Notes under the pieces: generated by a model
What the model was told of the DNA's origin: nothing
Database searches by the model: none
What the model saw: the letters and a program-made list of their open reading frames with translations, nothing else
Position numbers and translations under genes: made by a program
DNA from: Streptomyces noursei
GTDB taxonomy: Bacteria; Actinomycetota; Actinomycetes; Streptomycetales; Streptomycetaceae
Direction: 5' to 3'
Length of the DNA: 64,000 bases
Assembly: GCF_016917755.1 (NCBI RefSeq)
Contig: NZ_CP070326.1
Span: 310,001-374,000 of the forward strand
In this document: positions 1 to 64,000 of the stretch, piece by piece
Position numbering within the stretch: the stretch's first letter is position 1
Layout of the letters: every line of letters starts with the position of its first letter

Positions 1-1
1 C

Positions 2-175
2 TTCTGGGACAACCGGTCTACCATGCATCTGGGGCCGATCGACACCGCTCATCTCCAAAGCGGTAAACCGCGAATCATGCACCGCGTCATGGTGGTGGGT
101 GACATTCCCGTGGGAGTGGATGGCAAGCCATCGGAGTCGCTCGTCGGCGCGCCGTTGAACCCCAAGGTCTCCTGA
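2..175 (+). CDS. TauD/TfdA-family dioxygenase, C-terminal end (partial)
   Basis: The frame is open from the window edge to TGA at 173-175 and encodes the last 57 residues of a protein. It begins [12 protein letters not shown] and continues with [11 protein letters not shown] and PVGVDG, the usual C-terminal layout of taurine/2,4-D alpha-ketoglutarate dioxygenases, where the WDNR segment is followed by the MHRV segment carrying the 2-oxoglutarate-binding arginine. Most of the gene, including the HxD iron ligands, lies outside the window, so substrate cannot be judged. It reads in the same direction as the aldo/keto reductase 60 bases downstream and may be co-transcribed with it. Confidence 0.75.
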
Positions 176-234
176 TACCTGCCCCGTTCAGGCCCGCGCG
201 ACAGTCGGTCGGCAAGGAGAGGAACAGCGAAGAA

Positions 235-1242
235 ATGCGCAGAGTACATCTCGCCGGGCTGAACGTATCGGCGCAAGGGCTCGGCTGCATGGGCATGTCG
301 GAGTTCTACGGGAAAACCGACGATTCCGAATCGCTAGCCACCATCGGCAGGGCCCTGGACCTCGGTGTGACTTTCTTGGACACGGCCGATCTGTACGGCA
401 GAGGGAAGAACGAGCGGCTGGTCGGCAAGGCCATAGCAGGGCGGAGGGACGAGGTCGAGCTGGCCACGAAGTTCGGCATCTTGCGAACGGACGCCTCCGA
501 TCCGATCCAGCGCGGATATCGGGGAGAGCCGGCATACGTACGGCGGTCCTGCGAGGCCAGTCTTCAGCGGTTGGGTGTCGAAACGATCGACCTGTATTAC
601 CTGCACCGCGTGGCCCTCGACACTCCGATTGAGGAAACCGTGGGCGCCATGGCGGAACTGGTCGCAGCCGGGAAGGTACGACATCTGGCTTTGTCCGAGG
701 TGACGGCCGAAGAACTCCGTCGGGCGCACGCCGTCCACCCCATCACCGCCCTGCAGAGTGAGTGGTCGCTGTGGTCGCGCAAGGTCGAAGCAGAGGTGGT
801 GCCTGCCTGCCGCGAGCTGGGGATCGGATTCGTTCCCTACTCCCCTCTCGGCCGGGGGTTCCTGACAGGTTCCCTGAGCGCGACGACCCGGTACGACCGG
901 GACGACTTCCGTGCGGACAATCCAAGATTCGAGCCGGCGAACGCCCGGCGCAACGCGGCGCTCGTCGACGTCCTACGCGCCATCGCCGGAACCCGGGGGG
1001 CGACACCCGGGCAGGTGGCCCTGGCCTGGGTGCATCAGCAGTCTCAGCTGCACGGCCTTCCTGTCGTCCCCATACCCGGGACCAAGCGGCGCACATGGCT
1101 GGAGCAGAACGCGGTCGCCGCGGAGTTGGAACTGACACCGGACGAGCTGGCGCAACTCGACCCGCTGGCCTCGCAGGTGGCCGGAGAACGGTACGGCGAA
1201 CGCCAGCCCTACCGAGGCGGGCTGGTCACCGATTTCGAGTGA
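235..1242 (+). CDS. aldo/keto reductase
   Basis: A 335-residue NADPH-dependent aldo/keto reductase of the YajO/Tas-like class, which reduces aldehydes or ketones in the cytosol. The N-terminus has the family motif [12 protein letters not shown]. The catalytic tetrad region is visible as FLDTADLYG (Asp and Tyr near residues 49-54), LATKFG (Lys near 80) and YYLHRV (His near 124). The C-terminus has PIPGTKR and the helix that binds the cofactor phosphate. A purine-rich AAGGAGAGG lies about 12 bases before the ATG. It follows the dioxygenase end closely. The physiological substrate is not evident from context. Confidence 0.9.
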
Positions 1243-1452
1243 GCCATCGTGCCGGCTCACCGGCTGCCCGCTCACAGCTCAGGGGCGGGCTACACCAAGG
1301 CCCTCCAGATCAAGGCTGAGACGGCCCGAAGTCGGTCGACGGGCCCGCTCACCGACGACCGGACGCGGCCCCTCATCGACGGGCCAGAATCGAACTCCGG
1401 GCGACGTCAGCGATGTAGGCAAGCACACTCTTCCTTCAGTAGGAGACTCCTG

Positions 1453-1953
1453 ATGCCTAAAATCATGGTGAACGGTGACCCGGTTGCGGTCGACGGCACA
1501 CTACCGAAGCCAGGCAGCACCGCTCCGGATTTCACGTTGGTCGGTGCGGGCCTGGTGAACCTCACGCTGCGGGACTTCGCCGGCAAGCGCAAGATCCTCA
1601 GCACGTTCCCGAGTGTCGACACCCCCACCTGTGCCTCCTCCGTTCGCAAGTTCAACGCGGAAGCCGTGAACCTCGCCAACACTGTGGTGCTGTGCATCTC
1701 CGCCGACCTGCCCTTCGCCCAAGCGCGTTTCTGCGGCGCCGAGGCCCTGGACAACGTCCGCGCCCTTTCCGCCTTCCGCAATCGGGAGTTCTTCACCAAC
1801 TACGGGGTGGCGATCGAGGAAGGGAGGCTGGTCGGCCTGGCCGCCCGAGCCGTCGTCGTGCTGGACACCGAGAACAGAGTCCTTCACTCGGAGCTTGTCT
1901 CGGAGCTCTCCCATGAGCCGAACTATGCAGCCGCCCTCGCCTCCTTGAAGTAG
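1453..1953 (+). CDS. tpx: thiol peroxidase (Tpx-type peroxiredoxin)
   Basis: A 166-residue atypical 2-Cys peroxiredoxin that reduces hydrogen peroxide and alkyl hydroperoxides using thioredoxin. The peroxidatic cysteine lies in [10 protein letters not shown] and the resolving cysteine in FAQARFC, about 34 residues later, as in Tpx. The open frame extends upstream to 1249, but ATG 1453 is chosen because the protein then starts at the usual family N-terminus and AGGAG lies 8 bases before it (1441-1445). About 210 bases separate it from the reductase, so it probably has its own promoter. Confidence 0.9.
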
Positions 1954-2035
1954 GGGAGCTTTCACCCTGGATCCTGGGCGCTGTCTGGCTTCCAGGACAG
2001 GGGCAGCGCCACTTCGGCGGTGAGCGGCGTGCTCG

Positions 2036-2841
2036 GTGGTGGATACCACGCAGCGCAACCCGAAACCCGGCCGGCACGTGATCCGATTGCGCGGCCGCCG
2101 AATGGCATACCGACTTCACTACAGCGTCTCGGGTGCCACCCGGTTGATGCACCGGCTCGGGACTTCCCCGCAGGTGCCCGCCCGGCGGGTCGCCGAGCGC
2201 GATGAGGAGGCCGTGGGCGTGTGGCGGGAGGTGACCTGGGCGGACGTAAAGGACCCGGGCGGCCTGCCGGGGCTACGTCTGCTTCGAGGACGAAGCCGGC
2301 TTCACCCGACGGCCGCCCCGGGGACGGACGTGGGGTCGGCGCGGAGTGACTCCGGTCGTCACCGCCAGCGGCCGGCGGTCGGGACGGCTGTCGGTGGCTG
2401 GGCTGATCGCGATGCGGCCGGGTTCCTGAACCCGGCTGTCACCGACTTCGAACCCACCCCGCCGGCAAGAGTGCACGTCGCAGCATGGGCGAGCGGGACT
2501 TCATCGCGCTGATCGACGGAGTCCACCAGCTGGTCAAGGCCCCGATCGTGCTCGTGTGGGACCGGCTGAACACCCACGTCTCCCGCAGGATGCGCGACCT
2601 CGTGGCCGAGCGTGACTGGCTGACGGTATTCCTGCTGCCCGCCTACTCACCCGACCTGAACCCCGTCGAGTGGGTAGGGGCCCACGTCAAGCGCAGCCTG
2701 GCCAACCTCGCCGTCATGGCCCTGGACCGACTCCAAGCCCTCGTCCGCCACCGGCTCAAACGCCTCCAGTACCGGCCCGACACCCTCGACGGTTTCATGG
2801 CAGGCACCGGCCTCGCCCTCGGCATCCCAACGTCACCCTGA
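2036..2841 (+). pseudogene. IS630-family transposase, frameshifted and 5'-truncated
   Basis: Three consecutive frames together encode an IS630-type DDE transposase. The first (from 2036) has the winged-helix segment GATRLMHRLGTSPQ and ARRVAERDEE. The second (from about 2262) has YVCFEDEAGFTRRPP, carrying the first catalytic Asp. The third (from about 2430) has LVWDRLNTH with the second Asp and AYSPDLNPVEWV with the closing Glu. Two frame changes, near 2255 and 2415, and the lack of the N-terminal helix-turn-helix region mean it cannot make a working enzyme. No terminal inverted repeats were recognised. It is one of several dead insertion elements in the window. Confidence 0.85.
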
Positions 2842-3071
2842 CCAGCCGAAGTCGGTGAGCGCGACGCGGGGGCAACTCCGCCGTAGCTGTTGGGCGAGGG
2901 CACGCTTCCAGCATCTTCCTCGTCGTGTTGCCTTCCTCTGGGGTACCCCGGAGGTGGTACTAGCGTCTCGCGACGATCGGCCGGGCCGCGTAGGTGACGA
3001 CGCCCTGGCTCATCAGTGCCCACTGAGCGACCAGTCGGCTGATCGGCGACGGAAGAGAGAAGGCGACACCG

Positions 3072-3929
3072 ATGACCGATTCGACCAGACTTGCTACCGC
3101 GGTCAAAGCGCTACGGGAGCGATTCAACGGCGAGCTGATTCTGCCGGGAGACCCGTCGTACGACGATCGGCGGACGCTGTACAACGCGGCTCACGATAAA
3201 CGACCGGCCGTTATCGCGCTGTGCTCGGGCACCGCCGATGTCGTCGATGCCGTCAAGTTCGCTTGTGCCCACGATCTTGAGATCGCCATCCGGTCCGGCG
3301 GGCGGCACACTGCCCGGCTTTGCCTCGGTGGACGGCGGTCTCGTCGTGGACCTGTCGGTGATGCGCTCGGTGCGTGTTGATGTCGACGAACAGACCGCCT
3401 GGGTCCAGGGCGGTGCGAATGGCGCTGACTTGCACGCTGAAACCCTGACTTACGGTCTGGCCGGGATCGCAGGCTGGACCAACGCCGTTGGCCTTGGAGG
3501 ATTCCTCCTACACGGCGGCTACGGCTGCCTGAGCGCGAAGCTGGGGCTCGGCGTCGACACCATCCTCGAACTCGAGGTCGTTTCGGCGAACGGCGAAGTG
3601 CTCCGCGTCACTCCTTCGGAGAACCCGGATCTGTTCTGGGCTGCACGTGGCGCCGGTTCCAACTTTGGTGTGGTGACCTGGATGAAGGTTCAGCTTGTCC
3701 CGGTCCCGGAGCAGGTTCTGGCAGGTGTCTTGGTGTACGACGCCGTGGAAGCCACCGAGCTCCTCGAGCACCTCAACGAGCTCAATGGTCGAGTGCCCGA
3801 CGACATGATGTTCATGGCACACATGGCTGTCCTCCCGGGTGTCCCGGCATACCCGGAAGAGCCGCACGGCAAGCTCGTTGTCGACGTGATGATCGTGCAC
3901 GTCGGCTCGCTGGCCCAGGCCGGCGCCGA
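3072..3929 (+). pseudogene. FAD-linked oxidase (BBE-like), frameshifted and truncated
   Basis: The frame from ATG 3072 gives the N-terminus of a berberine-bridge-type FAD oxidoreductase: LILPGDPSYDDRRTLYNAA, the usual start of the FAD-binding domain, then EIAIRSGGRH, which normally carries the His of covalent FAD attachment. Near 3303 the reading moves to another frame, which continues with GGLVVDLSVM, NAVGLGGFLLHGGYG and NPDLFWAARGAGSNFGVVT. The family normally has about 450 residues; here the sequence stops being related at about 3930, where an ISL3 transposase end begins. The BBE C-terminal domain is missing, so the gene is dead. Confidence 0.85.
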
Positions 3930-3937
3930 CGTGCGAG

Positions 3938-4081
3938 GGCTTCGCCGTGATCGCCGGGCTCACACTTCCGTACAGCAACGGCCCCACCGAAGGCGTCAAC
4001 ACCAAGACCAAACGGATCGCACGCCCGATACACGGACGAGCAGGCTTCAGCTTGCTCCGGCACCGCATCCTCCTTGGGTAG
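3938..4081 (+). mobile_element. ISL3-family transposase 3' remnant
   Basis: A frame running to TAG 4079-4081 encodes GFAVIAGLTLPYSNGP, TEGVNTKTKRIARPIHGR and FSLLRHRILLG, the conserved C-terminal end of ISL3-family transposases, including the Glu of the catalytic triad in the GPTEG motif. Only about 47 codons remain. It abuts the truncated FAD oxidase directly, so insertion or deletion at this element probably destroyed that gene. Confidence 0.8.
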
Positions 4082-4232
4082 CAGCACGCTCCGTTACCAC
4101 CGGATGTGCGCCAGGGCCGTTGATACAGACCCTCGCCCGGCTCCTCCGGTTCGCCTGCCTCCGGATCCGCCACCCGGGGCGTTCCCTTGGCCGGTGGCAC
4201 CGCTTCCAACGGGCCGGAACGCCGTCAATACC

Positions 4233-5216
4233 ATGCGCACTGTGAATCTTGATGAGCTGATGGCAGCACAGACAGGTCTTCGCGATGTCCCGGCGATGGC
4301 GGCAGGCGTCTCCACGGCGGGCGCACGCACCACGGCCACCCACGGACCGGTCGCGGTGACGGCGGATTCGTGTTTCCGGATCGCGTCGTTGACGAAGGTC
4401 TTCACCTCCGCGACGCTGGTCCGCGCACTGCGGGACCAGGGCATCGCATTGGACACCCCGGTCATCGAACTGCTCCCTGACCTGGCACCGGACTGGCGGG
4501 CCGACCCGAGCCTCACCGTCGAGCAGATCCTGGGTCAGGTGTCGGGGCTGCGCGAATCGGTGGACGGAGCGACCGCGGCGGCGCTGGGCGACGGGGACGG
4601 CGGGCTGCTGGAAGCCGCACGGCTCGTGGTCCGCGCCGGGAACGAGCGGGAGCCGGGCGCACGGTGGTCCTACTACAACGGCAACTACTTCCTGGCCGGT
4701 TCAATCCTTGCGGCCCTGAGCGGCACGACGTACGAGGGCGCGTTGCAGGCTCGGCTCCTCACCCCCTGGGGCCTGGCACGAACCGGCTTCGAGACCTCGC
4801 CGGCGTCCGTCACCGGGTGGGACGGCACCACCGAACTCCCGCTCCTGCGCTACCCGCGCACCCGTCGGCCCAGCGGGGGCCTGTGGTCGTCGGTGTCGGA
4901 GCTGCTGGCCGTCGGCGAGGGTCTGCTCGCCGACCGGGACCTCCTGGAGGAGATCCGTCGGCCGCGCACCCGATCCGACGACCCCATGACCTACGGACTC
5001 GGGTGGGCACTGGGGCCGTCGGGCCAGATGTATCTCAACGGACGGCTTCCCGGCTACCGGGCCGCCATGGTCCTCATACCGGACCGGGACCACGTGAGCG
5101 TGGTCCTCGCCAACCAGCAGAGCGCCCTGCCTGCCGTGGCGCAACTGCTCAGCGCCGTGCAGCAGCCTCTGACCGGGGACGACCTCGCCGAGGCGATCGA
5201 CGACTTCGCCGCCTGA
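4233..5216 (+). CDS. serine hydrolase, beta-lactamase/DD-peptidase family
   Basis: A 327-residue class C beta-lactamase-like serine hydrolase (esterase or peptidase). The nucleophile motif SLTK (SxxK) follows FRIA near residue 53, and the second motif YYN (YxN) lies in WSYYNGNYF near residue 150. The third motif is LNGRLPGY near 270, in place of the usual KTG/HTG. The open frame extends back to 4074, but that part overlaps the ISL3 remnant, so ATG 4233 is preferred. No signal peptide is visible, suggesting a cytosolic enzyme. The substrate is unknown; many such proteins in Streptomyces act on esters rather than beta-lactams. Confidence 0.85.
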   Translation: MRTVNLDELMAAQTGLRDVPAMAAGVSTAGARTTATHGPVAVTADSCFRIASLTKVFTSATLVRALRDQGIALDTPVIELLPDLAPDWRADPSLTVEQILGQVSGLRESVDGATAAALGDGDGGLLEAARLVVRAGNEREPGARWSYYNGNYFLAGSILAALSGTTYEGALQARLLTPWGLARTGFETSPASVTGWDGTTELPLLRYPRTRRPSGGLWSSVSELLAVGEGLLADRDLLEEIRRPRTRSDDPMTYGLGWALGPSGQMYLNGRLPGYRAAMVLIPDRDHVSVVLANQQSALPAVAQLLSAVQQPLTGDDLAEAIDDFAA

Positions 5217-5421
5217 GCCCTCGGCGATGAGGCCCGGGCATCGTCCGGGCAGTGCGACAGTCCCGTGACGGAACCCGGGACTCCTTCGTCGCCGGCGCGG
5301 CCGACCGGTTCCTCCGGTCCGGCCGCCCGGTGTCCTCGGGTACCGGTTGTCGTTCGCGCCCGGAAGCGTGCCCGGTCAGGGCGGTCGAGGCGGGCGGGCC
5401 CCGACCTGGCACACTCGTCAG

Positions 5422-5781
5422 ATGAGCGAGAGCACACCACCGGAGGGTTGGGACGGTCCCTGGTACCGCGTCCGCACGGAGCAGTTCGAGGCCGCGTTCC
5501 TGCCGGATGCCGGTGAGAACCTGGAGACCGTGGACAACGTCGACGTCGAGGTGCGGCTGCGGGACGGCTCGCGGTGGAGTGCGACCCTGTTCACCGTCGC
5601 CCAGGTCGAGGTTCTGATGAAGCGCTGGGCCGCCAGCGGCGAGGCGCTGGGAGGCCGCTACTTCTGGTGCCCGGACGGGCTGATCGTCCGCGACGCCGGC
5701 ATCGGCAACATGACCCGGGTCCTCACCGGCCTGATCGAGAACGGCGAGTTCAGGCAGGTCCTCCGCCACCTCGACGACTGA
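5422..5781 (+). CDS. conserved hypothetical protein
   Basis: A 119-residue acidic soluble protein starting MSESTPPEGW at ATG 5422; the open frame begins at 5347 but that extension looks non-coding. It has a regular alpha/beta-like composition (VDVEVRLRDGSRWSATLFT, then a helix with EVLMKRWAASGE) and ends FRQVLRHLDD. I recognise no catalytic motif. It converges with the MFS gene of the neighbouring cluster, with only 43 bases between the stops, and is probably not part of that cluster. Confidence 0.7.
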   Translation: MSESTPPEGWDGPWYRVRTEQFEAAFLPDAGENLETVDNVDVEVRLRDGSRWSATLFTVAQVEVLMKRWAASGEALGGRYFWCPDGLIVRDAGIGNMTRVLTGLIENGEFRQVLRHLDD

Positions 5782-5824
5782 CCGCCGCCGGCCGGAGCAC
5801 CGCGCCCCGGGCGGAAACGACCAG

Positions 5825-7267
5825 TTACTCGGCGGCCTCGGGCGACGTGTGGGCTGCTGATGGTTTCGGGGTGGCCAGGAAGACCGTGGCCAGGGTGAGG
5901 GCGGCGGCCAACCACGTGGTGGTGTGGAACGCCTCGGCGAATGCCCGAGCCGTTTCCGGGGAGTCGCCTGCTTCCAGTGGGGACGTCGACGCGCCCGAGG
6001 GGAGCGAGGAGCGGTAGGCCACCGCGGTGACCGTGCCGAAGATGGCGATGCCCAGGCCGGCACCGGCCTCATAGGAGACGGACTCGATGCCCGCCGCGGC
6101 ACCCGCCTGGGAGGAGGGCGCGGTGGCCATGATCAGGTTCGAGGCGACCATCTGGACCAGTCCATGACCGAACCCGATCAGGCCCAGGCCGAGCGGGACC
6201 ACCGTGCCGGAGGCGACCAGGACATACCCGGCCGCCGCGAGCAGCAGGCCGGCGGGCACGTCCACCCGCGGTCGTCCCAGACGAGAGAGGACCATTCCGC
6301 CCACCGGTCCCGCCACCGTCGCGGCCACCGGCATCGGGATCAGATACAGTGCGGCGCCCTCCGCCGACAGTCCCTTGACGAACTGCAGGTACTGCACCAG
6401 TTGAAGTTCGAAGCCGACCATCACCAGCACCGGCAGCACCGAGGCCACCACACCGGCACGCAGTCCGGGCAGCCGGAACAGGGACAGGTCCAGCATCGGG
6501 TGCGGCAGGCGCTGCTGCCGTCGCACGAACAGGACCAGTGCGGTCAGGCCCAAGGCACCCGGCAGGGCCAACTCAAGTGCGCCGACGCCGTCGTGGGTGA
6601 AGGCGATGATGGTGTAGGCGCAGCCCAGGAACCCCACGATCGAGAGGAGGGGCGAGGTGGCCTCCCAGGGTTGCCGTTCGGACTCGACCTGGTTGCGCAG
6701 CAGCAGCGCCACTGCGGGCATGGCCAGCGCCGCGATCGGCAGGTTGACCAGGAAGATCGAGCCCCACCAGAAGTGCTGGAGCAGGAAGCCGCCCACCACC
6801 GGTCCCAGCGCCGAGGCCCCGGCGGCAACCGCGCTCCACGCCCCGATGGCCACCGCGTGGTCACGTCCGTCACCGAAGGTCTGCCGGATGAGCGCCAGCG
6901 TGGCCGGGATGATCATCGAAGCGCCGACCGCCAGCACTGCCCGGGCACCGATCAGGGCCAGCGGCCCCGGTGCCATCGCGCACAGTGCCGAGGCCGCACT
7001 GAAGACCACCAACCCGGCCAACAGCAGCCGCTGGTGTCCGATCCGGTCGCCCAACGGACCGCTGACCAGCACCAGTCCGACCATCAGGAGCGAGTACACG
7101 TCCACTGTCCACAGCACTTCGGGCGGGGACGCGTGCAGTTCGTGGGCGAGAGTCGGGACGGTGATGGTGAGGATGGTGACGTCCATGGCCGCGGGCAGGA
7201 AGCACAACAGCACCACGGCCAGCACCAGCCAGCGCCGGGCCCCGACCACAGGCGTCGTGCTGGTCAC
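5825..7267 (-). CDS. MFS transporter, DHA2 drug/metabolite efflux type
   Basis: A 480-residue inner-membrane proton antiporter with about 14 hydrophobic helices, the size and layout of the DHA2 family. Motif A is GPLGDRIGHQR between helices 2 and 3; the antiporter motif C region is GASALGPVVGG. The start is GTG 7265-7267, which overlaps the stop of the ATP-grasp gene as GTGA; longer frames in this region are chance extensions. It is the last gene of the leftward five-gene arm and is probably the exporter or self-resistance pump for that cluster's product. Its C-terminus converges with the hypothetical gene ending at 5781. Confidence 0.9.
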   Translation of the reverse strand: MTSTTPVVGARRWLVLAVVLLCFLPAAMDVTILTITVPTLAHELHASPPEVLWTVDVYSLLMVGLVLVSGPLGDRIGHQRLLLAGLVVFSAASALCAMAPGPLALIGARAVLAVGASMIIPATLALIRQTFGDGRDHAVAIGAWSAVAAGASALGPVVGGFLLQHFWWGSIFLVNLPIAALAMPAVALLLRNQVESERQPWEATSPLLSIVGFLGCAYTIIAFTHDGVGALELALPGALGLTALVLFVRRQQRLPHPMLDLSLFRLPGLRAGVVASVLPVLVMVGFELQLVQYLQFVKGLSAEGAALYLIPMPVAATVAGPVGGMVLSRLGRPRVDVPAGLLLAAAGYVLVASGTVVPLGLGLIGFGHGLVQMVASNLIMATAPSSQAGAAAGIESVSYEAGAGLGIAIFGTVTAVAYRSSLPSGASTSPLEAGDSPETARAFAEAFHTTTWLAAALTLATVFLATPKPSAAHTSPEAAE

Positions 7268-8559
7268 CGGTCGAGGCCCAGGGCCGTCCTCGCTCCGACG
7301 ATCAGATCGTGCAACTCGGCCAGGCTTGAGGCGTAGAACATGCAGCTCAGTCTGCCAGTTGGCAGATCCGTCAGCTCGGTGGGAACCACTCCCCGGTCGG
7401 CGTGTCGGGGCGAGGCCACCAGCCGCCCGAGCAGGCGCAGCACTTCCGGCAGATCCAGCCCGGCCGGAAGTCCGTAGAAGTCGTAGTTGCCGACCGCGTG
7501 GGTGTCGAGGTAGTCCGGGCCGATGAGGTGCGCGCCGAATTCGTGCACATGGCTGGACCCGGTGCGACGGGCGTTGAGGTCGTGCATGTAGACGACGCCG
7601 TCGCGGGCGATCGCGTCGATGCCGAAGCGCCCGCGGTAGCCTCGCCGTTGCATCTCCTCGGCCAGCCGGAGTCCGCCCTCGGTCAGCGGGCGGTACCACC
7701 ATCGGTCACGCAGTTCCCGCGCGGTGACGTTGCCGCGCAGGTGTGTGGCGCCCTCGAACAGCATGTCGGTGGTGTAGCACAGGTGGGGCGGGGCGTCGGC
7801 GGGCACCATGTACTCCACGGACGGGAAGTCGATGTCGCCGTCGAGGAACTCCTCGACCACCACCGGATCTTCGTCGTAGAACGTGCTCGCCGCCAGGCGC
7901 TCGGTGATGTCGTCGTCGCCCGGCCGGAAGATCAGCAGGCCGAGGCTCGCCTCCCCGCGGTCCGCCTTCACGATGCACGGCGTGCCCGTCGTGAGCATGC
8001 CCCGCACCGCCTCGGGCACCTCGTGCTTCCCGGAGCAGTGCGTACCGGGCGGGATGCGGCAGGGCCCGTCGGCCATGCCGAGGTCGGTGGCCAGGTCGCG
8101 CAGGCCAGTCTTGGTGTCCAACAGATCGCGCAGGCCCTGCTGTGGCGAGCTCTCCGGCAACTCGACCCCCACGCCGTGCCGGGTGCGCAGGACCCCGACG
8201 AACCGCCACAGGTCGGTGGTGGTGGTGTGCGGGATCAGCCGGAGCCTGCGGCCCGGCCCCGCGTGCGCGACGACGGCGGCCATCAGTCCGGGGTCGGCGA
8301 GCGTGTCGGCGAACAGCGAGCCGGTGCGGCCCGCCGGACTGAGGTTCACCACGCCGTCGAGCCCCAGGAACTCCCGCTGCCAGTCCAGGTCTCCGATCGG
8401 TTCGTAGGTGATCAGCATCTTGTCCAACGGCCCCCAGAACAGGGCCTGGTCCTGTTGGGCGTAGCACTCCGAAAGCAACGCGTCGACGTCGTCGGCCCGG
8501 ACGGCGAAGTCGTGCAGCGTGTCGACGGCGTTGCACACGCAGAGGGTGGGTGTGGTCAT
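7264..8559 (-). CDS. ATP-grasp ligase, putative amide-bond-forming
   Basis: A 431-residue ATP-grasp protein. After an N-terminal pre-ATP-grasp region it shows TPCIVKADRG (nucleotide-binding Lys), PVVVEEFLDGD (the acidic loop) and YMHDLNARRTGSS, where Asn and Arg normally bind metal and the acyl phosphate. The RRTG end resembles ligases of the PGM1 type that couple a carboxylate to an amine through an acyl phosphate. The start ATG 8557-8559 overlaps the stop of the creatininase-like gene (ATGA). From context I infer that it joins the acid made by the rightward arm to an amine made by the leftward arm. It could instead act on another amino acid; the family fixes only the chemistry. Confidence 0.85.
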   Translation of the reverse strand: MTTPTLCVCNAVDTLHDFAVRADDVDALLSECYAQQDQALFWGPLDKMLITYEPIGDLDWQREFLGLDGVVNLSPAGRTGSLFADTLADPGLMAAVVAHAGPGRRLRLIPHTTTTDLWRFVGVLRTRHGVGVELPESSPQQGLRDLLDTKTGLRDLATDLGMADGPCRIPPGTHCSGKHEVPEAVRGMLTTGTPCIVKADRGEASLGLLIFRPGDDDITERLAASTFYDEDPVVVEEFLDGDIDFPSVEYMVPADAPPHLCYTTDMLFEGATHLRGNVTARELRDRWWYRPLTEGGLRLAEEMQRRGYRGRFGIDAIARDGVVYMHDLNARRTGSSHVHEFGAHLIGPDYLDTHAVGNYDFYGLPAGLDLPEVLRLLGRLVASPRHADRGVVPTELTDLPTGRLSCMFYASSLAELHDLIVGARTALGLDR

Positions 8560-9338
8560 GTCTTCTCCTCGCGCAGCAGTCCCTTGCCCTCGGACATCAG
8601 GGCGACCGCGGCCGAGACCACGTGCCGGAAGAGTTCCTCGCCCAGGGCGGCGGTGGCGTCCGAAGTGCTCGACAGGACGCCTTGGTTGGTCGTGCGGTCC
8701 ACATCGACGGGGTGGAGGTAGATGCCCGGGCGGGGCGGGTCGGCGTGGTCGGGCCGTGCGGGCCGGACCAGGTCCGGACGGAGGTGGAGCATCAGGCTGG
8801 TCTCGGTGATGCCCGCGTGCTCGGCGTGCCACCCGGGGAAGAGCGGCACCCGCCCCGCCAGCCAGTCCGCGTCGACCAGGCTCCACCAGCTCAGCGCGAT
8901 GAACTCCTTGCCCGCGGCGACCGGCCGTCGGCCCACCTCGTCGAGGACCTCGAACAGGAACGGTTCGTTCTCGAAGTGGCCGTTGACGATCAGCAACCGG
9001 CGCCACGGCAGGGCGCACAAGGACTCCAGTGCGTCCTCCAGGAAGGCCAGTAGGGACCGACCGCGCACATGGACGGTGCCGGGAAAGGCCAGTCCTCCCC
9101 CGCTCTGCGGCAACGACCGCGCCGCGATGGACTGCGCCGGCAAGGTCAGGGCGTTCAGTTCGCCGGCGATCTGCCGGGCGAAGGCGTCGGCCAGGAGCGT
9201 GTCCACGGACAGCGGCAGGTGCGGGCCGTGCTGTTCGACGGACCCCACCGGCCACACCACGGTCCGGCCGGCGGTGGCCGCCAGGATCTCGGCGCTGCTC
9301 AGGTCCCATAGTTGCGCCCCGGTCGATCGGGAGGTCAT
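8556..9338 (-). CDS. creatininase-family amidohydrolase (Cgc4-like role proposed)
   Basis: A 260-residue metal-dependent amidohydrolase of the creatininase family. The metal and catalytic motifs are intact: PVGSVEQHGPHLPLSVDT (Glu, His, Asp), VNGHFENE (the NGHxxN motif) and HAGITETS. These enzymes open cyclic amides or trim formamide groups. Start ATG 9336-9338 overlaps the upstream stop (ATGA). Lying right after a dihydropyrimidine-dehydrogenase-like gene, it is a good candidate to open 5,6-dihydrocytosine, the step assigned to Cgc4 in congocidine biosynthesis; whether Cgc4 itself is a creatininase-family protein I could not check. A mycofactocin MftE-like role is unlikely because no other mft genes are near. 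Confidence 0.85.
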   Translation of the reverse strand: MTSRSTGAQLWDLSSAEILAATAGRTVVWPVGSVEQHGPHLPLSVDTLLADAFARQIAGELNALTLPAQSIAARSLPQSGGGLAFPGTVHVRGRSLLAFLEDALESLCALPWRRLLIVNGHFENEPFLFEVLDEVGRRPVAAGKEFIALSWWSLVDADWLAGRVPLFPGWHAEHAGITETSLMLHLRPDLVRPARPDHADPPRPGIYLHPVDVDRTTNQGVLSSTSDATAALGEELFRHVVSAAVALMSEGKGLLREEKT

Positions 9339-10234
9339 GACCGCACCTGCCCGGATCGGTCCGCTCCGACGACGGGTGCGCAGCTGTGGTCGGTGTTTCC
9401 CGATCCGGTGGCCTCGGCCACGATCCGGGTGAGCGTGAGGTTCATGTCGGTGTGCAGCGCGGTGTAGACCTGGACCGCCACCGCGCCGACCCCGAGATAG
9501 TCGTGGACGTCCCGACCCGACTGCACGCCGCCGGAACCCATCAAAGGCAGGGAGAACCCGGCGCTGCGCAGCTTCCACAGTGAGGCCAGTACGAGCGGCT
9601 TGATGCCCGGTCCCGAGTAGCCGAACACACCCCCGAGGCGGAGGTCGCCGGTCTCCGGGTGCACGGCGGCGGCGGGCAGGGTGTCGCTGATGGTCACCAC
9701 GTCCGCGCCGGCTCGGGCGGCGGCCAGCGCCCGGGCATGGAGGCCCTCACCGCTGGCCAGCTTCACCGAGAACGGCACTCGGGTCGCGGCGCGGGCCGCC
9801 GCGGTGTACGCGTGCACCCGCTCGGGAGCGTCGTCGAGACCGTCCTTCTCATTGAGGCAGGAGATGCCGAGCTCCAGTGCCCGGCAGCCGGCTGCCTCCA
9901 CCCGGGCCGCCAACTCGGCCAGTTCCGCAGGGCTGTCGGCGTGCAGCGACGCGATGACCGGCAGCCGGTCCCGTGCCAGGTCGTGCAGGATGCCCACCCA
10001 GTGGTCGACGGACCGTTTGGAGTAGGTGGTGCTGTTGATCATTCCGGTGGGCAGGCGGATGATGCGCTCGTCCAGGCCCGTTGGCGGGTTGGGGTGGATG
10101 GTCTTGGTGACCACCGCGCCCGCGCCGGAGTGCAGCAGTCTGCGGATGTTGCGTTCCTGGTCGGTGAGCAGGCCCGAGCCGACCACAACCGGATTGGCCA
10201 GGTCCATCCCCAGCAGATGTGTCGCGGTCGCCAT
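9335..10234 (-). CDS. dihydroorotate/dihydropyrimidine dehydrogenase-like FMN enzyme
   Basis: A 299-residue TIM-barrel FMN oxidoreductase. It starts with LANPVVVGSG, followed by VVTKTIHPNPP (FMN-contacting Lys), INSTTYSKRS, VKLASGEG, FGYSGPGIKPL and MGSGGVQSGRD (FMN phosphate loop), as in dihydroorotate dehydrogenases and the uracil-reducing domain of dihydropyrimidine dehydrogenase. Such enzymes interconvert a pyrimidine and its 5,6-dihydro form. It is one base from the upstream gene and overlaps the next by 4. With a CMP-glycosidase-like gene before it and an amidohydrolase after it, reduction of cytosine to 5,6-dihydrocytosine (the Cgc5 step of congocidine) is the best guess. A housekeeping pyrD is less likely in this operon. 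Confidence 0.85.
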   Translation of the reverse strand: MATATHLLGMDLANPVVVGSGLLTDQERNIRRLLHSGAGAVVTKTIHPNPPTGLDERIIRLPTGMINSTTYSKRSVDHWVGILHDLARDRLPVIASLHADSPAELAELAARVEAAGCRALELGISCLNEKDGLDDAPERVHAYTAAARAATRVPFSVKLASGEGLHARALAAARAGADVVTISDTLPAAAVHPETGDLRLGGVFGYSGPGIKPLVLASLWKLRSAGFSLPLMGSGGVQSGRDVHDYLGVGAVAVQVYTALHTDMNLTLTRIVAEATGSGNTDHSCAPVVGADRSGQVRS

Positions 10235-10235
10235 G

Positions 10236-10751
10236 TCAGACCGCCGTCCTCGTCCGACCCAGCGCCGCGAGCACGCCGTCGACCAGCAGTGTCGAGTCCG
10301 CGGCGATCTCTTCGGCGGAGAAGAACGTGGCGACGGCGACCTGGGCGAGCCCCTTGAGCAGGTGACTGGCCGACTCGGCGAAGGGTTGATCGGTGATCCC
10401 CACGATGGGGCGGCCCAGTGCGCTGGCCCACCCCAGCTCGATGTGCGTGCCGTCCGTGCGCAGCAGGGTGCCGTCGAGCACCGGCAGTACCGGCACGAAG
10501 ACATCGCACTCGCACATCCACGCATAGTCGCGCACGGATACCTCTTCGGGGGTGAACGAGGCGGTGTCGGCGCCGAACCGCTCCGCCACGTGCGCGGACA
10601 GCACGGTGGCGCCGGCCTGCCGCGACTGGTCGATGGTCCGACTCAGGCATTCCCGAATCGGCGTCGCCATTCCGCCGGGCACCAAGGCATGCTGGATCGG
10701 ACCGCCGACAAACAGGGTGACGCCGCACAGGGCGCCCGGGGAGACACTCAT
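10236..10751 (-). CDS. nucleoside 2-deoxyribosyltransferase-like N-glycosidase (CMP hydrolase type)
   Basis: A 171-residue member of the nucleoside 2-deoxyribosyltransferase fold. It shows TLFVGGPIQH at the N-terminus, the central CDVFVPVLP and GTHIELGWASALGRPIVG, whose Glu is the nucleophile position. Secondary-metabolic members of this fold, such as MilB and BlsM, hydrolyse CMP to cytosine and ribose phosphate. The start ATG 10749-10751 is chosen; AAGGAG lies about 12 bases upstream, and longer readings would extend the N-terminus beyond the fold. It is the first gene of the leftward operon, as expected for the enzyme releasing the precursor base. Confidence 0.8.
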   Translation of the reverse strand: MSVSPGALCGVTLFVGGPIQHALVPGGMATPIRECLSRTIDQSRQAGATVLSAHVAERFGADTASFTPEEVSVRDYAWMCECDVFVPVLPVLDGTLLRTDGTHIELGWASALGRPIVGITDQPFAESASHLLKGLAQVAVATFFSAEEIAADSTLLVDGVLAALGRTRTAV

Positions 10752-11443
10752 GACTTTCCATGGCTCCTTCGAAAGAGTCCACCGACGGCCGGGCGATCGG
10801 GCGGAATTCGGCCACCGGAAAGAGAGGGGAATGGGCAGCACAATCACATGATGCGCTTGCCGTGAATCACAGGGGATTCCGGGCGTGAAACCCGGTGGTG
10901 TCACCGGGCGCCCGGGTACCCGTTGCCCACCCGTCCCGCACTGCGCGTCCATCAGGTAGGCAAATAGGTAACTTGAGGCTAGTCAGGGGCGATTCATCAC
11001 CACAAGCGTCATCTGAGCCAGGTGGAAATACGTGACAAATGGTGCAAAAAGTGCACACCAATCGGCCTGAGCCTCCGCTCAACCACCACCGACAAGGGCT
11101 CTCCCTGCTGGATCCACGGGCGCCAGGGGCAGGTCGAGGGATTCTGTTCCACAGACATATCCACCGCTGAGCGCGAGCGGCCGAAACGTCGCCGAACTCA
11201 TGTGCAAAGCCCTTACGGACGCCGACACTTGAAAGCAAATGGCGAGTAAAACCGGAGACCACATTGACAGGCGAAGGGAGCCTCATCTAGCTTCGATAAG
11301 CGTGAATGGCCGGTACCGCCTTGTCTCCGTTCGGGGCCGGCTCACCTCCGGCCCGAATGCCGCCGCGATCTCATCTTTCTTTCCCACGTTCCGGACGCCG
11401 GCCGTGGCCTTTTGGATGAACCCACCCAGAGGGGAAAATCCTG
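10752..11443. other. divergent intergenic region between the two cluster arms
   Basis: About 690 bases separate the first genes of the leftward and rightward arms. Open frames here are short, overlap on both strands and have no recognisable protein. It is presumably the regulatory core of the cluster. One promoter-like element for the rightward arm is described separately; I could not find an equally clear one for the leftward arm, and no operator palindrome stands out. No pathway-specific regulator gene is present in the cluster. Confidence 0.5.
11264..11293 (+). promoter_or_regulatory. candidate sigma-70-type promoter for the ACP operon
   Basis: TTGACA (11264-11269) and TAGCTT (11288-11293) are separated by 18 bases, close to the HrdB consensus, and lie about 150 bases upstream of the ACP start. 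The position leaves an untranslated leader of roughly 145 bases. This is a match by eye only. Confidence 0.45.
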
Positions 11444-11713
11444 ATGAACCCGTTGCAGACCATCAAACGCATTCTGCACTCCGATGTGCTGGTAGAGGTG
11501 CCGATCGACCAGATGCGGCTCAACGACAGCCTTCGCGAAAGCTATGGCATGGACTCACTCGGATTCGTGGAACTGCGCGTGCAGTGTGAGGAGGCGTTCG
11601 ACATCAACATCCCCGACGAGGCCGTTGCCACCGGCCAGTTGTCCACCCTCGGCGATGTACTCGCGCTGGTCGAGCGGCTGTCGGGGGCCGTCCACCCCCC
11701 GGCCACCACGTGA
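11444..11713 (+). CDS. acyl carrier protein
   Basis: An 89-residue stand-alone acyl carrier protein. The phosphopantetheine attachment serine is in GMDSLGFVELR near residue 38, the DSL motif of discrete carriers, followed by the recognition helix and FDINIPDE. It opens the rightward arm and overlaps the aminotransferase as GTGA, so the two are translationally coupled. It is expected to carry the growing acyl chain for the ketosynthase, dehydratase-like protein and ligase downstream, in the position that Cfa1 has in coronafacic acid synthesis. Confidence 0.9.
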   Translation: MNPLQTIKRILHSDVLVEVPIDQMRLNDSLRESYGMDSLGFVELRVQCEEAFDINIPDEAVATGQLSTLGDVLALVERLSGAVHPPATT

Positions 11714-13095
11714 GCACGGCCCCGGTCGCCCGGACCGACCACGCCGGGGACCCCACCGGTGTGCTGTCGCGCGGCAGGGACCTGCATCTGAACCACTACG
11801 GGGCAGCACGGCTGCCGTTCGCCTGCGTGGGCGGACGCGGCCTGGAGCTCGACATGGTCGACCTGAGCCCGGCGGGGCGAGGCAGACGGCTACGGCTGCT
11901 TGACGCCAGCGGCGGCTACGCCAGCGCGACCCTGGGCGGCGACCACCCCGTGATCCGCGCGGCGCTGACCCGCAGCACCGCGGTCGGCAACGTCACCGAC
12001 GAACTGGGGTCGTGGGAACGCGCGGAACTCCTCGACCGGCTCTTCGGCCCCGGCGGGCTGTGGACCGACCACTTCCCCACGGGGCGGTACCACGTCAGCG
12101 GACGCAACTCCGGCTCGGAGGGGAACGAGTTGGCATTACGGCTCGTGCTGGAGTCCCGGTTCGACGGCCGGCGACTGCGCCACCGACCGGGCAAGGTGCG
12201 GCGCGACACCATCCTGGCCTTCCAGGGTGCCTGGCACGGCTGGACCGGTGGGCTGGTGCAACTGCTCAACCGCAGGTACTACCGCGCCGGACTGCCCGCG
12301 CCGGACACCGCCGGCCCGTACGGCGTCCGGGTCGCGCACATCCCGTTCGGCGACCCCGAAGCCCTGGCGGAGTACTTCGCCGCGTCTGCCGACCGGCTGC
12401 TCGCCGTAGTGGTCGAGCCGATCCAGGGCGACGCGGGCATTCTGCTGCCTCCGCCCGGCTACCTGCGCGAACTCGCGCGGCGGTGCGCGGAAGAGGACGT
12501 GCTGCTCGTGGCCGACGAGGTACTGACGTTCGCCAAGACCGGTGACTGGTTCGCCATGCGCGACGCGGACGGGCCGGTGCCCACCGACATCACCGTCATC
12601 GGCAAGTTCCTCGGCATGGGCGCGGTGTCCACGTCGATGGTGATCGCCCGCAAGGGTCTGGCCGTCCGCTCCTCCGGCGCCGTGACCACCTCCGATCTCC
12701 GGCCACTGAACTGTGCGGTGATCCGTGACGGTATCGAACACATCGGGACCGAAGGGCTGCTGCGACGGTCGGCCAAGGTCGGCGTGCACCTGGCCGAACA
12801 TCTCGATGCCACCCTGGTGGGCCGCCACCCTGACGTGTTCACCGAGGTCCGCGGCACCGGGGCGATGCTCGGAGTGGAGCTGACCGCCACGGCGGCGGAC
12901 CGGATCGGCGAGCTGCGCAGGGCGCTCATCGAAGCGGGTGTGTACGCGGAGTTCATGGCGGGCGCGGGGAAACGCTCGGGCGGCCGGCGCTACGTCCATC
13001 CCACGCTGCGGATCGTGCTGCCGCTGATCGCCACCACGACACAGGCCGACGAGATCGCGGACCGGGTGGCGGCAGGCGCCCGGGCGCTGCGGTGA
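11710..13095 (+). CDS. class III PLP aminotransferase
   Basis: A 461-residue PLP-dependent aminotransferase related to glutamate-1-semialdehyde aminomutases and acyl-chain aminotransferases. It has NSGSEGNELA (phosphate-binding loop), FQGAWHGWTGG, LLVADEVLTF (Asp to the pyridine nitrogen) and the Schiff-base lysine in TVIGKFLGMG. GTG 11710 overlaps the ACP stop. The direct coupling to an ACP suggests that it puts an amine on a carrier-bound or freed keto/aldehyde intermediate, giving the amino group of the proposed amino-cyclopentane acid. Codon TTA at 12136-12138 makes translation dependent on the bldA leucyl tRNA, a common control on antibiotic genes. Confidence 0.9.
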   Translation: MSTAPVARTDHAGDPTGVLSRGRDLHLNHYGAARLPFACVGGRGLELDMVDLSPAGRGRRLRLLDASGGYASATLGGDHPVIRAALTRSTAVGNVTDELGSWERAELLDRLFGPGGLWTDHFPTGRYHVSGRNSGSEGNELALRLVLESRFDGRRLRHRPGKVRRDTILAFQGAWHGWTGGLVQLLNRRYYRAGLPAPDTAGPYGVRVAHIPFGDPEALAEYFAASADRLLAVVVEPIQGDAGILLPPPGYLRELARRCAEEDVLLVADEVLTFAKTGDWFAMRDADGPVPTDITVIGKFLGMGAVSTSMVIARKGLAVRSSGAVTTSDLRPLNCAVIRDGIEHIGTEGLLRRSAKVGVHLAEHLDATLVGRHPDVFTEVRGTGAMLGVELTATAADRIGELRRALIEAGVYAEFMAGAGKRSGGRRYVHPTLRIVLPLIATTTQADEIADRVAAGARALR

Positions 13096-13640
13096 GCGCG
13101 GAGTTCCGCACCCGGATCGAGCACGTCGACACCGACGCGACCGGGATCGTGCACTTCTCCCGCTACACCTCACTGATGGAAACCGCAGGCACCGAACACC
13201 TCGAAGCGCACCACGCGGGTCTGACCGCCTTCAGCGCGGCGGGCGTCGACCTGGTGGCCGCCGACCTGCGGGTGACCTACCTCAACAGCGCCGTGTACCG
13301 CGATGTGATCGTCGCGGACACCCGAGTCGACCACGTCGGCGCGGCCTGGTTCGCGCTGGCGGTGAGGCTGCTGCGAGAGGAGGAAGACGGCGTCCGCACC
13401 CCGTTGGTGACCGGCGACCTCGTCTTCGCCGCCGTCGACCCCGACACCCGGCGCGCGGTACCCCTGCCGGCGCCGCTGCGACAGACTCTGAGAGGAATGG
13501 TCCCGGATGCCGCACACCGACCAATCGGCACCCCCTCCCGCGGCGGTCCGCGCGGCTCGGCCGCTGGGTACCTCGGCGATCGCCGCCCTGGTGCACGGAC
13601 GCCATCCGCGACTGTTCATCGACCGGGTTCTGGACCATGA
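13092..13640 (+). CDS. 4HBT-type hotdog thioesterase
   Basis: The first 135 or so residues form a 4-hydroxybenzoyl-CoA-thioesterase-like hotdog domain: HVDTDATGIVHFSRY holds the catalytic Asp and the motif before the long helix with METAGTEHLE. Such proteins hydrolyse acyl-ACP or acyl-CoA thioesters. It overlaps the aminotransferase by 4 bases. The open frame runs on to 13640, giving 182 residues; the last 45 or so are Gly/Pro/Arg-rich, overlap the next gene and are unlikely to be part of the fold. It probably releases the cluster's acid from its carrier. Confidence 0.85.
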   Translation: MSAEFRTRIEHVDTDATGIVHFSRYTSLMETAGTEHLEAHHAGLTAFSAAGVDLVAADLRVTYLNSAVYRDVIVADTRVDHVGAAWFALAVRLLREEEDGVRTPLVTGDLVFAAVDPDTRRAVPLPAPLRQTLRGMVPDAAHRPIGTPSRGGPRGSAAGYLGDRRPGARTPSATVHRPGSGP

Positions 13641-14031
13641 GCCCGGCGTGTTCCTGCGCAGCATGTTCGCCGTCTCGGCCGAGATGAGCGCACTGTCCGG
13701 GCACCTGCCCGAGCGCGGCCTGACCCCGGGGGTGGTCCTGCCCGGCAGCCACACCATGCAGGCTTTCGCCCAATCCGGTGTGCTGCTCTACCAGTTGAGC
13801 AGCGCCCCGCTCGCCGACGACGAGGTGACCCTGGTCGGCACGGTCAAGTCCCGTTTCCTCGTCCCGGTCGTGCCCGGCGACCAGGTCGTGCTCGACGTAC
13901 GCGCGGACCGGCTGTCCGGCCACACCTTCGCCTTCTCCGCCGCGGTGACCGTCGAGGGTCGATCCGTCGCAGGATTCCGCGGCGCGATGAGCCGGGTGAC
14001 GGTCGATCCCGCGAGGGCCCGGCCGTGGTGA
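13507..14031 (+). CDS. FabZ/FabA-like hotdog protein (3-hydroxyacyl-ACP dehydratase-like)
   Basis: A 174-residue hotdog protein related to 3-hydroxyacyl-ACP dehydratases: IAALVHGRHPRLFIDRVL matches the FabZ entry, and LSGHLPERGLTPG carries the catalytic His. The helix that normally reads MPGVLIIEAMAQ is LPGSHTMQAFAQ here, so the catalytic Glu position appears to be Gln, after an insertion of about five residues. It may therefore catalyse an altered reaction, such as isomerisation or cyclisation, or depend on another acid. ATG 13507 has AGAGGAA 10 bases upstream and is needed to keep the first strand, although this overlaps the thioesterase frame by 134 bases. Equivalent in order to Cfa2. Confidence 0.8.
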   Translation: MPHTDQSAPPPAAVRAARPLGTSAIAALVHGRHPRLFIDRVLDHEPGVFLRSMFAVSAEMSALSGHLPERGLTPGVVLPGSHTMQAFAQSGVLLYQLSSAPLADDEVTLVGTVKSRFLVPVVPGDQVVLDVRADRLSGHTFAFSAAVTVEGRSVAGFRGAMSRVTVDPARARPW

Positions 14032-15134
14032 CCCCGGTGATCACCGGGCTGGCCTGGGACACTCCCCTGGGCCGGGCCCTGGAGGCGGTGTGGGAGCGGC
14101 TGTGCGCAGGGGACTCCGGTCTGGCGCCCGTGGACTCGCCGCACCCGCTGCGCAACACCGCCGCGGCCGTCATCGAGTCGCTGCCCTATGGGACGCCTGC
14201 GGGCAGGCGGCAACGGCTGCTCGCCGGGCGGGCGCTGCGCGCCGCGTTCGCGGACGCCGGTCTGTCCACGACCGACGCCGAGGTCGGCCTGGTACTGGGC
14301 ACCAGCTTCGGTGCCTCGTTGGACGAGGCGGAACCGACACTGCACGCCTGGGCCGACGACGCGGCGGCGGGCATCGGGCACCCGGGCACGCCGGTGTGTG
14401 TCATGACCGCGTGTTCCGCGGGATCGGACGCGATCGCCATCGCGCAGACCCTGGTGCGCTCGGGCGAGCGGCGGGTGTGCGTGGCGGGCGGGGTGGACGT
14501 GGTCACCGAGGCCAAGCGGCTCGGGCATTCCGCGCTGGGCACGATGAGCCCCACCGACATGCGGGCGTTCGACCGGGCACGCGACGGCATGCTGCTCGGC
14601 GAGGGCGCGGCGTTCGTGGTGGTCGAGCACCCCGACTCCGCCCGGGAGCGCGGCGCCCGGGTGTACGCCCGGCTGCACGGGGCCGGCGCGGCCAACGACG
14701 CCGCCGGGCTCACCGCACCGGACCCGTCCGGACGCTCCGTGGTACGCGCGGTGGAACGCTGCCTGGCATCCGCGGGCCTGGCACCCTCGGACGTCGCAGT
14801 GGTCAACGCACACGGGACCGGCACCCCGCTCAACGACGAGGTCGAGGCACGCAGCCTGCTGCAACTGTTCGGCGAGGACGGCCCGTTGACGTTCGCCACA
14901 AAAGGGGCTTTCGGGCACAGTCTGGGCGCCACCGGGGCCATCGAGGCCGTGGCGACGGTACTGGCGCTGCGGCACCGACGGGTTCCGCCGGTGGTCGGGC
15001 TCCGCGATCCGGTGGCACCGGTGCGGCTGGCCACGGAGTCGGCGCAACCTGTGGGCGCCGGCGCCGGATTGAGCCTGACGTTGGGGTTCGGCGGGTTCAA
15101 CACGTGTCTGCTGTTCGAAGGGGTGGGGGTGTGA
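14025..15134 (+). CDS. beta-ketoacyl-ACP synthase
   Basis: A 369-residue stand-alone ketosynthase that condenses acyl and malonyl carriers. The catalytic triad is intact: Cys in MTACSAGSDA, His in NAHGTGTPLND and His in GAFGHSLGATG. It is slightly shorter than FabF (about 410) mainly at the N-terminus, which begins VITGLAWDTPLGRAL. The start is one of the GTG codons at 14025 or 14028, both overlapping the stop of the preceding gene. It is the only complete KS in the cluster and is followed by a Cys-less KS-like partner, a pairing like Cfa3 with Cfa4. Confidence 0.9.
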   Translation: MVTPVITGLAWDTPLGRALEAVWERLCAGDSGLAPVDSPHPLRNTAAAVIESLPYGTPAGRRQRLLAGRALRAAFADAGLSTTDAEVGLVLGTSFGASLDEAEPTLHAWADDAAAGIGHPGTPVCVMTACSAGSDAIAIAQTLVRSGERRVCVAGGVDVVTEAKRLGHSALGTMSPTDMRAFDRARDGMLLGEGAAFVVVEHPDSARERGARVYARLHGAGAANDAAGLTAPDPSGRSVVRAVERCLASAGLAPSDVAVVNAHGTGTPLNDEVEARSLLQLFGEDGPLTFATKGAFGHSLGATGAIEAVATVLALRHRRVPPVVGLRDPVAPVRLATESAQPVGAGAGLSLTLGFGGFNTCLLFEGVGV

Positions 15135-15649
15135 CACACGTGCCGCCGGGCACACGGGTCCTGGGTTCGGCGACGGTGGTCGCCGAGGACCCGGCCGCGT
15201 ACACGAGGAACAAACCGTCCTTCTATGCCGACCCCGCTGCCTGGCTGGTCGCCGAGACCGTGGACCGGGCGCTGGCGGGCTGCGCCGAGTTGGTGGGCGA
15301 CGCCACCGACGACACCGCGATCCTGGTCATGAGCGCGACCGGAAGCGAACGGACGATACGCCGCATCGCCGACTCGGTGCCGCGCTCCCGGGTCTCGCCG
15401 CTGCGCTTCGCCGGAGCGAATCCGGGGGTACTGGCCGGGCTGCCCGCCCTGCGCCACAGGCTGCGCGGTCCGTCGTTGTTGTTGGCGGCGCACCCCGACA
15501 CAGCCACCCCCGTGGCGTTCACCGTGATCGACAGATGGCTCGCCGACGGCCACGCCCGGCACGTGATCCTGGTCGGCCTGCAATCCACCGCGGGAGAGCG
15601 GCAGTTGTGCGACTGTCTGGTCCTGACCAGTGCCGGGGAGGGCCGGTGA
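15131..15649 (+). CDS. small ketosynthase-like protein without active-site Cys
   Basis: A 172-residue protein starting at GTG 15131 (GTGA overlap with the ketosynthase). The segment FAGANPGVLAGLPALRHRL then RGPSLLLA matches the half of a ketosynthase that leads to the nucleophile, but the place where TACSSG should follow reads LLLAAHPDTATP, so the Cys is absent, and the His-containing C-terminal half is missing. It keeps the strand-helix continuation HARHVILVGLQ. It is probably a non-catalytic partner or a cyclase. It lies between KS and AMP ligase exactly where the coronafacic acid operon has the small Cfa4. A frame open from 14090 runs into this gene, but its upstream part lies within the ketosynthase and is not coding. 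Confidence 0.75.
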   Translation: MTHVPPGTRVLGSATVVAEDPAAYTRNKPSFYADPAAWLVAETVDRALAGCAELVGDATDDTAILVMSATGSERTIRRIADSVPRSRVSPLRFAGANPGVLAGLPALRHRLRGPSLLLAAHPDTATPVAFTVIDRWLADGHARHVILVGLQSTAGERQLCDCLVLTSAGEGR

Positions 15650-17004
15650 ACGGCTTCACCCGGTCCGCGGTGGCCGACTTCCTGAGCCGGGTCCACGCCA
15701 CCGTGGCCGGCGCGGACGCCGGCGCGCCGGCCGGGGTGGACGACGTGTTGGCGGATCTGGCCGGGCTGGGCCTCGCACCGGGCGACGCGGTCGTGCTCTG
15801 CCTGGCCAACGGAGTCGAACTGCTGCGTGTGCAGCTCGCGTCGTTGTTGCTGGGCCTGGTGCCGCTGGCCGTGCCTCCGAGCACGCCATGGCAGCGGGTC
15901 CGGGCACTGGCAGGGCACGTCGGGGCCAGCGTGGTGGTGACCACCCGACTGACCGGCGCGGAACCGCAGGCGCCGGTGGGCGACGCGTTCGCCGTACCGA
16001 CCGGGCACTGCGCCACTCCGTACCGGCCGGGCGAGATCCTGCTGTCCACCTCTGGTACCTCGGGAATGTTCAGTGCGTGTGTGCACCACGTGCCTTCGCT
16101 GCTGCACAACGCCCGTCTGCACGCCGAGGCCACAGGCATCACCGCGGCCGACACACTGCTGGTGAACCTGCCGCTGTACTACTCCTACGCCCTGGTGGCG
16201 CAGGCGTTCGCCGCGTACGTGACCACGGCGCGACTGGTGCTCGACGGGCCGCCGTTCTCGCCGGGCGCCTACCGCGACGCGATCACCGCGCACGGGGTCA
16301 CCCACTCATCGGTGACACCGACGATCGCCCGCCAACTGTTGGCCGACCCCGGGCCCGTGCCCCCCGGTCTGCGGGCGCTGACGGTCGGCGGGGACCGGCT
16401 CGCGCCCGCGGAGGTGGCGGACCTGCTGGCCGCACTGCCGTCTTCTGAGCTGTATCTGACCTACGGGCTCACCGAGGCCGGGCCGCGCGTGTCGACCCTG
16501 GCCGCGCACGCCGAGCCCGCGCACCGGTACGGCTCGGTCGGCCGGCCGCTGCCCGGGGTGCGCGCGTCGCTGCGCGAGGTGCAGGGCGACGTGGGCGAAC
16601 TGGTGGTGGAATCCGACACCGTACTGCTGCGACGGGTCGGGGACCACAGCGGCAGAGTTCTGCTGGGACCGCGGACCATCGCCACCGGGGACGCCTTCTC
16701 GATCGACGAGGGTTATCTGACCTTCCACGGGCGCCTGTCGGACTTCGTGGTGCTGCGTGGCGAGAAGGTCTCGCTGAACACCGTCCGGCAGGCCGCCCAC
16801 GCCATCCCGGGGGTGGTGCACTGCCTGCCCAAGGTGGTGAACGAGGGCGGCACACAGGTGCTCGACGTCCATCTGTCGGTCACCGACTGCTTGCCGGGCG
16901 GGGAGAAGGCCGTACGCCGCCTCCTCAACTCCCAGTTGCTGCCCGCCGAACGCCCTCGTGCCGTCTTCATCTCCGCCGCCGACCCGGAGACCTTCCGCAA
17001 ATGA
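15646..17004 (+). CDS. AMP-dependent acyl ligase (ANL family)
   Basis: A 452-residue adenylate-forming ligase that activates a carboxylic acid and loads it on CoA or an ACP. Core motifs are present in order: LLSTSGTSGMF (P-loop), YLTYGLTEAGPR, ATGDAF and GRLSDFVVLRGEKVSL (hinge), and the catalytic lysine is at the very end in ETFRK. It is short compared with the usual 500-550 residues. GTG 15646 overlaps the previous stop and the frame upstream of it is not coding. By position it matches Cfa5 and should supply the starter acyl group for the cluster's ACP. Confidence 0.85.
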   Translation: MNGFTRSAVADFLSRVHATVAGADAGAPAGVDDVLADLAGLGLAPGDAVVLCLANGVELLRVQLASLLLGLVPLAVPPSTPWQRVRALAGHVGASVVVTTRLTGAEPQAPVGDAFAVPTGHCATPYRPGEILLSTSGTSGMFSACVHHVPSLLHNARLHAEATGITAADTLLVNLPLYYSYALVAQAFAAYVTTARLVLDGPPFSPGAYRDAITAHGVTHSSVTPTIARQLLADPGPVPPGLRALTVGGDRLAPAEVADLLAALPSSELYLTYGLTEAGPRVSTLAAHAEPAHRYGSVGRPLPGVRASLREVQGDVGELVVESDTVLLRRVGDHSGRVLLGPRTIATGDAFSIDEGYLTFHGRLSDFVVLRGEKVSLNTVRQAAHAIPGVVHCLPKVVNEGGTQVLDVHLSVTDCLPGGEKAVRRLLNSQLLPAERPRAVFISAADPETFRK

Positions 17005-17813
17005 CGCTACGCCTCGGCTGGACCGTTCCCACTGGCCTCTCACCCGTCGAGCTCCGCGAGTTCGCCATGACCGCGGAACACCTCGGATACGACCACCTCT
17101 CCGTCCCGGAACACCTGGTGTCCAGCACTCCCGCCTACGAGAGCCTGACGCTGGTGGCGTTCCTGGCGGCGGTCACCACCCGGATCGAACTGGCCACCGC
17201 GATGACGATCCTGCCGCACCGCCCGGTGGTGCTCGCCGCCAAGCAGGCCGCGCAGCTGGCCCACCTCAGTGGCGACCGACTGCGGCTGGGCGTCGCCACG
17301 GGGGCCGATCCCGCCGAGTCCGCCGCCCTCGGCGCCGTTCCGGGAACCCGCGCGGCGCTGTTCGAGGAACAGGTCCGTGCGCTGCGCCTGCTGTGGACCC
17401 GGCCGGCAGCGGATTTCGCCGGCGAGCACGTCGCGTTCACCGGCGTCACCGTCACCCCCCGGCCGCGCCGGATACCGCTCTGGATGGGCGGCGGCACCCT
17501 GCGCACCGGAGGCAGACCGGGCGCGCTGCGCCGGATCGCCACCCTCGCCGACGGCTTCACCATGTCCGGGCTGCTCGCCAACCGCGTCAACCGCGGTGCC
17601 GCGCTCATCGCCGAGCTGCGCACCGCGGTGACCGAAGCCGGCCGTGACTGGGCCGCCTTCGGCACGGAGGCCCGTCTCAGGCCCGCCCCCGGCCGGCCGG
17701 ATACCTGGCGGTCGCTCGCCCAGGCATGGCGGTCCGCCGGCGCCACCCACCTCACCGTCACCACCGACGACCTCTCCCTGCTGGCACCACTGCACGCGGC
17801 GTTGACCGGGTAG
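17001..17813 (+). CDS. LLM-class (F420/FMN-dependent) oxidoreductase
   Basis: A 270-residue luciferase-like oxidoreductase: LGYDHLSVPEHLV at the N-terminus, LATAMTILPHRPVVLAAKQ, GDRLRLGVATG and the PLWMGGG strand near residue 160 are typical of the F420-dependent branch. These enzymes transfer hydride to or from F420 or oxygenate substrates with FMN. ATG 17001 overlaps the ligase stop (ATGA), so it closes the eight-gene rightward operon. A role in reducing an enone or ring double bond of the polyketide-derived acid is plausible but unproven. Confidence 0.85.
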   Translation: MTLRLGWTVPTGLSPVELREFAMTAEHLGYDHLSVPEHLVSSTPAYESLTLVAFLAAVTTRIELATAMTILPHRPVVLAAKQAAQLAHLSGDRLRLGVATGADPAESAALGAVPGTRAALFEEQVRALRLLWTRPAADFAGEHVAFTGVTVTPRPRRIPLWMGGGTLRTGGRPGALRRIATLADGFTMSGLLANRVNRGAALIAELRTAVTEAGRDWAAFGTEARLRPAPGRPDTWRSLAQAWRSAGATHLTVTTDDLSLLAPLHAALTG

Positions 17814-17923
17814 CACGGCCCGGGTACGACCGCCCGGCGCCGGTCCTCGGCCGGGCGGCGCAGGCAGCGGCGCATCGACGAAATCGAGGTGCGCGCCATC
17901 TCTGTCGCTGTCAGGCTGCGCTG

Positions 17924-18667
17924 ATGAACCGTGAACAGATCTCCAGGATCGCGCACACCGAGCACCCGATTAAGTCTCCGCTCGACGACGACTCGGTACA
18001 CCGGCTGCTGCAACGCGGGCTCCCGAGGGGCGACGAGCGGGTGCTCGACCTCGGGTGCGGCGGAGGGGAATGGCTCCTGCGTGCCCTGGCCACACGACCG
18101 CACCTCCATGCCGAGGGCGTGGACGTGTCCGCGGACGCCCTGGCCCAGGCAGCCGCCGCGGCGCTCGACCGCGGCGTCCAGGACCGCCTGGTCCTGCACC
18201 ACCAGAAGGCCGAGGACTTCGTTTCCGCCGAGCCGTTCGACGTGGTCCTCAGCTTCGGGGCCACGCATGCCTTCGGGGGCCTGCTCCCCACCCTCGCGGC
18301 GGCCCGCAAGCACCTGGCTCCCGGCGGCCGTGTCCTCGTCGGAGAGGGATTCTGGGACCGCCCGCCGTCGCCGGAGGCCGTCGAAATGCTGGGGAACTTC
18401 ACCGACCTGGCGACCACTGTGGACCGTGTCGTCGCCGACGGCTGGACGCCGGTCGACGGTCACGTCAGCACCCGTCGTGAGTTGGACGACTACGAGTGGG
18501 CCTGCTGGGGTTCGCTGGCCGCCTGGGCCCTGGACCACCCTGCCGATCTGGACAGCGCGCACGCGCTCGAAACAGCCACGACCCGGCGCTCCGAATGGCT
18601 GCGCGGCTACCGGGACACCTGGGGCTTCGTCTCCCTGGTCCTGCGCCCGACACCCGGCCGGGCCTGA
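17924..18667 (+). CDS. SAM-dependent methyltransferase
   Basis: A 247-residue class I methyltransferase. The SAM-binding motif I is VLDLGCGGGEWLL near residue 42, followed by EGVDVSADAL (motif II Asp) and FDVVLSFGATHAF. ATG 17924 is preferred; the frame is open to 17726 but that part overlaps the end of the previous gene. The 110-base gap from the LLM gene and lack of overlap suggest a separate unit, so membership of the biosynthetic cluster is uncertain. The substrate is unknown. Confidence 0.85.
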   Translation: MNREQISRIAHTEHPIKSPLDDDSVHRLLQRGLPRGDERVLDLGCGGGEWLLRALATRPHLHAEGVDVSADALAQAAAAALDRGVQDRLVLHHQKAEDFVSAEPFDVVLSFGATHAFGGLLPTLAAARKHLAPGGRVLVGEGFWDRPPSPEAVEMLGNFTDLATTVDRVVADGWTPVDGHVSTRRELDDYEWACWGSLAAWALDHPADLDSAHALETATTRRSEWLRGYRDTWGFVSLVLRPTPGRA

Positions 18668-18960
18668 GCCGGACCACTGCTTGTCCAGAACCCGCCCCAC
18701 GTGCTCGCGGGCCGCAACTTGTCCAAGGTTTAAGCGGTCCGTGTTGCTGAAACGGTGTCCACCCTGGACAGGAACGTGCCTTCGCACGCGTCGGCCGGAG
18801 TGGCGCCGCCCCGAACGGCACGGCTGATCAGCCACATTGCCGGTTCCTGGCCGGTTCGCTCGCCTTGTAGGCGATTTGCGGCCCGGCCTAGCCTCGGCCG
18901 CGTTCCGACCCATCACGCCTACGGCGCGCGGCGGTCCCGTGTGCCCGAGGAGGCTGTCGC

Positions 18961-21018
18961 ATGCCCGAGTTCTCCGAGCCGATCGACGTCGACCCCACTG
19001 TCGCCGAGGCCAACCGGAGGATCGTCGAGACGATCCCACCGAACTCCGAGGACTTCGAGGATGCCCGACGGGGTCTGCTCGCACTGCCCTCGGTCCCGGC
19101 GATCCCGGCCCGCCGCCAGGGGGACCGGGTGGTGTGGAACTTCGCCGGCTACGACTTCCTGAGCGCGTCCGAGGTCTCCGACGCCCCGCCGACCGTCAAC
19201 GCGAGCCTGTGGCGGCAGGGACTGCTCACCGCCCAGGCCGGACTCTTCCAGGTCACGTCGTACGAGCACGGCGCGATCTACCAGGTCCGCGGGTACGACC
19301 TGTCCAACATGACCATCATCGAGGGCGATTCGGGCATCGTCGTCATCGACCCGCTCGCCAGCTACGAGACCGCTCAGTGGGCGCTCAAGCTCTACCGGGA
19401 CACGACCGGGAGCCGGCGGCCGATCGTCGGCATCATCTACACCCACAGTCATGTCGACCACTTCGGTGGTGCCCGCGGCCTGTTCCACGAGCGCGACGAC
19501 GTGGTCGACACCGACATCCCCATCATCGCGCCCGACGGCTTCCTGGAGCACGCCGTCAGCGAGAACGTCTACGCCGGTCCGGCCATGGCCCGCCGCTCGG
19601 AGTACATGTACGCGGCCAAGCTCGACAAGGGCCCGCACGGGCAGATCGGCGCCGGCCTCGGGCTGACCATCTCCACCGGCGAGGTCACCCTCATCCCGCC
19701 GAACGTCAGCATCGGCGGCAGCGACACCGCCCCCGTTCCCCGCGACCAGTGGTCCTCCAAGGACGTCATCCCGTGGCGGCCCGGCCTCTACCGACAGCTC
19801 ATCGACGGCATCCGGCTGATCTTCCAGCTCACGCCCGGTACCGAGGCCCCGGCCGAGATGAACATCTACCTCCCGCAGGGCCGTGCCCTGTGTGCCGCGG
19901 AGAACGCCACCCACACCCTGCACAACCTCCTCACCCTGCGCGGTGCCCAGGTCCGCGACGCCCATGCCTGGTCGAAGTACCTCACCGAGACGATCCAGAC
20001 CTTCGGCGAGCACACCGACGTCGAGTTCGCCTCCCACCACTGGCCCCGCTGGCGCAAGGAGGACAACCCCACAAACATCGTCGATTACCTGAGCATCCAG
20101 CGGGACGTCTACGCCTACCTCAACGACCAGTCGCTGCGGCTCATCAACGCGGGCAGGACGGGCATCGAGATCGCCGAAGACCTCGAACTGCCCGAGGCCC
20201 TCACCGCCCACTGGTACACACGCGGCTACTACGGCTCCCTCAGCCATGACCTCAAGGCCGTCTACCAGCGGTACATGGGCTGGTTCGACGGCAACCCCGC
20301 CCACCTGTGGAACCTCCCCCCGAGCAAGGCAGGCGTGCACTACGTGGAGGCCATGGGCGGCGTCGACGCCGTCGTCGCCACAGCGCAGCAGGCGTACGAC
20401 CGCCACGAGTACCGCTGGACCGTCGAGCTGCTCAACCACGTGATCTTCGGCCACCCCGCGGACAGCGCATCGGCCAAGGAACTCCAACAGAAGGCCCTGA
20501 CCCAGCTCGGCTACGGCTCCGAGAACGGCACCTGGCGCAACTTCTACCTGACCGGCGCCGACGAACTGGCCCACGGCGTCGAACGGCCCGCCAACCAGGA
20601 GGCCGGCGATCTCGTCCTCAGCATGAGCCTGGAGCAGTACTTCTCGACCCTGGCCCGGACCGTCGACGGGCCCACGGCCGCCCGCGAACAACGCGACCCG
20701 ATCGTGCTCCAGTGGCTGGTCAGCGGCGCCGAGGAGGAGACCTGCACCACGACGCTGCGCAACGGCGTCCTGGTCTACGTACCCGGCAAGGACCGGTTCG
20801 CCGGGACGCCGCAGACCGTGATCAAGCTGTCCCGCGAGGCCCTCAACGGCCTGATGTACGGCCCCACGGGCTTCACGAACGCCTTCGACGCCGCCGTGCG
20901 CGACGGCGTCGTCCAGATCCCCGAGGGCAAGCAGGAATACGCGGACACCGTGTTCGGCTACCTGACCGCCCCCGACCCCTCCTTCCCGATCGTCGCCCCG
21001 GCCGAGTCGGATCAGTAG
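18961..21018 (+). CDS. alkyl/aryl sulfatase, metallo-beta-lactamase type (SdsA1-like)
   Basis: A 685-residue sulfatase of the SdsA1 class that hydrolyses primary or secondary alkyl sulfates. The zinc-binding motif is THSHVDHFGG near residue 161; further ligands lie in AENATHTLHNLLTLRGA and FASHHWPRW. The C-terminal third contains the dimerisation helices and an SCP2-like domain. No signal peptide is evident, unlike some secreted homologues, suggesting cytoplasmic action on imported alkyl sulfates. It stands alone, followed by a strong hairpin terminator. Confidence 0.93.
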   Translation: MPEFSEPIDVDPTVAEANRRIVETIPPNSEDFEDARRGLLALPSVPAIPARRQGDRVVWNFAGYDFLSASEVSDAPPTVNASLWRQGLLTAQAGLFQVTSYEHGAIYQVRGYDLSNMTIIEGDSGIVVIDPLASYETAQWALKLYRDTTGSRRPIVGIIYTHSHVDHFGGARGLFHERDDVVDTDIPIIAPDGFLEHAVSENVYAGPAMARRSEYMYAAKLDKGPHGQIGAGLGLTISTGEVTLIPPNVSIGGSDTAPVPRDQWSSKDVIPWRPGLYRQLIDGIRLIFQLTPGTEAPAEMNIYLPQGRALCAAENATHTLHNLLTLRGAQVRDAHAWSKYLTETIQTFGEHTDVEFASHHWPRWRKEDNPTNIVDYLSIQRDVYAYLNDQSLRLINAGRTGIEIAEDLELPEALTAHWYTRGYYGSLSHDLKAVYQRYMGWFDGNPAHLWNLPPSKAGVHYVEAMGGVDAVVATAQQAYDRHEYRWTVELLNHVIFGHPADSASAKELQQKALTQLGYGSENGTWRNFYLTGADELAHGVERPANQEAGDLVLSMSLEQYFSTLARTVDGPTAAREQRDPIVLQWLVSGAEEETCTTTLRNGVLVYVPGKDRFAGTPQTVIKLSREALNGLMYGPTGFTNAFDAAVRDGVVQIPEGKQEYADTVFGYLTAPDPSFPIVAPAESDQ

Positions 21019-21085
21019 CCGCACCACTCCCGGCAGAGCAGAACGCTCGGGGGATTCCCCGGGCATGACGGTGCAGAGCACGACA

Positions 21086-21145
21086 GGACAGGCCCCGGTG
21101 CGGTCATGACCGCCGCAGTCATGACCGCTGCACCGGGGCCTGTCC
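21086..21145 (+). terminator. long intrinsic-type hairpin after the sulfatase gene
   Basis: A 16-bp perfect stem (21086-21101 with 21130-21145) is stacked on an inner 9-bp stem GGTCATGAC/GTCATGACC (21102-21110 with 21118-21126), with a three-base bulge. No T-run follows, as is usual in Streptomyces. It sits 68 bases after the sulfatase stop. Confidence 0.75.
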
Positions 21146-21335
21146 GCTTGCGTCACCGGGACGTCGGACCGACCGCTCCGTGCCGGACCGGCAGGTGACC
21201 CGAACCTCACCACGCGCTGACACAGGTCATGCCGCGTGACGCCGATGCGGATCGTGCGCGTTCGAGCCGACGAGCCCGATCAGATGAGTACTTCTACCGA
21301 TGGCCTGCGGGCACCGAGATGCGCAGGATGGCTCC

Positions 21336-21500
21336 GTGACTGAACACGCAGACAACCGCCCTGCCCCCGTGCAGCCCGCCCGCGACCACCGGGCCGCGGA
21401 GACCGCGATGAAGGCCGTCCTCCTCGTGGCAGCCATAGTGGGAGGGCTCCTGCTGCTCTTCGCGGCGGTCATGATCGGCCCCTACGTCCTGTCGAGTTGA
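21336..21500 (+). CDS. small single-pass membrane protein
   Basis: GTG 21336 gives a 54-residue protein: a hydrophilic N-terminus VTEHADNRPAP, then one long hydrophobic helix from AVLLVAAIVGGLLLLFAAVM to the end GPYVLSS. An in-frame ATG at 21300 would add 12 residues, but the GTG start gives a more typical Streptomyces small membrane protein. There is no clear ribosome-binding site, so the start is tentative. No function is suggested by its neighbours. Confidence 0.5.
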   Translation: MTEHADNRPAPVQPARDHRAAETAMKAVLLVAAIVGGLLLLFAAVMIGPYVLSS

Positions 21501-21741
21501 CCGCAACGCCTCAAGCCTCCACTCCCGCCCCGCCGTTGCCGCCTTTCCCACCCTTCCCGCTCACCCTTGCCTCCCCGTTTCCGCCCTGCCCCTCTGATCG
21601 CGTCACCCCACGCCATAAAGGGACGGTAGCCGCGTAAACTGACACTCACGCTCGAACGCACCAAACACCCTGACGAGCGCCCGATCTGGATATTCTGGCC
21701 ACGAAATGCCCCCCCCAGTTCGACATTGCGCATCAAGGAGA

Positions 21742-22042
21742 ATGGGCGATCTCGAAATCGAAGAGGGCGCGCGTTCCATGGCGGTGGCGTTCGCAGCAGC
21801 AGTCACGCTCACCATGACCGTGCCGACCGGCAACGCGTTCGCCATCGACCACGTCGAATGCCGCGGCAAGGAGAACTTTCCTGAAGATCTGGTCGCACAG
21901 CGGCGGCCGCGACAGCGTGGACTGCTACGCGAACCGCGGGAGGACCGACTTCGGCGGATGGTGGGTCGACAGGATCTCCACGGGCAACAACGACCTGGAT
22001 ACCGCCAATTTCCGGGCGTGCGTCGGAATTTGCGCAACGTGA
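21742..22042 (+). pseudogene. secreted beta/gamma-crystallin-like protein, frameshifted
   Basis: The first frame gives a signal-peptide-like stretch (MAVAFAAAVTLTMTV ending GNAFA) and the mature start IDHVECRGKENF. Reading then moves by one base near 21880 into LKIWSHSGGRDSVDCYANRG and FGGWWVDRISTGNNDL, ending at TGA 22040-22042. The paired Cys, CYAN and SGNN-type motif resemble small secreted beta/gamma-crystallin-fold proteins of Streptomyces. A single-base indel separates the signal peptide from most of the domain. ATG 21742 has AAGGAG directly next to it, so the start may lie further in, at 21778. Family assignment is from motif memory. Confidence 0.5.
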
Positions 22043-22068
22043 ATGCGCTTTCCTTTTCCCGGCTCGCT

Positions 22069-22103
22069 GATGCTGGCCACGCTTTTCAGGCATGGCCAGC
22101 ATC
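22069..22103. terminator. hairpin between convergent genes
   Basis: GATGCTGGCCA (22069-22079) pairs with TGGCCAGCATC (22093-22103), an 11-bp perfect stem around a 13-base loop. It lies between the end of the broken secreted-protein gene and the end of the convergent esterase gene and could serve both. Confidence 0.6.
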
Positions 22104-22157
22104 GATGAGGGCGACCGAAGCGCTCGCCTCCAGGTTCCGGACGGGGACGCGGTGGCC

Positions 22158-23705
22158 TCAGGCGCCGGATTCCCCACCCGCACGAAGCCCGGCCGTCTGC
22201 CCCGACCGCAGCAGGTCGAACCGGACGTCGCGCCACAGGGCACGGCGCGCGGACGTATCGTCGGCGGTCAAGTGGTCACCGGGGACGGCCCATGACTTGA
22301 CCGGCGTCGCACCGACGGTGACCGCCGGCCAGCCCGGGTCACCGGTGGCCGCAAAGTCGGCCCAGGAGCGGAGCATGCGGCGGGACAGGGCACGGTCGTG
22401 GTCGTCGGGGACACCACCGATGAGGAAGTCTGCGCCGACGGAGTCCAGGTTGCCGAAGGCGAAGGGAATGTCCGCGGTGTGCCAGGGCCTGGCCGCTTCG
22501 CGCCTGCGGGCGAAGCGGGCCAGGTACGCCCGGCCGCCGGCCCTGGCGTGCTGCTCGGCGAGGCGGGTGGTGTACTCGCCGAACCGCGCGTCGCCGAAGA
22601 TCGCGAGGTAGCGGTCGAGTACCGGGGCGTCCGGCATCGCTGCACGGTAACCGTCGACCAGGTGGGCCGAGAGGCGCAGGGACGCGGCGAAGTCCGCCAG
22701 TTCCGCCTCGGTGGTGACCTCCCGCACGGCTCCCACCGCGTGGAGGAACCAGTATTCCTCCAACGTGTGGCACACCAGCAGGTCCACCTCCCGCGCCGCC
22801 CCTGAGGCGAGCGCGCGCAGCGGGTCCACGAGCAACACCTCGCCGTCGACGACGGGTTGGAAGATCACCGGGTCAAAGGCGTGGATCGCCGTGACGGGGT
22901 CGCTCCCGCAGCTCGCAGCGGTCTTGTCGGACGCGGCCACCAGCGCTTCGGGCGGCACCGACAGCAGTCCGTCCGCCGTCGGGGCAACCCCGGCCTCCGC
23001 CGCGATCCGCCCGGTGACCGCCGTTGCGAGCTCGACTGTGAAGAAGGCGCTGGGCACGCTGTGGGCGATGGCCCGTCGGAACAGGCCCCGTGTCTGCTCC
23101 ATGACCATCAGACAGGCCACCGAGCCTCCCCCGGAGGAGTGCCCGGCGACGGTGACGTTACCGGGGTCGCCGCCGAAGGCCGCGATGTTCTCCCGGACCC
23201 AGCGCAGCGCGGCGGCCTGGTCCAGCAGCCCGCGGTTGTCGGGGAGCCCGGGTACCTGACCGAAACCCTCGAAGCCCACCCGGTAGTTGCAGCTGACGAC
23301 GGCCAATCCGGCGCGGGCCAGGGCCGCCCCGTCGAAGTCGGGCTGGGCGGAGGAGCCGAAGGTGTAGGCGCCGCCGTGGATCCAGAAGAACACCGGCAGC
23401 GTGCCACCGTCCGCATGCTCAGGCACCCACACATTGACGGTGAGGATGTCCTCGTCGCCTGGGCGCCACACCGGCGCGCCGGGCAGCTCCACCGACTGCG
23501 GGGCGATGGGGCCGAAGGCCGTGCAGTCCCGGACCCCGTCCCAGGCAGGCGCCGGTTGCGGCGCGCGGAACCGGCGGTCGCCGAACGGCGGGGCCGCGTA
23601 CGGGACACCGAGCACGGCGGTGATGCCGTCGCTGTCCCTTCTGCCCCGCACTCGACCGCTCGTCGTCCGAAAGGTTGCTTCAACACCACATGGTCGTTCA
23701 GTCAT
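22158..23705 (-). CDS. type B carboxylesterase
   Basis: A 515-residue alpha/beta-hydrolase of the carboxylesterase/lipase type B family. The oxyanion-hole motif FFWIHGGAYTFGS, the nucleophile elbow VAGHSSGGG (Ser near residue 195), EDILTVNVWVP and the start of the fold GRVRGRRDSDGITAVLGVPYA are all present. No signal peptide is visible, so it is likely intracellular. It hydrolyses carboxylic esters; the substrate cannot be predicted. It is transcribed alone on the minus strand. Confidence 0.9.
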   Translation of the reverse strand: MTERPCGVEATFRTTSGRVRGRRDSDGITAVLGVPYAAPPFGDRRFRAPQPAPAWDGVRDCTAFGPIAPQSVELPGAPVWRPGDEDILTVNVWVPEHADGGTLPVFFWIHGGAYTFGSSAQPDFDGAALARAGLAVVSCNYRVGFEGFGQVPGLPDNRGLLDQAAALRWVRENIAAFGGDPGNVTVAGHSSGGGSVACLMVMEQTRGLFRRAIAHSVPSAFFTVELATAVTGRIAAEAGVAPTADGLLSVPPEALVAASDKTAASCGSDPVTAIHAFDPVIFQPVVDGEVLLVDPLRALASGAAREVDLLVCHTLEEYWFLHAVGAVREVTTEAELADFAASLRLSAHLVDGYRAAMPDAPVLDRYLAIFGDARFGEYTTRLAEQHARAGGRAYLARFARRREAARPWHTADIPFAFGNLDSVGADFLIGGVPDDHDRALSRRMLRSWADFAATGDPGWPAVTVGATPVKSWAVPGDHLTADDTSARRALWRDVRFDLLRSGQTAGLRAGGESGA

Positions 23706-23908
23706 CGCGCGTCAGTCTCGCCCATCAACAGGCCCTCGTGCGAACAGGTTTGCACTCCGCCGTCGGATGAACCGGCCCGGCCGGCAACAGTCGTGCGCCT
23801 CGCCGTGCGTCGCGCTCAGCCCCGGCCGCGATCGAAGACATCGTCCCCCGCCCCCTCGCGCACAACGTGAAGATACTCACTGGCGAGCTCGGACCCTCAC
23901 GGACGAAC

Positions 23909-24478
23909 ATGGAGCCCATGAGTGACCAACCTGCACGATGGAGCCGGGCAACCGTTTACCCCGACATGTGGGTTGGCCCGGACGACGACCCCCGCAACAG
24001 CGAAGGAGTCAGTCCGGACGGCGAGCTTGCCACACTGGAGGACTTCCTGACGAACTACCGCATCACCTTGCGGATGAAGTGCGAAGGTCTGGATGCGGAG
24101 CAGTTGTCCCGCCGATCGGTTCCGCCGTCGTCGATGTCGCTGCTCGGCCTGCTGCGGCACCTCGCCGAGACGGAACGGGACTGGCGTAACTGGATCAGCG
24201 ATGCGGAACCACTGCCGAAGCTGTACGACGAGCACGACGGGGACTTCGACGGGGCTGTCGCCGAGCAGACGGAGGTCGACGCCGCGTATGCCGCACTGGC
24301 CCGCGAGCAGGCTGCGACCGATGCCGCACTGGCCGAGCATCCGGATCTGAGTGAGCGCCTGGGGAAGGACGGCATCGCAGTTCGGGAGCTGTTGGTGCAC
24401 AGGATCGAGGAGTACGCCCGTCACTGCGGGCACGCCGACCTGTTGCGCGAGCGCATCGACGGACGGGTTGGCCAGTGA
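23909..24478 (+). CDS. DinB/DUF664-family protein
   Basis: A 189-residue four-helix-bundle protein of the DinB/DUF664 family, common in actinomycetes and linked to mycothiol/bacillithiol-dependent transferases. It has the typical TLEDFLTNYRITLRMKCEGL entry helix, SLLGLLRHLAETERDW with the metal-ligand His, and LVHRIEEYARHCGHADLLRE with two more His. ATG 23909 or 23918 could start it; GGAG lies between the two. It is divergent from the esterase, about 200 bases away. The reaction is unknown. Confidence 0.85.
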   Translation: MEPMSDQPARWSRATVYPDMWVGPDDDPRNSEGVSPDGELATLEDFLTNYRITLRMKCEGLDAEQLSRRSVPPSSMSLLGLLRHLAETERDWRNWISDAEPLPKLYDEHDGDFDGAVAEQTEVDAAYAALAREQAATDAALAEHPDLSERLGKDGIAVRELLVHRIEEYARHCGHADLLRERIDGRVGQ

Positions 24479-24849
24479 CGCTGCAGGGAGTTTCCGGTTT
24501 TCCCTCCGAGGAACACCCGCGTGGACGACGGTCTGGATATTGATGCCGATCGACGGCTAGCACGCCATGAGTGCGAGCGCCGACTGGGCTGCCTCGATGG
24601 CCCCGTTCCGCGAAGGAGATGCGAGGAAGGCATTGTCGGGGCTCTCGGCGCCGACCATGCTGTCGCCACGGCCATTGCCGCGGAGTGGCTCGTGAAACGG
24701 AGCAGCCGCGGATAATCAATTGCGCGGGAAGCAACCGCTACACTCGACCCACCGAAGAGCCAGGGAACGCTAAATCATCTCTGCCAGCATGGAAATTTCC
24801 CATGACGCGCAATCCCTTGTCGTGCATTCGCATACTCCCCGGAGGTTCC
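24479..24849. other. intergenic stretch without a recognisable gene
   Basis: About 370 bases hold only short overlapping frames on both strands. A plus-strand frame from 24521 to 24715 is free of stops, but its translation is not similar to anything I recognise. I saw no clear promoter palindrome, hairpin or RNA gene. Confidence 0.4.
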
Positions 24850-25005
24850 GTGCGTAGTCGTCGCATCCTTCAGCTCGTCGCAGTTCCGCTGTTGGCCGTC
24901 CTGTTCTCGTTGGGGGCAGCTTCTGCCGCATCTGCCGACGCCGGCACCAACCAGGACACGGGAGACGAAACAAACCTCGGCGCCCTCGTCGGCCTACGCA
25001 TCTAA
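24850..25005 (+). CDS. small secreted peptide
   Basis: GTG 24850, preceded by GGAGG at 24841-24845, encodes 51 residues: positively charged VRSRRI, a hydrophobic core LVAVPLLAVLFSLG, a signal-peptidase site AASAASA before DAG, and a short acidic mature part of about 22 residues (TNQDTGDETNLGALVG). It resembles the many small exported peptides of Streptomyces but is not a recognised chaplin or lantibiotic precursor; it has no cysteine. The longer open frame upstream is not supported. Confidence 0.55.
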   Translation: MRSRRILQLVAVPLLAVLFSLGAASAASADAGTNQDTGDETNLGALVGLRI

Positions 25006-25202
25006 CCAGCCGTTTCACCATGAGGCGCGAAGGTGGCGACACTCGTCAAAGTCGAAGCCACAGTCGACGAACGGCCGGCCCGGAGCATCCGTACCGGTGA
25101 ATGCGCATTCCGTCACGCCACTCAACCACCCGCAATACAGGCCGACTTGGCAGTAAATGGGAATTCGGTTCTGTTGTCATCTTGGTGGGGGATAATCGGT
25201 AG

Positions 25203-25619
25203 GTGACTGGATCAAGACATGGGTCTCTGTCGTTGGAGGAGATCGAGGGCGACCGCCTGCCGGACCCGCCTGCCGGCGCCACTCGGCTCACGGCCACGGT
25301 GCATGCCGTGCGGCGCAGACCGGTGAGCGCGCTCGGGCCCGAGGACCTCCGGTTGCTGATCCGGCAGAACATCGGCCTGCCCCACCTGCTGCCTCGCGCC
25401 GTCGACGTGCTCCGTGCCGATCCGCTGGCCGAAGGCGACCTGTACGAAGGCGACCTGCTCTCGACCGTCCTGACCAGAGACCGCGCAGCGTGGGCCGGGG
25501 CACCGCAAGCCGCTCGTGCCCTTCGTCTGTTCGTCGCTGCCATGGACGACGTCCCTCCAGACCTGCAGGGCGAAGTCGATGACTTTCTCGCGCTGTCCGC
25601 CAGGCTCGCCAGGCTCTGA
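25203..25619 (+). CDS. CDI-system immunity protein family (CdiI-like), orphan
   Basis: A 138-residue protein with the layout of actinobacterial contact-dependent-inhibition immunity proteins: SLEEIEGDRLPDPPAGATRL at the N-terminus, then PEDLRLLIRQNIGLPHLLPRAVDVL and EGDLYEGDLLSTVL, and a helical C-terminus. In full systems it would neutralise a polymorphic toxin. No toxin gene lies next to it, so it is either an orphan immunity gene protecting against other strains or has another role. It starts at GTG 25203. Confidence 0.7.
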   Translation: MTGSRHGSLSLEEIEGDRLPDPPAGATRLTATVHAVRRRPVSALGPEDLRLLIRQNIGLPHLLPRAVDVLRADPLAEGDLYEGDLLSTVLTRDRAAWAGAPQAARALRLFVAAMDDVPPDLQGEVDDFLALSARLARL

Positions 25620-25645
25620 GCGAGGAGCGAGGAGCGAGGAGCGAG
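25618..25645 (+). repeat. tandem heptamer GAGCGAG x4
   Basis: Four perfect copies of GAGCGAG start inside the immunity gene's stop codon and are followed by imperfect GAGTGCG-like copies to about 25670. Such short tandem repeats can vary in copy number by slippage. Confidence 0.8.
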
Positions 25646-25830
25646 GGTGCAGAGTGCGGAGTGCGGAGCGGGGCTGGCAGTACCCGACGGTATGCGGCCG
25701 CATGCGGTGGCACTCCCGGTGGGCGAAGAGCCACGACAGGATTCCCACGAGATTTTCCGGGCGGCCTGTCGATTCTCCGTCCGGCCGTTCGTCATCCCTG
25801 CGCAACCATCCGACGCACGAGGAGCACACC

Positions 25831-26184
25831 GTGAAGTACCTGTTGCTGATCAACACCCTGTCACCCGACTCCACCGAGGAGCGACCGGCCGAGGGACCGA
25901 CCGTGGAGGATTTCATGGCGTTCGACAAGGCGGTCTCCGACGCCGGCGTCAAGCTGGACGGCAACGCCCTGGACATCACGACCGCGACCACCGTGCACGT
26001 CCGCGTGAACGGTGAGCGCGTGGTGACGGACGGGCCGTTCGCCGAGACCCGGGAGATCGTCGGCGGCTACTACCTGATCGATGTTCCCGACCTCGACGCG
26101 GCGCTCGACTGGGCGGCCCGGTGCCCGGGGGCCCGGTTCGGCACCGTCGAGGTCCGCACGGTCTGGGAGCCGGTCCAGCCGTGA
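25831..26184 (+). CDS. YCII-related (DGPF) protein
   Basis: A 117-residue YCII/DGPF-domain protein: MKYLLLIN, the TVHVRVNGERVVTDGPFAET motif that names the DGPF group, and GGYYLIDVPDLDAALDWAARCP. GTG 25831 follows GAGGAG by 7 bases. DGPF proteins are the constant partners of ECF42 sigma factors, and here the next gene is one, overlapping by GTGA. It probably works in or is controlled by that stress regulon; its biochemical activity is not established. Confidence 0.9.
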   Translation: MKYLLLINTLSPDSTEERPAEGPTVEDFMAFDKAVSDAGVKLDGNALDITTATTVHVRVNGERVVTDGPFAETREIVGGYYLIDVPDLDAALDWAARCPGARFGTVEVRTVWEPVQP

Positions 26185-27434
26185 ACGAGCAGCGAGCGGC
26201 CCGCTCCGTGGAGGCGGTGTTCCGCGAAGACCGGGGCCGGCTGCTCGCCCTCCTCGCCGCCCGGTTCGGGGATCTCGACCTGGCCGAGGAGACCACCTCC
26301 GAGGCGATCGAGGCCGCGCTGCAGCGGTGGCCGCTCGACGGGGTACCGGACAAGCCACTGGCCTGGCTGCTCACCACGGCACGCCGCAAGGCCATCGACC
26401 GGATCCGGCGCGACCGCGCGTACGCGGAGCGGCTGGCGATACTGCAGGTGGAGAGCGACCGGGCGGCCCCCGTGGTCCCCGCTGAGGCCGGCTTCGACGA
26501 CATCCCCGACGAGCGGCTGCAGCTCTTCTTCACCTGCTGTCACCCGGCGCTCTCCGCGGAGGCACAGACCGCGCTGACGTTGCGGTTCCTGGCTGGCCTG
26601 ACCACACCCGAGGTCGCCCGGGCGTTTCTGGTGCCCACCGCGACGATGGCCCAGCGCATCGTGCGCGCGAAACGCAAGATCCGCAGTGCCCGCATCCCGT
26701 TCCGCGTCCCGGGGCCGGACGAACTGCCCGCGCGGCTGCCCGGCGTGCTCCGGGTCGTCTACCTCGTCTTCACCGAGGGGTACGCGGCCAGCTCCGGCAC
26801 CGACCTGCTGCGCCCCGACCTGGCCGACGAGGCCATCCGGCTCGCCCGGATCCTGCACCGGCTGCTCCCCCGGGAACGCGAGGTGACCGGGCTGCTCGCG
26901 CTGCTCCTGCTCACCGACGCCCGGCGCGCGGCCAGGACCGACGCGGCCGGGGGCCAGGTGCTGCTCGAAGACCAAGACCGCGCCCTGTGGGACGTCGACC
27001 GGATCGCCGAGGGGCAGCGGCTCGTCGTGCCGGCCCTGACCGGCCCCGGCGTCGGACCGTACGCGGTGCAGGCGGCGATCGCGGCGCTGCACGACGAGGC
27101 GACGGCCTTCGAGACGACCGACTGGCCGCAGATCGTCGCGCTCTACGACGTGCTGCTGCAGATCGAGCCGTCGCCGCTCGTCGCCCTGAACCGGGCGGTG
27201 GCCCTGGCCATGCGCGACGGCCCCGAGGCGGGCCTCGTCGTCCTGGACGAGCTCACCGGGGCCGACGAGCTGCGCGGCTACCACCTGCTTCCCGCGGCAC
27301 GGGCCGACCTGTTGCGGAGACTGGGCCGCAGCACGGAGGCGGCCGCCGCCTACCGGGCCGCCCTCGACCTCGTCGGCAACGACCCGGAGCGCGCCACGCT
27401 CGCCCGCAGACTCCGGGAGCTCACCGATCCGTGA
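26181..27434 (+). CDS. ECF42-type RNA polymerase sigma factor
   Basis: A 417-residue ECF sigma factor with the long C-terminal extension of group ECF42. Region 2 is AVFREDRGRLLALLAARFGD to LAWLLTTARRKAIDRIRRD; region 4 is FFTCCHPALSAEAQTALTLR through PTATMAQRIVRAKRKIR; the remaining 200 residues form the TPR-like domain (ALNRAVALAMRDGPEAGLVVLDEL). Group ECF42 has no classic anti-sigma factor; the C-terminal domain and DGPF partners control it. GTG 26181 overlaps the YCII gene stop. Confidence 0.93.
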   Translation: MNEQRAARSVEAVFREDRGRLLALLAARFGDLDLAEETTSEAIEAALQRWPLDGVPDKPLAWLLTTARRKAIDRIRRDRAYAERLAILQVESDRAAPVVPAEAGFDDIPDERLQLFFTCCHPALSAEAQTALTLRFLAGLTTPEVARAFLVPTATMAQRIVRAKRKIRSARIPFRVPGPDELPARLPGVLRVVYLVFTEGYAASSGTDLLRPDLADEAIRLARILHRLLPREREVTGLLALLLLTDARRAARTDAAGGQVLLEDQDRALWDVDRIAEGQRLVVPALTGPGVGPYAVQAAIAALHDEATAFETTDWPQIVALYDVLLQIEPSPLVALNRAVALAMRDGPEAGLVVLDELTGADELRGYHLLPAARADLLRRLGRSTEAAAAYRAALDLVGNDPERATLARRLRELTDP

Positions 27435-27487
27435 CCGGTCCGTGCGGTGGTGGTCGCCGCCTGACCTGCGGGCGACTGCGGCGGCTG

Positions 27488-28177
27488 CTACCAGGGCACG
27501 GGCTGGCCCTGATGGTTGAGGAACTTCAGGCCCGGTTCGCCACTGTGGCGCTCGATCGTGTCCGCGACGCCCGGGATGGACTGGTCGATGGTCAACGGCG
27601 CCTGGGGGCCGCCGAGTTCGGTGCGGACATGGCCGGGGCACATGAGCAGCAGCGTGTGTGCGGCGTCGGCGTACCGGACGGCGTAGCTGCGCATCAGCTG
27701 GTTCAGGGCGGACTTGCTGGCGCGGTAGACGTCCTGACCGCCCTTGGTGTTCAGGCTGAGGCTGCCTTGGCGCGAGGACATCACGCCGATGGTCCCGGTC
27801 GGCGCGACCAGCGAACGGAAGGACTCGACCACGCGCATCGGGCTGAGCGCATTGGTGACCATGACCTCGACGAACATCTCCGTCGGGACCTCGCCGACGG
27901 GGATGTCGCCCCGCGCGATGCCGGCGTTGACGAACAGCAGGTCGAGGGTGCGTTCCGCGAGGCGTTCGCGCAGCGCGGCGATCTGCTCCGGCTCCGTCAT
28001 GTCCAGCGTTTCGACGGTGACGCGACCGTCGGACGCGTCGGCCAGATCGTGGAGGCCGGTGCGCTGATCGCCCCGGACGGTCCCGATGACGTCCCAACCG
28101 CGGCGTGCGTACTCGGTGGCCAGGCCGAGCCCGAGGGTCCGGGAGGCCCCGACGATGAGGGCGGTCCCGGCGCTCAT
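27488..28177 (-). CDS. short-chain dehydrogenase/reductase
   Basis: A 229-residue SDR with the NAD(P) motif VGASRTLGLGL (an altered TGxxxGxG), NAG at FVNAGIARG, catalytic Ser in VMSSRQGS and YRASKSALN (Tyr-x-x-x-Lys). The start ATG 28175-28177 overlaps the NmrA-like gene by 4 bases. It reduces or oxidises a carbonyl/alcohol; the partner upstream is another NAD(P)-binding protein, so the two likely act together. Confidence 0.9.
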   Translation of the reverse strand: MSAGTALIVGASRTLGLGLATEYARRGWDVIGTVRGDQRTGLHDLADASDGRVTVETLDMTEPEQIAALRERLAERTLDLLFVNAGIARGDIPVGEVPTEMFVEVMVTNALSPMRVVESFRSLVAPTGTIGVMSSRQGSLSLNTKGGQDVYRASKSALNQLMRSYAVRYADAAHTLLLMCPGHVRTELGGPQAPLTIDQSIPGVADTIERHSGEPGLKFLNHQGQPVPW

Positions 28178-29070
28178 GCCTGCACCGCCGGCTTGAGGAC
28201 CTGCTCGCACCACTCGCGGAAGGTCGTCGGGCTCGCGGTCTGCGGGGTGCGCGGCACCCCGTCGTCGAGGCCGTCGTCCTTGGCCCGCATCATGTCGACG
28301 TAGCCCTGTGCCAATGCGTCCTCCATGCCGCGTCCGGCGAGTGCGGTGCGGAATGCGTCGAGCGTCTGCCGTTCGTAGCGGATGGGGCGGCCGAGCACGT
28401 CGGACATGGTGCGCGCCAGGTCGTTGGGCGAGAGGTCCTCGGGGCCCGGCACCGGGACCTCGCCCGTCCCGGTCCACGAGCGGTCGAGCAGCAGGCCGGC
28501 GGCGGCCGCGGCGATGTCGCGGGTGGCGGCCCTCGGTGCCTTGCGGTCGGCGGCGACGGTCTCGGTGAACACACCGTGGTCGCGGATCGAGGCCACCTGC
28601 CACAGCAGGTTGTCGAAGAACGTCGGGTTGGCGAGCGCCCGGTAGGCCACGCCGGTGCCGGCGATGAGGTCGTCCATGGCCAGCGACGCGGTCACGTGCC
28701 CGGCGCGGCCGGCGACGGGGGTGCCGCGGCCGAGTGCCGAGACGCCGACGACGTGGCCGACTCCGTGGGTGGTGAACGCCTTCGCGGCGGCGCGGGTGAA
28801 CCCCGAGTACATGGCTTCCAGGCTCGGTGTCTGTGTGTCCGAAGGAACCAGCCAGAAGACGGCGTCCGCGCCGGCGAAGGCCCGGTCGACGACCTCGGGG
28901 TCGTCGTGCGAGCCGGTGACGACGTCGACGTGGGCGCGGACCGCGTCGGGGAGTTTCCCTGGGTCGCGCACGATGACGCGCAGTTCTTCGCCGCGCGTGC
29001 GGGTCTCGGTGAGGAGGATCTCCAGGAGCCGGCCGCCGATCTGGCCGGTCGGAGTGGTGATGACGATCAT
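28174..29070 (-). CDS. NmrA/QOR2-like NAD(P)-binding protein
   Basis: A 298-residue atypical SDR of the NmrA/quinone oxidoreductase 2 type: MIVITTPTGQIGGRLLEIL (glycine-rich NAD(P) loop), VIVRDPGKL, ADAVFWLVPSD and NPTFFDNLL are characteristic. It lacks the classical YxxxK motif. Such proteins are redox sensors or quinone/azo reductases. It is the first gene of a leftward pair, with a palindromic site just upstream at 29103-29142. Confidence 0.88.
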   Translation of the reverse strand: MIVITTPTGQIGGRLLEILLTETRTRGEELRVIVRDPGKLPDAVRAHVDVVTGSHDDPEVVDRAFAGADAVFWLVPSDTQTPSLEAMYSGFTRAAAKAFTTHGVGHVVGVSALGRGTPVAGRAGHVTASLAMDDLIAGTGVAYRALANPTFFDNLLWQVASIRDHGVFTETVAADRKAPRAATRDIAAAAAGLLLDRSWTGTGEVPVPGPEDLSPNDLARTMSDVLGRPIRYERQTLDAFRTALAGRGMEDALAQGYVDMMRAKDDGLDDGVPRTPQTASPTTFREWCEQVLKPAVQA

Positions 29071-29102
29071 GCATCGAGTCTCGGGGCGGTCATCCGTCGC
29101 GT

Positions 29103-29142
29103 CCAATACCCTTCCCGGCAATTGATACCTTCAGGGTATTGG
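29103..29142. promoter_or_regulatory. palindromic operator upstream of the SDR pair
   Basis: CCAATACCC (29103-29111) and GGGTATTGG (29134-29142) form a 9-bp inverted repeat, and an inner repeat ATACC-N5-GGTAT spans 29125-29139, fitting the T-N11-A pattern of LysR-type regulators. A 13-base word GATACCTTCAGGG here (29124-29136) also occurs at the start of the LysR gene near 48360. The divergent regulator usually found beside such a site is missing; an integrase remnant occupies its place. Confidence 0.6.
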
Positions 29143-29191
29143 AAGTCGCTTCTCCGACCTGCGAAAACACCGGATCACGCTTCCTGCTTCC

Positions 29192-29341
29192 TTACGTCAG
29201 CACCACATCAGCACGGTGCCGGGTAAGCGCCAGATCCATCACCTCCACGGCCCGACCCGTCGAGTCCGGAGCGAGGTGCCCGTACGTGTCCGCCGTCTCC
29301 TTGATGCTCTTGTGTCCGAGCCGCCTGGACACGTGGCGCCG
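29192..29341 (-). pseudogene. tyrosine recombinase (phage-type integrase) C-terminal remnant
   Basis: The minus frame ending at TAA (29192-29194) reads HVSRRLGHKSIKETADTYGHLAP followed by a short tail ending HRADVVLT. RLGHKS carries the second conserved His/Lys box and TYGHL the nucleophilic Tyr of tyrosine recombinases. Only about 50 codons remain; the frame upstream is replaced by TnsA-like sequence on the other strand. It marks an old site of integration, but no matching tRNA or att repeat was recognised in the window. Confidence 0.75.
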
Positions 29342-30124
29342 GGTTCGTTCCGCACCCGGGATGGCGCACTACTCGAGCGATTACGTCTCGGCGACGGCGG
29401 TCGGCCAGGTCGTCTACGAGAGCCGCCTGGAGCTCGCCCGCTTGCCGCTCGCCGACTTCGATCCGTCGGTGTGCCGTATCTGCGCCCAGCCCTTGCGTAT
29501 GGTGACGCGGATCGACGGCAAGGTACGCAGCCACGTTCCGGACTTCCTTCTGGTGATGAGCTCGGGAACGGTGCGCGTCGTCAACGTCAAACCGGCCTCG
29601 CGCCTGCAGGACCCAAAGGTCGCGCAGGCCCTGGCCTGGCCGGGAGACTTGATCGAGCGGCACGGCTGGGAGTACGAGACCTGGCCGGACGCCGAGCCGA
29701 CCCTACTGGAGAAGATCAGGTTCCTCGCCGCCTATCGGCACCCCGGCATCGTGCCCTCCGACGACGTCGAACGGGCCTGGCAAGAGGTCGTCGACGGCGA
29801 GGAGTTGGCGCTCGCCGAGAGACGGCCGGCCGGAGACCGAAAGCCCGAAGAAGCCCGTCCGCCGCTGATGGCGCTGTTGTGGGAGGGGCGGTTGACCACG
29901 GACCTCTCGGCTCGACCGCTGTCGGGGAGAGTGTGTTCCGCGGAGGCGTGGATCAACCGGTGGACGGAGACGTCGCGGCCCGGCCTGCCGATCGCCTTCG
30001 ACGGTGAGCAGTTCACCGTCGCGGAGATCGAAGGACGGCGGCTTGTCCTGCGCCAGTCCGCGGTTGCCGGGCCGCCGAAGCTGCGGCAGGTCGACATCTG
30101 CGTGCTGCTCGCCCATCCCACCAC
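29325..30124 (+). pseudogene. TnsA-like transposase endonuclease subunit, truncated at both ends
   Basis: The plus frame encodes VRSAPGMAHYSSDYVSATA, then VVYESRLELARL, HVPDFLLV and RVVNVKPAS, the Glu, Asp and Lys of a TnsA-type restriction-endonuclease fold, followed by helices such as LLEKIRFLAAYR. TnsA homologues in actinomycetes act with a DDE transposase in Tn7-like elements. Here the N-terminal region joins integrase sequence at about 29330 and the C-terminus ends near 30124, where sequence on the opposite strand from another gene begins; no TnsB or TnsC gene follows. An in-frame ATG exists at 29361, so a shortened protein could still be made, but it is probably dead. Confidence 0.65.
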
Positions 30125-30655
30125 CCCGCCAGGCCCGTTTCGCCGCCTCGGATCTGGGCGCCGTCATGTCCGGCGGCAGCGAACCGCCGATATAGCCCTC
30201 GCCCCAGCGCACCATGCGGTCCAGCGCACGAGCGGAGCACCCGCCGAACAGCAGGGGGACCTGCCGGGTTCCCGACGGCACAGCCGCGTTCGGTCCGTTG
30301 CCGACCAGCGCCCCGCCCCAGATCTCTCGGTACGTCGGTCGCCAGGTCGGACTCCAGCCGTGCGCCACGACCGTGCATTTCGTGTCCGGGCACGGTGAAC
30401 TCGTCCTCGCGCGATCCGACACCGACACCGAGCGTGAGACGGCCGCCGGCGATTCCGTCGATCCCGGCGGTTTCCTTGGCCAGCAGGGCACCCGGCCACG
30501 TCGGGGCGAGCAGGACCGCGCTGGGCAGGCCGATCGTGGTGGTCGCTCCCGCCGCGGCCGCGAGCGCGGCGGTGTCGCTCACACCCGGGTATGCGTAGCC
30601 CGGTCGTGGCGAGGGTGGCGAACCCCGCTTCATCGGCCCGGGCCGCCCAGCGTCC
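30125..30655 (-). pseudogene. LLM-class flavin oxidoreductase remnant, multiple frameshifts
   Basis: Three minus frames in turn encode RWAARADEAGFATLATTG, then YPGVSDTAALAAAAGATTTIG and LLAKETAGIDGIAGGRLTLGVGVG, then PTYREIWGGALVGNGP and ALDRMVRWGEGYIGG. These are the central blocks of a luciferase-like monooxygenase. The N-terminus and last strands are missing and at least two frame changes occur, so the gene is dead. It is joined on one side to a Mutator transposase fragment and on the other to a TnsA-like fragment. Confidence 0.75.
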
Positions 30656-31140
30656 TGGATAGCCTTCTTCGCGCCCGGCTGCGCGGACTTCGGCATCGAG
30701 TCGAGGACATTGGCCGCTTCGTGAACCCAGCACCTCTGCTCACGGTTGGCAGGGAACACCCCGGCCAGCGCCTTCCAGAAGCCCAGGGCGCCGTCGCCGA
30801 CCGCCAAAACCGGGTCACGCATACCCCGGCGAGCGCAGTCGCGCATCAAATCGGCCCACGACTCGGCGGACTCGCGGTAGCCGTCCTTGAGCGCGACCAG
30901 TTCCTTGGAACCGTCGGCGCGAACCCCGATGAGCACCAGGACGCAGGCTTTGGCCTCCTCCAGGCGGACGTTGCGGTGGAAGCCGTCGGCCCACACGTAC
31001 ACGTAGTCGGCCTCCGCTAGGTCGCGGTCCATGAACGCGGTGTGGTCGGCCTGCCACTGCTGGGTGAGCCGGGTGACGGTGGCGGGCGAGAGCCCGGCCG
31101 TGCTGCCGAGGAACTGCTCCAGGGCCGGGACGAAATGGGA
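30656..31140 (-). mobile_element. Mutator/IS256-family transposase fragment
   Basis: A minus frame encodes FVPALEQFLGSTAGLSPATV, then DYVYVWADGFHRNVRLEE with the first catalytic Asp, VALKDGYRESAESW, VGDGALGFWKALAGVFP with the second Asp, and QRCWVHEAANVLDSMPKSAQ. Both ends are missing: the N-terminal third starts abruptly near 31140, and the C-terminus with the catalytic Glu is replaced at about 30655 by oxidoreductase sequence. No inverted repeats were identified. Confidence 0.8.
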
Positions 31141-31371
31141 CGGCTCGGGTCACGATCATGAATGCCCTGGTGGAGGCGATCGATACTCACTCGCAAGAGT
31201 GCACGGCGACGGAGCCCTCTGCCTGTGGAAAGGAGTCAGGGCTCCGGGTATTGAGTAGGGGTCATCCGGCGCCGTGCACTGCTATTAGGTCTTGAGCATT
31301 GCTCTCGATCGTGGGCGCCACCCGACAATCCGGTGGAGCTGGAGATGATCACCGGACTGTCGGGAGGCACA

Positions 31372-31554
31372 TCAGCGGTAGTCGCCGACGGCCGTCAGGT
31401 ACAAAGCGCAGGCGGTGCTGGTGGCGCTGGCGCCGATCAGGAGGGCTTTGGCAGGGCTGGTGCCACCCCGCCATGCGGTGAAGGCAGCGGCGCAGCCGAT
31501 GTGCAGGGTCACGGACAGCGCCAGCAGCATCGCCAGCAGCTGGAGTGTGGACAT
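31372..31554 (-). CDS. small two-helix membrane protein
   Basis: ATG 31552-31554, with GGGAG eight bases upstream, encodes 60 residues: MSTLQLLAMLLALSVTLHIG forms one hydrophobic helix and a second follows in ALLIGASATSTACALYL, ending TAVGDYR. An in-frame ATG at 31575 would add seven residues before the ribosome site and is less likely. It is divergent from the large HTH/P-loop/Sel1 protein, with a dense array of TGTCCG sites in the 190 bases between, so the two are probably co-regulated. Function unknown. Confidence 0.65.
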   Translation of the reverse strand: MSTLQLLAMLLALSVTLHIGCAAAFTAWRGGTSPAKALLIGASATSTACALYLTAVGDYR

Positions 31555-31602
31555 TGAGGTGTCTCCCGTTGTCATGTGGCCCGTTGCGTGGGCCGGTTGG
31601 GC

Positions 31603-31726
31603 CGGACACTGCCTGTCCGAGGGTGTGTCCTGCTGCTGGGTGCCGCATAGTCGGACAGATCTGCTGCCAGGTCGCTCTTGACGGCCCTAGGCTGTCGATG
31701 TCCGACGGTGTCCGATCCGGACACCG
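31603..31726. promoter_or_regulatory. array of TGTCCG/CGGACA operator-like sites
   Basis: Within 125 bases there are CGGACA-N5-TGTCCG (31603-31619), CGGACA (31652-31657), TGTCCG (31699-31704) and a perfect 9-3-9 palindrome CGGTGTCCG-ATC-CGGACACCG split over 31706-31726. The last ends 21 bases before the ATG of the HTH-containing protein. The arrangement suggests cooperative repression of both divergent genes, perhaps by the HTH protein itself. Confidence 0.65.
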
Positions 31727-31747
31727 CATCAGTGGCACGGGGCAGGG

Positions 31748-34420
31748 ATGGGCAAACAGCCGGACATCTTCGAGGACTTGCGGCGTGTGGGCGCGCTCAA
31801 GCGCGACCGGCTGGGCGCGCAGCCAGCGGACAACGCCTTGTCCAAAGTGCCGAACCCCAAGCTGTCCCGCGACACGATTGGGGCGTGGCTGCGCGGGGAG
31901 CGCTTCCCGACCAGACTGAGCGCGCTTCTGGACATCGTGAAGCAGATCCGGGCCGAGGCCGTCAGGGCGGGAGTCCTTGCTGATCGACTTGATGGTGTTG
32001 CGGGCGAGACTGTCGCTGACTTGCTGGCCGAGGACCGCTGGCGCAAGGCGTGGGAGACCGAACACGGCCGCCGGATCCAGGCGGATCGGGAGGCCGTGGA
32101 ACGGCAGAAGGCGCAAGCTGCACTGGAACACGAGGAGCGCCGTGCGCGTCGGGCTGCGCTGGCGGACCGTCCGCGCCCCGTACGGTCCTGGAGCCCACAA
32201 CGGCTCGGGGTGCACCGTGCCATTCCCGGGTATTCCCGGGATCGGAGTGACGGGTTCGTCCTGCCCTGGTACGTGCCACGCAGGCATGATGCCGAGTTGC
32301 GCACCCATCTGGCTGCTGCCGTGGCCAACGAAGCCGCGCCGACGCTGGTAGTCGTGCGGGGCGAGTCGTGCACCGGAAAGACTCGCACCGCCTTCGAAGC
32401 CGTTCGTGCGGTGGTCCCGGACGAATTCGAACTGCTCTTCCCAGCCGATGCCGACGGGCTGCTGGCCGTGCTAGCCGCAGATGCGCTGGATACGCGCACC
32501 GTCTTGTGGCTGAACGAGGCCCAGAACTATCTGGACGATCCCGCGGGCGAAGCCGTCGCTGCTGCGCTACTACGCCGACTCGACGACGACGGTCCCCTCA
32601 TCGTGATCGCTACCTTATGGCCCGCCCACGAAGAAGCTCTCACTGCCGCCCCTGCCCAGGATGGGAAGGATCCTCATTGGCACGCCCGAACGCTCCTCGG
32701 TCAGGCCCGCCGCATCGGCGTTCCTCGTTCCTTCGCGGACGGACTGGACGCCGCCAACAACGAAGCGCACCATGATCACTCGCTGGCCGCTGCTCTGGAG
32801 GCCGGCGGCGCGGACATGACGCAGACCCTGGCCGCCGGGCCGGACCTGGTCCGCCACTACGAGGACCCTGCAGGCCCACACGGCTGCTACGGCAAGGCCC
32901 TGGTCGAGGTAGCAATGGACGCCTACCGCCTGGGCGTTACGGGTCCGCTGCCCCTGTCCTTCCTTGAGGCAGCCGCCCCTGGCTACCTCACCGACAGCGA
33001 ACGACGCAACGCCGGCGTCGACTGGTTCGCCCATGCACTCGCCTATGCCCAAACGCTTGTCAAACACACCACCAGTTCGCTACAGGACGTCCCCCGGCCG
33101 TCGGGGATGGGTTCGCTGTCCGGTGTGGTCCGCCTCGCTGACTACCTCCAACAGCATGGTCGTCACACCCGCCAGGCCCTGTACCCGCCCACCTCTTTCT
33201 GGGACGCCGTCCTGGAACACCTCTCCAACACGGACGAACTCCGCCACCTCGCTCATGCCGCCTGCCAGCGGTCCCGGCACAGCACCGCCGCAGCGCTGTA
33301 CTGCGCTGCCGCCAACGCCGGAAACACCTACGCCCTGCTGGACCTCGCGTCGATGCGGGAGAAGTCCGGGGACCGGGAGGCAGCCGAACGGCTCGTCCAC
33401 CAGGCAGCCGATGCCGGAAACCCGCGAGCCCTGGAGGTTCTGGCGCGGATGCGGTGGGAGTCCGGGGACCGGGAGGCAGCCGAACGGCTCGCCCACCAGG
33501 CAGCCGATGCCGGAAACCCGCGAGCCCTGCGGATGCTAGGGGGGATGCTCGAAGAGATCGGGCAGTGGCAGGGAGCCGCACGGCTCTACCGCGCTGCCGC
33601 CGACGCCGGAAACATCGACGCCCTGATGGACCTCGCATGGATGCACAACAGTGTCGGAGACTCGACGGGAGCCGAAGCGCTATATCGCTCCGCCGCCGAC
33701 GCTGGAAACTCCCAAGGACTGCTGGAACTGGCGCTCATGCGGCAGGAGTCCGGGGACCGGGAGGCAGCCGAACGGCTCGCCCGCCAGGCAGCCGATGCCG
33801 GAAACCCGCAAGCCCTACGGATGCTCGCGAGGATGCGAGAAGAGATCGGGGACTGGGCGGGAGTCATACGACTACTCGGTGGCGCCTACGGCCTTGGAGC
33901 GCTGGCGGCGACGATGGCTGAGATGCGGGCGAGGTCCGGGGACCTGGAAGAAGCGAAAGTGCTCTACGGCGCCGCCGTCGACGCCGGAAACCTCCAAGCC
34001 CTGCGGGACCTCGTGAAGGTGCGGGAGGAGTGCGGGGACCGGGAGGGAGCCGAGCGGCTTGTACATCAGGCAGCCGAGGCCAGTCACACCGAAGCCATGT
34101 GGGACCTCGTGAACATGCGGGAGAAGTCTGGAGACCGGGAGGGAATCGAACCGCTGCTCCGTGCCGCCGTCGACGCCGGAAACACCGATGCCTTGCTGAG
34201 GCTGGCACGGATGCGGGCGGAGTCCGGGGACCGGGGGGAAGCGGAAGCGCTCTATCGCGCGGCCGTCGACGCCGGAATCCAAGGTGCACTGGAAGAGCTG
34301 GTGCGGATACAGCCACCGCGAACGGATGCCTGTGGGCGCTACGGTCTCGAACAAGACGGAACGTGGGCCAAACCATGGCTGTGGCCGGAACCACGCAACA
34401 CTCCCAGCGATCCATCATGA
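31748..34420 (+). CDS. HTH - P-loop (STAND-like) - Sel1/TPR-repeat protein
   Basis: An 890-residue multidomain protein. Residues 1-75 contain an XRE-like helix-turn-helix (LSRDTIGAWLRGERFP); 95-140 is highly charged and helical, possibly coiled coil; residues 204-212 are a P-loop (GESCTGKT) followed by TVLWLNEAQNYL as a Walker B-like strand; from about residue 515 to the end are ten or so 36-residue alpha-solenoid repeats of the type AADAGNPRALxxLARMR. This is the plan of STAND-type sensors, in which repeats detect a signal and the NTPase switches state. It may autoregulate through the upstream palindromes. TTA codon at 32615-32617. Defence or signalling roles are both possible. Confidence 0.8.
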   Translation: MGKQPDIFEDLRRVGALKRDRLGAQPADNALSKVPNPKLSRDTIGAWLRGERFPTRLSALLDIVKQIRAEAVRAGVLADRLDGVAGETVADLLAEDRWRKAWETEHGRRIQADREAVERQKAQAALEHEERRARRAALADRPRPVRSWSPQRLGVHRAIPGYSRDRSDGFVLPWYVPRRHDAELRTHLAAAVANEAAPTLVVVRGESCTGKTRTAFEAVRAVVPDEFELLFPADADGLLAVLAADALDTRTVLWLNEAQNYLDDPAGEAVAAALLRRLDDDGPLIVIATLWPAHEEALTAAPAQDGKDPHWHARTLLGQARRIGVPRSFADGLDAANNEAHHDHSLAAALEAGGADMTQTLAAGPDLVRHYEDPAGPHGCYGKALVEVAMDAYRLGVTGPLPLSFLEAAAPGYLTDSERRNAGVDWFAHALAYAQTLVKHTTSSLQDVPRPSGMGSLSGVVRLADYLQQHGRHTRQALYPPTSFWDAVLEHLSNTDELRHLAHAACQRSRHSTAAALYCAAANAGNTYALLDLASMREKSGDREAAERLVHQAADAGNPRALEVLARMRWESGDREAAERLAHQAADAGNPRALRMLGGMLEEIGQWQGAARLYRAAADAGNIDALMDLAWMHNSVGDSTGAEALYRSAADAGNSQGLLELALMRQESGDREAAERLARQAADAGNPQALRMLARMREEIGDWAGVIRLLGGAYGLGALAATMAEMRARSGDLEEAKVLYGAAVDAGNLQALRDLVKVREECGDREGAERLVHQAAEASHTEAMWDLVNMREKSGDREGIEPLLRAAVDAGNTDALLRLARMRAESGDRGEAEALYRAAVDAGIQGALEELVRIQPPRTDACGRYGLEQDGTWAKPWLWPEPRNTPSDPS
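33363..33842 (+). repeat. 108-bp internal DNA repeats in the Sel1 region
   Basis: Units encoding SGDREAAERLxxQAADAGNP recur with a 108-base period (for example from about 33363, 33471 and 33747) and are almost identical at DNA level, with occasional single-base changes. Such high identity suggests recent duplication and possible copy-number change by recombination. Confidence 0.75.
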
Positions 34421-35270
34421 GACCGTTCCCTAACGCCATGGGCTGTCGGTTCGGCTCCATCCCGCCTCAATCTCACTCTCCGCGACCGCCAATTCCGGCC
34501 AACGCTCCTCAACGACCCTGCTGGGCAACCCAGTATCAGCGCTGAATCACCGGCCGTCTGGCACCACGGATCACGCACAGTGATCACCATAGGGGCTCAC
34601 CAACAAGTCAGCGGCCCCATGTGCTCACGATCCGCCGACGCAGGCAATGCTCACTACACCCGGATTCCGGCGCTCCCACAAGAAACCCTGCTCACGGATT
34701 CGCGGACCCAAATCGGCCCCCGCAACCGCGTAGCGGACGCCCTCTTCTCCCCACCCCCTTGGAGTTGCCATGCCCGCTGCTCACGATCGCGTGAAACGTG
34801 CGGTCCTGCTGAGCCCCGCTGCCTGGCCGCCAGCCGCCCGGCCGGCCATGACGTGCTTCTGTCCGTCTCCGCCGAGGAGTACGCGTGGGCCGAGCACTGC
34901 GACGTTTCCTCGCGCACCGTCGCCAGCCCATGCGGGCGCGTGACCGTCCACCTCGATCGCACGGCCGTGGAGCGCGGACCGCACCTGGTGCTCACGCCCG
35001 CACCGACAATCAGGCCCCTGAACGGTGGCGGGCCAACGTGGCAGGCAGCTCGCCCGTGGGGTTCGTCGCCACGCTCCTCGACATCGTCGCGAACAAGATG
35101 ACCACCGACCCTGACCACGTGATCCACGACATCGGTGACGAGCCCGATGTGTTGGAGCTGGTGGTGGTGCGGAAGGGCACGAGAGCGGTGCTGTCCTGCG
35201 GCGGGTGGGGCGCCTGGCGGAGCGGTCGGAGACGAGGGAGGTGATCGCGGCTTGGGTTTCTCCGTAGGTT
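34421..35270. other. 850-base stretch without a recognisable gene
   Basis: Frames here are broken and overlap on both strands. A plus frame ending at 35244 includes VGFVATLLDIVANKMTTDPD, which looks protein-like but matches nothing I know and has no good start. The left part follows the Sel1-repeat gene with no hairpin that I could identify. Confidence 0.4.
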
Positions 35271-35849
35271 TCACGGCGTCCGGTGTATCGCTGGAGCGGG
35301 CGCCCGTGTTGCGCAGGGCCAGCCGCTGATCGACCGCCGGCTTTTGCACCAACAGCTTGTCGCGGAAGAGCGAGGGGGCCCGCCCGCCTGCCGTGCGGCC
35401 TCGCCGTCACGCAGCCGCAGAGGCTCCAAGAGGCTCTCGGCGCCGAAGCCGACGTTGGTGAACCACCCCTCACCGCCGACGTCCACCCGCAGCGACATGT
35501 GCGTGGCCGGACGGATCCGGTCCTCTCCCAGGCGAACGCGGGACGCCGCCGCAGTGAAGGTGAAGCCGACAGCGTCCAAGGCGGCGGCACAGAGAAGGAT
35601 CTGCTCGCGACACGTACCCCCGCGTCGCCGCCGGACCATCGTCGTCTGCAGGGATTCCAGGTCGAGTCGGATGGGTCGGCCCAGGACGACCTCCAGGTCC
35701 TCGAAGGTGAGCGAGACGATGTGCGCGGCGTGCAGGGCACGCAGCACCTTCAGCGTCGGCTCGCGTTCCCCCACGTACCCGATCCGTGCCAGATGGGCGT
35801 CGAGGTCCAACCGATCCACGCCCCAGACGGAGGCGATCGGCCTGCCCAT
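35271..35849 (-). pseudogene. arylamine N-acetyltransferase, frameshifted and short
   Basis: From ATG 35847-35849, with a perfect AGGAGG six bases upstream, the frame reads VWGVDRLDLDAHLARIGYVG, LTFEDLEVVLGRPIRLDLESL, RRRRGGTCREQ (catalytic Cys) and THMSLRVDV (catalytic His), all hallmarks of NATs. The third catalytic residue, Asp of DVGFG, is Asn here (TNVGFG). After GEAARQAGGP the reading moves by a frame (continuing as DKLLVQKPAVDQRLALRN) and the last third of the roughly 270-residue family is missing. NAT-like enzymes also serve as amide synthases in ansamycin pathways. Confidence 0.75.
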
Positions 35850-36297
35850 GTGATCCTCCTCGAACGAACCGCACCACCCGACGCGGCGCCTCGATCCGCA
35901 GATCCCGAGAGCGCGCGGCGGGCCGCAACACCCCGGCGGCGCTCGCGCCACAGCCGTCCGGCCAGCCGCCTGACCACCGGCCCCAACGTCCGCTCCCATG
36001 CAGCGGCGGCCATGGGAAACCTCGTCCGGCACCGCCCACACGTCGCCCGCCCGATCGAAACCATCCCTTCTGGCGCGCCGCAACTCCGCACGGGCGCACC
36101 GGCCGACCCGGCTGTACCAGAGTGCGGACATGGCCCGGCGGGCCTGCGAACCGACGAACTCGCGGCCGTCGATCGGTCCCCCACCGGAGGCCGTCCCTGC
36201 CTCACCGAGGGAACACGAACCCCATGCCGGGGCTGTTCGACGCCATGCGGCCTCTGCCCGCCACCGCCGCCCGCGGGACCTGCCCGCCTGGGAGGCG
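35850..36297. other. stretch between two pseudogenes, nothing recognised
   Basis: About 450 bases with overlapping frames on both strands but no recognisable domain. It may hold degraded N-terminal sequence of the adjacent acyl-AMP ligase pseudogene, but I could not align any motif. Confidence 0.35.
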
Positions 36298-36934
36298 GTG
36301 GCCACGAGCCCCTCGCACGAACTTGTCGATCTCCTGTGCCGGACCCCGAGCGAACACGTCGTCAACTCTCTGGGTTCGACGGAAACCGCCGGGATCACCG
36401 CCACCAGCCCCACCGATCCGCCCGAACGGGCCGCCCGCAGCATCGGCCGCCCGATGCCCGACGTCGAATTGCGGATGGCACCCGCCACCGGGGCGGATCT
36501 CCCCTCGCGGCTCGATGTGCGCAGCCCGTCCGTCTGCCTGGGCACCTTCGACCGTGACACCGGACGCCCCTTGTGGCGCGCGGCCGACACCGACGGCTGG
36601 TACGCCACCGGAGACCTGGTGCGCCCGGACGACGAGGACGGCCTGCGCTACGCGGGCCGGGCCTCCGACCGGATCTGCGGAACCACCCAGCTGATGATCC
36701 CCGTCCCGGACGTCGAGGGGGAGCTGCGCGCTCGTCGTCCCCGCCGGCGAGCTCGTCCCCGACCTGGCCGAACTGCACATCTGGCTGGCCGAACACGGCA
36801 TGACCGACTGGTACTGGCCCACCCGCGTCGAGACCGTGCCGCGCCTCCCCCGCAACGAGCTCGGCAAGATCCGCAGGAACGTCCTCCGGGACTGGCTCAC
36901 CGGCACCCGGCCACTGTCCACCACCGACTCCTGA
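36298..36934 (+). pseudogene. acyl-AMP ligase C-terminal half, frameshifted
   Basis: The frame shows HVVNSLGSTETAGI (the Y/STE adenylate motif), ARSIGRPMPDVELR, GWYATGDLVRPD and YAGRASDRI (hinge). Near 36725 the reading shifts to LVVPAGELVPDLAELHIWL, ending with RLPRNELGKIRRNVLRDWL, where the C-terminal catalytic Lys is conserved. The N-terminal domain with the P-loop is absent. This is the back half of an ANL ligase, now non-functional. It lies beside the P450 and PKS genes and may be a decayed cluster member. Confidence 0.75.
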
Positions 36935-37079
36935 GACCCGCCCGGAGTCCAACTCGCCCACTCCAGAGTGTGACTGCCTCGCCTACAGGTTCGGGAACGC
37001 AGCGACCACCCGGACCGCCGGTCCCGGTACGACTCGGGCATGAGCGATGCAGAGGGGATGGTGAAGAGGCGACGCTCCG

Positions 37080-38333
37080 TCAGGTGTGGATCAGGGACAG
37101 GTGCGCCAGGCCGCGGAAGATCGGCCCGGGACGCCAGCTCGGGTCTTCGTCAGGGTGCGCCAGGGAGAGCCCGGGGAGGCGATCGAGCAGCGAACCGACC
37201 GCGATGCGGGCCTCCAGCCGACCCAGCACCGCGCCGAGGCAGTAGTGGGGTCCGTGGCCGAAGGCCAGGAGGTCGGTGTTCCGGCGCCCGATGTCGAAGC
37301 GGTGGGGATCGGGGAACTGACGGGGGTCACGGTGGGCGCTCGACAGCATGACCAGGACTTGACTGCCGTCGCCGGGGATCAGGGTGTCGCCGATGCTGAG
37401 GTCTTCGGCGGCGAATCGGCGGAGCGCTCCTCCGATCGGTCCTTCATAGCGGAGGGTCTCCTCGAGGGCCATGCCAAGCAGGCTGGAGTTGTCTCGGAGC
37501 AAACCCAGTTGCTCGGGGTGGGTGAGCAGGCAGAGGAGGGTGTTGGTGACGAGGTGGATGCTCGTCTGATGGCCGGCGTTGAGCAGGGTGAACGTAGCAC
37601 CCGTGAGCTCGGTGTCGGTCAGCATGTCCTGCGGCACGGAGAGATCGCGATTGATCTGCAGGAGATGACTGAGGAGGTCATCGCCGGGCCGATCGTGTTT
37701 GCTCGCGACGAGCTGACGCAGAAGAGGGGTGATTTCATGGCGCGCGGCATGGGCGTCGTCGAGGCTCGCCGGGTAGGACAGCCGGTCGGCCAGGTACCGG
37801 AATCGGTTCTGGTCCAGATCGGAGATACCCAGGATGTCGCAGATGACCGCGATGGTCAGCGGGGCGGCGTAGTCGTCGACCAGGTCGAAGGGTGTACGGG
37901 GCGGCAGACGGTCGATGAGTTGGTGGGCGCGCTGCTCGATGAAGGGGGCCAATTCTTGGATGCGTCGGACGGTGAATGCCTGGATGAGAGGTTGTCGTAG
38001 GCGTTTGTGGTCAAGGTTGTCGGAGGTGGCGACGGAACGTCCTTGCGGCGGCTGGGTTGTTTGGGTATCGCCGAGGACCAGGGCACGCCATTGCGGGCTG
38101 GCGTAGGCCCAGTCCACGCGCAGGGCAGGGCGGGCCATGGCGGCTTTGGCCTCGGGGTAGCCCAGGATCATCCACGTGGGTACGGAGTCGGGTCCGATGA
38201 CGTAGTGGACGGGGCCTTGTTGGAGCAGTTGGGCGTAGAAGGGATACGGGTCAGCCTGGAATGGGGCGCTGTACGGGCGCAGGTCAAGGGGCGATGTGCG
38301 GGTGCCGACAGCGTTTGGAAGCGGGTGGATCAC
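37080..38333 (-). CDS. cytochrome P450
   Basis: A 417-residue actinobacterial P450. The I-helix oxygen-activation motif is NAGHQTS, the K-helix ExxR is EETLRYEGP, and the heme-binding loop is FGHGPHYCLGAVLGR with the Cys ligand near residue 360. GTG 38331-38333 with GGGAG six bases upstream is chosen; the 38 residues of in-frame extension upstream are not P450-like. It hydroxylates or epoxidises a small molecule with electrons from ferredoxin; no ferredoxin is adjacent. It is divergent from the PKS and may tailor its product. Confidence 0.92.
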   Translation of the reverse strand: MIHPLPNAVGTRTSPLDLRPYSAPFQADPYPFYAQLLQQGPVHYVIGPDSVPTWMILGYPEAKAAMARPALRVDWAYASPQWRALVLGDTQTTQPPQGRSVATSDNLDHKRLRQPLIQAFTVRRIQELAPFIEQRAHQLIDRLPPRTPFDLVDDYAAPLTIAVICDILGISDLDQNRFRYLADRLSYPASLDDAHAARHEITPLLRQLVASKHDRPGDDLLSHLLQINRDLSVPQDMLTDTELTGATFTLLNAGHQTSIHLVTNTLLCLLTHPEQLGLLRDNSSLLGMALEETLRYEGPIGGALRRFAAEDLSIGDTLIPGDGSQVLVMLSSAHRDPRQFPDPHRFDIGRRNTDLLAFGHGPHYCLGAVLGRLEARIAVGSLLDRLPGLSLAHPDEDPSWRPGPIFRGLAHLSLIHT

Positions 38334-39124
38334 TGGTTTCTCCCTCGGGCTAAGGCAGTCGGGTCGCACAGGCCGGGGTGGCCGGCAGGGTTGCGCCATG
38401 AGCCTGCTGCCGACCGCTTCCGCCCTCTGCTCGGTACTGCCGGACAACGGCCCGTCTGCGGGCAGCAGGAATGAACACAGACTGACTGGACGGCAACACC
38501 GAGGAACTCACATCAATGCTGCATTCAAGTAAGGGAATTGACCCCATTTGCAGCCTTCCCGTGTGCACTGCGCCGCATCCTCCGCATCCCTCGTGTGAGG
38601 TACGTCGACCGATTTCGCCCCCTCCCCAACGACGGCTCATCGCCATGTGCCCATACACCGGCCGCCGGGACGGCACAGGCAGGCTTCTTCACATGATCCG
38701 CGGGACATGCCCCGCGAAGGTCGTTCGCCGCTGAAGGCCACTCAAACCTCGGGGCCGGCAGAAGCATCAATATGGGTGCAAGGTGACTGCGGTCTGTTCC
38801 GACGAATCGCCGGGAGCCAGATGATGCAAAGCAACGGGCCATTCGGCTCACGGCGAGCACGTCCCACTCACTTGTAGCCGCGATGCGGACAATCGCCTGT
38901 GGACCATTTCGCGGTGCCTGCGCCTTCGTGCGGGCATCACGGCCCCTTGACGTCACGGTCGGGAAGACGAGGCTCTCCAACAGGCCCCGACGAACTTCCC
39001 TACCGGCTACTCCCTTGAAGAAGGCGTGCAGTCGGCCCTGGAACCACACCGCGCGCCTGCATTGGCGGTTCCGCCGTTCTTGCCCCTACGTATGTGCCGC
39101 CCCCGGGCGTCACTGGAGTGTGTC
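38334..39124. other. divergent intergenic region between P450 and PKS
   Basis: About 790 bases with only short overlapping frames. It must hold the promoters of the P450 and PKS genes, but no convincing consensus promoter, palindrome or RNA gene was found by eye. Confidence 0.4.
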
Positions 39125-42100
39125 GTGATCCAGCCATCTGCGTATCCGATTGCCACGCAGGGTCATGCTGAGCCGATCGCCGTGATCGGGGCGGGGTGCC
39201 GGTTGCCTGGCGGTGTGGACTCGACGGACGCCCTGTGGCGCTTGTTGGTCGATGGCCGGGAAACCGTCGGCGTGGTGCCCCCGGACCGTTGGCCGGCCGA
39301 CGCAGTGGCCGGGGCGGGGCCGAAGGTGGCTGAAGGCATGCGGTGGGGCTGCTTCCTGGAGCGAGGGATCGGGGAGTTCGATCCTGTTGCCTTTGGAGTC
39401 AGCGTTGCGGAGGCGGCCTGGATGGCTCCGGAGCACCGTCTGCTGCTGGAGGTGGCGCAGGAGGCGTGTGAGCACTCCGGGATTCCGCTGGAGGCACTGC
39501 GGGGCTCCCGGACCGGTGTGTATACAGCCATGTACGGGGTTGACTACGCGCTGCGCGGGCTTCGCCCACCGGATGCCCTGAACAACTACTGGAGCATGGT
39601 CGGGGTCCACGGCACGGCCGCGGGGAGGGTCGCGTTCCTGCTGGATCTGCGGGGGGCCTGCGATGGCGCTGGACACCGCGTGTTCCTCCGGCCTCGTCGC
39701 CGTACACGTGGCATGCCAGAGTCTGCGGGCCGGTGAGTCGGACCTTGCGCTGGTCGGTGGCGCGCAGTTGCTGAGCTCCCCCGAGACGATGCTGACGCAC
39801 GCCGGATGGGGTCTGCTCTCCCCGTCCGGGCGCTGCCATGCCTTCGACGCGGCAGCGGACGGATTCGTACGGGGTGAGGGCAGTGTTGTCGTCCTGCTCA
39901 AGCGGCTGGCCGACGCCCACCGGGACGGTGACCGGGTCCTCGCGGTTCTCCGGGGGTCGGCGGTGAACCAGAACGGGCAGGGCACCCGGATGACGGTTCC
40001 TTCCCAGCGGGGGCAGGAAGCTGTGTTCCGGCAGGCGCTGCGCAATGCGGGGGTGGACGCGGCAGCGGTTGGGATGATCGAGGCGCACGGTCCGGGCACG
40101 CCGGCGGGGGATCCGGTGGAGTTCGCCTCGACGTCGGCGGTCTACGGGCGCGGGCCGGGACGCTGCGCGTTGGGGTCGGTCAAGACGAACATCGGGCACT
40201 TGGAGCCGGTGTCGGGACTGGCGGGCCTGTTGAAGACCGTGTTGAGCGTCGGACACGGCAAGATCCCCGCATCGTTGCACTTCTCCGAGTGGAATCCGCA
40301 GATCCGGGCGGAGGACACCCGGATGCTGCTGCCCACCCGGTTGATCGACTGGCCGGTCGAGGGCGGGTCAAGAGTCGCGGGTGTCTCCTCGTACGGGTTG
40401 GGCGGCACCAACGCTCATGTCATCGTCGAGCAGGCACCGCGCGTCCATGTCCCGGTCGTTGGTCGTCCGCGCCGAGCGCCGGTGCATGGGGGATCCCTGG
40501 AGGCGGGGGCGGCGGATCACGGTCGACCGTACGTCGTCGTGCTGACCGCCGGATCACCGGGTGCGCTACAAGTGGCCGCGGGGCGCCTGGCCGGCTGGCT
40601 CGACGCCGACGGCGCGACAGCACAGCTTCCGGATATCGCCCATACATTGGCGGTGCGGCGTTCGCACGCCGCCGTGCGGTTGGCGGTGGCGGCAGCGTCC
40701 CGTGCGGAGTTGGGATCGGCGCTGCGGGCTCATGTGCTGGGCCAGGAGGCGGACACCGCGCGTACGGGGACGGTGGGTCCCGGGGTGGCTGCCGGGCCGG
40801 TGTGGGTGTTCTCGGGGCAGGGCTCACAGTGGGCGCGGATGGGCTGGGGGCTGCTGGGCCGGGACAGGGCGTTCACGGACATGATCCGGCAGTTGGAGCC
40901 GGTTGTCGCGAGCGAGTCCGGCCTGGTGCTGTCCGAGGTCCTGTCCGCCCCGGAGGTGGTCAGCGGGTTCGCACGGGTGCAGCCGGTGCTCTACGCGCTG
41001 CAGGTCGCGCTGGCCGCGATGTGGCGTGGTCACGGGGTGGAGCCGGCAGCGGTGATCGGGCACTCCATGGGCGAGGCCGCCGCCGCTGTCGTGGCCGGCA
41101 TGCTGAGTCCGCAGGACGGTGCACGGGTGGTGTGCCGACGATCACGCCTGATGGGGAAGGTCGCGGGACAGGGGTTGATGGCCTCGGTCCGGCTCGGCAA
41201 GGCCGAGGTGGAGGCCGAACTGGCCGCGGCCGGCACCGTGGACGTCACGGTCGCGGTGGTCAACTCGCCGTCCAACACCGTGATCGCCGGTGACGCGAAG
41301 CAGGTGGGTGCCCTGATGGAACGCTGGGCCGCGGCCGGTGTGAAGACGGCCCTGGTCGCGGTGGACGTAGCCTCACACTCCCCCCAGGTCGACCCGGCCT
41401 TGGACGACATCCGCGACGCATTGGCGGACCTGCGGCCCGGTCCCGCCTCCCTCCCCTTCTACTCCACGGTCCACGCCGATCCCCGACTGCCGGTGACGGC
41501 GGACGCGGGCTACTGGGTGGAGAACGTACGCCGCACCGTGCGGTTCCATGAGTCCGTCGTCGCCGCCGTACAGGACGGGCACCGGCTGTTCGTCGAGGTC
41601 GCCCCGCATCCGGTGCTGGCCGCACCGCTCGCCGAGACCCTGCACGCGGCTGGGCAGGAGCGGCCTCTGGTGTTGCCCACCCTGTTGCGCGGCAATGACG
41701 AACGGGCGGTTTTCGCACGGCAGTTGGCGGCGGCGTTCTGTGCGGGCTGTCCCATCGACTGGTCACGCGCCTACGGTGAAGGTGCCTTGGTGGACGTCCC
41801 GACCACATCGTGGAAACGCCGTTCCTATCTGGTGGACCGACCGGTGGTAGGTGTACTGGGGGCGGCGTCTGCGAGCGACCATCCGCTGCTGGGAGCACAT
41901 GTGTACGGCTTGGACCCGGGGGACGAACGGCACTGGTGGCAGCCGCGCCTCGCCCTCACCGCCGTGCCGTGGCTGGCCGACCACATGGTCGAAGGTGTGC
42001 CCGTCCTGGCCGGCGCAGCGCTCTGCGACATGTCGTGCGCCGCCGCCCGCGACGTCTACGCCGCACCCGTCGGCCGGGTATGGGTGAGCGACGTCGAGTT

Positions 42101-45100
42101 CCTGCGACCGGTTCCAGTGGCCACCGAGCAGCGTCTGGTCGCCACCGCCGCCCCCGACGGGACCGGCGGCCACCGCTGGGAGCTGGCATGCCTGGGAGAC
42201 GGTCATCACCGAACGGTGCACGCCACTGCCGTGCTGCACCACGAACACACCCGCCAGCCCGAGGCATTCGACATGGCCGAGCAGTCGGCCGCGCACACCG
42301 AGGCCGTCGACGTCACCGCCTACTACGGCCGCATGCGTGCCGGCGGCATCGTGCACGGAGACGCCTTCAGGGGCCTGACGGAAGTACGTCTGAGCAACGT
42401 CGCGCAGCCGAGCGCGCTGGCGCGACTGGAATTGAACGGCAACGCGCTCACGGGCGCCCGGGGTGTGAACTGGCATCCGGTCCAGCTCGACTGCTGTCTG
42501 CAGACCATGGCAGCGCTGTGGGAACAAGTCGGCGGTGAGCGTCTGATCGTACCCGTGCGCGTCGGCTCGCTCCGCGTCCACAAGGCCCCCCTCCAAGGCC
42601 GGTACTGCCTGGCCGTGCTGAAGGAAGCCGACAGCGAGCAGTGCACGGGACGGCTGTGGCTGCTGGACGAAACAGGGCAGGTGCTGGCGGAAGCCGACGA
42701 CGTCGTCCTGCGGAGGGTCGGTGAACCGAGTCCCGAACAGCAGGTAGGCGACTCCCTGTTGACCATTCGCTGGCAGCCTCAGCCGTTGCCCGACCAAGCC
42801 CTCGCTCCTCAGGGGCACTGGCTCCTGCTCACCGAGACGGCCTCGGACGCCTTCGCCGACCAGGTCGTCTCGCTTCTCGACGCACAGGGCGGAACCATCA
42901 CAACGGCGACTCTGCCGCCAGACGTCACGGCGGTCGAGGGCGCCGTGACGCAGTTGCTGGCCGACCCGGACCTGGGCGGTGTGGTCGTCCTTCCCGGAAG
43001 CGCGAGCACGACAGGGCCGCACGGCCTGGCGCTCGCCGAACAGCGGGTACGGCGCCTGGCCCTGCTCGTCAGAGAACTCGCGCGGCACGAGGCCATGGCC
43101 CGCCCGCGTCTGTGGGCCGTCACCCGTGGCGGTCAGAGCGCCCTGGCCGACGAAGCGGTGGACCTCTCCCACATCGGTATCCAAGGGTTGCTGAGGGTGC
43201 TGTCCTACGAGCACGGCGAACTGTGCCCGACCCTCATCGACCTCGACCGCGACACCGGTGCCGCCCAACTCGTCGCCGACCTGCTGGGTGGCGCCCGGGG
43301 CGACGACCAGGTTGCCTGGCGGGCCGGGGTGCGCTATGCCGCACGCCTGGCCCGTAGCCCCCTACGGGACGACGAACAGCACCAGTACACCTGCCGGGCC
43401 GGCACCGACCCGTTCGCCCTGCAACAGCACCGCCCCGGCGACATCGACTCCCTACGGTTCGTCCGTCACGACCGCCGAACACCGGGCGCCGGCGAGGTGG
43501 AAGTCGCTGTGGCTGCGAGCGGATGGGGCTTCTCACGTGTCCTGACCGCCGGGGATGCGGCAGGGCAGCCGGCCGGCGCGGACTGTGCGGGTACCGTCAC
43601 CGCGCTGGGTGACGGCGTGGACGAGACGTGGCGGGGCCGCCGCGTGGCGGCCATGGCCGACGACTTGGCCTCGCACACGGTGGTGCGTGCCGACCACCTG
43701 TTCCCCGTGCCCGACAGCATGGACCTGCCCGCCGCGGCCGGCCTGCCCACAGCGTGGCTCACCGCCTGGTACGCCCTTCGTCGTCTGGCCGACCTCCGGT
43801 CCGGACAGAGCGTGCTGATCGAGCATGCCACCAGCGCGGTCGGCCTGGCCGCCATGGCCATCGCCCGTTACCGCAGCGCGACGATCCTGGGCACAGCCGG
43901 CACCGAAGCCGAACGTGACTACCTACGCTCGCTGGGCATCCCCCACGTCTTCGACCCATGCTCCCCCGCCTTCGCCTCCAGCGTTCGCGAGGCGACCGCA
44001 GGCCGCGGCATCGACGTGATCCTCAACTCCCGCGCCGGGTCCCGGACGGCCGGCCTGGACCTGGTCGCACCCGAAGGGCACTTCGTAGCACTCGGCTCCC
44101 CCCACCTCCGCGCCGGTGACCGCATCGACCTACGGCCGCTCCGCCACAACACGTCCCTTCACATCGTGGATCTCACCCTGCTACGCGACTCCCACCCCGA
44201 ACTGATACCCCAGCTGATCACAGATCTGGCCCCAGCCCTGACCCACGGAGAAGTCACCGCCCTGCCCCGCATCGCTCGCCCCGTCACCGAGGCTGCTGCG
44301 GCGCTCCGCCCCGCAGACCCCGCCGATCCTCCCGCCCAACCCGTCCTCACCTGGCCAACCGACGGCACCGTCGAAGCCTTCCTGCCACCTGAGCAGGTCC
44401 CCGTCGTCCGCACCGACAGCAGCTACGCCATCACCGGCGGCCTCGGCGGCCTCGGCCTCCTCGTCGCCCGCTGGCTCGGCGACAACGGCGCAGCCGACAT
44501 CGCCCTGTGCAGCCGATCCGCTCCCACCCCCTACGCGCAGAGCGTCATCGACCAGCTACAAGCCACCGGAGTCCGCGTCAGCCACGTGGCCGGCGACATC
44601 GCCGAACCGGGCGTAGCCGAAACCCTCGTGGCCCAAGCCACGGCTGCGGGCCACCCGCTGCGCGGCGTCGTCCACGCCGCGGGCATCGTCGAGGACGTCA
44701 CCCTCGCCAACTTCACTCCCCACGTTCTGGAGCAGGTCTGGCGCCCCAAGGTGACCGGTGCCTGGCGTCTCCACGAAGCGACGGCGAACGAGCACCTCGA
44801 CTGGTGGGTCGGGTTCTCGTCCATCACCGCCCTCTACGGCTCCCCGGGCCAAGGCCCCTACGCCGCGGCCAATGCCGCACTTGACGAATTCTGCGCCTGG
44901 CGACGTTCCCGAGGTCTCAAGGCCACCAGCATCAACTGGGGCCCCTGGAGCCGGTACGGCCGTGGCGTCGTACTGGAACAGCGCGGTTACGACGCGATCG
45001 ACCCCGCCGAGGGCATCCGCGCCCTGGACACGATCCTGCGGCATGCCCGCCACCGCACCGGTTACACACCCCAGGACCTCGACCGTTGGGTGGAGAACTA

Positions 45101-45491
45101 CTCCGCCTCGATGGAAAGCGCCTTCCTCACCGACGTCCTCACCCACCGGCAGACCACCTCCACCCCCGGCTCCACACACGTCCTCAGCCGACTGCGGAGT
45201 GCGAGCGGCGAAGGAGCCCGGCGTCGCCTGCTGGAGCAGCATCTCGCCGAGCACATCGCCGCCGTCCTGCGCATCCCCGCCGACACCATCGGCCCCGCGA
45301 ACAACCTCGCCGCCCTGGGCCTGGACTCCCTCATGTCGCTCGAACTGCGCAGCCGCATCGAGCGCAGCCTCGGGGTGTCCCTGCCGCGGACGGTCATCTG
45401 GACCAGCCCGAACATCGCGGCACTGGCCGAAAGGCTCCAGGCCGACCCCCAGGCGACCTGGGCCGCTGCCGACACCGGTGCAGCGACATGA
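39125..45491 (+). CDS. reducing type I polyketide synthase (KS-AT-DH-ER-KR-ACP), frameshifted in KS
   Basis: A megasynthase of about 2120 residues read in two frames. KS: DTACSSGLVAVH, EAHGPGTPAGD and KTNIGHLEPVSG. AT: GHSMGEAAAAVV and VAVDVASHSPQVDP, wording shared with mycobacterial mycocerosic-acid-synthase-type enzymes. DH: His in LADHMVEGVP. ER: VLIEHATSAVGLAAMAIA. KR: TGGLGGLG, FSSITALYG and GPYAAANAALDEF. ACP: LGLDSLMSLEL. No thioesterase. Full reduction implies a saturated, possibly methyl-branched acyl chain. The first frame (start GTG 39125, GGAG upstream) changes at a run of six G at 39651-39656; five G would restore LRGPAMALDTACSS. So this is either an inactivating mutation or a sequencing error. 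Confidence 0.88.
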
Positions 45492-45531
45492 GCGTCCCGG
45501 CACCGCCCAGTCCACCGGAGGGACAGCACAC

Positions 45532-46422
45532 ATGACAACGGGTGCATCGGCGGTTCACGGGGCCTTCGTCCAACTGTCCGAAGGCTCCTTTCACTACCGC
45601 TACTGGTCCGGCACTCCCACCGGTCGGCCGCCCGCGCTGCTGTTGCACGGTGGCGCCGCCAGCACCGAGGTCTGGAACCGCATCGCCCCTGCCCTCGCCC
45701 GCACCAGACCCGTCTACGCCATGGACCTTCGCGGCCATGGCCTGAGCCCCAGAACTCCCATCGGCACCTACCAACTCTGGCGCGCCGCCGACGACGTCAC
45801 CGAGTTCATCACCGCCCTCTCCCTGCAGCAGCCGTTGATCATCGGCCACTCCTGGGGCGCCGCCGTCGCCCTCGTGCAGGCAGCCGCCGCCGGTACGCGC
45901 CACCCCGCCCCGGGCGCCTCAGCGCTCGTCCTCGCCGAACCGCCCCCCACCTTCACCACGCCGCGAGTGACCGAGAGCGCCGAAGCCGCCGCCGAGCTGG
46001 CAGGCCGTCCGCTGGACGAACTGAGCGCGCTCTGCAGCGTCTTCTTCCCCGATCGCGACGGGACCGAGCTGCGTGCCCTGTGCCACGGACTGCACCACAC
46101 CACGCCCACTGTGATCCGCAGCTACACCACCGACGCCGCGGAACACCCCGACCTCGTCCCCCTCATCGCGGACGCCCGCCCGCCGCTCCTGCTCATGCGC
46201 TCCGACCCGAAAGTCCGCAGCGTGATCGACACAGCCAGCTGGGACCGTATCCACGCATACCTACCGGCTACGGGCACCATGCTCCACATCCCAGGAGCCG
46301 ACCACGACATCCATCGCAGCCGCCCTGACGCTTTCCTCGCCGCCATCCAAGCATTCGCCGCGAGCACATCTTCGCCCTCTCACCGCGAACGCCAACCCCA
46401 CGAGGGGGGAACGAATGTCTGA
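45532..46422 (+). CDS. alpha/beta hydrolase
   Basis: A 296-residue alpha/beta-hydrolase: LLLHGGAASTEVW (oxyanion hole), AMDLRGHGLSPR, nucleophile elbow IIGHSWGAAVAL near residue 108, and the catalytic His near GADHDIHRS. ATG 45532 has GGAGGGA 10 bases upstream and lies 40 bases after the PKS, so they are one operon. Since the PKS lacks a thioesterase, this enzyme may release or transfer its product; it could also be an unrelated esterase. Confidence 0.85.
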   Translation: MTTGASAVHGAFVQLSEGSFHYRYWSGTPTGRPPALLLHGGAASTEVWNRIAPALARTRPVYAMDLRGHGLSPRTPIGTYQLWRAADDVTEFITALSLQQPLIIGHSWGAAVALVQAAAAGTRHPAPGASALVLAEPPPTFTTPRVTESAEAAAELAGRPLDELSALCSVFFPDRDGTELRALCHGLHHTTPTVIRSYTTDAAEHPDLVPLIADARPPLLLMRSDPKVRSVIDTASWDRIHAYLPATGTMLHIPGADHDIHRSRPDAFLAAIQAFAASTSSPSHRERQPHEGGTNV

Positions 46423-46969
46423 ACCGAGAATCGCTGCTCTGCCTGCCGGGCTTCTTCCCCCCGAGATCGTCCGGCTTCTCCCCGACATCCCAGATCCACA
46501 GCAACGCAGCGGTATCAATCTCCTCCGCACCCTCGCCCAGCATCCCGGTCTCGCAGTCGCCCACTACCCCTTGAGCATCTTCCTCCTCTTCGAAGGAGAA
46601 GTGCCGCCTCGCGACCGCGAACTGGCCATCCTGCGAACTGCGGCACTCACGGGAGCCGACTACATCTGGGGGCACCATTCCCGAATCGGCCGCGACTCCG
46701 GTCTGACCGACCACGACTTCACCGCACTCATCAGCGGCCCCGACGACCCGCACTGGAGCCCCTTCGAGTCATCCCTCATCCGAGCCGCCGATCAGATCCA
46801 CCACGACAACAGCATCGACAAGGAAGCCTGGAATGCGCTGGGCAAGCGCTACAGCAACCAACAACTGATCGAATTGCTCTTCGTCGTAGGTCATTACCAG
46901 CTGATCTCCTACGTCACCAACAGCATCGGGATCACTCTCGACCCGGGGCTTCCGTTCCTTCCGACTTGA
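46415..46969 (+). CDS. carboxymuconolactone decarboxylase (CMD)-family protein
   Basis: A 184-residue CMD/AhpD-fold protein: PRDRELAILRTAALTGADYIWGHH carries the conserved Glu and His, and NQQLIELLFVVGHYQLISYVTNS the C-terminal helix. The usual CxxC of AhpD is absent, so a decarboxylase or lyase-like activity is more likely than peroxidase. It overlaps the hydrolase by eight bases and closes the PKS operon. Its role in the pathway is unknown. Confidence 0.85.
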   Translation: MSEPRIAALPAGLLPPEIVRLLPDIPDPQQRSGINLLRTLAQHPGLAVAHYPLSIFLLFEGEVPPRDRELAILRTAALTGADYIWGHHSRIGRDSGLTDHDFTALISGPDDPHWSPFESSLIRAADQIHHDNSIDKEAWNALGKRYSNQQLIELLFVVGHYQLISYVTNSIGITLDPGLPFLPT

Positions 46970-47045
46970 TGCGGTGAGCACAGCGCCCCCTCCGCCGAAG
47001 GCCGGCAACCACCTTGCGGATGGCGGGATGCGTGGCGGCTGCCCG

Positions 47046-47168
47046 GTCGAGGCCGCCGTCGACCGGCTCCTCCATCATGCCCACGTCGTCCTGACCGAGG
47101 GCTCCTCGCTCCGGCTGACCCAGGCCACCAGCGGCCAGGGCGTCGTCGCGCTGAACCAGCCGAGCTGA
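47046..47168 (+). mobile_element. IS21 IstB-like C-terminal remnant
   Basis: The frame ending at TGA 47168 reads EAAVDRLLHHAHVVLTEGSS then LRLTQATSG, resembling the C-terminal end of IstB ATPases of IS21 elements (DRLLHHA...GxSYRL). Nothing else of IstA or IstB remains, so it is a small fragment. Identification rests on this short motif. Confidence 0.5.
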
Positions 47169-47180
47169 TTCCCGGCCCCC

Positions 47181-47579
47181 TCAGACAGGCTCTGGAAGCG
47201 GACCGAGGTGCTTGATGACACGCTCGCGCAGAAGGAGGTACTCCTCCCAGCGTCGTGGCAGCGGGCCCGGCGGGCGCTCGACGACACGGGCAGCCGTGAC
47301 GGTCTGTCCCCGCTGGAACGGCTCGCGCGTCAGGTCGAGTTCCCAACCGCTGGGCAGCCTGTTCCACCAGTGGAAACCATGCTGGGTCCCGTCAAGGTGC
47401 ACTTCACCGACCATGAGGCCGCCGCCGAAGACGTCGTTGACGATCAAGGCAGTGATGTCGCAGTGGCCCCAGGCCGGGTTGTCCGCCTGCCAGTCGGCCT
47501 GGTCATCGGGCGAGCAGGTGTCGGCGGCCCAGCTGGCTCGCAGGGCCTTGTCGAGATCAAGCAGGTTCCACGGGATCAT
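47181..47579 (-). CDS. YunG-family protein
   Basis: A 132-residue protein from ATG 47577-47579. It has the YunG pattern: ALRASWAADTCSPDDQADW, NPAWGHCDITALIVNDVFGGG with the conserved Cys, and HWWNRLPSGWELDLTREPF. The conserved Cys/His/Asp arrangement suggests a papain-like hydrolase fold, but the function is not established. The frame is open further upstream to 47768 without similarity. It converges with the CMD operon and the IstB remnant. Confidence 0.75.
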   Translation of the reverse strand: MIPWNLLDLDKALRASWAADTCSPDDQADWQADNPAWGHCDITALIVNDVFGGGLMVGEVHLDGTQHGFHWWNRLPSGWELDLTREPFQRGQTVTAARVVERPPGPLPRRWEEYLLLRERVIKHLGPLPEPV

Positions 47580-47822
47580 GCCGCCAGCATCGCGGCCACC
47601 ACTGACACACGCCCCGCCAAACAGGGGACGAACAGTCACACCAGACAGGGAGATCAACTGTCCGTCGGCAAGGACTTGAGTTGTCCGCTCACCCGGATGT
47701 CCCACTGTCCGTGGACACCGTGCATCACAGTACGCACCGCTGAGTTCCTCATTCCGCGAGCCTGACATGCTGTGCCGTCAGCGAGGGCACCCTCCGGCGG
47801 CTGCTGTGACGGTGGCGCGCCC

Positions 47823-48050
47823 ATGTGGTACCTCCGGGGCGGTGCCCCGGACGTCCAGTTCGGCCACGTGGCCGGCGGCACCCCCTTCTGGATGAGCGCG
47901 GACCAGCACGTGTACTGGTCGCACACCCACCGCACCGTGGACGTGGTCACCGACCTGGACTGCGGCTTGCCCCTGGGAACCCCTCAGGGCATAGGGTTCC
48001 TGCTTCGCTCCCGGCTGCTCACCAACCACGAGTTGAGCACGACGAGTTGA
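47823..48050 (+). CDS. possible small hypothetical protein
   Basis: A 75-residue frame starting MWYLRGGAPDVQFGHVAGG, with WMSADQHVYWSHTHRTV and then VDVVTDLD, has a protein-like composition rich in Trp, His and Asp. It ends in a duplicated GAGTTGAGCACGAC unit (48030s-48050s). I do not recognise it, and it could be the end of a decayed gene or a chance frame. Confidence 0.25.
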   Translation: MWYLRGGAPDVQFGHVAGGTPFWMSADQHVYWSHTHRTVDVVTDLDCGLPLGTPQGIGFLLRSRLLTNHELSTTS

Positions 48051-48359
48051 GCACGACGAGACGGAACCGCCCCTCTACTCTCACGACGCCGGCAACGCGT
48101 TGTAGTCGGGGCCGAGACGGCCCTCTGCTACCCGCAGCCGCAGTGGTCGACCACCACGGCAACACCGCGCCCGAGACGGACCGCACAACAGATCAGCAGC
48201 GCCCCAGCACGGGACGGGTTTCCCGGGGTGATGGCAGGTGCCCGCAGGTCAGCACACAGTCAGCACGGGTAGAGCAAGAGTCCCGGTTCACTCCGGAGCT
48301 CCGACATCGTGACCTGCGCGTTTGCCATCAGGAACGATCACTGCTAAATGGACGCATGA

Positions 48360-48372
48360 GATACCTTCAGGG
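48360..48372. promoter_or_regulatory. putative LysR site overlapping the regulator's start
   Basis: GATACCTTCAGGG lies immediately before ATG 48374 and is identical to a 13-base word in the operator at 29124-29136. With the next bases it forms an imperfect ATACC-N5-GGCAT repeat of T-N11-A type. Binding here would block the regulator's own translation start region. Confidence 0.45.
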
Positions 48373-48373
48373 C

Positions 48374-49183
48374 ATGGATCTCGATCTGCGCAAACTCCGT
48401 TACTTCGCCTCGGTGGCCGAGCACCGGCACTTCGGCCGGGCGGCGGAACAGCTCTACATCGCCCAGCCGGTGCTCAGCCGTCAGATCAAGTCCCTGGAGC
48501 GTGAGTTGGGGTGTCCGCTGTTCGTCCGGACCACCCGCAGCGTGGAGCTGACCGCCGCCGGCAAACAGCTCTACGAGGAGGCGCAGCAGATCCTCCCGTC
48601 CGTCGCCGCGGCGGTCCGGCGCGTCCACGACGTCGATGAGGGCGTCCAACGGCTCGCGGTCGCCTTCTCCCCCGGGCTGCATGTGTCGGATGCGATCCGG
48701 GCGTTCACGTCGCGCCACCCGGACGTCGAGATCGACGTCGTCCCGGCACGCTGGTGGGAGCAGGACCGCCCACTGCGGGACGGTCGCGCCCAAGTCGGTT
48801 ATCTGCGGCGGCCGTTCGACGAGACCGGCTTGCGCATCGTTCCCATCGGTCACGAGCCCAGGGTCGCCTGCATACCCGCGGCACATCCGCTGGCGTCCCG
48901 CCAGGAGCTCGCCTCCGCGGACCTCGACGGCGAGCGGATGCTCGACACCCCGCAGCGGCGGACGTTGACGCTGGAGGAGAAGTTCGAGCTCATCGCCTCC
49001 GGACGCAACATCGCGCTGATCCCGCTGGGCGTCGCACGGTCCTACTCCCGCCCCGACCTCGTGCACCTCCCCGTCACCGACGCACCCGGGATCGAGACGT
49101 GTCTGGCCGTTGTCGCGGACCGGCCCGAGAAGCTGCTGCGGGACTTCCTGGAGATCGCCACCGCGACGCTGCGGCGCGCCTGA
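48374..49183 (+). CDS. LysR-family transcriptional regulator
   Basis: A 269-residue LysR regulator: LDLRKLRYFASVAEHRHFGR and AAEQLYIAQPVLSRQIKSLE form the winged helix-turn-helix, and the effector domain runs from about residue 95 (LAVAFSPGLHVSDAIRAF) with VGYLRRPF. It is shorter than the usual 295 residues. ATG 48374 is chosen; ATG 48356 would add MRYLQG and would be interrupted by the putative operator. Its target may be the SDR pair at 27.5-29.1 kb, which carries the same 13-base word. Confidence 0.88.
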   Translation: MDLDLRKLRYFASVAEHRHFGRAAEQLYIAQPVLSRQIKSLERELGCPLFVRTTRSVELTAAGKQLYEEAQQILPSVAAAVRRVHDVDEGVQRLAVAFSPGLHVSDAIRAFTSRHPDVEIDVVPARWWEQDRPLRDGRAQVGYLRRPFDETGLRIVPIGHEPRVACIPAAHPLASRQELASADLDGERMLDTPQRRTLTLEEKFELIASGRNIALIPLGVARSYSRPDLVHLPVTDAPGIETCLAVVADRPEKLLRDFLEIATATLRRA

Positions 49184-49354
49184 GCGGGCGGCGTGCGGGG
49201 CCACGGCCAGCGGCGGCTGCGTTCAGTCACTCCCGGGCCACCGCGGGCTTCGCGCACGGACGGACAGCCGCACCGGGTACCCGGAGAAAATCCTTGGCCA
49301 GTGGTCCATACCATGATCACGGCCGGGCCAACCCCTCTCCGACAGGACCCATCC

Positions 49355-50131
49355 ATGCGAACCATCAGCGTCATCACCGCCGTACACGAAGGCGGCCACC
49401 ACTTCATCGGTGACACCTACGAATCCCTGCGCGAACAAAAGCTCCCGGATGACTGGCAATGGGAGTGGTGCGTGCAGGAGGACGGCACCTCGGGAATCCC
49501 CGCGCAGAGCCTGCCCGATGACCCTCGGATCACCTGCGGGACAGGACTGCGGGCGCGCATAGCGGTGACACGCACGCACGCCCTCGCGCGCGCGAGGGGA
49601 GACCTGGTCCGGACGTTGGACGCGGATGACGTACTGCTGCCGGGCGCGCTGGAGCGGGACATCGAGACCCTGGAACGCGTCCCCTGGTGCGTGTCCGCCT
49701 GCATCGACCTCCACCAGGACGGGAGCACGGCACCGGGTCCCTGCGACCCTCCGGGTGGCGCCTTGGAACCCGCCCGCCTCTACCGCGAGGTGCTGGAGCG
49801 GCGCCTGTCCGTTCAGGCGACCACCTTCGCCGCGCACCGTCGCCTGGTGTTGGCGCTCGGCGGCTGGCAGGCGCTGTCCGGAGCCGAGACGGTCGCCCTG
49901 CTCCTTGCCGCGGAGGCCGTGGCACCCGGCGAGTTCATAGCGGAGCCGAGCGTCCTCTATCGCAAGCATCCCGACCAGACGACGGCGTCCCAGCACTACT
50001 GGGAAGCGCCCGAGGCGGCATCGCGGATCGACGCACTCGTGCAACGCGCCAGCGCCCTGCGGGAGTCAGGTTGGCGGTGGCGGCAGGCGCCCGGGTACCG
50101 ACCCGCGCCCCCGGCGGAGAGGATCGAGTGA
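49355..50131 (+). CDS. family 2 glycosyltransferase
   Basis: A 258-residue GT-A fold transferase beginning MRTISVITAVHEGG, with VQEDGTSGI, RTHALARARGDLVRTLDADDVLL (the DxD-type metal motif in DADD) and LYRKHPDQTT at the end. No membrane helices, so it is soluble. AGGA lies eight bases before ATG 49355; the frame upstream is not similar to the family. It stands alone with no other glycosylation genes nearby; acceptor and donor are unknown. Confidence 0.85.
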   Translation: MRTISVITAVHEGGHHFIGDTYESLREQKLPDDWQWEWCVQEDGTSGIPAQSLPDDPRITCGTGLRARIAVTRTHALARARGDLVRTLDADDVLLPGALERDIETLERVPWCVSACIDLHQDGSTAPGPCDPPGGALEPARLYREVLERRLSVQATTFAAHRRLVLALGGWQALSGAETVALLLAAEAVAPGEFIAEPSVLYRKHPDQTTASQHYWEAPEAASRIDALVQRASALRESGWRWRQAPGYRPAPPAERIE

Positions 50132-50343
50132 GGGCTCGCATCCGGCGGTGGGCGCTCGGATACCGGTGACGCGCCTGCGCACGCACATGCGCGAGACGCC
50201 AGGCAGCAGGCGCGGCGGCATCGGACGCCCACATTCCACCGCGCTTCCGGCGTAGACGACAGCCCCCTTTCGTCCGCCTCACGTCGTGCCGGGCGGGCCC
50301 GGGGCCGCGGGTGGGGAGGGTAGGGGTGGAGGCGAGATCGACA

Positions 50344-50362
50344 TTAAGTTAGGCTCACCTAA
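50344..50362 (+). promoter_or_regulatory. iron box (DmdR/IdeR operator)
   Basis: TTAAGTTAGGCTCACCTAA matches the actinobacterial 19-bp iron box TTAGGTTAGGCTCACCTAA at all but one position. It lies about 100 bases before the siderophore-binding protein gene, within the 330-base gap after the glycosyltransferase, and should repress the operon when iron is plentiful. Confidence 0.9.
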
Positions 50363-50463
50363 GTATTCGGGGGAGGTCGGGGCACGTCCCGCACCGTCCG
50401 GATGAGTTCGCAACCACAGGCAAATTGGGCCGCAAGCAGTACTGCCCAGGAAAAGGACCTCGC

Positions 50464-51504
50464 ATGACCATCGCCTCGCGTCGGATAACGCGCCGTCTCT
50501 TCACTGCCGCGGCGGCGACCTCGTTGCTGTTGGTCACCAGCGCGTGCGGCGGCGGAGGCAAGGGCGACGCCGAGGCCGCGGGCGGCAGCCACGGTGCCTT
50601 CCCGGTGTCGATCAAGAGTGCGCTGGGCACGGCCACCATCAAGAAGGAGCCCAAGCGGATCGTCACGCTCGGCCAGGGCTCGGCCGAGACGGCCATCGCC
50701 CTGGGCCACACGCCGGTCGGCGTGGAGGAGTACGCCTGGGGCAGCGACAAGTCCGGCTACCTGCCCTGGGTCAAGGACGCGGTGAAGAAGGCCGGAGACC
50801 CCCTGCCCGAGCAGTTCAAGGGCGGCGACCAGCTCGACATCGAGGCGATCACCGAACTGGCCCCCGACCTGATCCTGGCGCCGTGGTCGGGCATCACGGC
50901 CAAGCAGTACGACGTCCTCAAGGACATCGCTCCGACGGTGGCGTACCCGGACAAGGCGTGGAGCACTCGCTGGGACGAGCAGATCAACACCGTCGCCAAA
51001 GCCGTCGGGCAGCCCGAGAAGGGCACCGAGCTGATCAAGGGCATCAAGAAGCAGCTCGCCGACGCCGCCGCGTCCCGCCCGAACTACAAGAACGTGACCT
51101 TCTCCTACATCTACACCTCGGGTCCGGGCACCCTGGGCGTCTTCAAGCCCGCTGAGCAGCGGGTGGAAATGGTCAAGTCCCTCGGGCTCCAGGTCGACCC
51201 GGTGGTCAACACCTTCAAGGAGACCGACGGCACCGCCTCCTCCCTCATCGGCCTGGAGAACGCCGACAAGCTCAACAAGAGCGACGTCCTCTTCACCTTC
51301 TACTCCGACGACAAGACCCGTCGGGAGACCGAGGGCCAGTCGCTGTACGCCGCCATGCCGGCCATCAAGAAGGGTGCCGTGGTGGCCAGTTCGGACAACT
51401 CCTTCGTCACCGCTTCCTCCATGATCAACCCGCTGACCGTGCCCTACAGCATCAAGCGCTACCTGCCGCTGATCGACAGCGCGGTGAAGAAGGCCGGCAA
51501 GTAA
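50464..51504 (+). CDS. iron-siderophore ABC transporter, substrate-binding lipoprotein
   Basis: A 346-residue lipoprotein. The signal peptide has a twin-Arg-like start (SRRITRRLF) and a lipobox LVTSAC, so it is anchored outside the membrane. The mature part has PKRIVTLGQGSAETAIALG, the FepB/FhuD-like entry, DIEAITELAPDLILAP, and a long connecting helix typical of class III binding proteins. It captures ferric siderophores and hands them to the two permeases that follow. Expression is expected under iron limitation through the iron box. The siderophore is unknown. Confidence 0.93.
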   Translation: MTIASRRITRRLFTAAAATSLLLVTSACGGGGKGDAEAAGGSHGAFPVSIKSALGTATIKKEPKRIVTLGQGSAETAIALGHTPVGVEEYAWGSDKSGYLPWVKDAVKKAGDPLPEQFKGGDQLDIEAITELAPDLILAPWSGITAKQYDVLKDIAPTVAYPDKAWSTRWDEQINTVAKAVGQPEKGTELIKGIKKQLADAAASRPNYKNVTFSYIYTSGPGTLGVFKPAEQRVEMVKSLGLQVDPVVNTFKETDGTASSLIGLENADKLNKSDVLFTFYSDDKTRRETEGQSLYAAMPAIKKGAVVASSDNSFVTASSMINPLTVPYSIKRYLPLIDSAVKKAGK

Positions 51505-51524
51505 CGCCGCGGGACGGTTGACAC

Positions 51525-52559
51525 ATGGTCGCCACCATCGACACCGCGGAGCAACGGACCGCCGTGCGCCGGCCGGCCCGGCGCACGACCGTCGTACTGC
51601 TCCTGGCCCTGGCCGTGCTGGCCCTCGTCTGCATCGCCAGCATCATGTTCGGCAGCAAGATCCTGCCCCCGGGGCAGGTCTGGGAGGCCGTCACCGGCCA
51701 CGCCGATGCCTACACCACCACCGTCGTCGAGAGCCGCTATCCACGCACCGCGCTGGGCATCGTGGTGGGCCTCGGCCTGGCCGTGGCGGGTGTCCTGATG
51801 CAGACGGTGACCCGCAACCCACTGGCAGAGCCGGGCTTGCTGGGCGTCAACACCGGAGCCGCCGCGAGCGTGGTGGCCGCCACCGCGTTCGCCGGCGTCT
51901 CCGGGCAGACGCAGACGCTGCTGTGGTCACTGCCCGGCGCACTGCTGACCGGAGTCTTCATCTACGTCATCGGGACCCTCGGCAGGGGGCTGAACCCGGT
52001 CCGACTGGTGCTGGGCGGCGCGGTGCTCACCGCCGTGCTGAGCGCCTTCATCCAGGCCGTCACCCTCAGCCGCCCGCAGGTCTTCGACAGCTACCGCTAC
52101 TGGGTCGTCGGTGCGCTCGGCGGCCATGACTGGGACGCCGTGCTGAGCGTGCTGCCGTTGGCCGTCGCCGGATTCGCCGTCGCCCTGTTCCTGGGCCGCG
52201 GGCTGAACATCGTCGCGCTGGGCGAGGATTCCGCGACGTCCCTCGGCGCCCGCCCGGAGCGGGTCAAGGCCGTCGCGCTGCTGACGGCCACCGTGCTGAG
52301 CGCCGCCGCGACCGCGGCCGCGGGACCGATCGCCTTCGTCGGACTCGCCGTGCCGCACCTGGCCCGGGCCCTCCTGGGAGCCGACGTGCGGCGGCAGCTC
52401 GCCCTGAGTGCCGTGCTCGGCCCGACCCTCCTTCTGGCGGCCGACGTCATCGGAAGGCTCCTGGTACGCCCGCAGGAATTGATGGTCGGTGTGGTCACCG
52501 CGTTCGCCGGCGCCCCCGCCCTTCTGATCGCCGTTCGCAGAATGCGAGCCAGCTCATGA
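51525..52559 (+). CDS. FecCD-family iron-siderophore permease
   Basis: A 344-residue integral membrane subunit with about ten helices. Family motifs include RYPRTALGIVVGLGLAVAGVL, MQTVTRNPLAEPGLLGVNTGA, RYWVVGALGGHDW and GPIAFVGLAVPHLAR, the last lying near the ATPase-coupling loop. It starts 20 bases after the binding-protein stop and overlaps the next permease by ATGA. With its partner it forms a heterodimeric channel. Confidence 0.93.
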   Translation: MVATIDTAEQRTAVRRPARRTTVVLLLALAVLALVCIASIMFGSKILPPGQVWEAVTGHADAYTTTVVESRYPRTALGIVVGLGLAVAGVLMQTVTRNPLAEPGLLGVNTGAAASVVAATAFAGVSGQTQTLLWSLPGALLTGVFIYVIGTLGRGLNPVRLVLGGAVLTAVLSAFIQAVTLSRPQVFDSYRYWVVGALGGHDWDAVLSVLPLAVAGFAVALFLGRGLNIVALGEDSATSLGARPERVKAVALLTATVLSAAATAAAGPIAFVGLAVPHLARALLGADVRRQLALSAVLGPTLLLAADVIGRLLVRPQELMVGVVTAFAGAPALLIAVRRMRASS

Positions 52560-53650
52560 CCCCCACCACCGCCACCTCGTCCACGACCGTCTCCCGTACC
52601 GTTCAGCGGCCCCGCCCCGGCAGTCGCAAACTCCTCATCAGACTCGGGTCGGGGGTCGCCCTGCGGGTCCCGGTCCGCATGGTCTGGGTCGGCCTCGCCC
52701 TGTGCGTGGCGCTGCTCGCCGCGTGCGTCGCCACCCTCACCGTCGGCCGCCTGGGCATCGCCCTGCCGGACCTGCCGTCGGCACTGTCCGGCAACGCCAC
52801 CGGCGTGGACTCCTTCGTCCTGGACCGACTGCGCGGACCGCGGTTGACCGTGGCGGTGGCCGCCGGTGCCGCCTTCGGCCTGTCCGGTGCCCTCTTCCAG
52901 TCGGTGACCCGCAATCCGCTGGGCAGCCCGGACGTCATCGGCCTCGGCCCGGGGGCCGGCGCGGGCGCCGCGCTGGTCGCCCTGCTCTTCCCGGACGTGC
53001 CGGTCGCGTTGGGCGCACTGGGCGGAGCGCTGGCGGCGATGGCGGTGGTCTACGTGTCGACCGGCAGCGGATTCCGCAACCCCAGCCGTCTGGTCATCGC
53101 GGGCATCGGGGTCTCGGCCATGGCGACGGCGTTCATCCAGTACATCGTCTACGCCATCGAGCGCGACCAGGCCACCGTGCTCAGCTCGTACCTCAACGGC
53201 AGCCTGACCGCACGCTCCTGGGACGACGCGGCGACCATCGGCGTGGTGCTGCTGCTCTGTGTGCCGTGCGCCGCGCTGCTCTCCCGCCCCCTGGGCCTCA
53301 GCGAGATGGGCGACACCACGGCGGCGGCCCTGGGAGCACGTCCGGAACGCGCCTTCACCGGCGCCGTGCTGCTCACGATCGTGCTGTCGGCCGGGGCCGT
53401 CACGGTCGCCGGCCCGATCTCGTTCATCGCGCTGACCGCACCGCAGATCGTCAAACGGATCACCCGCGGCAGCGGCCCGCACCTGACACTCTCCGCGCTC
53501 TCCGGCGCGCTGCTGCTCGTGCTCGCCGATCTGGCGGCCCAAAACGCCCCGCTCTTCGGCAAGTTGCCGGTCGGCATCTGGACGATGGCGCTGGGCGGCG
53601 CGTACCTCGGCTACCTGCTCCTGCGGGAGTGGCGTCGCGGCGCCCTGTGA
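52556..53650 (+). CDS. FecCD-family iron-siderophore permease
   Basis: A 364-residue second permease subunit, with DRLRGPRLTVAVAAGAAFGL, FQSVTRNPLGSPDVIGLGPGA, SYLNGSLTARSWDD and GPISFIALTAPQIVKRI. It has about ten membrane helices. No ATPase gene follows: the operon ends at a hairpin, so the transporter must borrow an ATPase encoded elsewhere, which is common in Streptomyces siderophore systems. Confidence 0.93.
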   Translation: MTPTTATSSTTVSRTVQRPRPGSRKLLIRLGSGVALRVPVRMVWVGLALCVALLAACVATLTVGRLGIALPDLPSALSGNATGVDSFVLDRLRGPRLTVAVAAGAAFGLSGALFQSVTRNPLGSPDVIGLGPGAGAGAALVALLFPDVPVALGALGGALAAMAVVYVSTGSGFRNPSRLVIAGIGVSAMATAFIQYIVYAIERDQATVLSSYLNGSLTARSWDDAATIGVVLLLCVPCAALLSRPLGLSEMGDTTAAALGARPERAFTGAVLLTIVLSAGAVTVAGPISFIALTAPQIVKRITRGSGPHLTLSALSGALLLVLADLAAQNAPLFGKLPVGIWTMALGGAYLGYLLLREWRRGAL

Positions 53651-53759
53651 TACGGCCGGGCCGGTCGTACCACCTGGTCCGGCGAGAGTGCGTGCCGAAC
53701 GCCGGACGGCAGGCGGGACTTCGCTGACCCGACCCGCCCCCCGTGCCGCACGCCACCAG

Positions 53760-53784
53760 CCCCCCGAGTCCGAGCCTCGGGGGG
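53760..53784 (+). terminator. intrinsic terminator after the siderophore operon
   Basis: CCCCCCGAG (53760-53768) pairs with CTCGGGGGG (53776-53784) around a seven-base loop and is followed by TTT. It lies 110 bases after the second permease gene. Confidence 0.8.
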
Positions 53785-53899
53785 TTTCGCCTGTCCATCA
53801 GCCGTGGCGCAGCCAGGCCATCGGACTCCGTCGCTTTCTCGGCGGCAACCGCCGAGACCACACCCACCTGGTGTGGCGGAGTTCGGCGAGATGCCCGCG

Positions 53900-54547
53900 T
53901 CAGGCGGTGGCGTAGTCGGAAAGGGCGGGCTCCAGCAGGCCGAAGGCTTGGGCGGCTTCGGCGGCGATGAGGCGAGCGATCTCGTCCTCGGGGTGGCCGG
54001 CGAGGGTGAGGGCCTGGATGCGGTGGAAGAGCACACGGTGGACGGTGCCCAACAGGCCGGCGGCGATCTGGACGGTGATGTCGTCGGGTTCGGCGTCGGT
54101 GGCCTCGGCGAGTGCCTGGGCGAGGTGGTGGTCGCGCCGCTCGTGCAGACCGTGCAGACAGGTGGTCAGGGTGGAGCTGTCAGCGATCATGCGGGCGAAC
54201 TCCTGGCCGGAGAACCCGGCGACCGGGTCCTGGGCGGCCACGGCGTCGGCGAAGGTACGGCGCAGTGCGCCCAGCGCTGATTCGCCGGGGCGCCGGGCGG
54301 CAACGGCGTCGGACAGGGAGGCGACGAACTCCTCCTGATGGTCCAGGGCCAGGTCTTCCTTGCGGGCGAAGTAGTTGGTGACGGTCTTCTTCGCGACGCG
54401 GGCGGCGGCGGCGATCTCGGCGATGGTCGTCTGCTCGAAGCCCTGGGCGATGAACAGCCGGGTGGCGTGGTCGGAGATGAGCTGCCGGGTCTCCTGCTTC
54501 TTCGCCTCGCGCAGCCCGGCGGCCGGGGCGGGCGTCTGGGTAGCCAT
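53900..54547 (-). CDS. TetR-family regulator
   Basis: A 215-residue TetR repressor: KQETRQLISDHATRLFIAQG and TTIAEIAAAARVAKKTVTNYF make the DNA-binding domain; the rest is an all-helical ligand-binding domain. It is divergent from a glyoxalase/VOC gene, with two copies of a 14-base element in the shared region, a classic arrangement in which it represses both genes until its ligand appears. Confidence 0.92.
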   Translation of the reverse strand: MATQTPAPAAGLREAKKQETRQLISDHATRLFIAQGFEQTTIAEIAAAARVAKKTVTNYFARKEDLALDHQEEFVASLSDAVAARRPGESALGALRRTFADAVAAQDPVAGFSGQEFARMIADSSTLTTCLHGLHERRDHHLAQALAEATDAEPDDITVQIAAGLLGTVHRVLFHRIQALTLAGHPEDEIARLIAAEAAQAFGLLEPALSDYATA

Positions 54548-54556
54548 ACCGAAATC

Positions 54557-54620
54557 TTACCCCCGTCATACTTTTACATTGACACCCCAGGAGGTCCGGG
54601 CTAAATTTACCCCCGTCATA
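54557..54620. promoter_or_regulatory. direct repeats TTACCCCCGTCATA, 50 bp apart
   Basis: TTACCCCCGTCATA occurs at 54557-54570 and again at 54607-54620, with related flanks (ACTTTT after each). The spacing of 50 bases is near five helical turns. They are likely binding sites for the adjacent TetR protein or duplicated promoter elements. Confidence 0.6.
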
Positions 54621-54763
54621 ACTTTTCGCTGACGGAGCGCCTGACGCGAAGGCCGACTCCCACCCGAGGCGTCCGCCCCCACCCCACCACCACCTCAGCC
54701 ACGTGCCCACCCCGACACCGCAGCCACTGCCCCGCCCCTCCCGCCGCGCCCATGGAGATCCCC

Positions 54764-55153
54764 ATGCAGTTCACCGCCTCCACCGTCTCGCTCACCGTCG
54801 ACGACGTCGCCGCCTCCCAGGCGTTCTTCACCACCCACCTCGGCTACACCGTCCAGCGGGCCGCCGACGGTTTCGCCTCCCTGTCGCGGCCCGACGCGGT
54901 CGATGTCGTTCTGCTCGCCCGCGGCATCCAGGTGCTGCCGCCCGAGCAGCGCGACCGGCACGCCGACGGCCTGATCCTGGCCTTCACCCTCGACAGCGGC
55001 CTGGCAGAGCAGGAGAAGCGACTGCGCGACGCGGGAATCGAGATCACCATGCCGCTGCGCCAGGAACCCTGGGGCGAAACCCTGTTCCAGGTCACCGACC
55101 CCAACGGCGTGATCATCCAGTTCGTCGAATGGTCCGCTCCCGAGCGCGGCTGA
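54764..55153 (+). CDS. VOC/glyoxalase-superfamily protein
   Basis: A 129-residue protein of two beta-alpha-beta-beta-beta units: VSLTVDDVAASQAFFTTHLG at the start and FQVTDPNGVIIQFVEW at the end. The ending with D-P-N-G and a final Glu is typical of bleomycin-resistance/glyoxalase-like proteins. ATG 54764 has GGAG six bases upstream; ATG 54752 is also in frame. It is divergently paired with the TetR gene and may be an inducible resistance or dioxygenase protein. Confidence 0.88.
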   Translation: MQFTASTVSLTVDDVAASQAFFTTHLGYTVQRAADGFASLSRPDAVDVVLLARGIQVLPPEQRDRHADGLILAFTLDSGLAEQEKRLRDAGIEITMPLRQEPWGETLFQVTDPNGVIIQFVEWSAPERG

Positions 55154-55211
55154 CCCAAATCTCCACGGCACAGGACCCTGCGGGTTCCGATCGCGTCCGG
55201 AGGCGCCGTCC

Positions 55212-55388
55212 TCAATTCCCCTCTTCATCAAGCCCGTCGACAACGTGGCCGACGACCGGGACGTTGGTGAGGACGCTCTTGAGCCGGGGCTTTTCGCCCG
55301 AACCCTCGGCCTGGGCCAGGGCGGCACATCCGAAGGTGAGCACGGTAAGCATGGCGGAGACGGTCAGGATGCGGAAATGGTGCCGCAT
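55212..55388 (-). CDS. small secreted peptide
   Basis: ATG 55386-55388, with AGAGGAAGG 8-16 bases upstream, encodes 58 residues: MRHHFRILTVSAMLTVLTFG, then CAALAQAEG, a signal peptide with cleavage likely after ALA, and a mature peptide of about 33 residues containing KPRLKSVLTNVPVVGHVVDG. The mature part resembles other tiny Streptomyces exported proteins with a PVVG core. The single Cys at the signal end could make it a lipoprotein, but the lipobox is imperfect. It is convergent with the VOC gene. Confidence 0.6.
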   Translation of the reverse strand: MRHHFRILTVSAMLTVLTFGCAALAQAEGSGEKPRLKSVLTNVPVVGHVVDGLDEEGN

Positions 55389-55591
55389 GGCAGGCCCTTC
55401 CTCTCTTTCCGTTCGCGGGCGGCGTCGGTGTGCCCACGGACACGCGTGAGATGGCGGCGAGGACGCCCCGAGGCGGAGTGGATTCGATGAGAGGAATTCC
55501 TCCGCTTCGGACCTCTTAACGCCACATCACCCGGCCGGGTCAGCAGGACTTGCGAAGCTCTCCGACGGCGAACGCCCTCACCTGATCACCG

Positions 55592-55618
55592 ACTGCACCA
55601 ACTGCACCAACTGCACCA
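55592..55618 (+). repeat. tandem nonamer ACTGCACCA x3
   Basis: Three perfect copies of ACTGCACCA followed by a partial copy (ACTGCGACG), in the non-coding stretch between the secreted peptide and the GNAT gene. Confidence 0.8.
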
Positions 55619-55731
55619 ACTGCGACGACAGCCGCGCGGGCTCAAGCCGGTTGGCTTTAATTGGGTTGGGCCGGCCGACCCCCGCTGGTACCGTCTGGGC
55701 AGCCGTGAGAGAACGCGAGGAGGTGAGACCC

Positions 55732-55785
55732 ATGAAGGCTGTATCCATGTGGGTGCTCCCCCTTTTCGTCACGGTGGGCGATTGA
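55732..55785 (+). CDS. possible 17-residue leader peptide upstream of the GNAT gene
   Basis: ATG 55732 is preceded by GAGGAGG at optimal spacing and encodes MKAVSMWVLPLFVTVGD followed by TGA. It ends 53 bases before the acetyltransferase start. The strong ribosome site and immediate stop suggest a translated leader that could control downstream expression. Alternatively it is a small hydrophobic peptide in its own right. Confidence 0.45.
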   Translation: MKAVSMWVLPLFVTVGD

Positions 55786-55838
55786 CGCAGGTGTCGCCGG
55801 GAGCGCCTCGGACAAGGCACTCCCGAGAGGCAACACCT

Positions 55839-56636
55839 ATGAATCTTGTGCATTCCACTTCGAGCGCGGACGACCGCGCGGTCACGGTCACGCGGGTTTC
55901 GGACATGCGGTGGCATGCCGTGGAGGACGATCTGACGGTCGGCCGCGGCGACGCTTCGCGCCGACCCGACGGCCGGCTCTTCATCAGTATCGACGCGTGG
56001 CACGGCGCGGTCTTCGACCGCATCGTCGCCGCGATGCTGGCGGACCTGCCCACTTCCCTGTACGCCGTCGTCGACGAGGCCGACCACGACTCCAGGTCCG
56101 CCTGGGAGCGGGCCGGCTTCGCCGTCGCACGCCGCGAGTGGGGCTACCTCGTGCCCACCGACCCGCACGTCAGCGGACTCGGCTCGGTGCGGCCCCCGTC
56201 GGGCGTGACGATCGTGCCCGCCGGTCAAGCGGAGGAAGGCCCGCTGCGTGCCCTGGACCGCGTCATCCGCGACGAGGTCGAGGCCACCGTCGGATGGCGG
56301 ACGATGCCGGCCGAAGTGCTGCCCCGCCCGGCGGGGACCACCCTGGTCGATCCGTCGAAGTACGCGGTGGCACAGCACTCCGACCAGTACGTGGGACTGG
56401 TCCGGGTGGCGCCGCTGATCCGACAGCCACGGATCGGGCTGATCGCCGTCCGGGCCGACCGGCACCGCCGCGGTATCGCCCGGGCGCTACTGGCCCACGC
56501 GCTGGGTTCGTTGCACCGCTCCGGACTCTCCGCGGCATGGGCCGAGGTGGACGAGGCCAACGCGGCGGCCACCGCCCTGTTCGAGGGCATCGGTGCCCGG
56601 CGCACGGCCGGCACCCTGGAGCTCGTGCGCCGATGA
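55839..56636 (+). CDS. GNAT-family N-acetyltransferase
   Basis: A 265-residue protein whose C-terminal half is a GNAT domain: YVGLVRVAPLIRQPRIGLIAV, then DRHRRGIARALLAHAL (acetyl-CoA pyrophosphate loop R-x-x-G-x-A) and EVDEANAAATALFEGIGARR. The N-terminal 130 residues are a second, degenerate GNAT-like unit (FISIDAWHGAVFDRIVAAML). ATG 55839 has GAGAGG eight bases upstream. It acetylates an unknown amine; small-molecule resistance is possible. It is preceded by the possible leader peptide. Confidence 0.88.
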   Translation: MNLVHSTSSADDRAVTVTRVSDMRWHAVEDDLTVGRGDASRRPDGRLFISIDAWHGAVFDRIVAAMLADLPTSLYAVVDEADHDSRSAWERAGFAVARREWGYLVPTDPHVSGLGSVRPPSGVTIVPAGQAEEGPLRALDRVIRDEVEATVGWRTMPAEVLPRPAGTTLVDPSKYAVAQHSDQYVGLVRVAPLIRQPRIGLIAVRADRHRRGIARALLAHALGSLHRSGLSAAWAEVDEANAAATALFEGIGARRTAGTLELVRR

Positions 56637-56738
56637 CACTCCGCCACACCGCGGCCGGCGACCGCGTCGCGCCCGGCCGCGCACCACATGCGTTTCCTAC
56701 CGAACACCCCCGTCGCAGAACGGGAGAAGTGAGCGATC

Positions 56739-56960
56739 ATGACAAAAGCAGCAGGGGGCATAGAAGTCGAAGGCACCGTCATCGAGTGCCTGCGCAACGC
56801 CACCTTCAAGGTGGAGCTCCAAAACGGGCACATGGTGCTCGCCCATATCAGCGGGAAGATCCGGAAGAACTACATCAAGATCCTCCCCTACGACCGGGTG
56901 CTCGTGGAACTCAGCCCCTACGACCTCACCCGCGGCCGGATCCGCTACCGGTACCGGTAG
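56739..56960 (+). CDS. infA: translation initiation factor IF-1 (accessory paralogue)
   Basis: A 73-residue S1/OB-fold protein, clearly IF-1: [22 protein letters not shown] is split across the first strands, then [20 protein letters not shown] and [15 protein letters not shown]-1 binds the ribosomal A site on the 30S subunit. The housekeeping infA normally sits in the ribosomal-protein operon with rpmJ; this copy is alone in an accessory region, so it is a second paralogue, perhaps used under special conditions. A hairpin follows it. Confidence 0.9.
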
Positions 56961-57004
56961 TGCTCGCAGCCGGCCGGGCCGGCGTGTAGGGAAACAGACC
57001 GCGT

Positions 57005-57036
57005 TGGAGACCTGGCCCCGCAACGCCGGGTCTCCA
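57005..57036 (+). terminator. hairpin after the IF-1 gene
   Basis: TGGAGACC (57005-57012) pairs with GGTCTCCA (57029-57036), with a further GGC/GCC pairing in the loop. It lies 45 bases after the infA stop. Confidence 0.55.
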
Positions 57037-57124
57037 GCCTGCTGTCGAGACCGACCGTGTACCGATCAGAAGCTGCGGTGAATTGCCGTCCCGGCCCGGT
57101 GGATCGGGCTGGGCGGCAGCCGTG

Positions 57125-57510
57125 TCAGTCCGTGCCGTAGTACAGCCGGAGGAACTCCTCCATCGCCGCGTTCACGCCGGCGCGGTCGTCGGTGGCGAGC
57201 AGGTCGAGCAGCAGGCCGCGGACGGTGGCGAGCCCCAGCCTGGCGCGGTTCCGGGCCGTGGCGGGGGCCATCCTTGCGGCCGTTTCGGCGGCCACCAGTG
57301 GCTCCAGCCGGTCCTCCACCAGCCCTTCGAGGATCGGGACCGCCTCAGGTCGGCCTTGCAGGGCGTGGCCGCAGATCTCGAACAAAAGCCGCTCCTGGCC
57401 AGCGAGTTGAGGGTCCGTCAGCGTGGTGGATCAGCATGCGGTGGCTGACGTCGATCGCGGCGCCCAGGCGGCGAAGGCTCAGGTCCGCGATGCCGTGCGC
57501 GGCGACGTGG
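57125..57510 (-). pseudogene. TetR-like regulator, frameshifted and shortened
   Basis: One minus frame encodes AAHGIADLSLRRLGAAIDVS then HRMLIHH, the helix-turn-helix of a TetR protein; another, from about 57410, continues LTDPQLAGQERLLFEICGHA and ends FLRLYYGTD, a TetR ligand-binding domain. A frame change with loss of the linking helix, and a missing N-terminus, mean it is broken. Confidence 0.65.
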
Positions 57511-57617
57511 CCGAACGGCCGCGTCCACCAGTTGTGCACGCCGGTCTCCGTTCCGGCCACCAGCGGCCTCACTCTCGTCCTCACCCTCGTCCTCGTCCTC
57601 GTCCTCGGGATGCGCGT

Positions 57618-57797
57618 CGCGCCACTGTCACCGCCGCGCTGGGCGGCGTGCAGTCCGACGTCATCATCGAAGTCGTCGAGGCGGAGGCGCCCCGGCGACT
57701 CGTCGAACGCAACATCAGCGCCGCTGGCCGGCGCCTGGCCCACGGCACCTACACCATCGAACCGCTGCCGACGGGCGGGAGGGTCACAGCGAAGAGG
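57618..57797 (+). pseudogene. SRPBCC-family protein fragment
   Basis: The plus frame encodes DVIIEVVEAEAPRRLVERNI, then GRRLAHGTYTIEPLPTGGRV, the middle strands of a polyketide-cyclase/START-like SRPBCC protein. Before it lies a CCTCGT hexamer run (about 57580-57605), and afterwards the frame loses similarity. Only about 60 codons of a roughly 150-codon family remain. Confidence 0.5.
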
Positions 57798-57885
57798 CGG
57801 CAGGGTTTCGACGAAGAGCCGTTGCGGCAACTGGCGCAGTGTCATTTGCTGTACCACTGCGGCCGATTGGTGCGACCATCACGGC

Positions 57886-59799
57886 ATGAGCGGTGAGGTG
57901 CACAACGAGTTCTCCGGCAACGCCGAGAGCGTCGTGCAGGCGGGAGAGATCCACGTCCACCACAGCGATGCCCCACCGGACGCAGTGGAACGGCTGGCTC
58001 AGCGGCTGGCCCGGGCAGTGGCCGGACAGTGGAAGGCCGAGGCGGCGGTGCGCGGGCTGTTCGGGGCTGCGCCGTTGCCGATCGCATGGGAAATGGCCGG
58101 AGGGCAGGGCGTCTGGTCCGCCGCCCGGTTCGCGGACCTGTACCGCCAACTGCCCACACCACGACGGTTGGTGATCCTCGGCTCCGCGGGGGCGGGCAAG
58201 ACGACCATGGCCGTGCTGCTGGTCCATGAGCTGCTCGCGCATCGAGCGGTCGGCGATCCGATCCCGGTGCTGCTGTCCATCGGGTCGTGGGATCCGACGG
58301 CCGAGCACCTGACCAACTGGTTACCCCGCCGACTGGCCGAGGAGTACCCGGTTCTGGGCACCGGAGCGACGGCCGCCGCGAACGCCGGCCGACTGCTCGA
58401 CGCCGGGCTGGTCCTGCCCGTGCTCGACGGCCTGGACGAGCTGCCGCAACGCCGCCGTGCCGATGCCCTCGCCAAGATCAACCAGGCACTCTCGGACCAC
58501 GACCCGCTCGTGCTGACCTGCCGAACCGACGAGTACCAGGCGCTGCTCAACAGCAGTGACGGCCTGTACTCAGCAACTGTGCTGCGGGCCAGGCCGGTGG
58601 CCCCGGAGGACGTCAGGCGTTATCTGCTCGCGCCGCACAGCGCCCGGCGCGAGGCCCGGTGGCGGCCCGTGCTCGATCGCCTGGCGGCCGAGCCGCGCGG
58701 GCCGCTGGCCGATGCGCTCGCCAGCCCGCTGCTGCTCAGCCTCGCGCGCACCGCCTACGCCCCGGAGAGCGGCCGTGACCCGGCGGAACTCGTCGACACC
58801 GCACGGCTATCGAGCGCGGCGGCGATCGAGGCGCATCTGCTCGATGCGCTGCTGTCGACGGCGTTCCGGAGCGAACCCGCTGCGCGCAACGCCTTCGCCT
58901 GGCGGGCCCGGCGCTGGGACGAGGCCAAGTCCCGTCGTTGGCTGGTGTTCTTGGCCCAGCACATGAAGCGGCTCAAGACCCGCGACCTGGCCTGGTGGCA
59001 GTTGGAACAGGACGGGCCCGCCAGTGAGAACGCATGGACGTTCGGGGCAGCCGCCTGGGGCTGCTTCAGCCTGGCGATCATCGTGGCCGCCGTCGTCGGC
59101 GGGCGGGCCGTGCCGTGGGGCTTCGTCTGGTCCGGCGGGGGCCCGATCGGCGCGATGTGCTGTATCGCGCTCTGGCGTGGCGGGGCGGTCAGGAAACGCC
59201 CGCACTACCGATCCAGGTACTCCAGTGTGGCGGTCGGGGGGTCGCTCGCCACGGCGACCATGTTCGTCGTGGCCTGGGTCGCCACGGGAGGCCGTGTGCC
59301 CGTCGTGCCGACTGCCCTGGCCTGCGTCGTTGCGCTGGGTCTCCTCGTGCCGAACGCGATGATGAGCATCTACTGGGACCGCAAACAGGTCGACGTCGAA
59401 TCCGTCAGCCCGGCCGTCCTGATGGCCCGGGAGCGTCGTGCCCCGCTCACCGTGGCCGCCGTGTCGGCGATCCTGGTCCTGGTCGGCACCGACGTCGTGC
59501 ACGAGGTGACCGGGCTGTCGCGGGTGCACGACGACGTCCCGTTGAGCTTCAGAATCGCCCAGTGCGTCATGGCGTTCGCCCTGTGGGCGATCATCGCGTC
59601 ACGGTGGGGCGCCTACCAGGTGACCCATGCCAGGCTCGCCCTGCGCGGCAAACTCCCCTGGCGTCTGATGCGGTTCCTCGACGACGCCCACCAACGCGGT
59701 GTCATGCGCCAGGAGGGCTCCGTCTACCAGTTCCGCCACGCACGCCTGCAGGAGCGGCTGGTCGCCGGCGGGCGGAATCCCGAGGGGCCAGGACGGTGA
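57886..59799 (+). CDS. NACHT NTPase with C-terminal membrane helices
   Basis: A 637-residue STAND-class protein. The N-terminus has a short conserved tag NEFSGNAESVVQAGEIHVH that recurs before effector or NTPase domains in Streptomyces. The NACHT core shows the P-loop LGSAGAGKTTM (residues 98-108), Walker B LPVLDGLDELP (177-187) and TCRTDEY (sensor). From about residue 385 there are some six hydrophobic helices instead of leucine-rich or TPR repeats. The last 60 residues are soluble (FRHARLQERLV). NACHT proteins with membrane regions are candidates for phage defence or membrane-linked signalling. ATG 57886; TTA codon at 58321-58323. Confidence 0.82.
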   Translation: MSGEVHNEFSGNAESVVQAGEIHVHHSDAPPDAVERLAQRLARAVAGQWKAEAAVRGLFGAAPLPIAWEMAGGQGVWSAARFADLYRQLPTPRRLVILGSAGAGKTTMAVLLVHELLAHRAVGDPIPVLLSIGSWDPTAEHLTNWLPRRLAEEYPVLGTGATAAANAGRLLDAGLVLPVLDGLDELPQRRRADALAKINQALSDHDPLVLTCRTDEYQALLNSSDGLYSATVLRARPVAPEDVRRYLLAPHSARREARWRPVLDRLAAEPRGPLADALASPLLLSLARTAYAPESGRDPAELVDTARLSSAAAIEAHLLDALLSTAFRSEPAARNAFAWRARRWDEAKSRRWLVFLAQHMKRLKTRDLAWWQLEQDGPASENAWTFGAAAWGCFSLAIIVAAVVGGRAVPWGFVWSGGGPIGAMCCIALWRGGAVRKRPHYRSRYSSVAVGGSLATATMFVVAWVATGGRVPVVPTALACVVALGLLVPNAMMSIYWDRKQVDVESVSPAVLMARERRAPLTVAAVSAILVLVGTDVVHEVTGLSRVHDDVPLSFRIAQCVMAFALWAIIASRWGAYQVTHARLALRGKLPWRLMRFLDDAHQRGVMRQEGSVYQFRHARLQERLVAGGRNPEGPGR

Positions 59800-60009
59800 C
59801 GAAAGCGTGCTTGAACCCCGGTACCCGGCTCTCGCCGGTCCGTTCGCGTCCGCACCGTGTGCGGTGTTGAACTGCTCGATGCATTTGGTCACCAATGGCC
59901 TGGTGAGGAAGAGCAGTTGGCCGGTGATCGCGCCTCGTCCTTGGGCGCCGCGTAGCCGATCTGGCGGGCGTCCAGACCGCAGAAGGCCGGCCGGCTGCCT
60001 GTCTGTCTG

Positions 60010-61137
60010 TCAGCTGGTGTGGAGGATTCGAAAGCGATCGGGTTGCGCCGGGTCGCGATCGACGACTTGGATGGGCGGCCAGGCCCACTGCCAAACGTCG
60101 ATGCCTGGCGTGCGGGAGAACTGGATCTTCCCTCGGGTTCCTTCGACGGCGACGCGCGGCCAGGATTCGGCGGTGCGTGACCGATCCGTGCCGTGCGAAC
60201 GCAGTACGTCCGCGAGGACGGCGACCGTGTCGTAGCCCTCGAAGGCGACGAAGGAGGGCGCTACGCCCAGCCGCTCGCGCAGGGCCTTCTCGACTCGTGC
60301 GCCGAGTGGGCCGAGGCGCTCGGGAAGGTAGCGCAAGAACGGGATCGCGGCGCCGTCGTCGCCCAGCAACGTCGCCCATTCGGCGAACTCCGGTTGCCCG
60401 GCCGGAGCCCCGACCAGGATGTCGGCCAGGCGCTGGTCGCGGCGGACAGCCTTGACGATCGGCACGGCCGGCTCCGGGTGACCGACCAGAAGGAGAAGGG
60501 CTGTCGCACCGCTGTCGACGAGTTCGTCGCACAGGGCCGTGGGAGAGAGCGTGTCCGCGTCGAGTGCGATGACGGTGCCGCCGCGTGCCGCGAAGCAGTC
60601 CCGCAGAATGCGTGTCCCAGATGCCCAGTAGACGCTCGGCTGGGCTGCGACGGCGAGGCGGCTGTGGCCCGCGCCGAGGAGGAAGTCCGCGTAGGTCTGC
60701 CAGCCTCGGGACTGGGCCGGGGCGAGGCGGGCGACCCAGTCCGTCGGCTGTTCGGTGAGCGCGTCGAGAACCGCTGACGAGCAGAGGAACGGCAGGCCGA
60801 GGGCGTCCGCCCTGGCGGCAGCGGCGCGCGCGACGACGCTGTGGTACTCCCCCGCCAAGGCAGCCACACCCAGACGGGCCAATTGGTCTACGGCCGCCGC
60901 GGCCCGCTGTGGATCGGCCGCGGTGTCCCGGACCACCAGCTCCAGCGGTCTTCCAACGATGCCGCCGGCGTCATTGACTTCATCAACGGCCAATTCGAGT
61001 CCGGCGAGCAGGTGTTGGCCTGCCTCCACCCAGCCGGGCCGGGTGAGCGGAACGAGAGCGCCGATCTGGACGGATGGTCCGTCGGTCCGCACTGCTCCCG
61101 GTGGCGATGGTGGCATGTTCAGTGGTGGCATGTTCAT
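60010..61137 (-). CDS. leucine-binding-protein-like (type I periplasmic fold) protein without signal peptide
   Basis: A 375-residue protein of the branched-chain amino-acid/urea binding-protein fold: VQIGALVPLTRPGWVEAG, AVDEVNDAGGIVGRPLELVV and DVWQWAWPPIQVV match this family. The N-terminus MNMPPLNMPPSPPG is hydrophilic, with no signal peptide or lipobox. ATG 61137 has GGGAG 10 bases upstream. So it is probably a cytosolic ligand sensor rather than a transporter subunit, and no permease is adjacent. Ligand unknown. Confidence 0.82.
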   Translation of the reverse strand: MNMPPLNMPPSPPGAVRTDGPSVQIGALVPLTRPGWVEAGQHLLAGLELAVDEVNDAGGIVGRPLELVVRDTAADPQRAAAAVDQLARLGVAALAGEYHSVVARAAAARADALGLPFLCSSAVLDALTEQPTDWVARLAPAQSRGWQTYADFLLGAGHSRLAVAAQPSVYWASGTRILRDCFAARGGTVIALDADTLSPTALCDELVDSGATALLLLVGHPEPAVPIVKAVRRDQRLADILVGAPAGQPEFAEWATLLGDDGAAIPFLRYLPERLGPLGARVEKALRERLGVAPSFVAFEGYDTVAVLADVLRSHGTDRSRTAESWPRVAVEGTRGKIQFSRTPGIDVWQWAWPPIQVVDRDPAQPDRFRILHTS

Positions 61138-61821
61138 GCGTTGACGTCTCCCGTGTGGCGGTTCGGCCGGACATTGCATCCACCACCATCGTCACCAGGC
61201 AACCGGTTATATGCTCGCTGGGTTCCCAGGCTCCGGGAAGCCTTCCCTTGGTCCCCGAGGGGGATGTCGGCCCGAGCGTCCCGCCGCGAGGCAGGCGCCG
61301 GCCAGGGGCGCCGAGCCGATGTCCTTCGGGTCGTCGACGGTCCGGCACCGGGTCGTGGCCGCGCCCGCGGCCCTCGCGCGACCACGGCAGCGGACAGCGA
61401 CAGCGCCCCTCGCACACTTCTCAGCAGGGCCCGGTCCGCTGCGACGGCATTGCTCAACGGACCCTCCCCGCATTCGACTTCGGCACCGCGAGTTTGCCAC
61501 GAGGAGGCTCGGCACCGTCAACGACCCAATTCTGTCGCGAAGACCACAGTTTCGGCGTCACACCGGATGCCGGAGCCACTTCCCAGCCACTTTCCAGTCA
61601 CTTCCCAACAGCCCGGATCCGTCTCGGGCGAGAGGGGAACCCAACGGCAAACCAGTCAGTCAACTTCACTGTGCAACTAGATTGCCGGAGCCGCCGGGCC
61701 GCGCTACAGTCGCCCGGCGATCATCGTGTGCAGAACGGGGGTTGAGGCACCGGCGCGGGGGCAGCGGGAGGGGACCTGAGGGTTCCAGGCCGGCTCGAAT
61801 GGCCACGGGGAGGCAAAATTC
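61138..61821. other. long intergenic stretch before the MFS gene
   Basis: About 680 bases with overlapping frames on both strands but no recognisable protein, RNA gene or long inverted repeat. GGGGAGG for the MFS gene lies at 61806-61812. Confidence 0.4.
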
Positions 61822-63141
61822 TTGAAGACCTTCGCATATATGAGACAGACCCTTATGCCGGCCAACCGGGGCAGCCGGATCCTGGTCGCCGGCGCGCTGA
61901 TCGACTCCACCGGCAATGGTCTCTTCATGGCCTCCGCCACGCTGTACTTCGTGAGCGTGGTGGGACTCCCTGCGTCCCGTGTCGCAACCACCCTGTCCAT
62001 TGCCGCGGTGTTCGGACTGCTCAGCCCGGTCCCCTTAGGCCGGGTCGCGGATCGTCATGGCGCGGTACGCACTTACGTACTGCTCATGTGCCTCCGCGGC
62101 GCGGGTTATGCCTTATACCCCCTGATCACCGATCTCTCTGGTTATGCCGTTCTGACCTGTGTGCTCTACGCGGCGGACCGGGCCTGCTCCCCCCTGCTCC
62201 AGGTGATCGCGGCCGCCGTGGCCGGCCAGCAGGAGCGGACCCGTACGCTGGCGTCGATTCGGGCGGTCCGCAACATCGGGCTCAGCGTCGGCCTGCTCGG
62301 CGCCAGCGCCGTGCTCGGCTTTCCGTCACGGGCCGCCTTCGCCACGATCTTCCTGGTCAACGCCCTCTCCTTCTTCGCCATCGCGGCACTGGTGCTGTGG
62401 TCGGTCAAGGCGGCCGGCGACTCCGCTCTGACACCACTCAAGGGCATAGGGAACGGGGGCGGACCGCAGGGACACGCGGGGAGCGGGAGCCCGCCCTCCA
62501 GGGCACCGACGCCCTTTCGCGATGTGCGCTTTTTGGTGTTCACCGCCTCGAACGGCGTTCTGTCCCTCTACGACACGGCGCTGATCGTCCTGCTGCCGGT
62601 CTGGGTAATACAGCGTACGGAGCTGGCCCATGCCTGGTCGCCCGTGCTTCTCACCGTCAACACCACACTCACCGTCCTGCTCCAGGCCGCAGTTCCCCGC
62701 TTTGCGAAAGACGCTCAGGGCGCCCGTCGACTGGTGAAATGCACGGCATTGACACTGGCCGCCGGTTGCGCTCTTTTCGCGCTGGCCGAGGAGCTTCCAC
62801 TGTGGGCCTCACTGGTTGCCGCGCTCGGTGCCGTGGCGGCCATGACCCTGGGGGAAAACCTGCATTCGGTGGCGAGTTGGGAGTTGTCCTACCTCCTCTC
62901 CCCCGCCGAGGCGCGTGGGCAATACCTCGCCATGTTCAGCATGGGAATGACGTCCCAGAAAGTCTTCGGACCCGTCCTCTTGGTGAGCCTCCTGCTGCCG
63001 CTGGGCCCTTGGGCGTGGGCCGTGCTCATGGCTCTGTTCGCCGTGGCGACACTCGGCGCGCTGTGGTCGGGAAAACCCACACCGTCGCCGGGGGCGGACG
63101 AGGCGGCGACGCCGGACCCACTCCCCTCCGAAGCGCGCTGA
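61822..63141 (+). CDS. MFS transporter
   Basis: A 439-residue transporter with about 12 hydrophobic helices; motif A is GRVADRHGAVRTY between helices 2 and 3, and a 45-residue cytosolic loop (Gly/Pro-rich, GGGPQGHAGSG) lies in the middle. TTG 61822 with GGGGAGG eight bases upstream is taken as the start; ATG 61840 is an alternative. It has two TTA codons (62035-62037, 62113-62115), so it depends on bldA. It leads into a ferredoxin and 2OG-dioxygenase gene, so it may export a product made beyond the window. Confidence 0.9.
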   Translation: MKTFAYMRQTLMPANRGSRILVAGALIDSTGNGLFMASATLYFVSVVGLPASRVATTLSIAAVFGLLSPVPLGRVADRHGAVRTYVLLMCLRGAGYALYPLITDLSGYAVLTCVLYAADRACSPLLQVIAAAVAGQQERTRTLASIRAVRNIGLSVGLLGASAVLGFPSRAAFATIFLVNALSFFAIAALVLWSVKAAGDSALTPLKGIGNGGGPQGHAGSGSPPSRAPTPFRDVRFLVFTASNGVLSLYDTALIVLLPVWVIQRTELAHAWSPVLLTVNTTLTVLLQAAVPRFAKDAQGARRLVKCTALTLAAGCALFALAEELPLWASLVAALGAVAAMTLGENLHSVASWELSYLLSPAEARGQYLAMFSMGMTSQKVFGPVLLVSLLLPLGPWAWAVLMALFAVATLGALWSGKPTPSPGADEAATPDPLPSEAR

Positions 63142-63265
63142 AAAGGCGCGAGGAAGCCTGCCGGGAAGCACTCCCGAAGCACGCCCGCGACACCAAGCTG
63201 AGTTCACATCGCCCCAACTCACCTTTCTTTACGGGGAGTTTGACATTCCGCACCGATCGAATTCA

Positions 63266-63295
63266 TTGACACGCGCCTCACTCGACCCATACGAT
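63266..63295 (+). promoter_or_regulatory. candidate sigma-70-type promoter for the ferredoxin gene
   Basis: TTGACA (63266-63271), an 18-base spacer and TACGAT (63290-63295) form a good HrdB-like promoter about 100 bases before the ferredoxin ATG. Confidence 0.6.
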
Positions 63296-63395
63296 CTTGG
63301 CACTGAGTGCCAACAGCCTTCATTAGTGCCACGCCCGGCTTTTCTGCCGTGGCCATAGGTCTGGTTGTGAAACTGGACAGGAAAAAGGTGGTCCC

Positions 63396-63719
63396 ATGGC
63401 TCAGGTAACGTTCTCCGACGCCAACGGACACCAGTCGGTGCTGGATGTCCCCAGCGGCACAAGCATCATGGAAGCCGCAGTCGACAATGGAATCGACGGA
63501 ATCGACGGCCAGTGCGGCGGTCGCCTGATCTGCGCGACCTGCCATGTATTCGTGGAGGCCGTCGAGGGACCGGCTCCGCCCGGCCTCGATGCCGACGAGG
63601 ACGACATGTTGGACTACACCGCCGTTCAGCGCCGCCCGAACAGTCGGCTGAGCTGTCGCCTCGTGATGGGCGAAGGGCCGAGCGCGCTGGTCGTCGGCCT
63701 GCCGGACACCCAGACCTGA
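63396..63719 (+). CDS. 2Fe-2S ferredoxin, adrenodoxin type
   Basis: A 107-residue ferredoxin with cluster ligands in GQCGGRLICATCHV (C-x5-C-x2-C) and LSCRLV, the spacing of the vertebrate/adrenodoxin and putidaredoxin class. It begins MAQVTFSDANGH. Such ferredoxins usually donate electrons to P450s or other oxygenases. It lies 26 bases before the dioxygenase gene; 2OG enzymes do not need a ferredoxin, so the actual partner may be encoded further on. Confidence 0.92.
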   Translation: MAQVTFSDANGHQSVLDVPSGTSIMEAAVDNGIDGIDGQCGGRLICATCHVFVEAVEGPAPPGLDADEDDMLDYTAVQRRPNSRLSCRLVMGEGPSALVVGLPDTQT

Positions 63720-63745
63720 AAGGCAGTCAAAAAGACGAGGAAGCC

Positions 63746-64000
63746 ATGCCCCCCTACGCGCCCGACGCCCTCGCCCGGACCCAACCACGGGAATCCCAGG
63801 GTGAATTAACCCCCCAAGCCTTTGTGCACCACCGCCCGGACCTGATCCGGGCCGCACTCGACGGCATTCCATCGGACGCCGTCAGCCATTTTGCCAGCTC
63901 TTGGAACGCACTGCCCGCCGATGCGTATGTGAAAGCCGAACGACCTTACCGTTTTCGCCGCTACGGGAAATTCCACCTCTCCGAGGACGGGCCGCAACAG
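63746..64000 (+). CDS. 2OG-Fe dioxygenase-family protein, N-terminal part (partial)
   Basis: ATG 63746, with GAGGAA seven bases upstream, opens a frame that continues to the window edge (85 codons). The segment FASSWNALPADAYVKAERPY then RFRRYGKFHLSEDG matches the start of a family of 2-oxoglutarate/Fe(II) hydroxylases acting on amino acids or peptides. The catalytic HxD...H lies beyond the edge. Codon 21 is TTA (63806-63808), which puts it under bldA control like the neighbouring MFS gene. Confidence 0.6.
   Translation, partial: MPPYAPDALARTQPRESQGELTPQAFVHHRPDLIRAALDGIPSDAVSHFASSWNALPADAYVKAERPYRFRRYGKFHLSEDGPQQ

Follow-up and report, generated by a model that had tools for sequence, protein, structure and literature searches.

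Which product does a divergent cluster of 13 genes make, at positions 5825-17813 of a stretch of Streptomyces noursei DNA (64,000 nucleotides, hereafter the window)? An earlier note, drawn from the letters of the window, had predicted that an amino-carbocyclic acid is joined to 3-aminopropionamidine through an amide, giving either amidinomycin or a relative, and this predicted compound agrees with each testable part of the analysis. All the genes that the note named in the two arms are present (Table 1). By homology and synteny, the cluster holds genes for an aminocyclopentane acid, for 3-aminopropionamidine and for an amide ligase, and we consider it very probable (roughly 85%) that the product is an amide of this acid with this amidine. 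Amidinomycin, the 1,3-isomer, is a known Streptomyces product of the same composition. A literature search, with most subscription journals outside its scope, found no published amidinomycin cluster for comparison, no paper naming amidinomycin or noformycin, and no paper on such a cluster type.

Table 1. Genes and promoter-like sites of the divergent cluster, in window coordinates.
Feature	Position	Strand	Family match or motif
MFS exporter, 480 aa	5825..7267	-	PF07690 E 4.5e-42
ATP-grasp ligase, 431 aa, predicted to couple ring acid with 3-aminopropionamidine	7264..8559	-	
Creatininase-family amidohydrolase, 260 aa, predicted dihydrocytosine opener	8556..9338	-	PF02633 E 1.9e-56
DHODH-family flavoprotein, 299 aa, predicted to reduce cytosine	9335..10234	-	PF01180 E 2.3e-28
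CMP N-glycosidase-like protein, 171 aa	10236..10751	-	PF05014 26.1 bits, just below cut-off 28.8
Promoter-like site, left arm	10976..11005	-	TTGnnn-N18-TAGnnT
Promoter-like site, right arm	11264..11293	+	TTGACA-N18-TAGCTT
AmcB-like acyl carrier protein (ACP)	11444..11713	+	NF058660 111.9 bits, cut-off 80
AmcC-like class-III aminotransferase	11710..13095	+	NF058664 751.4 bits, cut-off 600
AmcD-like hot-dog thioesterase (4HBT)	13092..13640	+	4HBT_2 E 1.1e-13
AmcE-like (FabA-like) hot-dog enzyme	13507..14031	+	NF058663 189.9 bits, cut-off 140
AmcF-like ketosynthase (KS)	14025..15134	+	NF058662 562.4 bits, cut-off 325
AmcG-like cyclization factor, KS partner (KS-like fragment)	15131..15649	+	NF058659 207.3 bits, cut-off 80
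AmcH-like 2-oxoglutaryl-ACP ligase (AMP-binding)	15646..17004	+	NF058661 591.9 bits, cut-off 370
F420-type LLM oxidoreductase, predicted ring reductase	17001..17813	+	TIGR03619 178.3 bits, cut-off 166.9

Organization and Limits of the Cluster

The genes are tightly packed, as the earlier note had described with its four-base overlaps between nearly all neighbours: eight of the 11 same-strand junctions overlap by exactly four bases, and the remainder are a 1-base gap and overlaps of 7 and 134 bases, the last between the AmcD and AmcE genes. The left-arm promoter-like pattern was found in 10/10 divergent intergenic regions; when the bases of the window region were shuffled 2000 times, 0.6% of the shuffles contained it. 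On the right-arm side, the same pattern was found in 5/10 intergenic regions and in 0.1% of 2000 such shuffles. An Rfam scan of the window gave no matches.

The gene past the MFS gene (3238-4245) was not found in the nine related loci. On the other side, the methyltransferase past the LLM gene (17924-18667) is absent in six loci, over the 0.6-0.8 kb compared there, and neither it nor the sulfatase gene lies past the LLM gene in L019 (5.3 kb) and L020 (2.3 kb). Since the flanking genes are not kept, the cluster ends look like the limits of the conserved part. Of the 392 Streptomyces genomes sampled, 18 have an AmcG above its cut-off and 10 have the DHODH-like gene, yet the two are neighbours in three, namely the window, L019 and L020 (the same loci as L059 and L063, counted once); their joint occurrence exceeds chance.

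The Right Arm Matches a Cispentacin-Type Cassette

All seven genes of the amipurimycin cluster cassette amcB-amcH (Hibi et al. 2023, PMC10698177) have homologues in the right arm, on one strand and in the published order B-C-D-E-F-G-H, and six of them pass the NCBIfam cut-offs for cispentacin families. The arm thus matches a known cyclopentane amino acid cassette; the cispentacin cassette as such had gone unrecognised in the earlier note. AmcD, for which no family model exists, had no Amc-specific NCBIfam match and was assigned by its position and by its 38-54% identity to the AmcD of six complete cassettes. No solved structure was related to AmcG by sequence at E 0.01. AmcC retains 169 of the 203 columns that are invariant in the cispentacin type, counted over cispentacin-type rows only, as one coronafacic acid (CFA)-type locus had entered via an unrelated aminotransferase.

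According to the published work (PMC10698177), AmcH and AmcF-AmcG of the cispentacin pathway give an ACP-bound 3-oxocyclopent-1-ene-1,2-dicarboxylate, AmcE is the decarboxylase, the ring is reduced by FabI, which makes an extra reductase unneeded, and the product is a 1,2-amino acid. In contrast to the amipurimycin cassette, that of the window has an additional LLM gene, an insertion in AmcE and diverged AmcE and AmcD, and its partners are an amidine arm and a ligase rather than a nucleoside. CFA-type clusters share the ACP, AmcE, KS, CYF and ligase but are without the aminotransferase and thioesterase of the cassette.

In a tree of AmcE, AmcF, AmcG and AmcH, the window clade is nested among cispentacin-type loci, and in L071, L072, L077, L079, L081 and L082 the cassette occurs without the amidine trio. 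L062 and L065, which lie at contig ends, were left out of the Amc alignments, and L105 is also not in them. The latter was the one locus besides the window found by an AmcE search of 99 order-level genomes (mostly Streptomyces), and it has neither the LLM gene nor the AmcE insertion.

The Left Arm Contains Predicted 3-Aminopropionamidine Genes

The CMP-glycosidase-like, DHODH-like and creatininase-like genes are adjacent in all ten DHODH-like loci of the 392 Streptomyces genomes and in all 13 named loci, and they are predicted to act on CMP, cytosine and dihydrocytosine. The nearest solved sequences to the glycosidase are BlsM (5vto, E 8.8e-14) and a CMP/hydroxymethyl-CMP hydrolase (4jem, E 1.1e-13). 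The creatininase-like protein matches the PDB creatininase 1q3k (E 7e-38) and scores 195.2 bits against a creatininase cut-off of 235 and 99.8 against the mycofactocin MftE cut-off of 172, while the DHODH-like protein misses the PreA and PyrD equivalogs (PreA, 81.8 bits of 335; PRK07259, 143.1 of 269).

The DHODH-like protein carries a signature, Gly123, Asp184 and Cys126, that is present in 121/121 aligned rows (the query and the 120 listed of 169 homologues). In an alignment with paralogues, from which L094 (internal TGA) was omitted, class-1 DHODHs have Asn at the positions of Gly123 and Asp184: the first Asn aligned in 5/5 class-1 paralogues and the second in 4/5, the fifth, L095, being gapped yet having the MINTV motif. 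PyrD of the same genome (L088) aligns over its second half only and has Asn at the second place. The counterpart residues in DPD are Asn668 and Asn736.

Three of the ten trio loci (L025-L027) are of the pyrrolamide type, as in congocidine and distamycin, with trio genes 52-67% identical to those of the window, which supports the earlier likening of the left arm to the congocidine amidine set. L026 contains genes for an NRPS, for a free-standing condensation domain and for Amidohydro_2, together with sugar genes; of the 16 genes called there, 10 have copies in L025 and 11 in L027, at 56-86% identity. 3-Aminopropionamidine is a constituent of pyrrolamides and is thought to be attached to pyrrole acids by NRPS condensation domains, as opposed to the ATP-grasp ligase and cyclopentane acid of the window. 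The trio occurs without the cispentacin arm in L021-L027, and in L021-L024 a different LLM gene follows it.

The ATP-Grasp Ligase Accompanies the Amidine Trio

The ATP-grasp gene, rightly counted as part of the cluster before, lies downstream of the trio in 13/13 named loci, and none of these has the ligase without the trio. Nine of the 13 have the cispentacin arm, and the other four (L067-L070) have an ectoine-synthase gene instead (PF06339 in L067-L069; a 55% homologue in L070). Among these loci, no group of the ligase family other than the window clade is linked to a cyclopentane. The whole cluster recurs in related species, and in 9/9 loci of the clade both arms and the ligase are kept together, with conserved divergent promoter-like sites. 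As the ligase is constant with the trio while the partner cassette varies, it appears to follow the amidine, whichever source the acid has. In a phylum-wide search of 396 genomes, the ligase turned up in that of the window alone.

L067-L070, which are predicted to be of the noformycin type, share with the window the trio and a ligase of the same family (38-58% identity) but differ in the source of the acid. Two papers (PMC6344544, PMC4795551) report a side activity of the ectoine synthase class that can turn glutamine into ADPC. The window's ligase has the full-length fold and conserved residues of PGM1/BesA-like ATP-grasp proteins, and its predicted fold is closest to peptide and amide ligases; it is about 20% identical to PGM1, BesA and 8ynd, from which its predicted amine and acid differ. 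The best NCBIfam model for the MFS protein is the SmvA subfamily (346.9 bits, under the cut-off of 701), and copies are 79-91% identical in 9/9 sister loci and 52% and 58% identical in L067 and L068.

Divergence of the Hot-Dog Enzymes in Clusters with an LLM Gene

The amidinomycin reading of the earlier note stood as far as a cyclopentane amino acid cassette goes, but the published form of this cassette yields the 1,2- and not the 1,3-amino acid. The AmcE of the window keeps the catalytic His, retains 46 of the 54 columns that do not vary across the cispentacin and CFA types taken together, and scores above its equivalog cut-off; hence it may still carry out the cispentacin decarboxylation. 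After the catalytic-His loop, it has a 5-residue insertion which, among the loci compared, is common only to the window clade and L081. On NF058663, two clade members scanned gave 190 and 197 bits, L081 gave 230, and the four scanned loci without an LLM gene gave 264-280. At 278 bits, the CFA-type AmcE that was scanned lies nearer to this cispentacin model than the AmcE of the window and clears the same cut-off, which is why we rejected the equivalog names as proof of cispentacin.

The identity of clade AmcE to CFA-type AmcE is 18.2 points below that of five LLM-free cispentacin-type loci (bootstrap 10.9-25.7), a value reached by 0/300 random column sets. The corresponding drops are 2.0 points for KS, 1.0 for AmcH, 3.4 for ACP and 4.7 for AmcG (bootstrap 0.2-9.9), so a generally fast-evolving Amc arm was discarded, with no clear drop in KS, AmcH or ACP and a small one in AmcG. 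Nor is the divergence a mere by-product of the 134-base AmcD overlap, as a drop of 14.4 points (bootstrap 5.6-21.8) persists outside it. AmcD identity is 10-12 points lower in LLM-bearing clusters. The two hot-dog enzymes have thus selectively diverged in these clusters, with KS, its partner protein and the ligase little changed.

The LLM gene and the AmcE insertion co-occur in eight rows of the window clade plus L081, and both are missing in 6/6 other cispentacin-type and 3/3 CFA-type loci. According to the tree, LLM, insertion and divergence represent one event on one branch and not independent repeats. L081 has a likely LLM orthologue at the corresponding position, scoring 226.6 bits where the second-best match of that genome reaches 78.4, and no amidine genes within the 19 kb stretch examined; the locus is a long row of unsure placement, which the AmcC tree does not resolve as sister.

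A Proposed Pathway and Its Alternatives

Gene identities, synteny, co-occurrence, signature residues, the predicted fold and the selective AmcE/AmcD divergence were observed; from these we infer each reaction in S. noursei and, most of all, the 1,3 position. The product of the right arm would be 3-aminocyclopentane-1-carboxylic acid, made out of 2-oxoglutarate and malonate. AmcH would load 2-oxoglutarate onto the ACP, and AmcF-AmcG would extend it by a single malonyl unit and cyclize it to the ACP-bound 3-oxocyclopent-1-ene-1,2-dicarboxylate. Unlike in the published cispentacin pathway, the LLM enzyme would then reduce the ring with both carboxyls still present. Next, AmcD, possibly together with the altered AmcE, would free the ACP-side carboxyl; the saturated beta-keto acid would then lose it as CO2, so that the carboxyl from C1 of 2-oxoglutarate would be retained. 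AmcC would aminate the ketone; as the ketone carbon would be identical in both pathways, the carboxyl choice alone would convert the 1,2- to the 1,3-amino acid. In the left arm, the glycosidase would split CMP to give cytosine, which the DHODH-like enzyme would reduce and the creatininase-like enzyme would then open to 3-aminopropionamidine. Acid and amidine would be joined by the ATP-grasp ligase, and the MFS protein probably exports the resulting amide.

We favour amidinomycin over its cispentacin isomer as the product, a preference held at about even odds. With slightly less assurance, we propose that the gain of an F420-type LLM and a re-tuned AmcE and AmcD lead the same ketosynthase-cyclase to a 1,3-amino acid, a ring akin to GABA, in place of the 1,2-isomer, and that one ATP-grasp ligase family attaches 3-aminopropionamidine to interchangeable acids, namely the ring acid here and, in noformycin-type loci, what EctC produces.

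A less likely, still serious, alternative is that the right arm makes cispentacin, (1R,2S)-2-aminocyclopentane-1-carboxylic acid, as published, and that the ligase joins it to 3-aminopropionamidine to give an isomer of amidinomycin. The conserved order of the seven genes, the six equivalog matches, the nested position of the clade and the columns kept in AmcE and AmcC speak for it, and LLM could have another role, as FabI already serves as reductase in the published pathway. On the other hand, the cut-offs are no proof when CFA-type AmcE passes too and outscores the clade AmcE, with its insertion behind the catalytic loop; AmcD shows divergence as well, and the LLM gene is fixed in the cluster. 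To our knowledge, the amide of cispentacin with 3-aminopropionamidine is not a described compound. Both isomers are C9H18N4O, so mass spectrometry alone cannot separate the two. It is improbable that LLM acts once the amide has formed, oxidising its ring or its amidine so that the end product is neither plain isomer: LLM-class enzymes are varied, and a different one follows the trio in L021-L024, but the LLM of the window is of the F420 type and is the final gene of the acid-making operon, and this position, together with the likely L081 orthologue without amidine genes nearby, ties it to the acid.

Slightly more improbable still is that adjacency reflects shared regulation only, the arms making two separate products or the ligase taking another acid. 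Trio and cassette do each occur alone (seven and six loci, listed above), but the clade keeps arms, ligase and divergent promoter-like sites together in all nine loci, and the ligase, never without the trio in the 13 loci, is partnered by the ring arm or by ectoine synthase. We give hardly any weight to the idea that the left trio belongs to pyrimidine catabolism or mycofactocin biology and is unrelated to the amidine. The DHODH and creatininase families are in common with these systems, but the PreA, PRK07259 and MftE cut-offs are widely missed, PreA exceeds its cut-off in 0/199 Streptomyces genomes, and the trio recurs as a unit. The earlier note had named best homologues in such loci as a finding that would refute its prediction, and this finding did not occur.

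Amidinomycin is an antiviral antibiotic known for decades. If the preferred reading is true, the cluster would provide the genes for this compound, for which the literature search found no pathway, and one ring-forming PKS would yield either amino acid isomer via the choice of the dropped carboxyl. The ligase family, with its seemingly fixed amine and variable acid, indicates candidate noformycin clusters and would make amidine products minable by a single marker gene.

Organisation of the cluster

The cluster lies in the window (positions 310001-374000 of a single-contig genome of 9.86 Mb) and comprises 13 genes in two divergent arms. The earlier note had nearly every gene overlapping its neighbour by four bases, and this is borne out, with an overlap of exactly 4 bases at 8 of the 11 same-strand junctions, the others being a 1-base gap, 7 bases and 134 bases. 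The arms are separated by 692 bases containing promoter-like sites: TTGnnn-N18-TAGnnT, facing the left arm, is present in 10/10 loci and a TTGACA-N18-TAGCTT-type site, facing the right arm, in 5/10. The window amcC gene has a single TTA codon (codon 143), which is missing in seven relatives, so that bldA dependence would be peculiar to this strain. Outside the cluster, an FAD-binding oxidase-like open frame with an arginine-rich end, whose sole match is to an FAD-binding domain, is possibly a remnant; elsewhere, one ketosynthase domain is matched across two overlapping reading frames, and that PKS gene may thus be frameshifted.

Features of the window and of related loci
Feature	Position	Model score (bits)	Cut-off (bits)
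Cluster	window 5825-17813		
AmcB	 	NCBIfam 111.9	80
AmcC	window 11710-13095	NCBIfam 751.4	600
AmcE	 	NCBIfam 189.9	140
AmcF	 	NCBIfam 562.4	325
AmcG	 	NCBIfam 207.3	80
AmcH	 	NCBIfam 591.9	370
F420-type LLM gene, after amcH	 	TIGR03619 178.3	166.9
FAD-binding oxidase-like frame	window 3238-4245		
Ketosynthase domain in two frames	window 39170-39917		
Streptomyces trio locus, example	L024:8582-15407		
TnpB-type element, ~1.4 kb	L061:8589-10000		
S. samsunensis, ectoine-synthase variant	L067:5003-10644		
Longimycelium tulufanense, ectoine-synthase variant	L068:7252-12873		
Dactylosporangium roseum, ectoine-synthase variant	L069:7366-11341		
PhyH-family gene	L069:11338-12213		
Uncultured Paraburkholderia symbiont, ectoine-synthase variant	L070:2279-7836		
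LLM-bearing AmcB-H cassette	L081:1970-16845		

The right arm matches the cispentacin cassette

Pfam assigns the right arm an ACP, a class-III aminotransferase, a 4HBT thioesterase, a FabA-like protein, a ketosynthase, a KS-like fragment, an AMP-binding protein and an LLM protein, in agreement with the gene types read earlier from the sequence; what that reading had missed is the match to the cispentacin cassette, seen in the NCBIfam scores and in the gene order. AmcD matched no Amc-specific model in the NCBIfam scan. The order B-C-D-E-F-G-H is that of the amc genes in the published account (Hibi et al. 2023, PMC10698177).

The left arm carries predicted amidine genes

In congocidine, 3-aminopropionamidine is made by a route from CMP. 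The closest solved sequences to the glycosidase of the left arm are BlsM and CMP/hydroxymethyl-CMP hydrolase, both active on CMP, as their entry names indicate. In the DHODH-like protein, the catalytic-type Cys (126) is retained, and Gly123 and Asp184 occur in 121/121 aligned rows (the query and the best 120 of 169 homologues). Both positions are Asn in the DHODH B structure 1ep1 and in Streptomyces class-1 paralogues, and in DHODH and DPD these Asn residues touch the pyrimidine; Gly and Asp in their place would suit the amino group of cytosine. Two Streptomyces noursei entries share 97% identity with the DHODH-like protein, and one shares 88% with the ATP-grasp ligase. The creatininase-like protein missed the cut-offs of both the creatininase and the MftE equivalogs. 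Natural fusions of creatininase-like protein and ATP-grasp ligase exist (P0021 and P0029; 719 and 720 aa), and in one sister cluster a stretch resembling a TnpB-type insertion element separates the two genes. 3-Aminopropionamidine is present in pyrrolamides, according to PMC4047045.

Trio loci in other genomes

At E 1e-30, the DHODH-like gene was found in 10/392 Streptomyces genomes, with all three trio genes together in 10/10. Among the nine loci other than the window's, two (L019, L020) have the whole cluster and three (L025-L027) are pyrrolamide-type. Among the genes scanned in L026 are those for an NRPS, a condensation domain standing alone and an amidohydrolase, together with sugar genes; its 16 called genes have 10 close copies in L025 and 11 in L027. 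The genome with L026 (G150, contig C277) also carries a cispentacin-type cassette, L072, on contig C1258. The other four of the nine (L021-L024) have the trio and an MFS gene, lack a ligase of the window's family and continue with an LLM gene unlike the window's, 85-87% alike across all four; no recognisable acid cassette was found in them, and L024 alone has an FMN-reductase gene. They appear to form a small amidine cluster.

At four loci (L067-L070), the trio and the ATP-grasp ligase accompany an ectoine-synthase gene that replaces the cyclopentane arm, making these loci candidate noformycin-type clusters; given ADPC and 3-aminopropionamidine, the L067 ligase would be predicted to yield noformycin. 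A PhyH-family gene 3' of the ligase in Dactylosporangium roseum carries the stretch WHSDFETWHAEDGMP, which we take to resemble ectoine hydroxylase, and this locus may therefore yield a hydroxylated variant.

AmcE and AmcD diverged where an LLM gene was gained

Eight members of the clade that has both arms and the ligase (window, L058-L061, L063, L064, L066; L060 is from Streptomyces celluloflavus NRRL B-2493) were compared with six cispentacin-type (L071, L072, L077, L079, L081, L082) and three coronafacic acid (CFA)-type loci. The E+F+G+H tree keeps the clade together and makes L081 its sister (100/99 support), inside a branch also holding L077 and L082; L081 carries a long-row flag in that tree and is unresolved in the AmcC tree. 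L081, the sole other LLM-bearing AmcB-H cassette found, was the only one of 16 other AmcG loci examined with an LLM match (226.6 bits, versus 78.4 for the next in its genome). Its neighbours, a glutamine-synthetase-like gene, a Peptidase_C26 gene, two family III CoA-transferases and transporters, suggest a gamma-glutamyl-protected ring amino acid.

The clade AmcE retains the His and 46/54 of the shared invariant columns. The two clade members that were scanned scored 189.9 and 196.9 bits, with L081 intermediate at 230, three LLM-free cispentacin-type loci at 264-280 and one CFA-type locus at 278. Identity to CFA-type AmcE was 18.2 points below that of five LLM-free cispentacin-type loci (bootstrap 10.9-25.7), a drop matched by 0/300 random column sets and still 14.4 points (5.6-21.8) outside the amcD-overlap stretch. 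For AmcD the drop was 10-12 points, and for the ACP, KS, AmcG and AmcH only 1.0-4.7. A five-residue insertion after the catalytic GHLPER loop of AmcE occurs, among the loci compared, only in the clade and L081; a further cispentacin-type locus, L105, lacks both insertion and LLM gene.

The predicted product

Cispentacin is a 2-amino compound and amidinomycin a 3-amino compound. The 3-aminopropionamidine amides of the two ring acids would share the composition C9H18N4O ([M+H]+ 199.155), and mass does not tell them apart. Searches on amidinomycin, noformycin, 3-aminopropionamidine, cispentacin, congocidine, pyrrolamide/amidine and amipurimycin, with most subscription journals outside their scope, gave no description of this cluster among the titles and abstract openings listed, and within that literature nothing on amidinomycin or noformycin by name. 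In PMC10698177, the cispentacin pathway starts with 2-oxoglutarate loaded by AmcH, AmcF-AmcG give ACP-bound 3-oxocyclopent-1-ene-1,2-dicarboxylate, and decarboxylation by AmcE, reduction by FabI, amination by AmcC and release by AmcD follow. We deduce that the ketone carbon of this shared intermediate would be identical for both isomers; keeping the malonate-derived carboxyl would then give the 1,2-acid, and keeping the C1 carboxyl of 2-oxoglutarate the 1,3-acid.

The genes making the shared intermediate are little changed, while those deciding its fate are changed and an oxidoreductase is added, as a switch of carboxyl to the 1,3-acid would predict. Since the changes in AmcE, AmcD and LLM are one event on one branch, they are suggestive, short of proof. 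The cispentacin isomer, which would keep the carboxyl of the published pathway's 1,2-acid, is a less likely product, and amidinomycin is favoured over it, at roughly an even chance. When the two isomers and a modified form are counted together, the prediction of an amide between an aminocyclopentane acid and 3-aminopropionamidine is well supported (probability about 0.85).
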